Under the pieces are notes generated by a model, which saw only the letters and a list, made by a program, of their open reading frames with translations, was not told the DNA's origin and did no database searches. From Eunapius fragilis (Eukaryota > Porifera > Demospongiae > Spongillida > Spongillidae), in contig OY811988.1 in NCBI GenBank assembly GCA_963681505.1, forward strand, positions 2,622,306 to 2,686,305: a stretch of DNA of 64,000 bases. The letters are read 5' to 3'. The position numbers were made by a program, and so were the translations under genes. Shown one piece after another: positions 1 through 64,000 of this stretch (position 1 is its first letter; the number at the start of each line of letters is the position of its first letter).

Positions 1-2290
1 GCTGATGTGGGCCGCCATGGATAATTAGAATAAAGGGACAAAGATTACGGGATTGATTCGCATCTCACGATTCCGTAAATTATGCAGGACAATTTTGAGA
101 GCTTTGCCAAATAGTCGGTACATTTAAGAAACTTATACCCGATCCGGCTATCCAAAAGGTAAAAATATGTTTGAAAATAAGGCATTTGTGGAGCAAATTC
201 CTTTCAACACGGATACATCTGAGCTTAAACCCAAAAAAACTTCCAAGCCATTTACTCCCATGCGCAACACATGCATAACGCATAAGAAATATTGATCACG
301 CCACTCAAGATGCATCTCTGACTCAAAACATTCTAAACCCTGATCACTTTTCTGGGAAAAGTACACAAAAAGTACGCTTTTTGAATATCATTATTTGGCA
401 TATTTTACGATTTAAATGTTCGTAGGACTACAAAACGTTTGATAAGGAGCCAGAGATAACGTACTTTCTTCAGCGTTTGGTCTCTTATCCTTTCCATAAA
501 TAGGCAAAAAATGGATAGATGGCTGCCTGATCATTGTTCCAATTTAATGGAACCCCTGAACTGCATCTTGAATGATGAAGGAATAGTTCTCTGAAAAATC
601 TCCTTGCAAAATCACCTAAAACTCCTTCCTTCAATTATGACTTTAACAATGATGCCAGTTCCATTGCAATGAATTGTGCTTTCTGGTTTTCAATCAGACA
701 ATCTACAAGCATGTCAGTCGACTGAGTGATATAGTTTCTAGTTTAGTGTGGTCTACGGAAACCCATGCTCTGAAAGAGATCTCATCACGCTACCTTCATC
801 GAATGCATCTAGGATGCATTCTTCAAGAGCTATACTTAAGAGACATTCATCATTGACCTTGCCAAGCAGTAACTACAATGGAGATTTTCTTCTGCAGTTC
901 CACACAGCTGACTGCTGCCTAAATGACACTCAGGAACAGCTAGGTTGCACAGCAGTTTGGCAAGTAGATGTCTATATGTTACTCCACCATCTGAGGAACT
1001 AAACATGGTCCTCAAGCACTCAAAAGTGATAACCACCTGCCATACGTTTAACATATGGATGGATGGTGTAAATACAGACATTGTGTATGCCGCTGGCACT
1101 AGCCAGTATCACGTTCTTTGGTGGAAGTTCCTTGAACTTTTTTAGACCAACCATGAATAATTTCATCCCCCGGAACTGCATCCTTCAGGTTGAAGAGTAG
1201 CAGCTTCTTCACATGTACATGTACTCTTCGTCCCTCTACAAACATCCCTTAAGTAAAACTCAATCACATTATTATCAACAACAGTATAGATAGCACTTTT
1301 CCTGGTTGAACATTATCAATTGTTTGGACAGCCAAACCATATGGTAAGTTGCCAACATTATCTGCCTAATAGACCAAATCTTTAGTATTTGGACTTTCTT
1401 AAGCATTTACTAAACTTCAGCTTTAGACTGCCCATCGTCTCATCAAACTCCACTTCAACTTTTGAATGCCACAATTTAAGCGTTTTCCTTATGGTACCAT
1501 CTATGCTTCTTTTCCTCTGCATACCTTCTTGTTTGCATATTTCTTTTGATGATTGGTGACTCGCCAACGCTTGCTAATAACCCAGAAAGGTGAGTGCAAA
1601 TATCCATACCTCTTCACCAGCAACATCTTCACCAGTGTCAACTTCACCTTCACCAGCACAACCTTTCTCATAGAGAATGGTTTTAGTTACTTGCATGTCG
1701 TTAATATGTTCGCATCCAAGCTAATCTAAATAATAAGTTGTCCCGTGGGTACATTCAAGCAGTGTTCATCAGCCGCAACGTTTACTAGGCTTATAGCAGT
1801 AAGATATTGATAGGCTGCCTGAGAAGTGATTTGCTGAACGCAGGTTCGTGCAACATCAGGCCTATACACATTCCTCTTTGTAATTGCAGAGCTATTTAGC
1901 GCTATCAAAACTGAGCCACTGTAACAGTACTGCGCGCTTTGTTTCATTGCTTGTTGTGCCACCAATTCCTTTAATAGGTGAGAGTAGTTTTTGATTTACT
2001 TCTATGAATAGTAAACTCAAGGCACTCGTAGACAATGAAGTTGTCTGATTATGAGCCTGCTACATTTATCAATTGAATGAAAAGATAAACAAACGGTACC
2101 TATACTGTAGATCGCGCGATATAACTGTGTTGTGCATGATGACACGAATTATATTATTATATCATTTCATAGCAGTCTATTTGGCAGTTCTTCTCGTTCA
2201 ATGTATATAATATTATAGTTGGTTAAAGAAACAAGGATAAAAATTACGGACACAATCTTTCTGGAGCATCTCAGCAAAGGGCAAGTGAGT
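1..2290. other. No recognisable gene
   Basis: I see no coding signal I can name here. Between about 780 and 1970 short open frames occur mainly on the minus strand, but they are broken and match no family I recognise. This may be an old transposon remnant. The last 200 bases before the receptor gene are AT-rich and could hold its promoter, but no specific element is visible. Confidence 0.4.
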
Positions 2291-2375
2291 CTGCATGCAA
2301 CTTTTGTTCTTCTTGTATGATTGTGAATACACGCATGCATGCAAGGTCGCCTTAATTGTTACTTTGGCTGTCAAC

Positions 2376-3341
2376 ATGAGCGATTCATCGAACCTGATTA
2401 CAAATAATACCTTGGTAGCTCCTCTTCTGTCAGCTGCTGCGTATCTTCATATTATTTTAATCATTGTCCCGACCATAGTCCTCGGAATAATAATAATCAT
2501 GGTCATTTGCAAAGAAAAGCCATCAAGACAAGCACCAATAACAGTTTTCTATCTGGCTATGGCAATGTTCAGTGTAGCTGCAGTACTGACCTACGGACTC
2601 CTTTGGGACATAAGTTTAATTACGGATATCCCCTTTTTAGGAGAATGTGGAACATATCCGCTATACAATATTTACAACATCATGTACTTCAGTTTTCATT
2701 CAATTATTGCACTGAATGTTGGAGCTACAGCCGTCTTTCAGTTCTTGGTGTTAATACATGGAAAGAGGATAACTTCCAAATGGGTATACATTGCTTTGTT
2801 TTCATTAATCATTACCAGCATCGGGATTTCGTGCATATTTTTCAACGGCCGCAATAGCACAAGAATTAGAGGGTCCAATTGCATATTCCTGGGTTTGGAA
2901 GGTTTAATCAACTTTGTATTGTGGCTTCCTCTCGCCTACACAGTCCCTCTAGCCTTGACTATAGTATTCTCTGTATTAACGTGCAAAAAAGTAAAGAAAT
3001 CCGTCATTCAACCCTTAAATGATGAAAAGTCACTGGCAACGTCCATTGCCCAGATCAATATGTTCAATATACTTTTGTACACAACTTTTAGATTGGCTTC
3101 TGTATTGTTATACTTTCTTGTGTCACGTCTACTAAAAAGAAATGAAGATACTGCAGTGACTTTGATAATTTCTAGACATCTTAATGACGCATCGTATCCT
3201 GCCACACTCATCTCGATTCTCGTTGTTCATAAGGGAATACGAAGAATGGCTACGAAGCTCTTATGTGCTAGACTGTTAGGTGAACGAGGCACTGACACCC
3301 TCGTGATGACAGGATCAAACGACGCTGCAAGTCAAGTATAA
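2376..3341 (+). CDS. Intronless seven-transmembrane receptor (rhodopsin-like or orphan GPCR)
   Basis: The frame is open from 2295, but the Met at 2376 is the better start. It gives a short extracellular tail of 30-odd residues with an N-glycosylation sequon (NNT), whereas the upstream extension is hydrophobic and Cys-rich. From this start seven hydrophobic helices follow: TM1 around LHIILIIVPTIVLGIIIIMV, TM2 after APITVFYLAM, TM3 after GECGTYPLYNIYN, TM4 at WVYIALFSLIITSIG, TM5 at FVLWLPLAYTVPLAL, TM6 at INMFNILLYTTFRLAS and TM7 at SYPATLISILVV. The Cys before TM3 and the Cys in GSNCIF of the second outer loop could form the usual disulfide. No clear DRY or NPxxY motif is seen, so it is a divergent receptor. 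Ligand and G-protein partner cannot be inferred. The frame is intact with no introns. Confidence is high for a 7TM protein and low for the subfamily. Confidence 0.8.
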   Translation: MSDSSNLITNNTLVAPLLSAAAYLHIILIIVPTIVLGIIIIMVICKEKPSRQAPITVFYLAMAMFSVAAVLTYGLLWDISLITDIPFLGECGTYPLYNIYNIMYFSFHSIIALNVGATAVFQFLVLIHGKRITSKWVYIALFSLIITSIGISCIFFNGRNSTRIRGSNCIFLGLEGLINFVLWLPLAYTVPLALTIVFSVLTCKKVKKSVIQPLNDEKSLATSIAQINMFNILLYTTFRLASVLLYFLVSRLLKRNEDTAVTLIISRHLNDASYPATLISILVVHKGIRRMATKLLCARLLGERGTDTLVMTGSNDAASQV

Positions 3342-3698
3342 CGGTGTGGACGAATTAATGTGCACATTATGCACACACATATGCGTCATATACATGTACT
3401 GTTCGTCATGTGCCGCTTTCATGTACGTCTGAATGTGTGCATATACATATTGTACATGTATATGATATGTAACATAATTTTGCACAGTTCACACCCACAC
3501 ACAGTAGCAATGGTCAAAAACCATCCATCCTCTTAGACTTCAGCACGCACGCAACGTGACACACACATGCGCGCACACATACACACCAGAGTTTGAAATG
3601 AATGCAACTAAAAAAAACATTCTCTATACGAGAAGGTTGGTGGTATATAGAAATCAAAGGTGATGGTGGTGTAAAAAGCAAGGGAACAAGGCTTCTGT

Positions 3699-3767
3699 GA
3701 AATAGACCTATATTAGCAACATGTTGTCATATTTGAATGTGCGTGCATGCTAATATAGGTCTATTTC
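3699..3767. repeat. Perfect 20 bp inverted repeat (hairpin) 3' of the receptor gene
   Basis: The 20 bases starting GAAATAGACC at 3699-3718 recur as exact reverse complement at 3748-3767, with a 29-base loop. It lies about 360 bp downstream of the receptor stop codon. It could be a small foldback repeat or a structured 3' UTR element; nothing decides between these. Confidence 0.75.
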
Positions 3768-3860
3768 GTTTCTCCTTTTCAATCGGATGCATTGCCATGC
3801 TATCTACACATCAGAGACTGTTCTATACATGTCCCTGAGTTGGGGAAGTATTCACTGGAA

Positions 3861-4845
3861 GGGGGGGGGGGGGGGGGGGGGGGAGACTGTTCTGTCCTGT
3901 CTATGTGGGATACATTCACTGTCCATGGTTAAAGTCAAGGTCAATAGTAACACACAGTTGTGTGCCCCACCCCCTCCCTATAGCTACCGTAGCTACATTG
4001 CCATCCTGCCAACACCATAATGTCTCAATGTCCAGGCTATAGTGATTATGGGGGAAGGAGAAGGAACACACACTCCTACTCGTCCTTTCAGTGCAGAATA
4101 CTTATATACAAGTATTGGAATGATATATAACTGGGGGTCAACAAGTTTGCAAAATGGTTAATGCCCTCCTTCCCTTGTGGGGCTGAAGGGTAGGTAGAAG
4201 GTTGGTTTGTGTAGGAAAACAGGGGTGTGTGTGGACATCTCGGACAAGGTGAAAGAATGGTGGTGTATAGTGCAGAATGGATTCTCTTTTAGTTCCTCTC
4301 CTACATGCACACATCAGCATGTCTGCATTGCCACCATACACTGGGCTTACAAGACTACAGGGAATAATTTTACATGTCATCAGATGAGTAGGAAGGTATT
4401 TAAAGGTGGGGCATGGGGACAAATACATGGGTGTGTATAGCGGGGGAGGGGAAGAGATCTGACCTCAAGTTTTAGGAAAGTACCCAAACCTTGTATATTC
4501 AGCTGTGGATGATACTCCCTATACAGCAGTGATAAAAACTTTCCACGTACAAGGGTCTGGGTACTAGACTGCTTCCTCCCCCCCCCTCTCCCCCCCCCCC
4601 CCCCCCCCCCGCTCTTCATAAAGGTGAGGGGGTAATGCCCCCTTCTGACAAAAGTGTGGGGGCCCCTGTGTGACCCTACACCACTACACATGTATCCTGA
4701 GGTATCCAATCTGAACAACCAGGGGACCTGGGTGCTGTTTTGGTCAACTCAGTTTGGCTGCTGTCATTGGTCATGCATGTGCAGCAGGTGTCAGTAGGAT
4801 GTTTTGGGTGGGTGGGTCAGCACATCAGGCAAGCAAGCAACACAC

Positions 4846-4886
<41 letters not shown>

Positions 4887-5208
4887 GCACACAGTGTCAT
4901 TATAGAGGTGGAACACATTCAATAGCTCTCGTGGTAAAACAAATGCAAGATGCAAATATAAGATTTTTAATTAAGGATAATTGTGCAAGGTACTTGTACT
5001 ATTTTAACAAAGTGTTTTCTCAGACTAGCTGTCAAAGGTGAACTACATGTACCAGGCTATAAACTGCAGCAGCTAACATGACCTAATTCTTATTCATTAC
5101 AATCACATTACCCTTATAATGTGATCATACATGTCGGGGTGGGAGTATGGTGGGTACATTTAGTAATATCCTTTGAAGGCATACTTCCCAACCCCCCCCC
5201 CCCCCCCC
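3861..5208. repeat. Cluster of homopolymer G/C runs and a (CA)n microsatellite
   Basis: A run of 23 G lies at 3861-3883, one of about 21 C at 4590-4610 and one of 17 C at 5192-5208. A (CA)n tract lies at roughly 4846-4885. The sequence between is low-complexity and holds no convincing gene. Confidence 0.9.
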
Positions 5209-5539
5209 GTATATTTATATGTCCATCCACCATCCTGAAGATATTTGCGTGGTCCCAATAAGCTTCTCTTCATCACCTAGCAAGCTGAGAGATACCATGT
5301 ACTTTATTTATCCCTGTAATAAAAAATAGAGACCTCAAAACAAATACATGTACAAGATCCACAATCAGATAAAGGTACATGTAGCAGCTAGTCTGGGGAC
5401 CAGACCATATAGACCATATAGAGAAATGTAATTATCCAGCAGTACAGCAGATTGCTGGTTAACGTACAAAATAACAAAACGTAACTAATAATGGATTATT
5501 ATGCAACACACTATCTAACAGGTGTCTTGAAAGGACATT

Positions 5540-6008
5540 GGACGGGACAGCAGAGCTCGAACATTTGCCCTCACCAGGGTCAAGTTGAGTCTCCCGTACA
5601 AACTGGAGGTAGCTGGGACTTCGAGATATCGTAACATGTGCTGCCTAGCTTCTGTACTCCAACACCCACAGCTAGTGGGACCATTATTATTATTATTCTA
5701 TAATCTATGGTGGAACACACTTCCACCCAAGCTCGGAACATTTCACATCATTGGCATTATGCTTCCGCTGTTCATCTGCCAAGGCTGCTGACCCTGCCGT
5801 CACACTCGCTTCAGTAAAGGTACTTGGGTTAAGCGGCGATGTGACGGTAATGTCCTTTGAGGCAGCTGGCTTGCCTAACATCCAGTCAGGGACCAGAACA
5901 TCAGCAGGCCAAGACCACTCCCTGCTTCAACACGGGCACCAATGCAGGCTCGCCTGCAAGACTCCAGAAACACATCTTGAAGCCTGTTGTGGCAGGAGAC
6001 TACATCAC
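5540..6008 (-). pseudogene. LINE fragment: C-terminal restriction-like endonuclease region
   Basis: On the minus strand, broken frames read GDVVSCHN, then PADVLVPDWMLGKPAA, DITVTSPLNP, KHNANDVKCSELGWKCVP and finally YGRLNLTLVRANVRALL. The same ordered blocks occur near 63.2-63.7 kb (GDVVTRHN, RPADLLLTNW, AFDVSVTSSLN, KHKANDAKCDELGWLCVP, YGRLNLHLVRANATAIL), so these are two copies of one family. The RHN, RPAD and AFDV blocks resemble the restriction-like endonuclease of R2/NeSL-type non-LTR retrotransposons, which nicks the target site. In this copy the RHN motif is CHN, a segment between the RHN and PAD blocks is missing, and several frameshifts are present. It is a dead 5'-truncated relic. 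The endonuclease assignment rests on motif recognition. Confidence 0.65.
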
Positions 6009-6679
6009 CCCTGTACTTGCATGATGACCTAATTGATTAATGTAATTGTTTTCATTGCATATTAGCTATTCTAATTTAGCAGAAATATGAATCTTATCAT
6101 AGCCACATTACGAGGGGGATATGAGATATGGCAAACACATCTACACATGCACGCTTTCAGTCGTCGACGATGCAAAAAAAGAAGCCTTGGACGTTCATAC
6201 GTAGTGCATCAAACAAAAACGGTAGCAGAAAAACACATCGATTTCCCTCCGCCTGTTGGTAGGGACACAAAGGTGTCGTTGACTGCTGCTATACTCTGTA
6301 CTGCGTCATGCTGCTCTTTTCTAAGCGTTACACTTAGTTTTTGCATGTCTGATCTAACGCATATTCAAAGCTGTCAGCCATCGCCACAGTAGTAACGCCC
6401 ACAATCCCACAATAAGCATACAATAACAATACGTTAATTAGCATTCCTCAGTTTGGTGGCACCTGGCACAAAACGGTCCGGTCCCCAGATTAGTAGGCAG
6501 CAGGAACAGACAAATACACAACCACATATGTACATAGGATGTGAATATAATATTAACAAAACAGTAGTTCCCTAGGCTCATTTCAAGAAGTACATCATAC
6601 TCAGGGCTCTTTAGGCTGGATCTGGCTTGACCCTTTGTACTATTGGAATGTTTATCACACACACAGCACAACTTAAAAA

Positions 6680-7360
6680 CCCTGTGAGTGTGGTGTACTT
6701 TCCAGGCGTGTGAAGAGTTAAGGAGTGTAGCAAAAAAGAGCCCTGTGGGTATGGTGTTCTTTCCAGGAGCGTGAGGGGTTAAGGGTTAAGGAACACAGCC
6801 GACAAATAAAAAAGAACCAGTGGGTGTGGTGAGGAGTGTGTGGATTGTCGGCTGTGTTCCTTAACCCTCACACACCTGGAAAGTACACCACACCCACAGG
6901 GCTCTTTTGTCGGTTCTGTTCCTTTTAACCCCTCACACTCTTGGAAGATCACCGCACCCACAGGGCTCTTTTGTCGGCTATGCTCACACTCCTGGAAAGT
7001 TAACCAAACCCACAGGGCTCTTTTTTCGGCTATGTTCCCTTTAACCCCTCACACTCTTGGAAGACCCCCACACATACAGGGCTCTTTTTAATCGGCTATG
7101 TTACTTAACCCCTCACACTCTTGGAAAGTTCACCACACTAACAGGTTCCTTTTAACCCCTCACGCTCTTGGAAAGTTAACCACACCCACAGGGCTCTTCT
7201 TAGTCAGTTATGTTCCTTAACCCCTCACACTCTCACCACACCCACAGGACTCTTTATTGTTGGATCTTGCTTAACCCCCAGCACTCTTAAAAGGGAAACC
7301 ACACGCACAGGGGTCTTTCTTGCTTAACCCCCACACTTTCTTTCAAATTAGACCACACCT
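6680..7360. repeat. Degenerate array of ~60 bp repeats with an inverted junction
   Basis: A unit of roughly 60 bp built on CTTAACCCCTCACACTC, TGGAAAG, CACACCCACAGGGCTCTTTT and GTCGGCTATGTTCC recurs about ten times with decreasing fidelity to the right. Around 6780-6870 the orientation flips: GGTTAAGGAACACAGCCGAC at about 6785 faces its reverse complement at about 6847. This makes a head-to-head junction. A second, smaller patch of related units lies at about 28.72-28.88 kb in the clathrin intron. Confidence 0.75.
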
Positions 7361-8590
7361 ACAGAGTTATTTACCGCCCTCTTTTTAAAATCCCCCGTAT
7401 CTTTTTTCTCTTAAGTCAGATTTTTATTTTAAAAGCAGATTCGTAATTCTCTCTTCAAGCTCTACAGTATTGGACGATGGGGTCAATACAGATTTCTTTG
7501 ACCTCCCCCCTCCTCGAACTTTTAGTACATTTGTTCACCGTCAGAAAAAGACAGTGGCTATACAAACCATTGCAAATTTCTATTAGCACCTTTAGTCCCC
7601 TTTACGAACCAACCTTTATTTCTGATTTCCAATCGTCGCAGGCGTGGAGAATCGCTTCTGTATCGAAGAGGTACGCAAAGATCAAGGCCCGTAGCTTGCC
7701 CTAGCAAGTTGACTACGCCTCGTGGTTTGCGACACAAATAGAAAAAAGGTGTTCTTTTCCTTGTACCGTGTTAAAATGGCGATTAGATCGGTGTTTTTGA
7801 GTGAGCGTACGTTCCAAAAGTCTTCGGTGTCAAGGTCGTTGTTAAGGGCATGACATAATCATTTAAATTTTTCGGAAAACGACAAAACATTGGGCCGCAA
7901 ACACCAGTGCAATAGGGAATTCCTATGCATGCATGCACTTTGTCTTATTCAATACGTACAATACATTAATATTCATATAATTTGATCACAGATACTATAT
8001 TCTCAGTACAGTAACAATAAATTTTCAAAATGTGTTCCAATTTGTTAGGTTGTTAATAACTTGTGGGTTGATAATATTATGAATGACACTATTTTTCCAT
8101 ATCTCATTGAATCATCAGTTGTACTTCTGAAAGCTAGTGCAAATAGTGCTATTTCGTTTATGAGTAAGATGTGAAAAAGGAATGCAGTATATAGCACCAT
8201 CTTTTGGTGATCTTTTGTATTTAACTATTTGTCCAGGCTACAATCTATAAATAATTTCTTCTCTAGTAGAATATAATGGTTCATTGAGGAAATAAGCATG
8301 AGGTCCAATAAATTCCATGCAATCCATGCAGGATGAAAGTTCATAAGTGGATGGGAGGAGGCTATCGCTAAACATCGTATTGTACGTACCCATATAAAGG
8401 CATACATTAAAGTGTACACTAGAGTGAAAGCAATGTACTTTCATTAGTGTGTACATATTGAAGTGAAAGGTAAGATTAGACTCTAGGAGTAGCCTTTGTT
8501 TAAGCCAGACATCACACACCAACCTGCAGTCCCTCAACATAACATCTACTGAGTATTTCCGAACTCACAAAATTCCAATTGCTTTCTTAC

Positions 8591-11500
8591 CTCGGCCACA
8601 AATTGGGATACACTTTCTGAGTCCTGTTGAGAACGACAAAAGAACTTTTTAAAAATGTTTCCTATGAAAAATTATTGCGTGGCTTGGAATGATATGGCAT
8701 AACTTGCCAGTCATTCAGCATGATATGCAAGTCACGCTAACTTCTGATGAAGTAACAAGCTTTGGCAGGCCATGACCTAAAGGCAAAAATGAAATTCCAA
8801 GTCATGATGTCTTCACCTGCCTTGCCATGAAGAAGGTATGAATTGACATTATTATTATGCTCACTTGTAAGACATGCCAAGGCTTAACACAATGACTAGT
8901 CATAGAAAGAAAAAGAAACAACAACAAGGTACAAACAACAGCGACCAGATACAGCACATATAGACATGTTGAAGCACCGAATTCAAAATGATGTCACAGC
9001 AACATTTGAAACTAGAAGACAGGGAGACTTGCTATAATGCAGATACATATGCACAACATTCCGAGCAATACCTGTTTGTTCATTATGAAGTGGACTAGAA
9101 ATACACAAAAGCTCATCATCATCATCACTTGCATGTACACCAGTTATTTGGAGCCTGCCATGAACAAAATCTTGAAGAAATCCATTTGAGCGAACTGTCC
9201 ATTGCTCCTAAGTATTAAACATACCATCATTACGTTATCAACAAGAAACAGTTACTGCACATCCAAACCTAATTGGACATGGCAATGTATGTATTATTTA
9301 ATATCATGCATGTAGTGTAATGATTTGATATACATGTATATAGGATCACGTGAGGACATGTGGAGGATTTACTGATATAGGGTTTGGCGTGTGCATATTC
9401 ATGTGTGTGCATCCGTTTTGGATCGTGAGATTAAAGTGTGAATACATTACAAGGTGGCAGCGGTAAACATTTGTGGAAGGCATTCAGTAATTTTAAGCGA
9501 CCCGACGGGTGGAACAGGTGGAAACGCCGTTTCGAACAGTGCTGTGTGGCTTCAGAGCTGGCTGAGAGCTCAGAAGAGCGACATGTCTGCACGTTGCTCT
9601 ATTGCCTCGGCGAAGATGCGGAAAACGTTCTTTCATCCACAAACATCATGGCCGCAGAAAGAAAGATTCACACAGGAAGAGCGGAGTGCAAGCCAATGTC
9701 ATCGTTGTGTGGGAACCTTTTGAACAATGCCCTGCTAAAGATGTGAGATGTTCATCATGTCACAGGATGGGACACTTTGCCCATTGTTGTACCACAGGAC
9801 TCCAGTAGATACAGCAACAAAAACCAGACAGCAGTACAGCTATGGATTCAGCGTACTTAGCAGTTGTTGGTCAGGAATCCTCCTGGATAGTTGACATCCA
9901 ATTGTGTGGCCACAACCTGAAATTCAAATTGGACATGGATGCTGAGGTCACAGCTATATCAGAAGCTATGTACAAGACCTTAGGACATGTACCATTTCAG
10001 AAACCCACAAAGATGTTGTTCGGACCCTTAGCTGAACGTCTTCAATCCCTAGAAGAGTTTGAGGGTATACTTGCACATGGAAACACTAAATGCAGACGAC
10101 GAGACTTCGTAGTGAAAAGACTGAGATCAAATCTATTGGGCCTTCCAGTGATTGAAGCCCTAAAGTTGGTAACAAGGATGGATAACACTAGTGACTACAA
10201 CAGCAAAATTATGGAACAGTTCCCTAAACCGAGGATTGGAGAATGTCAAAGAACCATACCACATACAACTAAAACCCAATTCTCGATCTTATGCCCTATT
10301 CACTGCCGCGAATGTACCATTTGCTTTATGAGACAAGGTGGAAGAAGAGCTCAGGAAGATGGAGGTGGCAGGTGTAATTTCATGCGTAGACGAACCTACT
10401 GAGTGGTGCACAGGGATAGTAATTGCCCCTAAAAAGAATGGAAACATCAGGATCTGTGTAGACCTTAGGCCTCTTAATGTGTGTGTCCTTCAGGAAATTA
10501 AATACCAATGGTGGATGAGATATTAGCTTTGCTTTCAGGAACCCAACTGTTCTCCAAGCTTGATGCAAACAATGGGTTCTGGCAAATACCGTTAACTGAG
10601 GAGCCCTGCCTCTTAACGACCTTCATTACACCAAATGGGCGCTTCTGCTTCAACAAAGGAATCTGTAGTGCACCTGAGCATTTCCAGAGAGTCATGAGTA
10701 GGATTCTGAATGGACTGGAGGGAGTGGTTTGTCTGATTTGACGATACCTAAGATGAGCATGACAGGAGGCTCACAACAGTACTTAACCGTTTGGAAACAG
10801 CTGGAGTAACGCTGAACAAGGATAAGTGTTCCTTTAGTCAAGAGAGCTTAAAATTCCTGGGTCATCTCATCGACAAGGAAAATATGGCCAAGACAGCAGC
10901 CATTTGGGATATGTTAGACTGTCTCAGATCTCAGGCGGTTTACACAGTTGGGAAAGTTCACACCAAAACCTTACACAGTTAAGCCAGACATACTAAGTAG
11001 TAAGAGCTCATGGAACTGGGGACCCAAGCCACAGAGAGGCTTTCTCACTTGTTAAGATGGAATTGAGTAAACCCATCAGTGCTAGATCATTATAGTCCTA
11101 CTGCAAGAGTCACTGTCACTGCAGATGCTTCTTCGTATGGACTAGGTGCTGTGTTAACACAGCTGAATAAGGGCGAGTGGCGACCAGTAGCATTCACATC
11201 CAGGTCAATGACTGAGACAGAACACTACATAGATAATCTCAAAGAGAGAAGGAGGCACTGGCAGTAACATGGGCTTGTGAAAAGTTTTGTGACTACATTC
11301 TGGGAAGAAACTTCGACATCAAACTGACCACAAGCCACTTGTCCCTCTTCTAAGGTCGAAACAGCTTGACAGCCTCTCTCCATGGGTACTGCGATTCCAG
11401 CTCAGACTCATGCACTGCAATTATTCAATCACCCATTTACCAGGAAAACTGCTATACACAGCTGACACCCTATCTCATGCACCGACAACAAACCCTAAGG

Positions 11501-14500
11501 ACCTTATTTTTCGGAGGCAGAGGCATTTATAGACAGCGCAATTCAGTGTCTTCCAACTACAGGAGAGAAACTGAAAGAGTTTGCTGCTTCTCAAGCATCT
11601 GATGCAGTTTGTTCCCAGGTGATGAAGTACTGCCAATTTGGGTGGCTAGAGAAACACAGGGTTAAAGACGACTCAGAGGATACTTAGCAGTGCACTGTTG
11701 TATGGGAGACGCATTGTTATCCCAGTAGCCAGGCAAAGGGAAATCCTAGAGAAAATACATCAGGGGCATCTAGGCATCCAAATATGCAGGCTGAGGATCA
11801 TGGAGTCTGTTTGGTGGCTGCGTGTTTCAGCTCAAGTAGACAAGATGGTAGAGCAGTGTCACAAGTGTGCCAAAGAGGCAGATTGCACACAAGCTAGGAG
11901 CCAATGATTGCAACAAAGCTCCCAACATACCCCAGGCAAAAGATTGGGTCAGACCTGTTCGAACTGAATGGAAAAACGTACATGTATGCTAGTCGACTAC
12001 TTCTCCAGATATATTGAAGTACATGTACATGTAGTTAAAGTGACTGTAACCTCTTCAATGGGATATATTATTAAGCTCAAGCCTGCAGGAGAAACAGTAC
12101 AACCAGCGTCCGTCCTCAGCTAGAACGGAAGAGGAGGATGAAGCATGGATCAATACAGATAGCAAAAGCACTCGAGGATATGAAACTTCCCCTTAGGTCT
12201 TACATGGTAGACACACTCTCTGGACAACTGAGGAGGAACCGGAGTCATCTGACAATCATCCCATCACCAGCTGATGAACTGCCTACAGATAGTGGCGACA
12301 CAGAGAGAACTGCTACACAGAAGGTTCTGCCTGAATCTACCACAGACCCTGAACAGGCTAAGGACACCATACCCTTGCGGAGCCCGGTAAAGACGCAATC
12401 TCAAACTGGAACCAGTATCAGACGTCCCATCAGATATCAGGGAGGGGGAGATGTAGTGTAATGACTTGATATACGTAGGATGACGTGAGGATTTACTGAT
12501 ATAGGGTTTGGCGTGTGCACATTCATGTGTGTGTATCCGTTTGGATCGTGGGAATAAAGCGTGAATACATTACAGTGCATATAAATACACAACAAATTCT
12601 ATGTACCAAATCAACTAAACTTCAGACATAAGTCATAAACAGTTACACTGGATATTTAAACATTCACAGCAACATGTGGCACACTATATGCTTTAATGGA
12701 ATAATAAAACGCATCGTCGACTTACATGCAGAGTCTCATAGGTGTCCTTGATGAGAGATATGAACACACTGAGAACAACATAAATGAACATGGAGACAAA
12801 GACATAGAGGTATATCTTTGAGAACAAGAAGGCTACAAGGGAAGCTCTGCTCATGCCATCAAATGCTGAGAACATGTCATCTCCGTTGATCAGAGAAAAA
12901 AGTGATTCTGATGCTACCAAAACATTGCGGAACTGTAAATAAAATCAGAAATGGAATAAATACATCTGCAGTAACACAATTATTATATAAAATATCAATG
13001 TTTTGCTTCAGAAAACCTAATCATGGTTAATTTTACATTTGGGGTCAATGCAGAGAAAAGAGACCTAGTGCATATTTCCAGAAAGGAGCATCAAAGTTGA
13101 TGCGCGCAATTTAAATGTACGAGTTATAAAAAATTCTGACCACTGTAACGCCATGATAGATAGGCTCATGTACAGTGCGTAAGAAATAAATTTCAGAGGA
13201 CATAGGTGTCTCTTTGAATATGAAATAATTAGAATATTTGGGGGAATGTGCGCTAAGTCTTTTTTCACTGCCATGATCTCCTGAATTCTATTTTTAATCT
13301 TAATACATACTTTCAATACATTATAACAAGATCAACTTTGTGTCCATATTGTGAACACTTGGCTTCATTCACTTTGCGGCATGCAATGTACCTTGCTATA
13401 TACCAGGAGTCAGTATTATTGGGATTCTGTTTCATATCTGTCAGCATTAAGTCAATTAATAGCTTGGAGTTCAGAGTAGAATAGAAGTGCAAGAGAGTGA
13501 ATGTAAATAAGGGCGTCATAACTCTGACACTAGCTTGAAAATAAGACTCAAGAAGCAACTAGGACTACAAGGTTGTAAGCGATTTCTGTGCTGTACCTTG
13601 CAGAATTTCAATCCTCTCAAGTGAGATGATGTCCTGTGCAAATCACATGCAGGGTAAAAACGTGTCAAATAGCACTAAACTCTACAGTTGATAGTGAGGC
13701 GTAACATTCGTGGAAGTATATGAACGGTCAATGTGATTAGGAAAGCTGGGATTGCAATTCTACATGAAGGAATAATAACAAGCTTGTAGTAGGGTTGTTT
13801 AAAGTTCACAAATAGATGTCTTCTGTATTGAGTGTTGACTACGTCTACTGTAGATTACTGAGGAGTTGAACAACAGTACTGTAAACAAATCTTTCATATC
13901 CAATACCTTTTGCCACAATAAATGCAGGATAAACTGGTGACATCAAAGCATTGCACTTCTACTATTCAGGTTACTACATGTATCCATAAGGGATCCTCCC
14001 TTCAAACCTGATCCTCTTGCATTGATCGTTTCAAGCAAAACCATGTAATTAAATACCTCCTCACCTTAGGATGATATGGACCAAGGACCAGCCATCCGAT
14101 GAGAACAAATGCTATGTACAGCACTCCAGCACACACCACAAACCGCAGTACACTGGGCAAGGCCAACTGCAAGGTGATCAGGAGCATGTTATATTTGTCC
14201 AGGTAGCTGAGGAAGCGAAGACATCCTAGTACCTGCCCAAATGTAGCTAGGCCAATGATAATACTGGTAAGATCGCTGAGAAACATTGTTGAGAGGCTAG
14301 GCTGCAAGAAATGATTTCGGATGTTAAAAATAATATGAACAATAGGGGAATCTAAAAATTCAAATGTTAGGTTTTAAATGATCAGATAAGAATTATAAAA
14401 GGTGGATAAGTGAAGGAAGCGGAATACACGGACTTGTCCCAAAACAACTTGAGACAACTCCATTTCCATGAACTTCCCTTCAACAATCAGCACAATTCAC

Positions 14501-17500
14501 ATACAATACAGGTGCATATACATGCACACAAATGTAGAGTCTACAGTCTCGTATGCACATTGTAATAGTATATCATATTGGCAAATGCGTACAATTATGT
14601 ATCACACAGCAAAAAACTCTACAACAATACAAGTACATGTAAAAGTATATGTATGAATCTAAGTCAGAGATTAACGATTGTAAAATAAAGACAAATGTAG
14701 CCATGAAAAGCATAATTATTGTCTTTATCTTTAAGTGCAACCCATGCATGCACAAACATTCTATGTACATGTGGCAAACATGCCTGGTAGGATAGGATGA
14801 TCTTCATAAAGCTGCCCAACATGGCAAGGGCACTGCTGATGATCACACCAACAAACCACATGTTGAACAGTGGTGTAAAATCCTTCCACTTAAGTTTGTA
14901 ACCAAATTTCTGTTTGAAAAAGTACCCAACCTCCCGTTTCAAGTAGAATGATCTAATTAAGGAACGCCCACAAATGATGGTAGATAAGATGCTTGACAGT
15001 AATACCAGACAGTCTAGTGCTGTTATCCAACCATTTACATAAAATCCAGTGTCTGTTGGAGAACAAAACATGATTTCATGATTTCATGATTTCTCTATTT
15101 CAAATAAAATACAATCCATGGATACATGTAATAGACAATTGAACACTGTACAACTGCAATAATATCTCTCATGTGATTAGTCATAAAAATATGGCATCTG
15201 GAAGAGGAAAACAAAAAAAGAACCCGCATTACGAAGCTGAGTTTAAATAGGTTTTGTCTCATTTTCCTTTCCCCAAAACCTTGTTCCCCTCCGTTTCACA
15301 CCAACTTTACCTTTTATTTCTATATGTAAATTCCACAAATATTCTCTTTAGAGAATGTTTTTCTTTAGATGGGTCGTATTTTGGCACATTTATCAAACAA
15401 AGCCATAATAATACTCTTACGCTCCACTATACCTGGTTCTGCCAAAGCAGTGTCAGAATTGCACATGCTAATGTCTGTATCAACACTGAGCCTAACAGGC
15501 ATATTGCCACGATGGAAGTCATTAGTGACAATGATCTGTATGGATAGATGAAAGATCAATAAATTAAATGATTACAACCATTTACAGGTTGTACTAAATG
15601 TAGAACAGCATTTGAAAGTTATATCACATTGAAAGTTGTATAATTAATCACCAAATAGTAACTCAATTCATGTGGCAGAATTATGCATGTACAAAACACT
15701 GCATGTACCATATATTGGAGCCTGTGATTTGAGATGCTCATGACTTATAGATAAGAAAAAACAATGGGTTTTGCTCAACTTCTTACAGCATATACAATTA
15801 CGTTACAAATGTGTGCATGTTGATTTGAGATGATAATGAGTTTTTGATTGGAAAAAAAAAGTTTTTTTTCAACTACTTCCAGGCACATAAAATTAAATTA
15901 CAAATGTGTGCATGTACGTGTATGTATATTACTTACTTTACAATCACAAACGTGTGTAGCTCACAAACAATTGTATATAATATACAAACCTCGATGTTGA
16001 AGAGGACACAGTCTGGACTATTGCCCTCTAGGTAGATTGTACTGACAGCAAATGTCATTTTCAGATCCAGCACTCTTTACAATCACCCATTTGAATAGAA
16101 AGCAACAGATGCTTGGCATATTATGCTAGCTATGATACTTTATACACTGTACATGCACCTGAATCCATGAATGTACAGTGCCTGTCACAAAGTGAATAGA
16201 AAACCAAAACTGTCAGTTTTTCTACTATATAATATGCTATAAGATCGGAACCTACATGAGTAAGTTTCATATAGGAATCAAGCAGTATCATGAATGTCAT
16301 TTAAAAACAACACCCGTGTCTAGCGGGACAGCCAAGTGTCGGGTCAATTCACTCTTAGTGGCAATCGAGCGATATCAAAAAGGAGAACAGTTCTGTATTG
16401 TTTCCATGTCATAAGACTGTGTACTTTAAGAGAACAAAAATACTCGTCCCCATCGTCCGTACCCAGTCCCATCTAAAATTTCTCCTCCGTCATCATTGTC
16501 TTCTTCCTTCGGGATAGCATAACATTTAACTCATGACAGGAACGTTTGTAAAGCACGCCAAGTGTACCAATCGCTTCAGATGTGTCCGCATGTTATCTTC
16601 AGGTGTCTGTTAGACGCCTAATCGATCGGGCAATTAGCTGAAGTGAGTAGTACCTTATTTGGTGTTGATCTACAAATAGCACATTACATCAGCTTTCACA
16701 ATGTTCATGACGCAGCCGGTATAAAATAACCAGCATTATAAAATTCGTTGGGTTTCCCATGCAATCTCAAGGACAATTCTGATTCCATTTGAGCATCTAA
16801 AAGTGGAAAGATCCAGATGCTGCCAGATCTGGCAAATGAGTGCATGTTAAGCGCGTAACCCGAAAGGACCACATTTCTGCCTCACATATGACGACAACAT
16901 TATCACATGATTTGTTGTGTTTTAGAAAAAATTTAAAAAACTAATCGTTAATTGTTTGTTATGTGACTGACGACCAAATCAATAACAGTTTTGGCCTCAA
17001 AATGTTTTTACAAGTACATCACCCAGGTGTCCATCTCCCACACCAATTTGCGGTACACACCCCAGCAGTTATGGAGATCAGTTACTGATCATTGTACTTT
17101 GAAGGTCTGTTGGAACTGGCTTCAAAAATTCGACTTGAGCTGCACTTTTAGGCAAAGTGCCTGCAGTTTTAATATGCCAATTTGAAATGTACTAGTTATT
17201 TGTATGCTGTCAGTATAAAATAGTTGTTTTAAGTTTATTTGTATGATTCCATGACATTGCAACAATGATTTTAATTCTTGGGATACGTCACTGCCCCTTG
17301 CAATAATACAAAGAACCTTTGTCACTACCTTTGGCTCTTTCACCCGTTTTACAAAGTCTGATATACATGTAGCTCTTTTTGCAGCAACTTTGCAGGGGTG
17401 CTGTGTTACAATAGTGATGGTTTGTTGAACTGCGGATTTGTACTTTCAAATAGGACTGTGACGTTCTGAAAATACCAGTACCAGACGTGGATGGACCCGA

Positions 17501-20500
17501 TACAGGAGTACAAACGCATCAGCTACTGGAGCAACTGTTCAACATCACGTCACTGTTTTGATGTCAGAGTGGATGAGAGTTGCAATGCATATACAGAAAA
17601 CTGAACAGAATCCCCTAAGATAAGAATTTTAAACTTTAGTATCAATTTAATTACTGATAGCTAAGGAATCAAAACATAAAAATTGGAATATAAAAATTGC
17701 AACCTGATTCCTAAAAGGTGAACGCAAATATCTGCAGCCATACAGCCCTTAGTCACAGCAGACCTCCAAAATATGATGATCAGTAACCATAAATACTTTA
17801 ACTTGAGGCCTTAACTTTAATTGGTTTGGTCACACTTAAAGATTAGCTTGTTCATAATTTTCTAAAAACACAAACAAGTCACATGATAATGTTGTCATAC
17901 AATGTGACGCAGAAATACATACTGATTTTAATAATGCAATTTACATCCTTATAGCTTGTGTAGAAAACTGACATTTTTGGTTTTCTACTCTCTTTTGTAA
18001 CAAGCACAGCACTAGCATGTACATTCCTGTACAAGTACACAAAACATAATAGAACTACAGACATTAGTTAAATTGAATACCTGTTGAACTCTGCTTTAAG
18101 TGCTGTTGTATTGATGAAGTGGTTAAGATTATACTTTGAGGTATCTCGAAGGTAATAGGTATCTAAAAGTGGAAGCAAGATCATCAATGTACATGCAGGT
18201 GAGCTCTTCTGCTACATTATTATGCACAACATGTACATAGCATAGAACTAATTTGCTCACAAGGACGAAGATGCTACGCATTTTGCACATATATATACAC
18301 TTATGTTAAAAGCAACTACAAAATGTAGGTAAGCCTAATGATGAGGAAATGTACAGTACCGGCTCGGAACAATGGAAAAGTCACAGCTCACAGCAACGGA
18401 AAATAAGGCATATTCATGGTGAAGTTGGGAAAGCTGTTGGTATACATAGAACACCCTTACCGTTTTCATCAATAAAAATTCATTTGGTGAAGGGCAGTCC
18501 AGATCGATCGATATTGATAGATGAAAGCAGTAAGGTTCCACTAAGAACAACATGATTACTTTCCGTTGTTGCGAGCTGTGACTTTTCCGTTGTTCCGAGC
18601 CGGTACTGTATATTGGCTTGAGATTTCTATCTAGCATACATCTCTGTTGGAGTTGACACCTTTGATGCTCCATTCTAGAAAATGTTATATAACATTGTGC
18701 TGTGCAATAATCGGATATATAATCCTATCTGTAAGCAGACTGCTATACAACGTCAGCAGAACCTTTGCATGTATTATTATTGCGACTGTATAATTTATTC
18801 ACTGGTGATGCTAATGCAATTTTGTTGATTTAAAGTAGGGCATGCACACATGGTCTGGTTACAATACAACCTTGTGTGTTATTGATGGAGCCACTACCAC
18901 TTTTCAACACCTGCAGGCTGTGTCGGCACCTTTTTTCCTAATGAGTACATGTACATGTCATGTTTTAGAAACATAATGCGCATGTACATGTAAGAATTTT
19001 ATGTTCAAAACAGGAGGCAGGAAGCATATAGCATTAAGACCAACAAAATTAATTAAACACACATATTTAGATGCATGAAGTGCAATGCATACCTGTACCT
19101 AGGTAGAACTTGTTGTTCTGCTTGTTCAGTAAGCATATTAACACACACACCCACACACACACAATCACCCACACACACACACACATACACTCACACATAC
19201 ATGTGTAGGTACTGTATATCCCAAAAGATTGAGATGCACAGTAGTATATCCACATCCACACTAAATGTTAGCAGACACAGCCAATCTAACCTGTTACTCT
19301 CTCTCCATGGATGGAGAAGTTTTTTCTGGAAGAATCAATGCCACCATATGTATAGTGAGTCACTTTCAAGCACACATATGGCGACGTAACATTCACATGT
19401 CCATCCTTGTTCCATCCATGACCAAAAGGAGCAACTGCCATTTTGCGTATTGCATGATACTAGGAAATAGTTTTAAGAATTAATGAGTAGATGGTAGAGT
19501 GCATATAAAAAAGGGGCGCCCCCATATGTCATTGCAAGCAGCACTAACTGGAGCAATACAGCAATGATGGAGGTATGCCTAAATACATGAAATAGCAGCT
19601 CAAGTAAAGCATCTTGATGATGCTTGAAAGTTACATAGAATAGAATAGAACTTAAGTCACAACAGCTGCTTTTAATGAGTTTCGCTTCGATCGTGGTACA
19701 TACATGGCCATCTCTATATTAATCACATGACCAAATATATATTCAATGATACAGGGTGCACTACAATTCATTGCAACTCACCAAATGTAGCAATCAAGCA
19801 TTAATGCAGGCTAAGGTCCCCAGACCAATTCATAAGGCATATATTTATGTACATGTACATCATGTGTACAACACATTTATATATACAACAGATGTCTACA
19901 AGGTGAACGAATACAAATTGGAAGCTCACCCTGTAAGCTGTATAATTGAGTTGCTGAAACAGCTCATCAAAAGTGAAGATGGTGGAGACTGGAGGGGTAC
20001 TGTCTGGCTCAAACACACTGTAGTCCGAGGACGGCTTGAGAATGAACAGCTGCACAAACGTTTGCCTGTTTTGCGTCACAAAATCCATCAGTGCATACTT
20101 ACTGGAAGCAAACATGATGAGCTAAATGAAAGCAACAGTTTAATCTCAGCAATATAGGATATAACATAGCACGCAGGAACCATGAAGTTAATATACAGTT
20201 CAGGTTTACATGTTATGAAATTATTAATCATATGCATTTCATCTCACTGGTATACAGGGTTTATTGTGTCACCAACTTTCTAGTACAGAATGTGTCTGTT
20301 TACTCTTTATTTCCATTTATTGAGAACTTCTACATTGTATCTCATCGAAGCGTCCAAAGGCATGTTGTGTAAAAAAATTGATACATATATGTACATTTAT
20401 ATAGTGTACAACAGTACTGCGCATCTTTATATGCAATGTGACAAGTAAACTGGGCAACATATAATGGCCAACAGGAAGCACTGTGTATAAAAGTATATAG

Positions 20501-22285
20501 ACACTGTGCTTGCTACATGTATAAATAATTCAGTGTATGAAATTGTAATGAGAGCAAGTACAATGTATGCACATACCTACAGTGTAAAAACATGAATAAC
20601 TAATGAACCTGTGGCAGCTACATCTATATGACAGCCTGACATATAACGACCAGAAGTCATATGTGCACATACTGTACATGTAGGAGGTGCAGGATATTAC
20701 TGATGAACATGAACTGTGTACAAAGGTCAATCAATCCGTGTTCAGTAATATCCTGTAGGAGACTGATAAGTTTTGGCTGTGGATATTATGGGGTATCTAC
20801 ATGTATATACATATATACATATATTATATTATATATATGTATATATAAATACATAAACATTACCTAGGTAGGCACATACATGTGCAGTATAGAAGTGCTC
20901 GAATTTACTCCAAACATGCACAGTGCAGGTAGCAGTGAGTAGCACCCCATGTGCACGTCACAGCTACCACGTGTACACACCTGGACCACTACAAGGATCA
21001 TGTTCACAACCTGAAGCAGCATCTTCCATGGAAATCTCCTTTTTGGGGCATAAGACCACTTTTGGAAAGGGTTCATTAAATGGAATTTTATCCTGCGTTT
21101 CATCTGGGCAGTCTGTGGGTCGTCACTGATATCCTCCTCCTCTTCAGTCCTAAGCTGGGTATACCTTGCACCTATGGTAGGGTGTTTGCACTTCGAACAA
21201 AGATGATGACAGCAGGTGAATGGTGTGAAGTCTGCATACAGTGGTGAGCTCACTAAAACAAAAAAAAAAGTATGTGCCGGTGAGAAGTGGTCCACAGATA
21301 TCTGAACATCAATAGAACATTTAGTTATAGAAACAATGCATACATGTACATGTACATGTATGCAAATCATTATATCTATGGTACCAGAAGTATACGCATT
21401 CAGCTATGGTACCAGAGGTGCACACATTCTGCTATGATACCAGAGGTCCACACATTCTGCTATGGTACCAGAGGTCCACACATTCTGCTATGGTACCCTC
21501 TGGTGCACACATTCAACTATGGTACCAGAGGTGCACACATTCAGCTATGGTACCAGAGGTGCACACATTCTGCTATGGTACCAGAGGTGCACACATTCTG
21601 CTATGGTACCAGAGGTCCACACGTTTAGCTATGGTACCAGAGGTGCACACATTCAGCTATGATACCAGAGGTGCACACATTCAGCTATGGTACCAGAGGT
21701 GCACACATTCTGCTATGATACCAGAGGTGCATACATTAAGCTATGGTACCAGAGGTGCAGCTACATGTATGATACGTTTTAAATATTACTACAACCTCGA
21801 GCTCCCTCATTTAGCAACTCAGCCACAAAATCGTATACACCTAAACATACATGCAGTTACACACACACACACACACACGCACACACGCGCGCGCACACAC
21901 ACACATACACACACACCACAGCATTCACATATACAGTGAGCTGCTAAACTTAATAGAAGATGCAGGCAGCATTGAGGTTCCGTACACGTGTACAAACCAC
22001 ACACAAAGACCGACAATGCACACGTACGTCGCGTTCATCTAGCCTACATGCACGCAGTCACAGATAATATTAAAACACAAACACGCATCACATGAACATA
22101 ACCGATACCTGCAATATCATTCGCTACTAGTTAATTTGTAGGCTCGCATTGGCAAACTAGAAGGCATGAGGCACGCAAACGCTCGTAATGCAACTGATAT
22201 AGCCTCATAGTCAATAGATGTGTGCGTTCTTACTTTGTACGGCGTCCACCTCGCTGTCATCACTATCTCTATCACCACCCGACAT
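8591..22285 (-). CDS. Mucolipin-type TRP channel (TRPML), at least 12 exons
   Basis: TRPMLs are endolysosomal cation channels gated by PI(3,5)P2. I read exons at 22285-22234, 21252-20981, 20121-19930, 19459-19291, 18162-18081, 16074-15990, 15535-15433, 15052-14784, 14301-14065, 12932-12726, 9207-9072 and 8623-8591. All joins keep frame and give about 612 codons, close to the usual family length. The order matches mucolipins: basic N-terminal segment (MKRRIKF...[14 protein letters not shown]), TM1, a long luminal loop with sequons and cysteines, then TM2-TM6, a pore segment [12 protein letters not shown] that is near-identical to the family filter, and a C-terminal tail with the typical NGF-x-DF segment. 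The start is the only Met in exon 1. The exon 8 donor is GC (CAG|GCATGT). The final exon below 8591 is unresolved: the 8591 donor could splice to an acceptor near 8545 or 8522. Introns carry an LTR element, a MITE and a minisatellite. Confidence 0.88.
9311..12574 (+). mobile_element. LTR retrotransposon inside a TRPML intron
   Basis: Two similar terminal repeats, 9311-9451 (141 bp) and 12452-12574 (123 bp), both begin TGTAGTGTAATGA and end ATACATTACA. A purine tract (GGGAGGGGGAG) directly precedes the right one, as a polypurine tract should. The flanks ATGCA and GTGCA look like a 5 bp target duplication with one mismatch. The copy lies between TRPML exons 10 and 11 in the opposite orientation to that gene. 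The right LTR has internal deletions, so the copy is not recent. Confidence 0.88.
9438..12461 (+). pseudogene. Degenerate gag-pol of the LTR element
   Basis: In order: a Gag-like segment ([17 protein letters not shown]) from 9438; a zinc knuckle ([14 protein letters not shown]) near 9750; a protease with a damaged active site ([10 protein letters not shown] instead of D-T/S-G) near 9930; reverse transcriptase from about 10340 ([15 protein letters not shown]) with the frame breaking before the catalytic YxDD region near 10740; RNase H ([16 protein letters not shown]) near 11100; an integrase HHCC finger ([16 protein letters not shown]) near 11760-11880; and a short piece of integrase core near 11950. 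Many stops, frameshifts and a deletion in the integrase core make it non-autonomous. The order protease-RT-RNaseH-integrase places it in the Ty3/Gypsy group. Confidence 0.82.
12990..14060. other. TRPML intron 9, no further feature seen
   Basis: This lies between exons 9 and 10 of the TRPML gene. Several short open frames exist but none resembles a known protein or continues the channel. I treat it as intron. Confidence 0.5.
16080..18080. other. TRPML intron 5, no further feature seen
   Basis: About 1.9 kb between exons 5 and 6 of the TRPML gene. I find no transposon ends, coding block or tandem repeat here. Confidence 0.5.
18354..18608. mobile_element. MITE with ~50 bp terminal inverted repeats, TA target duplication
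   Basis: Left end CAGTACCGGCTCGGAACAA and right end TTGTTCCGAGCCGGTACTG are reverse complements, and the similarity runs about 50 bp inward with few mismatches. The element is flanked by TA on both sides. The TA duplication and CAGT ends are typical of Tc1/mariner-derived MITEs. It contains no coding capacity and lies in the TRPML intron between exons 4 and 5. Confidence 0.85.
19138..19203. repeat. Imperfect (CA)n tract
   Basis: An interrupted CACACA tract lies next to TRPML exon 4, inside intron 4. Confidence 0.85.
20687..20759. repeat. Short inverted repeat in TRPML intron 2
   Basis: GCAGGATATTACTGA at 20691 is matched by TCAGTAATATCCTG near 20743-20756, forming a stem of about 14 bp with a loop of about 40 bases. 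It may be the remnant of a small foldback element. Confidence 0.6.
21376..21760. repeat. Minisatellite, 28 bp unit, about 13-14 copies
   Basis: The unit is CTATGGTACCAGAGGTGCAC followed by ACATTCAG or ACATTCTG. Copies differ mainly at GTGCAC/GTCCAC and TTCAG/TTCTG, giving a mosaic of variants. In one copy (about 21490-21505) the central CAGAG reads CCTCTG, as if a few bases had been locally inverted. The array is in TRPML intron 1. The unit is not a multiple of three, so long frames across it are accidental. Confidence 0.95.
21858..21919. repeat. (CA)n/(CG)n microsatellite
   Basis: A CACACA tract with embedded CGCGCG (potential Z-DNA) lies in TRPML intron 1. Confidence 0.9.
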
Positions 22286-22328
22286 CTTTGCATGCGTGAT
22301 AAAAACCACGCCTACATTGTGTAGTATT

Positions 22329-22807
22329 CGACATCTCGTTCCCAGTTCCATGTGACGGAGAGACGTCCATTGTCCTGAATGTTGTCTCGATCCACCCGGG
22401 GGGTACAAGGTTTTCCCGTTTGGTCTTTCAAAGGATCTAGTTACTAAGAATGGTACGGACAAGTAGTACCGTAAAGTACCACGAATAAGCTCCCCCCCCC
22501 CTCCGCCCCCACCGAAAAAAAATGGCTCGTGTTTAAACGAGCGTATCTTCGTAATGGTTAACGCTTCCGCGTACCTGTTTCCACATTTCAGGAAAGGAAT
22601 GGTACTCCAACAGGATTTTAAAGAACGGCACGCAGCTGCGTTCATGATTACGAAGATACGCTCGTTTAAACGCGAGACAATTTTTTTCGGTGGGGGCGGA
22701 GGGGGGGGGGGGGGGGATCTTATTCGTGGTACTTTACGGTACAAGCAGTGAAGTCCTTTAGGATGGCACATGCATTAGTTGGTATGTTTGCCAGTTTTGA
22801 AATCCTT
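22329..22807. repeat. Left copy of an inverted duplication (interrupted by a MITE)
   Basis: The segment 22329-22465 plus 22743-22807 is nearly identical to the reverse complement of 23187-23399. It includes GGACAAGTAGTAC followed, after the inserted element, by AAGCAGTGAAGTCC. The duplication begins about 45 bp upstream of the TRPML start codon, so it may form part of that gene's promoter or 5' leader. Confidence 0.85.
22470..22738. mobile_element. MITE with G/C-rich terminal inverted repeats and GTAC duplication
   Basis: The element starts CGTAAAGTACCACGAATAAG and ends in the reverse complement CTTATTCGTGGTACTTTACG. The inverted repeats extend about 85 bp and include facing poly-C and poly-G runs. 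It is flanked by GTAC on both sides. The other arm of the surrounding inverted duplication (around 23257-23275) shows the empty site with a single GTAC, which fixes the boundaries directly. No coding capacity. Confidence 0.9.
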
Positions 22808-23186
22808 GGTTAGATGAAGTGAGTCCATGTGCAAATTTTCCTGGCAGCTTAGGTGGCAACTATAGTTGTGGTCCATGTCTCTGCTCCAAACAATAGTGAT
22901 GGTAGAACGACAGCTTGGTATTCAACTATCCTGGTGTGTTGAGAAAGGCTTTAGTTGTTCCATGCTGAGATGTTTAGAGGGCACTGCTTGTTGCATTAAC
23001 TTAGGCAGAGGGTACAAGTTCAGTCAATGTAATGATCCAAGAAAGTGTTTCTTACCATCCATTACCATCAACCAGCTGGTAACAACCAGTAAGGCGTAGT
23101 TACTCACTTTCCATACTTCCTTACTGTTCTGTCCCACTGGACAAAAGAGATAACCACACGCATATCAAAAGCATTTTCAGTAAACT

Positions 23187-23399
23187 TAAAATCTCCAGGA
23201 TTTCAAAGCTGGCAAACATACCAACTAATGTATGTGCCATCCTAAAGGACTTCACTGCTTGTACTACTTGTCCGTACCATTCTTTGTAACTAGATCCTTT
23301 GAAAGACCAAACGGGAAAACCTTGTACCCCCCGGGTGGGTCGAGACAACATTCAGGACAATGGACATCTCTCCGTCACATGGAACTGGGAACGAGATGT
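23187..23399. repeat. Right copy of the inverted duplication (empty-site copy)
   Basis: Reverse complement of 22329-22807 without the MITE. Differences between the copies are few single-base changes, for example GAGACG versus GAGATG. The flanking sequence and the adjacent reverse-transcriptase-like segment suggest the duplicated unit derives from a retroelement. Confidence 0.85.
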
Positions 23400-23400
23400 C

Positions 23401-23501
23401 AATGTTTCTGTTCACGACATCATAAGCCTTCTTGGTGCCAAAGAAGCAGATTCTGCTTCTTTGGCACCAAGAAGGCTTATGATGTCGTGAACAGAAACAT
23501 T
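23401..23501. repeat. Perfect palindrome, 50 bp arms with a 1-base centre
   Basis: Bases 23401-23450 and 23452-23501 are exact reverse complements around T23451. On the plus strand the right arm runs into a frame reading FFGTKKAYDVVNRN, IIWPLLLK, which resembles the reverse transcriptase block with D-x-KKAYD of LINEs. The palindrome therefore sits in, and has mirrored, a retroelement fragment. Confidence 0.92.
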
Positions 23502-24343
23502 ATTTGGCCATTGCTCCTAAAGTGTAGCTTACCACTAGGTACATGAACACTCATCCACAAACTACATGATGGCATATGAAAACCGTTATCCCCTCTGACA
23601 TCATTAATGGCTTGTTTTGATACAAGGGTTTGATGCATGGCTGGAGTGACCACTGTTTTTTAATAATGTTTAATCTTTGTACCATGTTGTCATAATCACC
23701 ACAAGCAAGACAGCTGATATTTTAAAGTCACAACAACCATCAGAGAAATAACAAGGATGGATTTACATGTAATGACATGGTTTTTGTAACAAGACAAATA
23801 CAGGAGATAGTTAGTGAGAGTACATCTTATCACAAAAAAAGTCATATGCTACTGTGATATGAGAACTGGAAGCAGCATATATAATTATATACATAGGACA
23901 GTGTCTAGCAAAATCAGACACATGTTGTTCCTATTATTTACCCATGGCAACAAGATACTTTGCATGATCCCGTACCCTTTTGGGAGGGGACAACTAATCA
24001 TACATAGCCGTAGCCACTAGAGTTTCTGGATGTAGAGATTGTGCCTGCATGCACACACATACATGCACACACATATGCACGCACCCTATCCAAATCTTGC
24101 ATATATGTGTTATCAACTCAAATAAAAATGCACTAGTAAGGAAACACAAATTTAAGTACACGCTGTATTGGATGTCTGCTATGGTGTGAGTGTGTTGCGC
24201 GTGTGTGTGTGCATAAAAATGCACATGTAACGCAAGAAGCGAAAACGCATGACTAGCCTACTTGGCCAACGGGTGAGACCATAGATACATTGAACTGGAA
24301 CTGTTTTCTCCATGTAGGCCCTTGTGTGACACCACAAATTGGA

Positions 24344-24357
24344 GGGGGGGGGGGGGG
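24344..24357. repeat. Poly-G run (14 G)
   Basis: A homopolymer run about 170 bp upstream of the clathrin start codon. Confidence 0.95.
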
Positions 24358-24387
24358 TTGAATGAAATTCGAATGATTATGCATGTT

Positions 24388-24470
24388 ATTGTGTTATTGT
24401 ACATATGTATTGAAAATCATTGGTGTACACGTACATACGTTTGTACACCAATGAATTTCAATACGATACA
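24388..24470. repeat. Hairpin just upstream of the clathrin gene
   Basis: TGTATTGAAAATCATTGGTG and its near-perfect complement CACCAATGAATTTCAATAC face each other around a loop containing TACACGTACATACG. It lies about 60-140 bp before the start codon at 24528 and so falls in the promoter or 5' UTR. Whether it is regulatory is unknown. Confidence 0.7.
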
Positions 24471-24527
24471 ATCACGCCATTGCAGATTGGGTGTGGCTGC
24501 TTTTAGGCAACCGTTTAAACGTGAACA

Positions 24528-26033
24528 ATGGCGTTACCAATTTGTTTCAGTGAGCACTTGCAGGTATGTTTTCAAACAGCGTACACGATATTTCATTTCC
24601 TTGCTGATTTTAGCTCCAAAACGTAGGTATCAACGTGTCACAAATTGGATCTGCAACGTTGACTATGGAATCTGACAAGTTCATTTGTGTTAGAGAAAAA
24701 GTGGCAGAAACTGCTCAGGTGATTATTATCGACCTTGCTGACGCATCCAATCCAATCCGTCATCCAATAACCGCCGATTCAGCCATTATGAATCCGGCCT
24801 CTAAAGTGATAGCGCTAAAAGGTAACTAACTACATTAATACGTTTCTTTTTCCTGTTGCAAACACAAGGGTAATCTTACCATCGTGAAAAGTTGGTTGTC
24901 ACACTGAGATTTTTAAAAAATTAAAGTTAAAAATCATAATTGTGCTTGATAGACCAGGGAGGGGGAGAAGTAGCACTTTGAGTTCCCTCCATTTGTCAAG
25001 CTTAACGCTTTTCCTAAGAAATAAAGGCCATGATATGTGTTCTCCCCCCCCCCCCCCCCCCCCCCCCCAAACTATTATATGCTATAGTATAGGCACCACA
25101 GATTCCAGAGAATAATGTTCCACACATATGTGCATGTGATAAACATTATTTCTGCATTGATATACTAAACAGCAGTATTATGATTACAGATGCATCCAAA
25201 TTGGTTCATGGTTGTAACCATGTAAAGTAAAGTTGACATATCATCATATCTTGTCTACATCAATACTCATGCAGGTGCTTCATGTGTGTGAGTCACGCTA
25301 AAATATCTGTTAGAATCAAGCCAGAAAATGGTCTCTCGGTTTTACAACTTAGGATAGACACTGGTAGTAGTTTGAGGCTGATTATGGCTAGATACGTCTA
25401 ACGAATAACATGAGGCTAGGTTATGTTTGCTGCCTAATTCAATCTCCTACTTCCTCAGATAACAGAGATATTGTGAAATATAGATCACTGAATCTACTAA
25501 ATTGGTCAATTTTTGTCTTATTGTGGTTGAGATATCTTATTTGCAATACTTCTTTAAAATTAATAAATGACCTGAAATAAATCTTGAACCTTTTGGATAC
25601 TTGATTTATCAACAAGCAAAAATCAGTTTTTTTTTCTGCCACTTTCCACCCTCATGTGTGTTCCAGAAGTGTTAGAGTTTGTCCAGCATAAAGTCTCATG
25701 CACAGCCTGTGTGTATTTATCAACTCATCTTGTCTGACATAGTACTCTATTGCTTTCACCTTCAAATTGTTTTTTTAGTGGTGAATACTTCACATAATCT
25801 GGCAAGCACCAGCCATACTCAGATTATGAACATGACTATTAATTGCATTGTAATGTCCCATTTTTTTGTGTTCCATAAACACATGGATTATAGCAGGTAC
25901 TTCAAATACATACACCTCTTACCTAAATCAGTCCCAGAGCTAGGCCATCTTCATATTTATATATATATATATAATATATATATAATTATAATATATAGAC
26001 CAGTGGAATCATTATGGATAAGGTTTGTATTTA

Positions 26034-26102
<69 letters not shown>

Positions 26103-29100
26103 GACACACCAGTATATGAAATTTGCAAAGAGAGTTAGTTTATTCTAAAATGTACGCTCGGTATTCATTGTTGAGTGGATTGAAAATAACTATAGCTGCT
26201 CTTTTTTCTGATCACACATTAAACTGCATAAATTTCATTATGCTTTGTAGCTGGCAAGAGTCTGCAGATTTTCAACCTCGAAATAAAAAGTAGAATTAAC
26301 GCTCACACTATGACAGATGACGTTATCTTCTGGAAATGGGTGGATGTAAATACAGTTGCACTTGTAACTGAGAGGGCTGTCTACCACTGGTTCAAGGAAG
26401 GTATATATTTAATTGTAATATCATAGTTTAGCTTGCATATCTTGCATTCAGGTGATTCACAGCCAGTGAAAATGTTTGATCTCCACTCCAACCTTACTGG
26501 CTGTCAGATAATCAACTATCGTGCAGATGCAGCAATGAAGTGGTTGCTTTTGATTGGGTTATCAGCTCAGGTAATGCTTAATTGTCAGTTGTGAGTTCGG
26601 CATTTATTTCTTCTCTAGCAAGAACGTGTGGCAGGAAATATGCAGCTATACTCAGTGGAACGAAAAATCAGCCAGCCAATTGAGGGCCATGCAGCATCAT
26701 TTGCTCAATTCCTGGTTCCTGGCAATACTGAAACATCTACACTGTTCGCATTTGCTGTTCGAACACCAACAGGAGGCAAAGTAAGTATTTATATATGATT
26801 CCTGTTGTCATGATTAATTTACCCATTCAGTTACACATCATTGAAGTCGGAACCCCAAAAGCTCCAAATCAACCTTTTCCCAAGAAAGATGTTACTGTTT
26901 ACTTTCCTCCAGAGGCCCGGACTGATTTCCCTGTAGCAATGCAGGTATTTAGTACTTTACACTGTGGAAAATCGCAGTACCCTATATTGGTATAACGCAT
27001 GTACGCTCAACAAACTCATGTACGCCAGTTACACACGCAAGAGCTGTTACCTAGCTTGCTTGTACTAGATAACCAACAGTTTGTATAACAATAGAATACG
27101 CATGCAGCAGAGTAATTGGTGTATAACTAAGTATCCTATTGTTGTATATCTGTTATCTCAAGCATGCACATAGCAACATGCACATCCCGCCTATATTTGT
27201 ATACAAATTGTACTTGTCCGGACATTGCACGGGTAACGTTCCGCTGATGTTAGTTTATGTGTGAGTCGCATTCGTCCTGACCTTTATATGAAAACTCATG
27301 CCGCTTTTTTTTTTTCGTTCACTTAATTCGCATTCGCCAGGAATTTTTTTAATTATATTACGTACATGTATACTACAACTGAAAACCAAGCGTATTCATC
27401 ATGCACGTCACCATCCACGGCAGAAGCCCATCAGGAGTAGGCAGCGACACAGGAGAGCTGTTACCTTGCTTGTTTTGATGAATTACCCACTCTTCTGTCG
27501 ATCAGGTCATTCAGATCTCACTTGGCCTCTTGCGATGAATTGTAGAGGAGTCTGGACCATTCTCCTTCTTATTAGGGTAGGATTTAATACACTCCTAAAC
27601 TCCTTCTCTGCCTCTGATAGGTGCTTTGAGCGTCTCTCCCAAAGCTGCAGTATAAAATTATATAACAACATAGTTACGTGGGTAATACGCGCAATTAATG
27701 AAACTAACTTACTCGATCTTGTCTTTAATACCGAACAACTTGTTTCTTCGTTTCTAGTTCCGTGTTCTCACGTCGAAGATTCTTTCTGTACGTTGCGACA
27801 CCAAATTATACAAGATATAGAAAGTTGCAGAATAACGGACCTCTTATTAAGTTTTATAGAGATCACTTTTGTCAAAATCATTGAATTGCCGATTTCCATG
27901 ATATGGATATTTTGTCCACAACCCGGCATACAGTTATGAGAACTTGAAATACTACATGAACCAAAGCAAACGTAAATCACGCGTACGGTTTATACAAATC
28001 CACTCACGCCACGGCTCGGCCGTTTTCGAACGGCAGTCCTCTCCTAATGAAGCGTGTACCTTTTTTTAATTCTGACTGTAAATGCAATACTATAAGCGCG
28101 TTTATGTGTGTTCAGCAGGCACTGATCTGGAGAGCAAGTGATGTCAGCCTCCGTTGTTTAGTTTTTACCATATGAAACACCATTGGTTGTTTCCAAGTGC
28201 TGCTTAACTGATTGTTACAAAAAGCGAAATTCGATCGCAAACCATTCAATTTCACAGTATCGTTGATGTTAGAAATTTCGCTAGCAAGAAGAGCTTTGAC
28301 TTCATCCAATACCCACGGTATTGGGTGCTGGGGATCTTCTAGCTCACTTGGTATCCACGAAGCCGCATGTTCGGTACGTCTTTGCAAAGGTTAATTCTTC
28401 GAATTGCTGATGTCCATAAATTAAAATATTTCTAACGATGGTAAGTGCCGAGCTGAATTGCTGGTGGTGGTTAAATCTTAGCTAACTTTACTGCACAGAT
28501 TGCACGGAGAGACATAATCTAGATGAGACAGCGGAGACGAATGACTTCTCGGATTCGACATTATATTACCACGTGCATGCAAAGATATAATATCAATTTA
28601 TCTCTGGTGCATGAAGCGAGTCACGCTTGCGTTTTATAATATAATGTCATTGCATTCAGTACTAGTATTAATATTCCATCTGAGCTTAGTACTCTATAGT
28701 GTACTTGGACGTATTGTGCAGACCAAATTGCTTAACCCCTCACAACACTTTTACATTCTAGACCACACCCACTGAACTTATTGTGTCAACTAAGTTGCTT
28801 AACCCTTCACACTCTTACATTCTAGATCACACCCCTATAGCTAGGTTTATTGTTTTTCTGCTTAACCCCACACCATCACGCCTAATGGCATCATCAACAC
28901 AGAGTAATTTGTTAGCTCACACTCAGAACACATGTATTGGAGGCCATCCCACACTTCCACAGTCATCAAGAGAACGGGAAGTGGGGAAGTGAGCATGTGA
29001 AGGAGAGCAAGAGGCTATTAAAGATATCATTTTGAACTATATTCCTCCTGGTTACCCATAAATCGTACGTTGCTCTTAACCAGGCAGTAGGGCATTTATG

Positions 29101-31170
29101 CACTAACTTTCCCTCCCAAAAACATGTAGCAATGAGCAATACTGTCTCGTTTGATAAATACTGTCTTTGGATATTATACGTATATGGCCTGCGAACGAGG
29201 AAAACCTATTATAAGATGAATTTCAATTTTAATGCTACAAAACAAGTGTTTTAACAATATGCTATGTGTTGCTTTATAAGCTGAGTATTATGCTATGTTT
29301 AAAACATAACTTGTAAAAAGTTAATTAATTTTTATTCATACTTTGAAAACACAATAAATCATTCTTTTAATGTGGCAAATTTTATTGTATTCTAATATCA
29401 CTACCCTAACTTCCTCAATTGTTGGACATTGCAATCTGGATTTTATTGAACATACCCAATGCCATTGCCTTTAGCACTTGCCTCATACGCACCCACACGC
29501 TCACATACCAACACACACACACACAATCTCCCCTTCTAGCACTAAAAATTGACCTTCCACACATACTGTACCAACGCAACCACTTTTACCATACTTACCA
29601 AACTTACACACAACATCAACTCTCCATATTTGCCCCCACCACGCACCACCCCAAAAGTTATAATGACAATAGAACTCTACGTCCATATACAAGTGTAACG
29701 CTAGCAAGAAGGAAAAAATGGTCAATTTTCATCCACTTCCATTCTAGGTCAATCACTGCATCTGATGGTAGTGCGTGTCTTTTAAAAAATAAACTGGTAT
29801 CCTTGATAGTTAAATGCATTTTGACTGAGAATAAGATACTTATAAAAACAGCAAATAAGATTAAGATATACGGTGTATTCCATACAAGTTATACACATTA
29901 TACATACTGTATGCATAACACCTGCAATCAAAATCTTGTCACACACTTAACGCAATGACGTGTATAATTGTGTATACAACAGTATTGTAATACTATATTG
30001 CATAACAGCCATATATGTTTTGCTGTATAAATCTGCGTAATACACCCAGTGTATAACAGTGCTACAATTGTTATAATATAATTATATTACCTTTGTGATC
30101 TGCAAGGTGTCTAATGAAATATGTTCATGTCCTTCAGGGTCTAAAATGTATTTCCTGAAAAGCATACATATATCATATGAAGACAATAATTGGACTTCAT
30201 ATCAATGCATTAATGCATATCAATGCATAAATTAGTTAACACTTTACGTAAATTACATTTGTTATTTTTGGTTAGCATAAGAAACTATGTGCACGCTATT
30301 GTGTGTTAATCTCTTTACATACCTTCAGGTCAGTACAAAATATGATGTGATCTACCTCCTCACCAAGTTCGGTTACATCCACCTCTATGACTTGGAGTCA
30401 GGTGCCTGTATATATATGAACAGAATCAGTTCAGAGACAATCTTTGTCACTGCTGTTCGTGATGCCTCAAGTGGTATCATAGGAGTTAACAAAAAAGGAC
30501 AGGTAATGTGTAGCTGCAAAAATTAGTGGGAGGTGATGCAAGTTTGTTGTAATGCTTTCCAGTTGTTATCTGTCAGTGTGAATGAAAGCAACATTGTTAC
30601 TTACATAACAAACACATTGCAAAATCCTGACTTGGCAATGCGCATTGCTACCAGAAATGACCTTGCAGGAGCTGAAGACCTGTTTGTGAAGAAGTTCAAC
30701 CTGCTTTTAAGTCAAGGGCAATTTGCTGAAGCTGCCAGAGTCGCTGCCAAAGCTCCGAAGGCATGTTTAATTATATGGATATGTATGTGTTGCAGATTAA
30801 TAATCTCAGCATTCTTCATGGTCAGGGTATTCTGCGCACAACAGAAACTATTCATCATTTCCAGGAGGTTTCACCACAACCAGGGCAAAAATCTCCACTT
30901 CTGCAGTACTTTGACATTCTTCTTGAGACTAGTCAACTGAATAAATATGAGGCAATGCAACTGTGCACACTTATCTTGGCACAAGGCAAGAAGCAGTTGA
31001 TAGAGAAGTGGCTGAAGGAGGACAAGGTAATTCTGCATCCTTTTGCATTTGATTTATCCTACATCATTCAAATATAGCTGGAGTGTTCAGAAGAGCTAGG
31101 AGAACTTTTGAATCAAGTTGATCCAACCCTTGCTTTACAGATCTTCTCAAAAGCAAGAGAACAGAACTAA
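24528..31170 (+). CDS. Clathrin heavy chain, short form ending after the terminal domain and linker
   Basis: Clathrin heavy chain forms the coat lattice; its N-terminal seven-blade propeller binds adaptors. Exons: 24528-24563, 24614-24821, 26251-26400, 26452-26570, 26619-26780, 26831-26944, 30329-30502, 30563-30760, 30826-31026 and 31078-31170. All phases join and give 484 residues. Conserved blocks include [83 protein letters not shown] and [12 protein letters not shown]. Residues of the clathrin-box groove are largely kept (Ser, Gln, Lys and Arg at the positions of human T87, Q89, K96 and K98). The last exon aligns through SVDPTLAL-like sequence ([18 protein letters not shown]) and then meets TAA, where full-length chains of about 1,675 residues continue. 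No leg or trimerisation exons appear in the next kilobases. The exon 8 donor is GC (AAG|GCATGT). Four introns are only 50-60 bp; intron 6 is 3.4 kb. Either a truncated paralogue or a genuine terminal-domain protein. Confidence 0.9.
25044..25068. repeat. Poly-C run (25 C)
   Basis: A homopolymer run inside clathrin intron 2. Confidence 0.95.
25957..26101. repeat. AT-rich repeat and (CA)n microsatellite
   Basis: A TATATA tract at about 25957-25998 is followed by an uninterrupted CACACA run of about 65 bases at 26036-26101, in clathrin intron 2. Confidence 0.95.
27600..27940 (+). pseudogene. Possible LINE endonuclease fragment in the clathrin intron
   Basis: The frame contains [20 protein letters not shown], similar in spacing to the block (R-x-NN-LDLVFT-x-x-x-LV) found near the end of apurinic-type LINE endonucleases. 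The rest of the 213-codon frame is not recognisable, and the match is one block only. The 3.4 kb intron is unusually long for this gene, which fits a transposon insertion. Confidence 0.3.
28720..28880. repeat. Second patch of the CTTAACCCCTCACAC repeat
   Basis: Three degenerate units (CTTAACCCCTCACA, CATTCTAGACCACACCCA) related to the 6.7-7.4 kb array occur within clathrin intron 6. Confidence 0.6.
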
Positions 31171-34100
31171 AGATGTACCATAAGGATACATGACATTGTT
31201 AGAATGCATGACATTGTTTCGAGTTACTAGTTTATATTCGAAGTTGCAGTACAGGGTGTAGTATGCATGAAAATAGAAGAACTACGAGCTTCATGTTTAC
31301 AGGTGTCATCACCATAGGAAAGATAACATGAGTACCAAGTTACTCATTTGATGTGGTCGAATATTATAAAGGAACACAATGATCTGTATGTGAAAGTTGA
31401 CGCGTTGGGCTCATGTATTTCAGTGGCAAATTTAAATTTAAAAAATTGTGATGGTTTTAATCACCATACATGTAGTTGCCTGGGTGATGTTTGAGTGATT
31501 ACATCCTAACCATGCAGGTATATTAGCTATTGGTGGTATTAATTTCATCTCCAAACTAACTTCCTCAATTACATTTTTAGGTTGTGAATATAATACCATG
31601 CATAGATTTACAAAAATTTTGCTAACTGTTGGACGTTATATATTATTCTGGTATGTAGAATGCATAAATTTGTCATGTATCTTGAATTTGGCTTTACGGT
31701 GTGTCCATACTAAGTGAAAGTGATTGGTCATCTCTCGATTTCAAAGTTATTTAGGAAGAAGGATCAATGCAAGGTCGTTAATAGCTAAAGCAGAGTAGTT
31801 AGGGGGGAGGGGGAGTGGCACATACTCTTATTACCCACTTGCCTTCACTGTAAGTAGTTTTTTGATCGATCGCGGGTTTTGATCAGTGCGGATTCCAAAA
31901 TATCATATGCATGCGTGTGTAATCATAATTAGCCGAATGCTATAATTACTAGTAGTAGGGGACATAGAAAATTAATTTTATACTGAATTTATTCATGTTG
32001 TGTTGTGTGGCAATTATGCGTATATTGTTGTCAACAAAACAAGAGATATATTGAGCAATAAATGGAGAAACAACAGTTTAAAAAACAGTATTTTAACAAT
32101 TAATAAAAACAGTACCCTACACTTGACACAAGCAAAGGGAAAGTGATGAATCGTCCACCTCAACTAACTGTTTCATTGAGGAGAATTTCTGTTGAGTGAC
32201 ACTAGCAAGTCAACTGATCATGAAACCAGCTACAAGTGACGTCACCACCTTGAAGTAAACTTTTTCACTTCGGTCGTCGAAGACTAGAACCGATGATATA
32301 CTGCCGCGCAATCTGGAATAGTGGATATACGACAATGGGGAGGAAATCCGATGGACCCCGGACCTTGAACACGGTACTTCGAGCATGATAGCTCTCGTCG
32401 TATTCCAGTAAGCCAGACTGCACTAGCATGAATTAACATATTCTTCAACAACAGTACTCTTTAACTATTATGTATCGAGTAACATGTATTGCGTTAAGTT
32501 ATCCCACTGTTAGCGGCAGCTATGTCCCATTATAAAACCTCTCAACTGCTCCTGCATGCTGTTAATTACACCTCTTTTCATGAATTTGGTCAGCCGCATG
32601 TAACACACCCTCAAATTTCTACAGCTCTCCACAGCTTACATGTAAGGAGGGCGCAAATCATGTTTTGATTTCACAAATGATCTATTTTTTCATATCTGCA
32701 CCAAAATGATAACAGTTTTGGTACAGATATGAAGAAAACAGATCACTTTTGTGGAATAAAAATTTGATTTTCGTCTTTTTTTTTTGCTGTGCTGACTTCG
32801 TTATGTCAAAAGTTTTAGCACTGCTTTTGCCAGCATACATGTACCTCATTGTGGTTGATTTCCAAAGTATATTTATAAGTTGGTAGCTCAAAGTACTTAA
32901 TCGTGCTAAAGCAACCTCAGTGTGTGTGCTGATCCACAGTGACATGCCGGCAAAGTGGCAGCTGAGGTACTCAATTTTGAAATGCCAACATTGATTTTTC
33001 TTAAACGAAAGATTTGTCCCCTTCTAGGATTGCGCGCGCGTCACTCAGTTAATTCTAATTAGTGTGCCCCGTTTTCGTATCGTTCTGCAATTTGACGAAA
33101 ATGCCACCGGGTGTGTGTTAATTAGAATGGGGACCCGATAGATGGTTGGTCCCCAGACTAATATATGACCGAAATTTCATTTTACCGTTTAATTAACCCG
33201 TTTATAGACAGATCAGACAACATTAATTCGGTTTTCTAATTGACGGTTATATTTACGGTATTCATAATGCCGTGACAAATCAAGGGGCACATTAAAATGT
33301 GGTTTATGTTCTAAAACCTATTTTTATCACAATAAGCTTGCAAGAATATAAAGTTATTCTTTAACATCATGTGTTACCCCATCACAAAATAATAATCTGA
33401 TTGGTCAATTGCAGGTATCTAAACGATGTAGAAACCTCTCTAAGTGCCAGTGGGGGACCAAATACTGCAGGCCTTGGTACCAAGTAAAGGTTTATACTGC
33501 AGGCAGTCGAGACATGTGGTATAGTGGTATGCATGGATGGCATGAATAGTAACCCATGGAGGTTGTGCAGTTTACATGATTGGCACATCTTCATTTGTAC
33601 CTCTTCACGTAGCACTTACACTGAGTGACAGCACCTGAGCACCTGCCTGCAAACGCGGATAGATTGCATCGCAGTTTTCTGCGATAATGTTTTGAAGTTG
33701 TTTCACACCTTATAAAAGCTCAACTGCAGAAACGTAAGAAGGCGGGGCTATTGGTACAGAAATAAATGCTGTACAGCTCTGTGAGGATAACTCCAGAGTG
33801 CACCACATTCGTGCTACAGACAATCAGGGCCTTGCAAGTCTAATAAGCAAACCTCTTTGGCGAAGGGGCCCATAGGACAGGTACAGCGTACAGTATGTAG
33901 CTTCCCGTACGCTAGGCATAGCTAACTCCATACAATATTCATATATAAAAGACAATCTCACCTATAAACTTGTAACAACTAACGTGATTAGGTAGTGGTC
34001 ACATGATATGGGGCGTTAATTTTTTATTATTAATATTCAAGCGCGGCAACTATTACATGGACATGGTCAAGGGGTCAAGGTGTCTTTGATGGCTCATTAA

Positions 34101-34430
34101 AGTAATGCAGCACATGTACATATGTCGCAATAACCTGCATAACAGAACCATCACACATTGACATATATGAGCACAAGGTATGGGCTTGGCCCCTCCCACA
34201 TTAGGACCATGGCTACGTCCCTTGATAGCCTACTATTCCATAACAGGGTGCTTCGTGCACAGCATAAAAACTTCATACTGAGATTTTAAAATGTTGCAGA
34301 TACTCACCCAAATGATTATTAATAGCGACATAAAATTACCCGCATTCCCACAATGATACAATGTAAGAAATATTCTTTAAAATCCTTACAAAAAATGCCA
34401 TAATGAAAGCAGCACATAGATTACTGCTTG
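31171..34430. other. Intergenic, no gene seen
   Basis: I find no continuation of the clathrin gene and no other convincing coding block. It holds one dispersed repeat (32097-32353, listed separately). Confidence 0.55.
32097..32353. repeat. Dispersed ~256 bp repeat, copy 1 (SINE-like candidate)
   Basis: Nearly the same sequence recurs in direct orientation at 45133-45391. Both start near an AATTAA/A-rich stretch, share TACACTTGACACAAGCAAAG and stop at GATGGACCCCG, after which the flanks are unrelated. On the minus strand GGTTCTAGTC resembles a pol III B box and the copy ends in a T/A-rich tail, so a SINE is possible. No clear A box was found. Confidence 0.75.
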
Positions 34431-34437
34431 GATTTTC

Positions 34438-34612
34438 GTTTGCACCATTGGAACCCCCCTTTTCTGTACATCATTAAATACAACGTTTTCTGTGCACCAT
34501 TGGGACCCTTCTTATGTCTACACCATTTGGACCTCTTTTGTGGGCACCATTGGGTCTGTGTACCATTGGGACCTTACTCATGTGTGTGGTATTGGGACCC
34601 TCTAATGTCTTT
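34438..34612. repeat. Degenerate short repeats of CACCATTGGGACC
   Basis: The word CACCATTGGGACC, with variants, recurs about seven times at spacings of roughly 25-40 bases. It is an old, decayed tandem repeat. Confidence 0.7.
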
Positions 34613-34911
34613 TACATTCTGTGCCTCCTCCCCTTTGAAGGGTCTAAGGGTATACACCCTCCACCCGCTATATTTCATGCGCCAAATTTGTGAGCCTTTT
34701 GATTCACATGAGCTAGTTCCAGTTCACGCAAAAAATGAAAAGTTACAAAGTGAATGCTGACATCATGCTACAAAACTCTTGGCCATCATGGTAAGGGGTG
34801 TGGCATATGGGAGTGACCTGAGGCTCATGGATAAGGGGGAGGTGTCACATGCATCTCAGTTAGCACCTACCTACCTACCTTCTAATGGGTACCATCCAAG
34901 CTGTATCTGTA

Positions 34912-35233
34912 CCTACCAATACACCACACATGTCCCTACCAACACACCACACACATGTACCTACCAACACACCACACACATGTACCTACCAACACACCAC
35001 ACACATGTACCTACCAACACACCACACACATATCCCTATCAACACACCACACACATGTCCCTACCAACACACCACACACATGTACCTACCAACACACCAT
35101 ACGCATGTCCCTACCAACACACCACACATGTGCACCTACCAACACACCACACACATGTACCTATCAACACACCACACACATGTTCCTACCAACACAACAT
35201 GTACATGTACCTACCAACACACCACACACATGA
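34912..35233. repeat. Minisatellite, 25 bp unit, about 12-13 copies
   Basis: Unit ACCTACCAACACACCACACA plus CATGT, with variation at the first position (ACC/CCC) and at CTACC/CTATC. A long translated frame through it (repeating Pro-Thr-Asn-Thr-Pro-His) is a by-product of the repeat. Confidence 0.95.
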
Positions 35234-35265
35234 GGGAAAAGGGTGGGGCTAGGAAAGAGGATGTA

Positions 35266-35470
35266 GTCGAGCCATGAGAGGGAAGAGGGTGTGGCCAAGC
35301 CATGAGAGGGAAGAGGGTGTGGCCAAGCCATGAGAGGGAAGAGGGTGTGGCCAAGCCATGAGAGGGAAGAGGATGTGGCCAAGCCATGAGAGGGAAGAGG
35401 GTGTGGCCAAGTCATGAGAGGGAAGAGGGTGTGGCCAAGTCATGAGAGGGAAGAGGATTGGCCAAGCCAT
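35266..35470. repeat. Minisatellite, 28 bp unit, about 7 copies
   Basis: Unit GCCATGAGAGGGAAGAGGGT followed by GTGGCCAA. Variation is limited to GCCATG/GTCATG and GGGTG/GGATG, with a 2 bp deletion in the last copy. It is strand-asymmetric (purine-rich on the plus strand). Confidence 0.95.
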
Positions 35471-35514
35471 GCAAGAACACACAAGCAAGCATAAATAACA
35501 CCAACCCAGACATG

Positions 35515-35530
35515 CACACACACATACACC

Positions 35531-35583
<53 letters not shown>

Positions 35584-35595
35584 ACACACATACCT
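35515..35595. repeat. (CA)n microsatellite
   Basis: A CACACA tract with ATAC interruptions. Confidence 0.95.
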
Positions 35596-35728
35596 AAAGT
35601 CTGAAGGCTTAAGAGCTTGATTAGAAAGTCTCTCGAAGGTCCTCTCCATGCACTGGTTGACAGGGTGGGCCTCATTGGCTAACACTGCACTGCAACGATA
35701 CAAGAGCTTCCCTGGAAGGCCAACCTGA

Positions 35729-35875
35729 TGAGTAGGTATGGGGAGGAGGGGAGGTGCAGGAGAGGTGGGAGGGATGGAGGAGAGAGGTGGGAGGGGATGG
35801 AGGAGGGGAGAGGAGAGGTGAAAGAGAGGTGGAAGGAGATATGGGAGAGGTGAGGGGATGGGGGAGAAGGGGGCC
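35729..35875. repeat. Polypurine tract (GGGAGGAGAGG type)
   Basis: About 145 bases are almost entirely A and G on the plus strand, built of GGGAGGG, GGAGAGG and GAGGTGGGAGG words. G-quadruplex or triplex formation is conceivable. Confidence 0.9.
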
Positions 35876-36276
35876 CTCTCTTGAATATAGCCTTCATCCT
35901 GTCAGGGCTGGCCATGAGATCAACACCTCAAACAAAAACCCAACTCAACACCACAAATATTAGGACAAAGCATTAATAACAAGCACACTGTTGTGATACT
36001 GTTGCTGATTTATGATTAACCTTTCTCTTAAAAATCAAATTTTATATTCATGTATGCAGCTCAATTCAAGATCCACAATATTCGCTGATAGAGTCCATAC
36101 AAACATACAAAGCAATGCCTGATGTGGTGTCAATTTATAGCCTGGACAATATGGGGCTGTTCTTAAATCATATTATGGACTTGTATGTACTTGTGCATTG
36201 ACATTACAATGCAGGACTTGCAGTCATAATACCAGATGTGCAACCACGACAACTAAGCCCATGCAACGGAACACCA

Positions 36277-36280
<4 letters not shown>

Positions 36281-36312
<32 letters not shown>
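36281..36312. repeat. (CA)n microsatellite
   Basis: A short CACACA run. Confidence 0.9.
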
Positions 36313-36547
36313 ACATACATGGTACTTCAGTCACTCTATTCAACTGGTGCATTGCTACATAATTTTTAACCACCTGTGTATTGCAGAGAGGTGGCCCCAC
36401 TTTTTAACCCTTAACCCTTAACACCTGGACATCACAAGATGTACCCACCACACATTTCCTGTCATGGTCACCCTAACATCTAACCCTAACACCTGGATAT
36501 CACAAGATGTTAGGGTTGGGTTAGTAAATATGGGCCACTTCAGTGGA

Positions 36548-37602
36548 TAGGCTTGGATCCTAATGGAATAGTAGCAGCGGCTAACACGTGTCCATTGATA
36601 TACTGCAACAACAAGATTGCTAGTGTGACATTGGCAAGTCCTGCAGACATTTGTGCTGGTGGTCGCATAGGTGTACTTTGTGGCTAATATCCAAATGGCT
36701 CTAATGTGGTGTTTGCATTTAAAGAGTGTCTGAAGTGCTCCAATATGTGGCTACTCATGTATGCCATACTGGGGGCACTTCTGGTGGTTGCCCTGTTTGC
36801 ACTTAACATCAATGTCACATCAGGCACTCTTTATGGTCCTATATTCTATGCAAACATCCTTGTTGTTAATGCTACTATTTTCTTCAGTCAGACAGGTTTA
36901 GCACCACTAGAAATTATAGTATCCATCATCAATTTGGACCTGGGATTTCTTTGGTGGGATGGATGGGTTAACCAAAATAGTCCTCCAGTTTGTATTTCTA
37001 TCTTATTGCGATTGTATTCGTTACAATCCTCACCAGCCATTACTGCTTATCTTGGTCATCCACCAATGATGGGTCACAGCCTAAGTCTGTAGGAAGTAGA
37101 GCTGTACATGTCCTTTTACTCTAACATATCTCTCTTACTTCAAAATACTGCGAGCTGTTATCGATATTCTCACATATACAAATGTCTACCACCAAAATGG
37201 TACCACAGTTGCAGTGTGGTTTTATGATGGAAATATCAAATATTCAGGTGGGAAACATATTTTGCTGTTGGCATTGGCCATGGTCACTGGTATCTTCCTC
37301 ATTGTTTACACACTTGCCCTGACATTAATACCAATCATTGACGTGTATAGTGAAAGCATTGTACTTGGCTCAACCAAAATGTGAGCAGCTTAAAACATCT
37401 AAACGATGCATACTATGCGCCCCATTGGCTTGTAATTCTGTATATCATAGGGCCTTTCTTGGGGTCTGAGAATCCATCGTTCCTTTTATTGATCCATGTC
37501 AATTTGTTTTTCGTATTTATATTCATCCAAACACACATCATGCCATTTGGAGAGCCAGACAAACAAAGATACCTTAGAAAGGATATGTGTTTTACCCTCT
37601 AA
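36548..37602 (+). pseudogene. Broken multi-pass membrane protein gene (invertebrate uncharacterised family)
   Basis: Translation in shifting frames gives a cysteine-rich segment (NTCPLIYCNN, ADICAGGRIGVLCG) followed by hydrophobic blocks: CSNMWLLMYAILGALLVVAL, GPIFYANILVVNATIFF, IINLDLGF, VWFYDGNIKYSGGKHILLLA and LNDAYYAPHWLVILYIIGPF. This order (small Cys-rich ectodomain with a GVLCG motif, then several membrane helices) matches, from memory, a large family of uncharacterised membrane proteins in sponges and cnidarians. A TAA at 36685-36687 interrupts the Cys-rich part. The frame then changes before 37148 and again before 37381, and the 3' part is missing. Function is unknown. I consider it a pseudogene, or a gene with sequence errors. 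Confidence 0.6.
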
Positions 37603-39580
37603 ATTATGCCATATTGTCATTGATTGTTTCTTATCTGAATGCAAATGAAACCAACAATATGCATTTAAAGGCAGTAGCGGGCCAGGAAAATTACTGGGAA
37701 TAGCACTTTTTTGTATACTTTGCACTATTCTTTTTCAAATTCCTATCGAAAAATGTGGCAGATTAAAAGGAACATAGTCACACCAGAATGGTACACCACA
37801 GCCTCCCAGTAAAAGATCAGTCATCAATGCACCTGCAGGTCATGTTGATTTTGATCAGGATACGCTGTGAGAATCTTTACTTTAAACATGCAGGAACTTG
37901 GATCCATCACAGTAGTTTGACTTGTGTCTGCATGGATAGTAGTGTTGATTGTCGATAAATTGGAGAACTTTAGCTTTCGTGTTATAAAATTTTGTAGGAA
38001 AAGTTTTTAGTCTGACTCAGCAACTAGAAAAGAATGAATTTTTGTGCATAACATTACACAAAACAATCTACAACAACGCCACTTGAAGGAATTAGACATA
38101 TGAGTGGAGAAACTACTATTATATGAAAGACACCACTCCATTTGAGAGGTGGGACAACAGCAATTAATTACTATTTATGGGGCTGAAATTAATAATTGTA
38201 AAATGCTGTTGCTCATTAGTATGATTATTCATCGGCCACACCCACTTATTTACTAAACCCTTTGTTGCTAATAGTCATATTCCATCATACATTCTAGGGA
38301 TCAAATTAATCAGTCTACATGTAGATCATTAAATAAAGCTATGTTAAGCCATCTGTTGCTTGAATTTCAACATTGCACATGTAGAGGCATTAGAGTAAAG
38401 CAAAAAAAATTTAACAATGCATAGTCATCGTATTTTATTCCACAACCTTTCTCCAGAAGATATATTTACGTGTACAGCTTTTGTTCAATTCATTGCCAGC
38501 CATAAATATGATTGTTATCCATTGAATCTATCCAGGGTCAAGAAGCAGATTGCTGGCACCCATTGGAAAATTGTGCTGTTTGCTGCATTGCTCCACGTGT
38601 GCTATACTCTGTATCAGAATGTATGTCCCCAAATCTATCCTTGGCCTTGAGTGCGTAACAACCCCAGATAAATGCCCCGGTGACTAAAACTTAAGTCTCA
38701 CATTAAGTATCTCACCATTAGAGAACAGTGCACGATTCTAAACAGCACAATACCAAAACAGGCTGTGTGAAGGAACAGCTGATTCGTATTGTTAATCATA
38801 TTGTCATAACAAGGAGAATTTTCATCACGTGACATAGTTCTCCTTGTCTATGTCTCCACAGGGGAAAAAAAGCATCATCGAGTCAATCAAAATGAGTAAT
38901 TAATTATATATGCACATGAATACTGTTCAATCATGCAGTGATTTTACGAGTGATTTATGAAATCAAATTTTGATTTTATACTCTGTGTTCGCAAATTGCC
39001 TCAACTTACGGCCATTACTGTAATCGAATATCCAATGCATAGTCAATGGTACAAACCGCGAATTAAATTTCATTCTTGACTTCATATGTTTTCTAACTAC
39101 ACACTCGTTCCCACGACCGTAAATACCTCGAGCGTCAAGAAAGTGGTAAGTGCTGAAGAAGAGTCTCTCTTTGAGCAAGGATTACGAATTACGTTTTATA
39201 TGACCGTTCTATGTGTTGCCCATTTTGCCTGGTTAATTACATTGTCTTCTCTTCTCCTTATACTAGTATCTAGTCTGGATCGAGCGCTTATTGGACGTAC
39301 ATAGCGTGGTACTAGCATAGATATTTAATATCTATGGAACTAGTACTGTCGAACTGCTTCAAAGGTGAGGCGGATTCAGACATAGATATTAGGAGTACTA
39401 ACTGTAGTAATTGAGTATGGGAAACGAGTCACGTGAGCGCACCACTCTACGCGTTATCTTAAAGGACGAGGTGGGGCGTAAATAGAGGCGCAGAGCGCGC
39501 CAAGCGCATTCTGATCGCTACCAAAAGAGGGTTATTATAAGGCGCTCGCATGCTTTTGAATCACGTGACCTCAACATACA
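37603..39580. other. No firm gene; one short membrane-type frame
   Basis: A 72-codon plus-strand frame at 39086-39304 has two sequons (NYT, NTS) and one hydrophobic helix (FAWLITLSSLLLILVSSL). It matches nothing I know. A possible donor (GTG|GTAAGT) lies inside it. A 77-codon frame at 38417-38650 is likewise unassigned. The rest shows nothing. Confidence 0.3.
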
Positions 39581-39582
39581 TA

Positions 39583-39742
39583 CACAGGGAAAAAAATCGT
39601 GTTCCGGACCTTGGGTTTTAACCTATCGACCATGGGATCTGTTCCATCAAACGTATCAAAGACTTTGAATACGTTTGATGGAACAGATCCCATGGTCGAT
39701 AGGTTAAAACCCAAGGTCCAGAACACGATTTTTTTCCTGTGA
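39583..39742. repeat. Foldback element: ~160 bp near-perfect palindrome
   Basis: The arm beginning CACAGGGAAAAAAATCGTG is mirrored with about two differences per 75 bases (one C/T substitution and one single-base indel), leaving almost no loop. It lies about 260 bp before the start of the Gypsy coding region. It could be a MITE collapsed to its inverted repeats or an inverted insertion at the retroelement boundary. Confidence 0.88.
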
Positions 39743-39769
39743 TATCCTGTGATAGGTCATCCGGTGGAG

Positions 39770-42400
39770 TCTGTGTGGGTTAGTAGGCCCCATTACTGGT
39801 TAAAATATATATATACATTGGGGTGATGGACAGCTAAACTACTTCCTAGTTTTACTCGATACTACAGTAGCCGTTTTTCTAGTGTGTACTTTGCGGAGCA
39901 CTGATATTGTAGCGGAAGGGATTTACGGCATACTGAGGGGCATTTTGTTGGTATCATTTGATCACTTTTTCGATTACAAAAACGTGCAGCTCGCTACAGT
40001 GGTGACCCTAAGCCTGAAGCATATTTCATGGCTGAAGAACGCGCAATTTTCCTCAAACTAACGACCTTCTGGATTTCCCTACCAGATGTTTGGTTTGTGC
40101 AAGCCGTGGCACAGTTCACCCTTTGTAAGATTACTTCTGACAAGACAATGTACTACTATGCGCTTGCAGCGCTCGACCAGGCAACGGCGGCGCGCTTTAT
40201 GGACCTAATCAGTCAGCCACTGACTACCGGCAAATACAAAGCACTGAAAACCCACCTTTTGGACACGTTTGGCCTCAGCACACAAGAGCGGGCATCCTGA
40301 CTTCTCCATTTTCACACGCTAGGCAATTCCAAACCCTCGGCTTTAATGGATGAAATGCTGGCTTTACTTGGAGACCGCCCTCCATGTTTCCTGTTTGAAC
40401 AACTTTTCCTTGAGCGCCTACCTGAGGACGTCCGAGTTCATTTGGCAGGTGCACAATTCACGGATTGCTGCCAGCTAGCCACAAAAGCCGACGTTTATTG
40501 GGTGAGCCGGGATACAAGGTTTAGTGCTAACGCCATTCATCAAAGAACATCTAGCTAGCGGACAGAAGTCTAAAGCGCAGCTTTGTCCCCCTCTCCCTGC
40601 CAAAGTGTGTTACTACCATCGCACCTATGGGGAGGCAGCTAGCAAATGTAGACCACCTTGTGACTGGTCGGGAAAAGGGCAGGCCGGTCGCCAATGATGG
40701 CCTCGGCGGCTGGCCAGAACAATAGCCTCCTTTTTCTACATGACACCATCTCTGGACGACAGTTTCTTGTTGGCACCGGAACTGAGGTCAGTGTTGTACC
40801 AGCCACTAGTTAGGACATGCGCACAGCACAACCAGGACCATCGCTATTGGCAGCCAATGGCAGCTCCATCAAAACTTATGGTTCACGCAGCCTTTCCCTT
40901 CATTTTGCCTCCAACAAGTACCAGTGGACTTTCACTATCGCTGATGTTTCTCGCCCTCTGTTGTGAGCAGATTTTCTCCGCTCAAACTCTCTCCTAGTTG
41001 ACCTCAAAGGTAAATCGTCTTGTGGATGCAGTGACTTTCCTTTCCATCCCATTGGGCACATCCAATGCCCAAGCACCTCATATCAGCGCCATCGCAAGCT
41101 CTACCGACCAATATGACATGTTGCTCTCCGTATTTCCAGACATCATGACATCATGACACCTAACTTTACTCGAGCACCAGTCAAACATGGCGTAGAACAT
41201 TTCATTGTCACTAAAGGACCGCCTGTCCATTCACATGCCCGCCGTCTACCTCCTGACAAATTGGCAGCAGCCAAAGTCAAGTTTGAGGACAGGAAGGCAT
41301 GGGCATCATTCAACGGTCATCCAGTCCATGGCATCTCCCCTACATATGTTACCGAAGGCAGCTGGAGGTTGGCATCCTTGTGGTGACTACAGGCGTCTTA
41401 ATGGCATCACAGTACCTGATCGGTACCCAGTGCCCCATATTCAGGACTTTTCAAACCACCTCGCTGGCAAAACCATCTTCTCCAAGATCGACCTGGTGCG
41501 CGGCTATCACCAGATTCCTGTTGCGGCTGAAGATATTCCAAGGACGGCCATTACAACACCCTTCGGGCTTTATGAGTTCCTGAGGATGCCTTTTGGCCTC
41601 AAGAATTCTGCCCAAGCTTTCCAGCGTCTTATGGATACAGTTTGCCAGGGTTTAGATTTCACCTTCGTTTATATCGATGATATCTTGGTGGCTATCAACA
41701 ACATTGAGACACACAAAGAACACCTCCGCCTGCTTTTTCAACGTTTACAAGATTTTGGCATGGTGATTAATGTCTCGAAATGTCAGTTTGGCCATGATTC
41801 CATCGATTTCTTGGGCCATCGCATCAATAGCACTGGATCTTTTCCATTACCTGACAAGGTACAGGCTATCTCAGAGTTCAATCAACCAGTGACCATAAAA
41901 GGGCTACAATGGGCATGGTAAAATTCTATCGTCGATTCACTCCAGCAGCTGCACAATTGATGTCTCCATTATTTGATGCTTTGGAAGGCAAGCCCAAAAC
42001 ACTGGTTTGGAATGATGCTATGGTGAAAGCTTTCCAAGACACTAAGAGACCGTTAGTTGAGGCCACTTTACTTACGCACCCCCGTCCTGATGCATCTATT
42101 TCACTCACAGTGGATGCCTCTGACCATGCAGTAGGTGCAGTCCTTCAACAGTTTATGAACGACACTTGGCATCCACTAGCATTCTTCAGCAAGAAATTGA
42201 GACCCCCTGAAAAAAAGTACAGTGCCTTTGATAGGGAATTACTCGCCTTATACCTAGGCATATGGCATTTCCGATATTTCCTAGAGGGCCGTTCATTTTT
42301 TGCCTATACCGACCACAAACCACTCACATTCTGTATGTCCAAAATGTCTGAACCATGGTCAAGTAGACAGCAACGTCACCTTTCTGAGCCAGTTGTGTGT
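39770..42400 (+). mobile_element. Ty3/Gypsy retrotransposon, truncated at the 3' side
   Basis: A primer-binding-type sequence (TGGTGACCC) at about 40001 follows GCTACAG, so the 5' LTR should end near 40000; its left end is not fixed. Gag begins at 40028 (KLTTFWISLPDVWFVQAVAQ) and meets a TGA at 40298. A second Gag piece contains MDEMLALLGDRPPCFLFEQL. A zinc-knuckle-like segment and protease (GRQFLVGTGTEVSVVPA) follow in broken frames. Reverse transcriptase is nearly complete at 41205-41921, with [11 protein letters not shown], the [14 protein letters not shown] block and the catalytic YIDDIL. RNase H follows (LTVDASDHAVGAVLQQF) to about 42400. No integrase or 3' LTR is seen. Several frameshifts make it inactive. 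Confidence 0.85.
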
Positions 42401-42920
42401 TGTAATTATCCGCAAACCTGTCAACAGAATAGGACCCATGCATTTTCCAAGTAACAGAATTATTGAGGGTTTACCTGCCAGTCATTGTAATCAACAATTG
42501 CGACTAATAAAATCAGCCATTTTCGCTATGAGGTACCCATTCAGGCTCCAGCCTGATGTGATAAGTGATGCAAGTTTTGAACACTTTCAAGGCCTGCTCT
42601 TGCAGAATAGGCTTCTTACTACCTACATGTACTTAAAGAATGTGTCCTACATTTTGATAATCCGAAAACCATCTAACGCGTATTGCACAACTTAACTGCC
42701 ATGGAATCAAGCTCTCTACTCACCACAACTAGTTCTCTGCATGTGGAGCTTTGCACAGCCTCTTCTGAGGATCTCATTCCTTGAGCTACATGTGTACCAT
42801 GCTCTACTATATACCCACCATAAACCCATATCACTCGCATCAGAATAAACTACTCTACAGCAGATGCGGTATGCCAAATACATGTAGGTAGTGCACATAA
42901 AAGACATACACAGCGTTAGG
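42400..42920. other. No feature seen
   Basis: Sequence between the truncated Gypsy element and the 5S-like segment. I recognise nothing in it. Confidence 0.4.
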
Positions 42921-42924
42921 TGAT

Positions 42925-42979
42925 GCCTACGACCATACCACGCTGAAAGCACCGGTTCCCGTCCGATCACCGAAGTTAA
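42925..42979 (+). pseudogene. Truncated 5S rRNA sequence (5' half)
   Basis: It begins GCCTACGACCATACCACGCT, with CACCGGTTCCCGTCCGATCA and CGAAGTTAA following. This is the conserved first ~55 nt of eukaryotic 5S rRNA, including the GCCUACGRCCAUACCAC start and GAUCACCGAAGUUAA. The remaining ~65 nt, with the internal-promoter C box and 3' pairing strand, are replaced by unrelated sequence. It is not a functional 5S gene. It could be the head of a 5S-derived SINE or a retroposed fragment. Confidence 0.85.
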
Positions 42980-43375
42980 CCCAATCGCCACCTAAACACA
43001 GTCCTAAGTATGCAATTATTAAAATAATTATTAATACATTAGTCACCGCATGTCTCGTGTTTGAACATTAGTAGCAGCGCTAAACAAAAAGTCGGTTAGA
43101 GTCGGCTAAGTCTAGCAATGTTTTTAAAGCGTTCCAGTCGTGTTACACCTTTATAGCACATCATATTGTAGGGGGAAAGCCCAGAAGATCCATATATAGC
43201 CCTCTTCTTCTCTGTGTATATGGTTTAACACAAAATTGGAGAGCTCTCAGAGACCACTATCAGGTAAATCCCAGTATGACGGTGCTTCTGCAACAGATAA
43301 ATCTCAACATGCTCCATTGCATAATTTAGTACTTAGTCATGTCACGTGGCCTGCTGAAGTTTCAAGCCACACAAA

Positions 43376-43442
43376 GTATCGTAATCCTTCATGAAATTAT
43401 TTCGGATGAACTGGATCGTAAGGGCACTCTTTCCCACACCTC
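43376..43442 (-). pseudogene. Orphan exon fragment of a Ras-family GTPase
   Basis: After a good acceptor (AAGCAG|GA) the minus strand reads GGVGKSALTIQFIRN and NFMKDYDT. This is the P-loop (GxxxxGKS, last part) and switch I approach of Ras/R-Ras/M-Ras proteins, which bind GTP and signal at membranes. The expected continuation (D-PTIEDSY) is absent. The frame runs on as unrelated residues to a TGA, and no clear donor follows. Neither the preceding exon nor the later G-box exons are seen nearby. I read it as a relocated or decaying exon. Confidence 0.65.
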
Positions 43443-43529
43443 CTGCTTGATATTGGACACACTGAGGAAGAAAGGGGGTTGTGGGGTTAATTAATAGGAA
43501 TTATACTTATGAAGATTACCATAGCTTCC

Positions 43530-43927
43530 CCAAAACTCCAACTTTATGCGCACCAGTGGGGATAACTCCAAGCTATCACACCATGCATACCGGGATTCAA
43601 TGCATATAAATTTCTGGTCATGAATCTTGCAACTGGGCCCAAGACTAAATCCATGGATAAAATTTTTCAAACAATGCTAGCAAGACGCTTAGCTTTTAGA
43701 CTGCAGAAGGTTAGAGCACCTTGTGATGTGGACTGTAAGGCTTGCATTTTTATAATAGGAACCGTTTCCTGACCCTTCTGCAAGTTTATCTCAAAACCCA
43801 ACCATGTTAGCGAGTGTGATGGTGTCCAAACAGATTTATCATCATTAAAAACAAAACCTGACTTCTGCAACGTGTCCCATACCCACCCACTGCCCCTCTT
43901 AGCCTCTTCCTCACCCCGCAAAGACAC
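43530..43927 (-). pseudogene. DIRS-type reverse transcriptase relic
   Basis: The minus strand reads LQKSGFVFNDDKSVWTPSHS, LTWLGFEINLQKGQ, VPIIKMQAL, then after a stop MDLVLGPVARFMTRNLYAL. This matches the connection between reverse transcriptase and RNase H in DIRS-like elements (GFVxNxxKS-W-P, W-LGF-I, LGPVxRxxTRxLY). The catalytic domain is not present. At least one in-frame stop. Confidence 0.65.
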
Positions 43928-44200
43928 ACCAATTACTTAATGGCCTTCAGGCCACTTGCCCGCCATAACCATAGGCGGCCCCAGCATTTTATGGAGGGGG
44001 CAAAGCATAGAAGGGTGCCAAAATGGGAGGGGCATTTACTATGTTATGGTAATAATGGATTTTGATTATTATTCATGTTGCTACACTTCATGCAAGTAAA
44101 AACTCGGTCACTGCTACTCTAAGATTAGAACTCGTTTTCCTTTTGCATACGTGGATGAGGGATTGCCTGGATGTCATAAATTCATATTCAATACATGTAC

Positions 44201-44900
44201 TCAAAAGTTAAGTTCTGTCTGTCCCCCATGTGGCAAGGTTCCACACCAGCCCACAGTTCCATTTGCTTGGTGAGGCTCTCCTTCATTTCTAACAGGATTT
44301 TCTTTATGGCACTGGGCCGTTGCAATATTAGCACAAAAGAGCTTTCCCTGTTTTTCATACCATGCCTCTGGACGTAAAGGGAAAGGAAGGCAAGAGATTA
44401 CATTCAATTATTACCTTGAATAGTATTTTCTTCATGGGAGGATACCTCATTGTCATTTTGTTCAGTTATATTGCTGGGACTAGATAAGTATCCAAACATG
44501 TCGATGTCTACCTCCATCCTTATGTTATCTTCATCTGACTCATCTATTTCCCCAGTTTGTTTGTCCATTGACAATTCATCATATCCCTCCAACTCCTTAT
44601 CATTAAAGTATAAGAGGTCAACATAAATGTCATTTTGCTCCAATTTGTTTGCACTTGCTCTGATATCTCTCATTAAATTACTGCTTATTTTTTTCCACGC
44701 TAGGAATAACAGTAGCTAGCTGTTGGATGTTAAGGAGTTTTAAAGTTTTGGGCTGCGAATTCACTGCTTCTGATATTAAGGCCATTGGATATATTGATGG
44801 GGGTGGTGGAAGTACACTCTTCATCTTCTGTTTATATTTAGCAGCCTCAAGGTAGCCACTCCAGCCAACAGTGTGCTGGAGGTTATGGTAGATGTAGCCA
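44201..44900 (-). CDS. Last two exons of a minus-strand gene (acidic C-terminal region), unknown function
   Basis: Exon a (44900-44415) follows a pyrimidine-rich acceptor (TTTCTGCCAG). It reads GYIYHNLQHTVGWSGYLEAA, then LPPPPSIYPMALISEA, and, after a one-base slip in a run of seven A near 44690, an acidic stretch (DESDEDNIRMEVDIDMFGYL). A 47 bp intron (donor CAAG|GTAATA, acceptor GTCCAG) joins in frame to exon b (44367-44201), which reads EAWYEKQGKLFCANIATAQC and ends with TGA. The tiny intron and matched phase support real coding sequence. It probably belongs to the same gene as 47585-48924, but the linking exon was not found. No family is recognised. Confidence 0.5.
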
Positions 44901-45132
44901 CTGGCAGAAAGAGTAGGAGGGGTGGGTTACAATTCTAACTAAATGGACCAGAAAATTGCAGTTGTCATGGCCACACTCCCACCATGCATGCTAGTCCATC
45001 CCAACACATGCCCAAAACTGTACCAAGTTACTTAGCATGTGAGCGTGAGCAAGGCCCTATTGCAATGACCACAACGCTTACCAATAGTGTGAGCATCTGC
45101 CACATGTCTCTGGGTATGTCACACACAAAAAT

Positions 45133-45391
45133 TATAAATTAAAAAAGACAGCACTCTACACTTGACACAAGCAAAGGGAAAGTGATGATTGCCTCAACTA
45201 ACTGTTTCTCTGAGGAGAATTTCTGTTGAGTGACACTACGAAGTCAACTGAAACCAGATACAAGTGGCGTCACCACCTTGAAGTAAGCTTCTTCCACTTC
45301 GGAAGTCGAAGACTAGAACCTGTGATATGCCGCCGCACAATCTGTAATAGTGGATATACGACAATGGAGAGGCAATCCGATGGACCCCGCC
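45133..45391. repeat. Dispersed ~256 bp repeat, copy 2 (SINE-like candidate)
   Basis: Direct copy of 32097-32353 with scattered substitutions and small indels, ending at the same GATGGACCCCG boundary. Confidence 0.75.
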
Positions 45392-45909
45392 CTAAGAAAA
45401 ATTTTGACATGTCATGCCATGACTTAGCATTACATGGTTTACAATGCCTTGCCATGACATGGCATTCAATTGAGACATCAATTGGCCTGATCAGGCCTGA
45501 AGTACCATGAAAGGTATCCATGAACTTGCATTACGTATCCAAGACACACCATGCTTATTATGATATGCAATACTTTAATACTTGTATTAACACAATTACA
45601 AGACATCAAACAACAATTACATAATTATTAGCAGCTCTACATTTTTGATTAGCCTTTTCTTGAAACTTCTTTGAATCAAACTTCTCATCAGGAAATCGTT
45701 GCTTCATCAACTCTGTATATTAAACTATATGTTATTCATGATATTTTTTATACAACCATTTACATGTACCTATAATGGTGCCAGCCTTCTCTTGGTCTAG
45801 CATAGGTTTCTTGCTTTTTTGTTGATGGAAAGATTAAACTCTGGGACAGTTCTTCTTTAGTGAAGTACAAGTCAAGGAGCACGAGCTCAAACAAGTATAT
45901 ATACTTGTA

Positions 45910-47100
45910 AGGATAAAGCACGAACTATCCACCTAGTTGGACACAACGTACGGAATCCAGGAGTTGAAGGAGCAAGTTCAGATTTAAGTCGATTAAAAAT
46001 AGCTTCCCGTTTCGGTGAAAACTTCACCAGCTTGGAAATCTCAAATACTGTGTCAAGAGTGTCCTCGAAGTATTTTGTTCTTTTTCACCATGTCTGAGGC
46101 TGCAAGGTTTAATGCATGTCCATAGCAGTGTGTGTATGTCTCATGGGATTCCTCTGCCAATATCTGAGCTGCAACTCCATTTCTATGCCCTGCCATGTTT
46201 GCTGCTTCGTCGTAGCATTGACCCCTGCAGTTGGTAATAGGTAAGTTCATCCGTATCATGGTGTCCTTCAGGATGTGCACTATTGTGTCACTCTTGGTTG
46301 ATTCCACAACATACACTTCAACGAAATCACACAAGTTCCTCATCAACTGTACGGAAACATACCACCACCTGCTCTTTGTTTGAAGCATCAGTAACTTCAT
46401 CAGCCATGATACAGAAATGCTTTGCATTTTGGATTTTTGCAGCAATGTCCCTTACAACACTGGAGCCCATAATAGACAGCAGTTCATTTTGGATATGAGC
46501 ACTAGTGTACTTGCTAGTCTTTTGCTGCATCCAGTTAACCAATTCCGGCTTTTTAATGGCAAGGAGATGGAGAAGTTGGATAAAGTTGCTATCCTTCTCA
46601 TCTTTATCACCTTGTCTGGCTAAAAATCTTATATTTTCAGCAATAGTTACAAGGCATTGTCCACTAATCTCCTTTCCTTCAGCATGAGCAGTTGAAAGCA
46701 TCTCTCCGATGTCCCTTGTTGTTTCAGGAATCGTAACAAGGACTTCAACGGCTTTCTTGTGTGTGGTAGTTTGCTCATGGCGTGCAAAGGCAACAGTAGC
46801 ATCCTTCCAGTTGGAAAACCCACCACAGACAAAGGGTGAATCCTTTATGTTGCCAGAGGCCAGGCTCAACTTTCCTTCATTGACGGCTTTAACGCAAGTG
46901 TGGCAAAACGAGAGGTCTTGAGAGCTATCGTAGTTTAGCCAGTGCCAGTTGGAAAACCAGTTACGATTAAAAGAACGCTTTACCATTTTTTTCTGGCCAA
47001 ACGTGCATCGGAAATACACATTTCAACGGCTGATTAGGAGCAACATCCATGTTTGGTGGTTTAAGCTCGGGAACACTTACAGTATTCATACCCGCCATCT
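45910..47100 (-). pseudogene. hAT-superfamily (DUF4371/ZMYM1-like) transposase relic
   Basis: The minus-strand product begins with MAGMNTVSVPELKPPNMD. After a frameshift it shows a TTF-type zinc-finger-like segment (WLNYDSSQDLSFCHTCVKAV, then an HEQTTTHKKAVE block), the DUF4371 core (FCIMADEVTDASNKEQVV, GQCYDEAANMAGHRNGVAAQ, THCYGHALNLAASDMV) and the RTLCPTRWIVRA block. Frameshifts fall near 46985, 46330 and 46055. The C-terminal dimerisation segment is not seen. It lies between two exon groups of the RAG1-N-like gene and on the same strand, so it looks like an intronic insertion. It cannot encode an active transposase as it stands. Confidence 0.8.
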
Positions 47101-47584
47101 ACACATGCTCCAGCCGCAACTATGATCACGATGAATATTTAAAATCGATATAACTTTAGTTAATAACTTATAATTAGGCCAAAAACCTGTACGGCTTTGG
47201 CCGTACAGGCCGTAGTGGTTGCTACGGCCCTGTTGAACTGTGTCATCTTGCAAAAAAAGTATCTGGGGTACAATAGCATTCCTGTGGGCTCAAGACGACT
47301 CATGCTCTAAAACTGCACTATATTACTTCTTCCAGTTACAAAATCCTTTAGTTGTGAATGCATTCCCCTGATTGGCTCTCCAATGTTCGCCTCTCAAAGT
47401 GGCATCACTAAATAAGAGACAGGGTAGGCACTACAAAGCATCTTTACTGACAGAGTATGAGCGCCACTGTCTGCCACCCTCATTTACTTGCCACACATGG
47501 CATAACTTGCACTACATTCAGATGAATTGAGCTGCAAAATTAAAGAACATTTCAAGAGTTTAGAATTCCCCATTTGTCATTTAC

Positions 47585-48924
47585 ATCATTATCATCTGAT
47601 AGCTTATCACAATCCTTATTTTTCTGCTTCCTTTTTGGCTGCTTTGATGATACATCTTAACCAAATTGAGAGATTTTTAAATACATTTCATATTTTATGG
47701 TAACTACATGTACCATCAAATGCTATATATTGGACAGGGTACGCCTTTCCATGAATGTTGCATAAAAGCACAGAACCTTTACAGAAGTCAGAATTTGAGA
47801 GTGGCTGCATGTCCTCTCTGGAAAGGTCTCTGATTTTAGCTGTAAAGACCTTTCCTTCCTGACTGCACTTTAGCTTGACTTTCTCTATATTGCATGATTA
47901 ATCTTGTTTATGAGTGCTTTGTTCCCTCCTTAATTCTTCCATGAGGACTTTATACCTGTTAATGTAGCACATATAAATCCCAAAGTGGGACTTAAAGGGT
48001 GGCTGGGCAATGGTGGTGGAATAGTGCCATTTGCTCTGATAGCAGAACTAGAAGTAGAAGTAGAAACAGCAACCACAGAAGTTGTCGCTGCACTGATGCT
48101 TGATGTACATATGGCTGCTGAGCTGGTTCTTGCGTGGGTAGCAGCAGATGAATATGGATGAAACCTTATCGGCAACATGTTTGCAATAATGTAGAACGTG
48201 ACACATTTTGTGAAAGATGACGATGCATAAGTATGTGCATATGTGATCTGTCTTGAACTGTGTATATGATACTACTACTAACAGCACTTGTGTTAAATGA
48301 GTTGAAATTCTGCTCACAGCAGACTTTTGTTGTGAGCCTTGTGCTGAAATCTTTCCGTTTAAAAGTCTATACACGCGAACATTTCAAGTTATCCTACACT
48401 GAAATAGGTTGAACTGCTGCAAGTGGTATCCCTTTAATCATATTCTTCTTGTTTGGTGCAAGACGTATGTGTTTTAGGAGCAGGTGTACTAAGGGCGTTT
48501 TTGCCTTGTGTGGTCTTCCACCATCATGTTGAGCTATAAAATGGTCACAAACCTATGATTTGAATGTAAATTATGTAGGTTAACGTTACTACTACGTTGC
48601 TCCTCATCTTGCACCCACCATCTGATGCATGAGCTTCCCACTTGTACAGCTCCATGCGGTTGTTGAAATGGCGATGTTGACTCGCTGCCTTTAGCTTGCG
48701 CTGCATCGCATCGTAGCAACGCTTGCAGAAAGAAAGTGGGTGAATCTGCGCTTCATCGTTTGCAGCATCCAGTCCAAAGCATAAGTACGGCTCCGACGCA
48801 AACGTTCAGAACATAAGTAAACCCTTGGGTGACTGGCCTTCAACTGTTTCCTTCCTTTCTTGTGGACCAACAAGGATCCACACAAGCGACAATGCAATTT
48901 GAGCTGGCATAAGTGGAAGTTCAT
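47585..48924 (-). CDS. Gene with RAG1 N-terminal-like zinc module, first four exons
   Basis: Exon 1 (48924-48590) starts at MNFHLCQLKLHCRLCG. After a frame slip near 48780 it reads AANDEAQIHPLSFCKRCYDA, then MELYKWEAHASDGGC. The pattern CRxCG ... IHPxxFCxxCxxxMxRK ... W-x-HxxxxxC is that of the conserved N-terminal region of vertebrate RAG1 and of RAG1-N-like proteins of invertebrates. Exon 2 (to 47956) is Ser/Thr-rich (SSAAICTSSISAATTSVVAV) and Pro-rich; its 5' edge is uncertain. Exon 3 (47884-47714) reads KLKCSQEGKVFTAKIRDLSR and CNIHGKAYPVQYIAF. Exon 4 (47655-47585) carries a basic stretch (SSKQPKRKQKNKD, likely nuclear localisation). Exons 2-4 join in matching phases (1, 1, then 0). Function is unknown; a nuclear DNA- or protein-binding role is inference. 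Confidence 0.55.
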
Positions 48925-49576
48925 TGTAGTCTCACTTTAGGGATCAATATAAAAATGTATAGATTATTCATACTTTTTGCGATCGCTAAACTACCAAGAG
49001 GACTCGAGAGCCACTCTGTGATCTACCTTTTTACACAGAACGACGCCCCTAATCAAGGTCCAAGTGTTTAGAAACTTAAGAAAACGTTCACAAAGCCCAC
49101 GGCCTAAACGAGGTTACCCGTACGTGCGCACGTGACCCTAATAGATAGGTGCAGAAAGGATCTGTGTATATGTTTACGCACTGCATACACCTCGTAGAGG
49201 CTCCTGTTCTGCAGAAAATGGTACAATACTGAACGGTTGGATAATGAGTTCAATGATGCCACATTACGGTACATTTTAATGGCTGTTCTAATTATACCAT
49301 TTTTGTCCAGGTTCAAAACATTAGTAGCATTTTGAAGAAAACAACTTCGCTAGCCAAAAGTGGTGAACAAAACTGCTCAAATGAAATCATACCGCTGCTA
49401 GAATTCTAAATAAACGAGAATGTGGCCATGTGAACGGTTATAGCACCCATATTACATCATGATTACGTATATCAGCTTTATGCTTATTCATGTATCTGAT
49501 ATCTGAAGATGTCCTTCCAGGAGAGTCTAAAGCGATTGGTATAATTTGCGCTCTTTAAAATCATTCCTATACCGAG

Positions 49577-49765
49577 TTGTACTCGGGCGAGAAGACGACG
49601 ACAGAGAAGAATTGGCCTAGGAATGAGGAAAAACACGAGTTTTTCTTAAAGCAAGCAGTTATAACACTGGAACAAAACATTAAAACGACCGTCTTTGCCT
49701 TCTGGTTTGATAGCAACGAAGAGCTACACTATCCGTTTCTTGGTACGCGAGTTATATGTGGGTAG
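49577..49765 (+). other. Short open frame, possible exon
   Basis: A 62-codon plus-strand frame reads EKHEFFLKQAVITLEQNIKT, FAFWFDSNEELHYPFLG and contains a possible donor (CTTG|GTACGC). No homology is recognised and no neighbouring exon found. It starts from a non-ATG codon, so a real exon would have to be internal. Confidence 0.2.
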
Positions 49766-49995
49766 CGTTTTTAATGATTTCACGACCTGGGTCAATTCCT
49801 ATGTAGGAACTACTACCGTAGTTCCTGATAGGGATGGTGCAAGTAAAGAGTGTGGCTAGTCAGGCGGGCCCTACCACCGCGTTTGGTCGGGTGATAGCAG
49901 AGGCGGATACAGGAAAATTTAGCGGGTGGGGGTATAATTTGAATTAATGCATGGGTTCACAAAACATCACAGACTGACATGTAGTAAAAGTACAG

Positions 49996-52443
49996 TTAAT
50001 TGTTATATAAAGCTTTGAAGAGTCTTCTGGGGTTCTTTTTGATATAACGGTCCACAATTTCGTCCGGATTGATCGCCAGATTTGCATTGGTATTCATTAG
50101 TGTTAATGAAGCAAGGCGATCTTCTTTCATGCTATTCCGTAGATGGGTTTTAATCCTTCTCAGCACTGAAAAGGATCGTTCCACCTCTGCTTACCGGAAA
50201 AATGCAACCTATTTCAATAAGAACTCGTATGTTATTAAATATATCAGTATCCGCATGAGGAAGACTACTTATCAAGTTTTCAGGAAGTGGTATGCCATTT
50301 GATTCCCTACTTTTCCAGACAAAGCACCAATGTTCCACTTCAGACATTAAGGAGGGAAATGACGGGAGATCATTTTTGTAGAAGGATAAATTATCAATGC
50401 TTGGCTGCTTTACTACAGCTGTCTTGGGGATAAGGAAAAAGATGCCAATTACTGGACCACGGTTCTGTTCTGAAAAACGAGTTGCCATTTCCGACACCAA
50501 AAAATCCAGGAAAGGAATTGTAATGCTTCTCTTAAAATACTCTTCTGTGCTTTCTGCTGGGACATTTGCTCTATGTTGCTGGCTCCGCACTGTTCTTGGT
50601 CTTTCTTCTACTGAACTTATTTCTTCTGCTACTAGTTTAACTTCCGCATAACAGCGTGAATGGAATTCATCTACATTTGTCCTGTAGCTTTGCAGACAAG
50701 AAATGGTTTCATCAACTCTCTGATAAGCTTCATAAATATTTAGATCTCTCTTTTGAAGTTTAGCTGCAATTCCTTTTAAAGGATGCAAGCTATTTTTCTG
50801 AACAACAAATGACACTATGTTTTCAAACCGTCTAGCACTTGATGCCAATCCATTTGCCTTTTCTTTTGTATCTTTATCCCATGACCAGTCTTCAAAGGAT
50901 AGAGTTTCGTAGAGATGGGGATGAGCTATTACACATCAGCGGTCATGACAGCTGCAGGAATCAGTGCCATAAAATTTTCATAAGCTTCATGACACTCCAC
51001 CCACCTTGTACGGCAGAGTCCTTTACTTGCGTAGCGTCAGGAAAGCATTTTTCAGTCTCGAAGAAAGCTTGTCGTTTGGGTGAATTATGAAAAAAAACAA
51101 GAACCATTCGTTGATCATGTCGATAACATGTCGGATAGGTGGCAGTTTACAACTTGAACTGATGCAAAGATTTAAAATGTGGGCATTGCATGGCAAATAA
51201 ATGGCTTTGCTGTAAATGCTTTTAAATCTTCCATGCACACCATTAACTGCTGATGACAGAACTTGTGGTATCATAGGTCTGTCCTTCACCTTTTTTAAAT
51301 CAATACCTTGTGATGTATAACACTCCACTAATTTCCTACATACTGTTTCAGAGTTCGTAGGGTCTAGCTGCACAAAGTCAAAAAATACTTCATTTATTTA
51401 AGGATGGACTGAATCAGAAATATCTGTGAGAGACTCCTAGGACGCTATGGTTGTTTGAACTATCAGTAACCTCGTCGGCAATTACGGAAAAAAATTCATT
51501 GTTCATCACCGGTGCGCTTGTGCATTCCCGTATATATTGTCCACAGAGGTCTATCAAATCGTTCTGAACTGTTTTTGAAGTATAAGTACTGTTTTTTGGA
51601 GCACTTTCTATAAACCCTCTTAATACATCATCACTCTGTGCTCTAAACCTTAGCAGAGAAATAAAATTACCGCGATTCGTTGGGTCACTAGCGGTAGCAT
51701 CATCCCAGTGCCCTCTAAAGGATATACTTGTTTTCCGCAGAATATTACGCACTCCACTATCGATCTTAACGCTAGCTTATTAAATGACGCAGATTCTTGC
51801 AATTTTTTATCAATAATTCCGTCAGTCCTCCTATCTGGATCATCATTTTGCAATACAAATTCCTTTCCGTGCAGAACAGTGTCTTTGTGAAACTGATAAT
51901 TCGCATGAGTCTCCAAAATGCCATCTTTCCCTTTGGCCTTCTTAAAATTTTGAAATGGCATTGTTACAAGTTTGCCGAGAAACCCTCCACCATGAGACTT
52001 CCCTTTTGGTAATCTTGCAAACAATGCACAATACTTACAGTACGCTCCTTGTCTGGAAGGCAACCATATCAACCAAGGGTAGTCTTCCAACCATTTGTGT
52101 TTAAAGTAAGCGTGCAATGTTTTGCCATTTTTAACATATACCTGTATACAGGTTCTGGCTTGTCGGATGGCAAAGGTGGAGATTGCTTTAAGAGGCGCAC
52201 AATAGTATCGTCCAGGATGACTGCTCCTGACGCAACAAGGCCAATATCGTCATTCGGCAGATCTGATGTAACACCATCAGTGGTCAGATTTACTGTGGCA
52301 CTGTTATCAGGAACAAACACAGAATGAGAACAGCGAGGTTCGTCATTAAACTCTGCACCATCAGTAAGCCCGTCTGAACTGAAAGGTACTGGTTGTTCAT
52401 GCTCCTCCAATACTGCATTATATCTACTTGTTGATTTTTGTTG
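49996..52443 (-). pseudogene. hAT/ZMYM1-like transposase-derived coding block fed by upstream micro-exons
   Basis: A strong acceptor (TTTTACAG, AG at 52445-52444) opens a frame reading QQKSTSRYNAVLEEHEQPVP and an acidic linker. Next come the TTF-type finger (FKHKWLEDYPWLIWL, GAYCKYCALFARLP), RGHWDDATASDPTNRGNF, the DUF4371 core (FFSVIADEVTDSSNN, IYLPCNAHILNLCISSSCKL, IDMINEWFLFF), and a hAT C-terminal dimerisation region (RSFSVLRRIKTHLRNSMKED, RLASLTLMNTN). The whole domain order is present, longer than in most relics. Single-base frame breaks lie near 52110 (an A run), 51735, 51415 and 50195, so it is either a decaying gene or several sequence errors. The upstream phase-0 exons at 52691-58616 would splice onto its first codon. 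Confidence 0.75.
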
Positions 52444-52690
52444 CTGTAAAATTTACTGAGTCTGTGTATATTCATTTGCACGTGAAATTGCCTGAAGCAA
52501 AGGAAGCACATTGTTAATGCCATATTAAAATTAGAGTGCCCATATTTCCTCACATAAGTTAAAAACCTGGGTGATAAACCCGGCCATAGGCAGGCATGTA
52601 TGACTATTCAGTCCATTCAATGTCATGTTCACATGTTGGCTAAGAGAGATGTATTATAGTCACAACGACAAAATGTGTTATTATGCATAC

Positions 52691-52738
52691 TGCTTTCTTT
52701 CGTCGAAGTATTTCAACACCCTCTGGTAACTCTGCTTG
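52691..52738 (-). CDS. 16-codon exon directly upstream of the hAT-like block
   Basis: Acceptor AAGTCAG and donor GCA|GTATGC bound 48 nt that read QAELPEGVEILRRKKA, phase 0 at both ends. It would place a basic nuclear-localisation-like RRKK before the acidic linker of the 49996-52443 block. Single exon prediction without homology. Confidence 0.45.
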
Positions 52739-53210
52739 CTGACTTATACACATTATTCCAGGCTACAGGGATAAACAATGGCATAGGTGCAAAATAAATG
52801 TGTTGTTCTCTACCACATTTGACATTTGGGTTGTGATGGCTTGTGTAGAGAGTGCCAATGTCGACTCCTAAAGTCAGATAGAATATATTGCATTGAAAGT
52901 ATATGTAAAATACTCATCCTACCTTATAAGGTGTACATTCAAAGTACTTTGGATGTGTAAGCATCCACACATTATCATGTTGTATATAGCCCTATTTGAA
53001 ACAAACCACAATTATGATATTAGGTCTTGAAGTACATTTATTTATAGACGCATGATACGTTAATTATTACTTAAGCTTAAAACTATGTTGAGATTCAAAG
53101 GCGTTCGATTTCTTTTCAATCTACAATTTTTTAATTGCTTTTTAATACAATTCATATTTGCAATATAATTTATGTTAGCATATTTAGATATATTAAATCC
53201 TTACACACAC

Positions 53211-56200
53211 CTCATCATTTGCACTTTCCTCTGAACCTGAGTGTTAGGTATGCAATGATTCTGATATAGGAAAATATTGGTTAATTTTGTGTAGGTATTT
53301 AAATGCATTTAGTGGTTAAGTACATGTGCGTGCATATTGCTTCATTAATAGTTATTAGTATTCATTAGTATTCGCGCACCTAAATTCATACTCTTACGTA
53401 ATGTACCTACATATGATGCATGCCACTGGGTACAAGTACATGTATCAATCAATGTGTACAAACCTCATTGGTGCCAATGTTACCAGAAAATGCATTTATA
53501 TGGATTACAATCATCCTGTATACAGAGCATCATTTATAACAACTGAGGATTTGGGGGGTAATTCAGCAGCTCTTGATGCACAACTCTGCTCTACTCTAGA
53601 AGCAAGTGTAACTACTTTTGCTGTTACTGATATTGAGCAATGGTCCTACATGTGAGGCTTTGGGATAAGAATCTCTAACTATTGTAGTAGACTCCTTTGG
53701 CACCTAGGAAGACAAAGCATCCAAATCGACTTTTAGATTGGCTTCTAGGATGGTTGCACAAACCAAATTGTACAAGGCCACATTTTTATCCAAGCTGTAC
53801 CTGTTCGCACCAATGCCAGAGCCTTTCAAGCATGATCCAGGCCTGTTGTCAGCACGTACAATATTAGCTATCGAGTTGTTTATAGTACTATATTCATCGA
53901 CTGCATTATTAGATATCCTTAATAATATTTTGAAAAATATAAAAACAAAAAACTTCATTTTACTTCAAAATCCCATACAATGTATTACATCATAACTGTA
54001 ATTATATTCACCACTTACACAAATAATACACTTAGAACTGTAATGCACTTAGAAACAACATTACATTGAACACAAACCTAACCATAAACTTCAATTCCAT
54101 CAAAGTTACATTTATCATCATTCTGTGTTGTGAGTACTGAAATGATCCAAAATACATCTGCTCACCTCATCTGACTGGATGGTTGTTGCTAAAGTGAGCT
54201 GTATAGGAAATGCACATGACATGACAATGTGTTTTTAGTAACATGATTGGACCTAAGAATCGATCTCAAATTTGTACACATTGTCAACTAATTAATACAA
54301 CAAAATAAAATTTGCACATCTACGTGTAAAAGGTACCTTTAAGTTCATACACATACAGTACCTCATCATTTGCACTTTCCTCTGCGCTTGAAGCTGTGTC
54401 AGTAGGTATGCGATGATTCTGATATAGGAAATATGGGTTTTATTTACTACGAGAGTACAAGCATTTGATTATGTGCATGCACTGCTAGGGATAATTTACA
54501 AACCTCATTGCCACTGTCCTCAGCTGAATCAGTGGAAGCAACTAATGAATGCATATTAAAGATCTAATGACACTTCTTTCTTATAATGTGTAGATTAAAA
54601 ACAACTACATGTAAATTAAATAAAATAATTTGCATAGTATGTAAATTATATAGATTTATTTATGTTTACAGTTACAATACATAATGAATCTAAATATGAT
54701 GCACATCTCTCTATCTCAATGAATGTGCACAAACCTCATCAGTGCCACGATGCATTAGGGCATATAAATGTATTACAAGAATCCTACGTAGACCTGTAGC
54801 TTAAAATTAATGTTCAACTACATGAATCAATTTTATCATTGAAACACCCCAGTATTTAGTTTCAAAACTCATACAAATAATATATCTCCATTCACCAAAA
54901 AATGTATTAGTTTCATTTTCTTCTGCACAGCTCAGTATACAAGTGTAATTAATCAACTCTTAATTTCACATCATATTTACTCAATGATGTGTAATCTACT
55001 AATTTCATCACATGTGGTATCTACGTTCATCACAAATCATATTTGTTTCATGATGTCCTTCAGTAGCTACATTGATGATAAATATTCTAACAGATACACA
55101 AATTCTTACACAATGGAAATCAGTCTGTCCATTGTGGAGCTACAGTGGCTTTTAATTACGCGTACATTTTAATTTGATGCTTTATCCTGGAATGCGCAAC
55201 ACTTAGGTCCCTTTTTGGTACCTCAACCCCGTATATATGTTCACCACTAATGAAAATAATGGACTTAAGTACTATACTACAGACCTCATCTGAGCACTGT
55301 AGTGTGCATTATGTAGTTACTCCATAATGCAGCAAATATTTCTTCTCTGCTTGTAACATCTAAAATGCATAGATATCAGTTCTTACACATACCCCATCAA
55401 TTGCACTTTCTTCTGAGCCCATAGCTGTGTCAGCGTTGGGTATGCAATTATTCTGATATTGATAAATATGGGCCTGTTATAATATACGAGTACAGACATT
55501 CAACTACATATACAAATGTACATTCACTTATAGGGACAAAGAAAATAAATAAACTTTATTTGTACTGTTCTCATGAGTTGTTTCTAACAAAAGATCATAT
55601 ATACATCTAATTACACATTGACCTTATCACCAGCATAGCACATGATAATCTGAACAGAGTGTCTGTAAGATGTTCATTTTAAGTTTTGATGTTTTCTGGA
55701 AGTCTGCAATGTTTTTTTCTTATCCTATTCACACTGAAAATCATATGAGACTCTAAATTATATTTTAATTTAACCTGCATGTACATTTATGTCCTTAAAA
55801 GTTTGGTTCCTTTTTGCACACACTGTCCCATCATGCCTGAATATGTGTGAACTACATATATCACACTGAGTAGTTTTCCTGAGAGTAAGACCAACTTCAC
55901 ATAATACATGTACATAGAATGTTCTAATTTTTTTTAAAGAATTGGTGTTTTTATATAACAATGCATGCATGAGTCAATGATTGTGCACAAACCTCATTAA
56001 TGCCACTGATGCATACAGGTATCAGATGCAATAGTGCATTTTACTATCTATCTATATTTTTATACTATGCATAAACCCAATCATCATTAAAGGTAGTTAG
56101 CATTTCACTGCTACAATGCATATTTTTAAACCACTTAAATAAATGTAACACTTAGAGATGACATTACGCTATACACAAACCTCATCTCTGTCACTTCTGC

Positions 56201-58616
56201 CATCCACAATTGCATCAAAGTTGCAATTTTCATCATTCTGGTTAGAGAGTACTGAAGTGATTAAATCTATATCTATAAATGTACTTGCCTCAAGTGGTTG
56301 GATGGTCACTGCTGGAGGTAGCTGTATGGTACATGGCAGTGTGGAACGGATATTAAAACATATCATAATATGATTCTGTAGTATAAACCACTTAGACTTA
56401 ATCAATGTCCAATTCCTTTTCCTTTTAATATTATTATTATACAACACTTTCAAAGATATTACTATTCTGCTTGGCTACAGAATCATTTCATCCTCTAACA
56501 AAAAATCCAGTAAACAAGCATACAAAACCATACAAAACTGTCATTGACATCCAAATGCTTTTTTTCTAAGGAATGTATAATGTACACACATATTTATATT
56601 GCATATAATATTTAGTATTTGAGTAGAATGATAATGATCAATGCCTGCTTACCTCATCTGGTTGGACAGTCACTGCTGAATTGAGCTGTATAGTACATGA
56701 CCCTGAAACATAAAAATAATCAGAAGATATCAGAAGATAAATTTACAAAACAAAATCTTTTGTAAACAAGCATAAATAAAGCATTCACATATGGGCATAC
56801 TTTCACATTAGTACTATATAACATTGTTTACAAACCTCATCTGTGCCACTTCTGTTGTCTAGTTCAACAAAGTTGTATTTCTCGTCATTCTGGTTAACGA
56901 GTAAAGAGATGATCCTAAAGACAAGTACAAATGTCAACTTACCTCATCTGGTTGGATGGTCACTGGTGCAGTGAGCTGAATAGTAAACATGAAAATTGAT
57001 GGTATGATATATATTTGTTAATCATTGGTTATAATACTAGTTCCTGATCATAATACAAAAATATATACAGAATTCCCCAATTGCACATCTAGAATGCATA
57101 GATGTATTAAGCACTTACACATACCGCATCACTTGCACTTTTTCTGAGCCAGTGTTAATTATGCAATTATTCTGATATAGGAGATATGGGTGTGTTAAGC
57201 ACAGACATTCGACTATATGTACAAATGTATATTTGTTTCTAGGATAAAGGAAATTGGCTAACCTCATTGCCACTGTCCTCACGTGAATCAGTGGGTCCTT
57301 GTAATTAATTAACACATATGCATCTAAACTTCTAATGACACTTGTACCTTATTAAATTAACAGCATAAATATGTAATAATCTGAACAGATACAAAAACTA
57401 TGTTTTGTTATAGGATTTGATATTATTTTCTGGAAGTCTGCAATGTCCTTTGATCCTATATGCACTGGTAATGATATGAGGCTCTGAACTTTTTAAACTA
57501 ACAGTGTATGTCCCTAAAAGTATTTTGGTTCCTTTTCACACCTGTAAATATCTATAATGCACTGAGCTGCTTTCCTAAGAAAAGACCAACTTCACACAAT
57601 ACACAGAATGTTCTAATATCACCATCAAAGGAATTGGGTGTCTTGATTTTAAAAATATTGTATGAACAATGTACTTCTTTCGCTACAATAAGAAGCTAGT
57701 TTGTCAAATGGCCCTCAGTTTTCTCGACACCACTATCAATACAACCAAATCATAATTTGATGGGAAGCCCTATTAATAAAATACATGTACATTGATCAAA
57801 ATGAAAGTCATAAATACTACTTACTCAAAATATCCTGAAAATGATTGATAGTAGACATTACCCCGTAAACACCTCCCCAATTGCATAATATGTTGCACTG
57901 GGACTTAGAATCATAGAAAATGTTTACAAGTTAAGGAAATAACAACTAATTATTAAAGCTATTACAACCGCAGAAGGATGCACTTTGGTACCATGCTGAT
58001 GGAGCACTGGCTGGTGATGAATGCTCATTATGTAAAACCTTACATGCCTGTTTGTGGACCTACCTACATGTGATACCATTGATAAGTATGTGGTGTTATA
58101 TGCACAACTTACTACACGACACAGACTCGCCCTCTCAGGTGCCATTTTGGTCCCCAAGCTTGCAACTGAGTGATTTGTGTTTAGATATATTTAAGTCGAA
58201 ATTTATTCATAAGTAAAGATTACATAATGCACCTATCTATGATGCATGCATGGTATTTATGAATGTGCACAAACCTCATTAATGCCACTGTTATCAGAAG
58301 ATGAATTAGTGTATTTTGATAAATGTATTTAAAACTTCCTATATAAGTGTAAAAATGAAGTTTAATTTTCAGTACAAATAAATAAACTCAATAATGATAC
58401 TAGCATTTCATTTTACTACTAAATTCATATTATCATATTTCTAATAAATATTTTCATTTTCACCACTTGCAAACAAACCTCATCTGTGACACTTCTGCCA
58501 TCAATTGCATCACAGTTGCATTTATGATCATTCTGGTTAGGGAGTACTGAAATGATCCAAAATACATGTACAAATGTACTTGCCTCAGGTGGTTGGACGG
58601 TCACTGCTGGCGTGAG
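53211..58616 (-). repeat. Array of duplicated micro-exons (types A, B, D, E/C), minus strand
   Basis: Four exon types recur in order A-D-E/C-B about three times, each bounded by AG and GT (or GC) and in phase 0. Type A, 33 nt, five of five open: 58616-58584 (LTPAVTVQPPE), 56975-56943 (LTAPVTIQPDE), 56685-56653 (LNSAVTVQPDE), 56321-56289 (LPPAVTIQPLE), 54198-54166 (LTLATTIQSDE). Type D, 54-57 nt: 58532-58479 (NDHKCNCDAIDGRSVTDE), 56889-56836 (NDEKYNFVELDNRSGTDE), 56237-56181 (NDENCNFDAIVDGRSDRDE), plus a decayed copy near 54.1 kb. Type B, 57-60 nt: 55452-55393 (NNCIPNADTAMGSEESAIDG) and 54418-54362 (NHRIPTDTASSAEESANDE), with decayed copies at 57171-57125 and 53260-53211. Type E/C: 54563-54504 (IFNMHSLVASTDSAEDSGNE), with decayed copies ending at 58275, 57263, 55993, 54735 and 53464. 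A-to-D introns are 51-53 bp. The peptides are acidic and mostly end in DE or NE. Expression is unproven. Confidence 0.6.
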
Positions 58617-59180
58617 CTGTATAGTACATGACAATGACAAGATATAACCAGAGGGCACAATTAACACTATGTTTGAATCCTATTGTAAAATTTGACACTC
58701 ACTATACATGAAATTTAAAAATATGCACACATGTGCACAATGTTATACAATGTGATAACCACAAGCAACGCACAGAATTAGATTGTTTATCACATTCTTC
58801 TGTCGCTCTGTCAGTACATCCTTCATTCTGACATGAGAGAATAGTAATGGACCAATGTGGGAGTGAGCCATAATCATATCCAAACAATAATGTGTACAAA
58901 ATAAACATCATTACAGTATTTCTTAGATTGCTGTAATGACATCCTGCATACACATACCATTACAAATAATGCTACATAAATTTTAAGCCTTATTATTGCC
59001 TAGCATTGTATCAATGTTGCAAGTTGGATTTTTTTGATTGCTGAATTAATTCAAGGTCACAACATGCAATTAATTTTATGAATTGAATTGCAATAGCATT
59101 TGTTTCACCTCAATTATGACAAATAAATATGCACATAGTAACTTGCTTTGTGTTCCTCGAACACCATCTCTTCCCTTGCA
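58617..59180. other. No firm feature
   Basis: AT-rich sequence upstream of the last recognised micro-exon. No further copy of types A, B, D or E is seen. Confidence 0.4.
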
Positions 59181-59351
59181 CACCTAAGAATGACATAAGC
59201 ATGCATACAGATAAATATATCCAAAGGTGTAAACTGCATACTGTACCTTTTGCAGGTGTCACCTCTCAGGCAGCTGATAATATAACAATGGCAATTAGTG
59301 CATCTGCCCATTTTTTTTTCTTTCTCTTCGGGTGTGTCTATTGTAGAAAAG
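59181..59351. repeat. Direct repeat, copy 1 (~170 bp)
   Basis: It shares CACCTAAGAATGACATAAGC, GGTGTAAACTGCATACTGTA, TTTTGCAGGTGTCACCTCT and a final pyrimidine tract with 62189-62352, in the same orientation 3 kb apart. Relative to copy 2 it has lost the open frame. Confidence 0.85.
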
Positions 59352-59635
59352 CCATACATATAGCTTTTATGGTCACCCCTCATTAGTTCATTGGCAACTC
59401 AATAGTGTTCTCTGAATTGTTTTACTGCCATTCATGGTGAGCAACCTGCCATAATTCCATGTTAGAATAATTGCAAGATGTGTAGACCTAAAGTGCCCTT
59501 ATTAAAAATGTAATCATTGTGCATTGGATAGAGGTTTGGTGTTTGCATCTCACTTCAACATTAAATTTAACATTGTGCCCTAACGATTAAAATGATGTTT
59601 AGTAGTACAGGAGGAAGAGATGGGAGGGCGAGGGT

Positions 59636-59735
59636 GACAGACAGACAGACAGACAGACAGACAGGGAGGGAGGGAGGGAGGAAGAGAGGAAGAGAGGGAG
59701 GGAGGGAGAGAGGGGGGAGGGAGGGAGAGGGACAA
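59636..59735. repeat. (CAGA)n followed by (GGGA)n purine tract
   Basis: About seven CAGA units are followed by some 70 bases of GGGAGG/GAAGAGAGG purine sequence on the plus strand. Confidence 0.95.
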
Positions 59736-59879
59736 GCCATAGTAATTAAGCTCTATAAATTATTTGCTCATTGGTTTATGACAACGTTTGACATAGTTGC
59801 GACAAGTATTCATCTTGTATATTCTTGTATACTCACAGGTATTATAAACGGCCATTCTTTAATTGCACTTCAAGAATCA

Positions 59880-60860
59880 ATGTAAGTGCACATTTTCATG
59901 TTACATGTACCTTCAAATTTGTTCACTCCTTGATCCTTGCTAACGCCTTCGCAGCACTCAAAAGATGGGCCCAAAAGATTCAACACCCAAAAAACCAAAC
60001 AACTGTGGAGACGCTAACTAGTGCGTCAACATGGAAATGAACGCTGACGCTTCAAGTCAGTTGGATGAGCAGGCTAAGTCAACTGGTTGTTTAACGTTTA
60101 ATGTGTGGAATGGCCATACGTATGTATCAACTTGCAGATAAGTTCGAACCGGGAAGTCATTTTTTTAAAATCAATTACAGCCCGTCACAAGTCCAATTAG
60201 CGTAATTCCAGCTTGCTTAAGTTTGAAATTTGCATGAATGTGTAACAGTACTAAAACCAGTAGTTTCGCCTCGTTTATAAATGCGCATGCGCAAGTAGTA
60301 ACATGTACGAAAAATGAAATGATAATTTGGTGCAAAAAATGAAATGATAATTTCAAGGGGCAGTGAACAAAGATTAACGTAACCGCTAAACGAAAGTATG
60401 GGCTTCGTCCCAGACCCGTATACTAGTTACCAAAGCGTGAAATTTCCCCTTTCTTTGCCCCCTTTCGCAAAAAAAATTGTGGATATCCACCCCTGTCATT
60501 GTTGTACTCCCTACGCAAACGGTTATTCATTGCGTTGCTTCGCTAAATATTTACGCTGATGATACGTCGTGAGGCTAGCTGCCAATAAGAGTAGCATCGA
60601 TGGTTATATAAGAGTACCAAAAAAGAAATAAACCCAATGCTTATGGCGGCCGATTATAAAAGTTCATAATTATGCTATTGGGAGTCTGTGGGGTGGGGGT
60701 GCAGGGGGCTATAGCCCCTCCAGTTTTTTCCGTGATCATGATTATGACATTACAGATGCTTCACTTTTTTATGAAGTCTTAGAATATGCATTGTACTTTC
60801 AAGGTCAAAGAGCAGATCTTGTTGGACAGCACCTTCTGATAGATATGGATGTCAACATCT
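59880..60860. other. No feature seen
   Basis: No coding block, repeat boundary or RNA gene recognised. A GGTTCGAAC word on the minus strand near 60145 lacks a surrounding tRNA. Confidence 0.4.
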
Positions 60861-60862
60861 CT

Positions 60863-61290
60863 TCAATGCTGACAAAGGCACAAGGAGTTAAACAACTCTA
60901 CTGCATATGTGTCAGGTGATTTTGGATCAGAGGACCAGAGCCAGAGAAATTGAGAGAGACGATGTATGCTGAGAGAGTGCTGCAAGCTGAGCTCTGCCTG
61001 CTGCAACTGCCGTGCACATGAAGAAGGTAGTTCAGATGTCATGATCAAAGGCCTGATATTGCTTGGCAGGGTGGTGAGCCACTAGCAAGATGGTGCGCAG
61101 CTTGCTGAACCCTGCACACTGTCGAAGGAGAGTATAAGCTATTGCACTTACTTCTTCTAGTTGTAGCAAGAGAACTTTGGCAATTTCATGCTTCTCTGAT
61201 ATGAAGGTGGAGCATAATGCCTTGTCACTGATGGGGATGTCCAGAATGGCAATATTGGGGCTCATTAATCTTTTGAAATGGGCTGAAATC
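60863..61290 (-). pseudogene. LINE reverse transcriptase C-terminal fragment (same family as 63.2 kb)
   Basis: Broken frames read PISDKALCSTFISEKHEIAK, TLLRQCAGFSKL, FDHDI and QQAELSLQHSLSIHRLSQF. The LLRQCAGFxKL and QQAxLSLxxxxLxxxSL blocks are, from memory, characteristic of the region after the catalytic reverse transcriptase in an aquatic-invertebrate LINE family. The same family carries the endonuclease blocks found at 5.5 and 63.2 kb. Frameshifts near 61130 and 61020. Family assignment is by motif only. Confidence 0.5.
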
Positions 61291-62188
61291 ATGTTGAATT
61301 AATGATTCAAGTTATTACTACTCAATTAGTCATACAATGAAGGATGGATAATGGATCCAGGCTACTGAAACACCATACCTCGGCTGTGATTGCTGCCAAG
61401 GAATTAATCTTTTAAGCCATGACAAATTTCTTACAACCAAGACCAAGGTCACAGGAAAAGCTATTTATAGCTACTGCAATCAACAATTGGTATGAATTTT
61501 ATTATTATTCTCTATTTCACTATCAATGATCAATTACATGTCCTGATTGAGTTGGAATTACCCAAGCCAATGTAAGGGACAGCATGATGATATCATTCCA
61601 ATTGCAGTGCTGAATGACGTTGCGAGTATAATAAGTCATTTATTTCATGCAATAAATCCAGATGTGCATATTTCTTAATTAAGTGTCAATACTCTGAACA
61701 GGAATAATGCGCACTGGACCGTATATATGTACAAAGGTATCTTCTCAAAAGAGACAATTACTGGTAAATAATGGCCTGTTTTAAATACAAGGGAAACACA
61801 CTTGATTTTCACAAGAAATCATGCCTATTCATCAAGTACGATGATGATTGCTATTAGTTGCGATGCTATCTCCTGCACAGATCTCAAATACAAGAAACAT
61901 TCCTCAACAGCTACATGTATACTGGTGTCATCCTCCTCTTCCCATGGACTAGCACACATTATAGGTTAAACATTGTACGTTAGTGGCGATTACATAAAAA
62001 GCATAAGTGCCCAATGGCACGTTGTTGAATATTGAAATATAATGTGGTAGTGGTTATAAAGGCCCAATAACTGCTACTATTTTCCCGCATACAAATCAGA
62101 GGACTATTTATTAGTTGCAAGATGTCTTCAACTGCATGATAAATTATATTGTATACCTCATATTCCATCTCTTGACTGTGATATTCTA

Positions 62189-62352
62189 CACCTAAGGATG
62201 ACATAAGCATACAGATAAATATCCAAAGGTGTAAACTGCATACTGTACCTTTTGCAGGTGTCACCTCTGAAGCAGGTGACAATTGTAGTATCTGCAATTG
62301 CTGCATCTGCCCATTTTTTCTTTCTTTCTAGGTGTGGTCTATAGTAGAGAAG
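62189..62352. repeat. Direct repeat, copy 2, with a possible exon on the minus strand
   Basis: Copy of 59181-59351. On the minus strand an acceptor (CACACCTAG) at 62329-62328 opens 79 nt (62327-62249) reading KERKNGQMQQLQILQLSP and ASEVTPAK before a weak donor (AAAG|GTACAG). It might be a 5' exon of the micro-exon gene, but its end phase (1) does not match the phase-0 array. Confidence 0.5.
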
Positions 62353-62599
62353 AATTTTTGATTATCAAAGCTCCTTAGTTGAGCAATGTTCATTCGAAGT
62401 AAATCGATTAGAAACAAGTTCATGTTTAAATACTGCTCTCGAAAATGTTTGAGAGTTATTACCATTGTATACCAAAACACTGCTTCAGATTAGTTATTAC
62501 CATTGTATACTGTAAAACAAGTACACTTCATGTGACAACCACAATTCCATGCATTGTGTTACTTCAATCACGCGAGTACAAACCCTTACATGTTCGAAA

Positions 62600-62748
62600 A
62601 TAAAGGACGTATTACTATCGCACAACTCCACAGTGAGCATCCTCTTTTCCTCCTTCAGCCATGACCCATTATGATGACGTTTGCCTACGCTGGGTGTAGA
62701 ATTAATATGCATGCGGGCATGCACGAACTGACAACTTGTACCAACCAA
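62600..62748 (-). other. Candidate 5' exon of unknown gene
   Basis: A minus-strand frame contains Met residues, then NGSWLKEEKRMLTVELCDSN, TSFIFEH and a donor (CAT|GTAAGG) ending the exon at about 62600. No homology. It could start the micro-exon/hAT gene downstream, but nothing links them. Confidence 0.25.
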
Positions 62749-62937
62749 ACAGGCTGAAAAAACTACACATAATTAATGCCTATTATGAATTTACACGTCA
62801 ATACTAAATTTAAAACTATGTATCGGGTCTGTCGCGCCATGCACGACTATTAGACAATTATTTGAAACCTATCATGCACACATACTAAGTGAGCATACCT
62901 TGTGTGACCGTGAGCTCGATCGTGTCTGCAGCTGTCC

Positions 62938-62979
62938 AAGGATTATTAACAATTAATCAGTAATTGTTAATAATCCTTG
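62938..62979. repeat. 18 bp inverted repeat
   Basis: AAGGATTATTAACAATTA is followed, after five bases (ATCAG), by its exact reverse complement. It is short, AT-rich and of unknown role. Confidence 0.85.
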
Positions 62980-63183
62980 AGCTTTCCAAAACTATCTCGT
63001 TCACGGATATACTACATCCGAGTGTTACACAATCGGTTAACTTTTTTTTTTCTATAATTGAAATAGGGATACAAGAGAATACACGAATGGGAATAAATGC
63101 ATATACAAGATTATTATTAATATAAATGCATACACAATTATAACAACAATAATACATTACACACTATGAAGTATATCAATAGT

Positions 63184-63687
63184 TTAAGACAGGACACATC
63201 TGGTGAGGATGGCTGTGGCGTTGGCTCTCACCAGGTGAAGGTTCAGCCTGCCATAAATGTCACTTAATACTACTGACTTGGGCCTGCAAGTTAAGGTGGC
63301 AATCCGAGAGGCCACCTGGGAGAAAGCTTCTGTGGCTTCCTTTCCCCATGCACCATAAGTTTCAGTAACCAAGGGAACACACAACCAGCCCAGTTCATCA
63401 CACTTGGCATCATTGGCTTTATGTTTTCTATCTTCAGTGGCTCTGGCAGCTGAACCTGCAGACACTCCTGCTTCCAACAAGGTGAGAGTATTAAGCGAAG
63501 AGGTCACAGATACATCAAATGCTGCTGTCTTGCCCGTATCCCAGTTGGTCAACAAAAGGTCGGCAGGGCGGGTGTGGCTATGGTCAGCAGTGAGGTCACT
63601 GCCAGCTTCCACCTGGACACTGAGATGAGCCCGATGGCACGTTTTAGCCAGTACATCACGCAGGGTGTTATGTCGCGTTACCACATC
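63184..63687 (-). pseudogene. LINE fragment: C-terminal restriction-like endonuclease region, open frame
   Basis: An uninterrupted minus-strand frame of about 165 codons reads GDVVTRHNTLRDVLAKTCHR, HTRPADLLLTNWDTGKTAAF, DVSVTSSLN, KHKANDAKCDELGWLCVPLV, YGAWGKEATEAFSQVASRIA and YGRLNLHLVRANATAILTR, ending near 63184. The RHN, RPAD and AFDV motifs fit the PD-(D/E)xK-like endonuclease of R2/NeSL-type LINEs, which act in target-primed reverse transcription. The 5' side is cut off at a 23-base C run (63689-63711), so the reverse transcriptase is missing. It is better preserved than its relative at 5.5-6.0 kb. Confidence 0.7.
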
Positions 63688-63688
63688 A

Positions 63689-63711
63689 CCCCCCCCCCCC
63701 CCCCCCCCCCC
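63689..63711. repeat. Poly-C run (23 C) at the 5' edge of the LINE fragment
   Basis: The homopolymer run coincides with the point where similarity to the LINE family stops. Confidence 0.95.
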
Positions 63712-64000
63712 GTTTACAAGTGATGGCGTGATGTCCAAGGGGGTCACATTTTCTAATTATACTTTTAATGATTATCGCTTTGTGAGTAGGAACATTGGAG
63801 AATCTCTCAGGGGGGAGGGTCCATTGAAAGCCTCATGTTTGAAGGTCACGGTCATACAGGTATGCTCACTTAGTATGTGTTAATGATAGGTTTTGTAGAG
63901 CTCTATAACATTCGCGGTGATAGATCCGATACAGTACGTATAGTTTTTGTATTGACGAATTTACCGTATAAATATATGTTCACAATACGCCTTAGTGTGT
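63712..64000. other. No feature seen
   Basis: The final 290 bases show no recognised coding or repeat signal. Confidence 0.4.

Follow-up and report, generated by a model that had tools for sequence, protein, structure and literature searches.

Genes with many similar-sized exons of a single phase have been called rare in most genomes (PMC9168663). In schistosome micro-exon genes (MEGs), the coding region is described as consisting mostly of very small symmetric exons, and alternative splicing could yield a pool of similar proteins (PMC4350168). In aphid bicycle genes, the numerous small internal exons are reported to have a single phase, almost always phase 2, and protein change is fast; many of the products carry N-terminal signal sequences (PMC9168663). 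Both kinds are effector-type genes, found in parasites and in insects. When we searched the open-licence part of PubMed Central for micro-exons in sponge animals, none was found by title among the matches listed. The single match for micro-exons in Porifera concerned a mitochondrial exon of a placozoan, and none of the papers listed for tandem exon duplication and alternative splicing in sponges dealt with such a gene.

We analyzed a 64,000-nucleotide stretch of the genome of the sponge Eunapius fragilis (hereafter the window), in which an initial annotation had described an array of micro-exons. This array is likely to be the middle of a protein-coding gene that was duplicated in tandem and probably belongs to the sponge lineage, with skippable exons that vary an acidic linker and with one of the two copies decaying. 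The probable gene occurs twice in tandem, as copy W in the window and copy U outside it; their arrays are collinear, and they share the 5′ and 3′ exons. Each copy comprises two Cys-rich 5′ exons, the first (MGRCTNCHCYIISCLRGDTCK) at the start, then an array of phase-0 exons 33–60 nt long and, at the end, five 3′ exons (F–J). The predicted product has the array-encoded part in its middle, with a Cys-rich N-terminus before it and a conserved C-terminus after it. The copies and their 5′ features are as follows.

Window 60256-52414, minus strand: copy W, C18:2674719-2682561
Continued coordinates 77028-70835, minus strand: copy U, upstream of W and beyond the window, C18:2693140-2699333
62188..62336, minus strand: degenerate surplus copy spanning N1 and the beginning of N2, with 86.8% identity to continued coordinates 75695-75547
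59842..60156, minus strand: duplicated block before both copies, 75.5% identical to continued coordinates 76891-76585
59247..59311, minus strand: exon N1, first coding exon, MGRCTNCHCYIISCLRGDTCK(R), 65 nt, same sequence in W and U
59147..59183, minus strand: exon N2, (R)CAREEMVFEEHK, phase 0 at its end, GC donor

The duplicated block at 59842..60156 is probably a 5′ untranslated exon and promoter region. N1-like exons are also present at other places in this genome. On inspection alone, the N1 product shows neither a long hydrophobic stretch nor an evident signal peptide. A Pfam scan of the gene model gave 0 families, a PDB search returned nothing below E 0.19, and Rfam had 0 matches within the window. 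The initial annotation includes neither the tandem copy U nor the Cys-rich coding exons at the start (59311-59147), and it also omits exons F, G, I and J.

Exons of four types make up the array, all on the minus strand and with an order that recurs: A exons have 33 nt, B exons 48 nt in the copy that is intact, D exons 45–57 nt and intact E exons 57–60 nt. Introns between A and D exons in W measure 51, 53, 51 and 43 nt. We scanned both copies with exon models, using E<=0.01 as the site threshold, and obtained the following sites in W.

58584..58616, minus strand: A1, LTPAVTVQPPE, 33 nt, intact, GC donor
58479..58532, minus strand: D1, 54 nt, intact
58269..58311, minus strand: B-type remnant, no acceptor seen (E 0.00018)
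57258..57312, minus strand: B-type exon, broken by eye (E 2e-12)
57125..57171, minus strand: E1, 47 nt, frameshifted
56943..56975, minus strand: A2, 33 nt, intact
56836..56889, minus strand: D2, 54 nt, intact
56653..56685, minus strand: A3, 33 nt, intact
56289..56321, minus strand: A4, 33 nt, intact, GC donor
56181..56237, minus strand: D4, 57 nt, intact
55986..56012, minus strand: exon remnant, donor side alone (E 0.0029)
55393..55452, minus strand: E2, 60 nt, intact
54728..54748, minus strand: exon remnant, donor side alone (E 0.00022)
54504..54541, minus strand: B2, 38 nt, frameshifted by comparison with the U copy of 48 nt
54362..54418, minus strand: E3, 57 nt, intact
54166..54198, minus strand: A5, 33 nt, intact
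54078..54122, minus strand: D5, D-type, 45 nt, TAG at its end
53458..53529, minus strand: decayed D/B-like exon (E 3.1e-05)
53211..53260, minus strand: E4, 50 nt, frameshifted

Frameshifts therefore affect E1 (at 57171), E4 (at 53260) and B2 (at 54541), while D5 (at 54122) ends in TAG; the other five non-intact sites were called broken or remnants by eye. The same models found no site below E 0.28 in two control stretches. In U, 15 of 15 curated array exons (33–60 nt, four types) are open and in phase 0, each preceded by AG and followed by GT or GC. All five type A copies in W are open and 33 nt long, as originally noted, and with the seven copies in U this extends to 12 of 12. The …DE ending common to the array exons is in part a consequence of the AG|GT donor. 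The small exons, their four types, their order and their short introns were thus correctly described, but the array is not open as a whole, since only 10 of 19 sites in W are intact. As a DNA query, 851 array bases matched only contig C18, at seven places including the query itself, an absence elsewhere that is no proof of rarity.

Searched against 5.8 billion proteins, the U gene model gave a single match, EMCRGX_G028858 of Ephydatia muelleri (E 1.6e-6), and a profile search added two uncharacterized EukProt models, Em0013g1002a and Em0013g1019a, which by their names and 97–98% identity are apparently from the same species. EMCRGX_G028858 has the MGRC Cys start and C-terminal motif of the Eunapius gene with repeats between them, and all three models share the C-terminus AYxRVYHPGFKLM.FH..R..KFYS; both EukProt models are without the MGRC start. 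The reverse search of EMCRGX_G028858 against this genome had one match, exon I of U (E 0.022). We found no paper naming the three genes in open-licence PubMed Central. AlphaFold predictions of the three proteins were uninformative (mean pLDDT 28.8), and their Pfam matches to YABBY (E 0.04-0.06), DUF7177 (0.0019) and DUF5571 (0.0027), all below curated cut-offs, were judged to be chance. The last exons of W and the neighboring block are listed below.

52923..52991, minus strand: exon F, 69 nt, GYIQHDNVWMLTHPKYFECTPYK
52814..52867, minus strand: exon G, 54 nt, ESTLALSTQAITTQMSNV
52691..52762, minus strand: exon H, 72 nt, PGIMCISQQAELPEGVEILRRKKA
52554..52639, minus strand: exon I, interrupted in W by two in-frame stops, TAG and TAA
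52444..52491, minus strand: start of exon J, (M)QFHVQMNIHRLSKFYS
49898..52413, minus strand: decayed transposase block, a neighbor outside the gene

Exon J was found by reading the gene past FKLM across a GTGAGG intron, and it matches the rest of the EMCRGX_G028858 end. After alignment with Ephydatia it replaced an earlier reading of the last exon (…AIPRANEYTQTQ plus stop).

These exons bear directly on the initial proposal that a hAT/ZMYM1-like transposase (a label of that annotation's own), either domesticated or recently decayed, receives the array by splicing as its variable acidic N-terminal tail, a fusion that we regard as highly improbable. The transposase block does lie directly downstream of W on the same strand. 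The AG at 52445-52444, taken as a perfect acceptor, is however within the coding sequence of exon J, which reads …LSKFYS, and the peptide KFYS recurs in Ephydatia. In W, exon J and the two preceding stops in exon I lie between the array and the transposase frame. The 72-nt exon H contains, as its 3′ part, the 48 nt described initially as an RRKK exon, and its different acceptor is more pyrimidine-rich. The gene thus has last exons of its own, and U lacks the block, with no transposase found in the 6.8 kb behind it. The block itself is broken into five ORFs of at least 120 aa, one of which matches DUF4371 (PF14291, E 3.5e-12). It has 12 non-self matches, and in the three loci examined the similarity ends at 52127 or later, short of the gene; as this comparison spanned window positions 53600-49000, it tests exons E4–J and not the whole array. 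Part of a transposon was accordingly rejected as an identity for the array, given that these three relatives stop short of the gene and that the 851-base query matched only C18. The transposase would then be a separate decayed element. For annotation, the locus is a caution that short true last exons can let an array be joined to a neighboring transposase.

The initial annotation had also suggested comparing synonymous with non-synonymous change, and held that equal decay of exon and intron copies would point to a non-coding segmental duplication, in which copies of intronic or intergenic DNA have frames that are open by chance. Some results agree with such a duplication. Pooled array exons have a pN/pS of 0.99 (0.64-1.47; 24 exons, with four broken ones and type B excluded), and show no purifying selection on amino acids; nine of the 19 sites in W are broken; and exon identity does not exceed noncoding identity in two of the three W/U blocks that were aligned, being 0.903 versus 0.924 in the 3′ block (exon J counted as noncoding) and 0.770 versus 0.832 around A1–D1. 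W and U do not differ at any aligned site of the N1–N2 intron (59 sites) or the G–H intron (51 sites). Against this stand the five constant exons (N1, N2, F, G and H), in which pN is below pS between W and U (0.050 versus 0.181; Fisher p 0.0008-0.0035, depending on rounding of half counts), the Ephydatia protein with the same ends, and the integrity of U. Noncoding W/U sequence has diverged by 17.2% over 1108 sites, with 21 indels of which 19 are not multiples of three. In neutral simulations at this rate, 8.5 of the 15 U exons are expected to be broken and all were intact in 0 of 20000 runs, compared with 0.19% of runs at half the rate. Sites at E<=0.01 are intact in 15 of 15 cases in U and 10 of 19 in W (Fisher p 0.0019), a contrast that depends on the threshold, as at E<=0.05 the counts are 15 of 18 and 10 of 19 (p 0.08). 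The three additional U sites (E 0.015-0.049) are not intact exons, and the chance of three broken in 18 is 0.0006 at the full neutral rate and 0.085 at half. We consider a non-coding duplication unlikely. W is probably a decaying copy that is losing its function, because its array is partly broken and the stops in exon I cut the conserved C-terminus; the doubt voiced at the outset that the locus had recently decayed fits this copy. With an intact-looking and a decaying copy adjacent in tandem, the locus forms a natural experiment, and its size fits one long-read amplicon.

The micro-exon interpretation itself is supported by the 15 of 15 curated exons that are open in U and by an Ephydatia protein that shares both ends. 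The U array would encode a 222-residue acidic stretch (pI 4.05), flanked by a small Cys module on one side and a basic tail (pI 9.5) on the other. Because all its exons are open, codon-bounded and multiples of three, any subset can be joined in frame. If transcription and translation of the gene take place, different sets of these phase-0 exons could be joined by the cell, and exon choice would make the acidic linker between the Cys module and the basic tail vary in both length and sequence. A real gene whose array exons are always included, giving a repetitive spacer that is fixed and changes through evolutionary birth and loss of exons alone, is quite possible, though we favor it less. It would accommodate the unequal number of array exons in W and U and the repeats that differ between species, and nothing seen in this species shows skipping. 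Variation in Ephydatia speaks against a fixed spacer: the three models are 97–99% identical where aligned, but whole internal blocks of 5–30 residues differ, including the counterpart of exon G, which is in EMCRGX_G028858 and missing from both EukProt models. These differences may be differences in gene prediction or reflect different loci; the models of the Ephydatia genome paper are stated to have been made with AUGUSTUS (PMC7385117). The Ephydatia array units mostly could not be aligned with the Eunapius types. When the 15 exons were compared with shuffles, only E1 beat most of them (5 of 300 reached it), which is not significant over 15 tests.

Returning to our preferred reading, a gene with skippable array exons, the resemblance to schistosome MEGs is one of architecture: the 15 phase-0 exons of U have a median of 45 nt, and their 666 nt make up 60% of 371 codons. 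Schistosome MEG exons measure 6–36 nt. Seven of the 15 U array exons fit this size, the range here being 33–60 nt. We found no homology to a MEG family: three protein searches returned Ephydatia proteins alone (8000 candidates were scored in one), and Pfam gave 0 families; the product differs from MEGs in its Cys-rich MGRC start and has, by inspection, no evident signal peptide. For DUF4371 transposases, the match is confined to one of the five ORFs in the decayed neighboring block, which is not joined to the gene. The locus resembles bicycle genes in its numerous small internal exons of a single phase, but all 15 curated U array exons are phase 0 instead of phase 2, and we saw no sequence match. 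More speculatively, and with rather less confidence than in the readings of a skippable or a fixed spacer, the locus could represent an independently evolved sponge micro-exon system of tandem genes, in which more than 12 skippable phase-0 exons give combinatorial acidic linkers while the Cys module and basic tail are conserved, with fast turnover of linker amino acids (pN/pS near 1) and with reading frame and splice signals as the main targets of constraint. A sponge gene that lacks both a sequence match to MEGs or bicycle genes and an evident signal peptide would point to an independent origin of this architecture.

The initial annotation had described small repeated exons of four types on the minus strand, and these are present in the window:

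Type A exon, minus strand, 33 nt, encoding LTPAVTIQPDE and variants
Type D exon, minus strand, 45-57 nt
Type E exon, minus strand, 57-60 nt when intact
Type B exon, minus strand, 48 nt in the intact copy

The A-D introns in the window measure 51, 53, 51 and 43 nt. The window spans C18:2622306-2686305 of a genome of 218.9 Mb in 24 contigs, and window coordinates are continued past 64000 into the neighbouring sequence. When 851 bases of the array were used as a DNA query against this genome, seven matches were found, all on contig C18: two lie inside the window, one of them the query itself, and the other five are past the window end, at continued coordinates 71.7-75.0 kb. The gene copy there (U, 77028-70835) is collinear with the window copy (W, 60256-52414) in a tandem arrangement. 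Both follow a common plan: coding starts with the exon MGRCTNCHCYIISCLRGDTCK, the next exon ends in phase 0, and the array then leads to the 3' exons F to J. The 15 curated exons of the U array run A D A A B E A D A A D E A D E; each is open, a multiple of three in length, and flanked by AG before and GT after (GC in one). With 666 nt in total and a median of 45 nt, they make up 60% of the 371-codon model. Their 222 residues include 52 D/E and 10 K/R (pI 4.05), and the C-terminal part of the model (115 residues) has a pI of 9.5. What is directly observed is that the U exons are frame-neutral and that the protein ends are conserved in a second species, and we consider it quite probable that the array is part of a protein-coding gene.

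Because counting intact-looking exons alone was to be avoided, one model per exon type was run over W, U and two control stretches. At E<=0.01, all 15 sites in U were curated intact exons, whereas the 19 sites in W comprised 10 intact, four broken, and five judged by eye to be broken or remnant (Fisher p 0.0019 for intact sites). This result is threshold-dependent, which slightly lowers our confidence in the gene reading: U has three extra sites at E 0.015, 0.042 and 0.049, none an intact exon, and at E<=0.05 the contrast is 15/18 versus 10/19 (p 0.08). The best site in the control stretches had an E-value of 0.28. One remnant is common to both copies (W 54816-54673, U 72385-72257) and in U falls under the scan threshold. 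Noncoding alignments of W and U show 17.2% divergence over 1108 sites with 21 indels, 19 of them not multiples of three. Neutral simulation of the U exons at this rate, which begins with recognisable exons and is thus biased towards the gene reading, broke a mean of 8.5 out of 15; all remained intact in 0 of 20000 runs at the full rate and 0.19% at half rate. If U is taken to have three broken sites among 18, the probability becomes 0.0006 at the full neutral rate and 0.085 at half.

W is probably decaying, since array sites are broken and two in-frame stops in exon I, TAG and TAA, truncate the protein ahead of its best-conserved end. The array had initially been read as spliced into a hAT/ZMYM1-like transposase through a perfect acceptor at 52445-52444, but this site sits in the ...KFYS codons of exon J. 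The proposed 48-nt RRKK exon corresponds to the 3' part of exon H, and W and U have the exon H acceptor (52763) in common. Between window 38000-52500 and 64000-71000, the sole similarity is the gene end, up to 52414. One of five ORFs in the transposase block downstream of W matches DUF4371. A DNA search with this block gave 12 non-self matches, and gene sequence was reached in none of the three loci examined:

Contig C13, transposase relative, aligned to window 51247-49898 at 92-93%
Contig C11, transposase relative, aligned to window 50390-50083 at 92%
Contig C21, transposase relative, aligned to window 52127-50592 at 66%

A second DUF4371 transposase fragment lies at window 46327-47022 on the minus strand (E 2.8e-08), also with a C17orf113-like zinc finger match under that family's curated cut-off. 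Translations inspected at window 9809-10402 and 41196-42454, plus strand, show retroelement-like protease and reverse transcriptase frames.

Between W and U, the constant exons compared, N1 and N2 (both 5' Cys-rich) together with F, G and H but not I or J, have 5.0% nonsynonymous and 18.1% synonymous differences (Fisher p 0.0008-0.0035, depending on half-count rounding; 0.009-0.023 for F, G and H alone, with the same dependence). For 24 array exons, a set without type B and the four curated exons that are broken, pooled pN/pS is 0.99 (0.64-1.47), and by type it is 1.37 for A, 0.73 for D and 0.60 for E; end codons were excluded throughout. The array peptide thus drifts, whereas reading frame and splice sites look preserved. 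Counting against the gene reading, exons are less identical than the rest in the 3' block (0.903 versus 0.924, the latter including exon J) and in the A1-D1 region (0.770 versus 0.832). Only in the N1-N2 block are exons ahead (0.971 versus 0.881), and the N1-N2 intron is identical at 59/59 aligned sites. The N2-A1 intron (window 59146-58800; continued 75513-75120) has long stretches nearly identical between the copies, and an open AATGAAGGATGTACTGACAGAGCGACAGAA piece behind an acceptor-like AG, without a clear donor.

Searching 5.8 billion proteins with the U model (exon J left out) gave one match, EMCRGX_G028858 of Ephydatia muelleri (E 1.6e-6), which starts with MGRCTRCRRFLLCTCIQGNMCRSC, is repetitive in the middle, and ends in ITTQVSN...LPEGVEL...AYNRVYHPGFKLMAFHHLITMKRMAKFYSHI. 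The host counterpart of this end is ITTQLSN...LPEGVEI...AYGRVYHPGFKLM, followed by a 62-nt GTGAGG...CAG intron and then QFHVQMNIHRLSKFYSKQN plus stop, in agreement with the Ephydatia end. A profile search with the host model and this protein (8000 candidates scored) gained Em0013g1002a and Em0013g1019a, apparently also of Ephydatia muelleri, and a search with the last 99 residues of EMCRGX_G028858 retrieved the same three proteins. With these as its protein relatives, the host is probably a sponge. The three models are 97-99% identical where aligned, but internal blocks of 21, 12, 18, 25, 30, 17, 9, 8, 7 and 5 residues set them apart; the two gained also start without the first 29 residues. 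Host exon G has its counterpart in one of these blocks, QTTLTIAQVITTQVSNT. Such differences could come from cassette exons, but gene models in the Ephydatia genome paper were predicted with AUGUSTUS (PMC7385117), a set to which the Em0013g names probably belong, and these two names point to separate loci. The array units mostly do not align between host and Ephydatia, with only host E1 resembling an Ephydatia unit (5/300 shuffles reach its score; 15 exons tested).

Within the host genome, the MGRC exon search found nine places (C17 has four, C10 one, and C18 and C11 two each, with the last C11 place at E 0.47), and one more C17 exon was found by eye. On C17, C10 and C18 an intron splits the same codon of the motif, as seen by eye. 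In the C10 gene (L045 9192-8210, minus), the exons that follow are four of phase 0, measuring 57, 45, 60 and 57 nt. The C-terminal exons were not found in the genome outside the C18 pair, the best match elsewhere having an E-value of 0.13. At C17:5850774-5859950, tandem genes open with the same MGRC Cys exon; the large exons after it contain WGFTxEQxLEYxR-type repeats, and one gene of this cluster has a long DGNTAMRDTA repeat. Upstream of W, a degenerate third copy of the first coding exons occupies window 62188-62336. Immediately upstream of U, the sequence looks like a gene by eye, its open exons being large (L009 about 7640-4410, minus), and window 30527-30940, plus, holds a clathrin heavy chain linker exon (PF09268, PF13838).

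The gene is presumably expressed. We give roughly equal odds either way to the skipping of array exons, and the acidic stretch may serve as a variable linker from the Cys module to the basic tail. The host gene failed the homology test for schistosome MEGs and its array exons the phase test for aphid bicycle genes, but in gene form it is like both.
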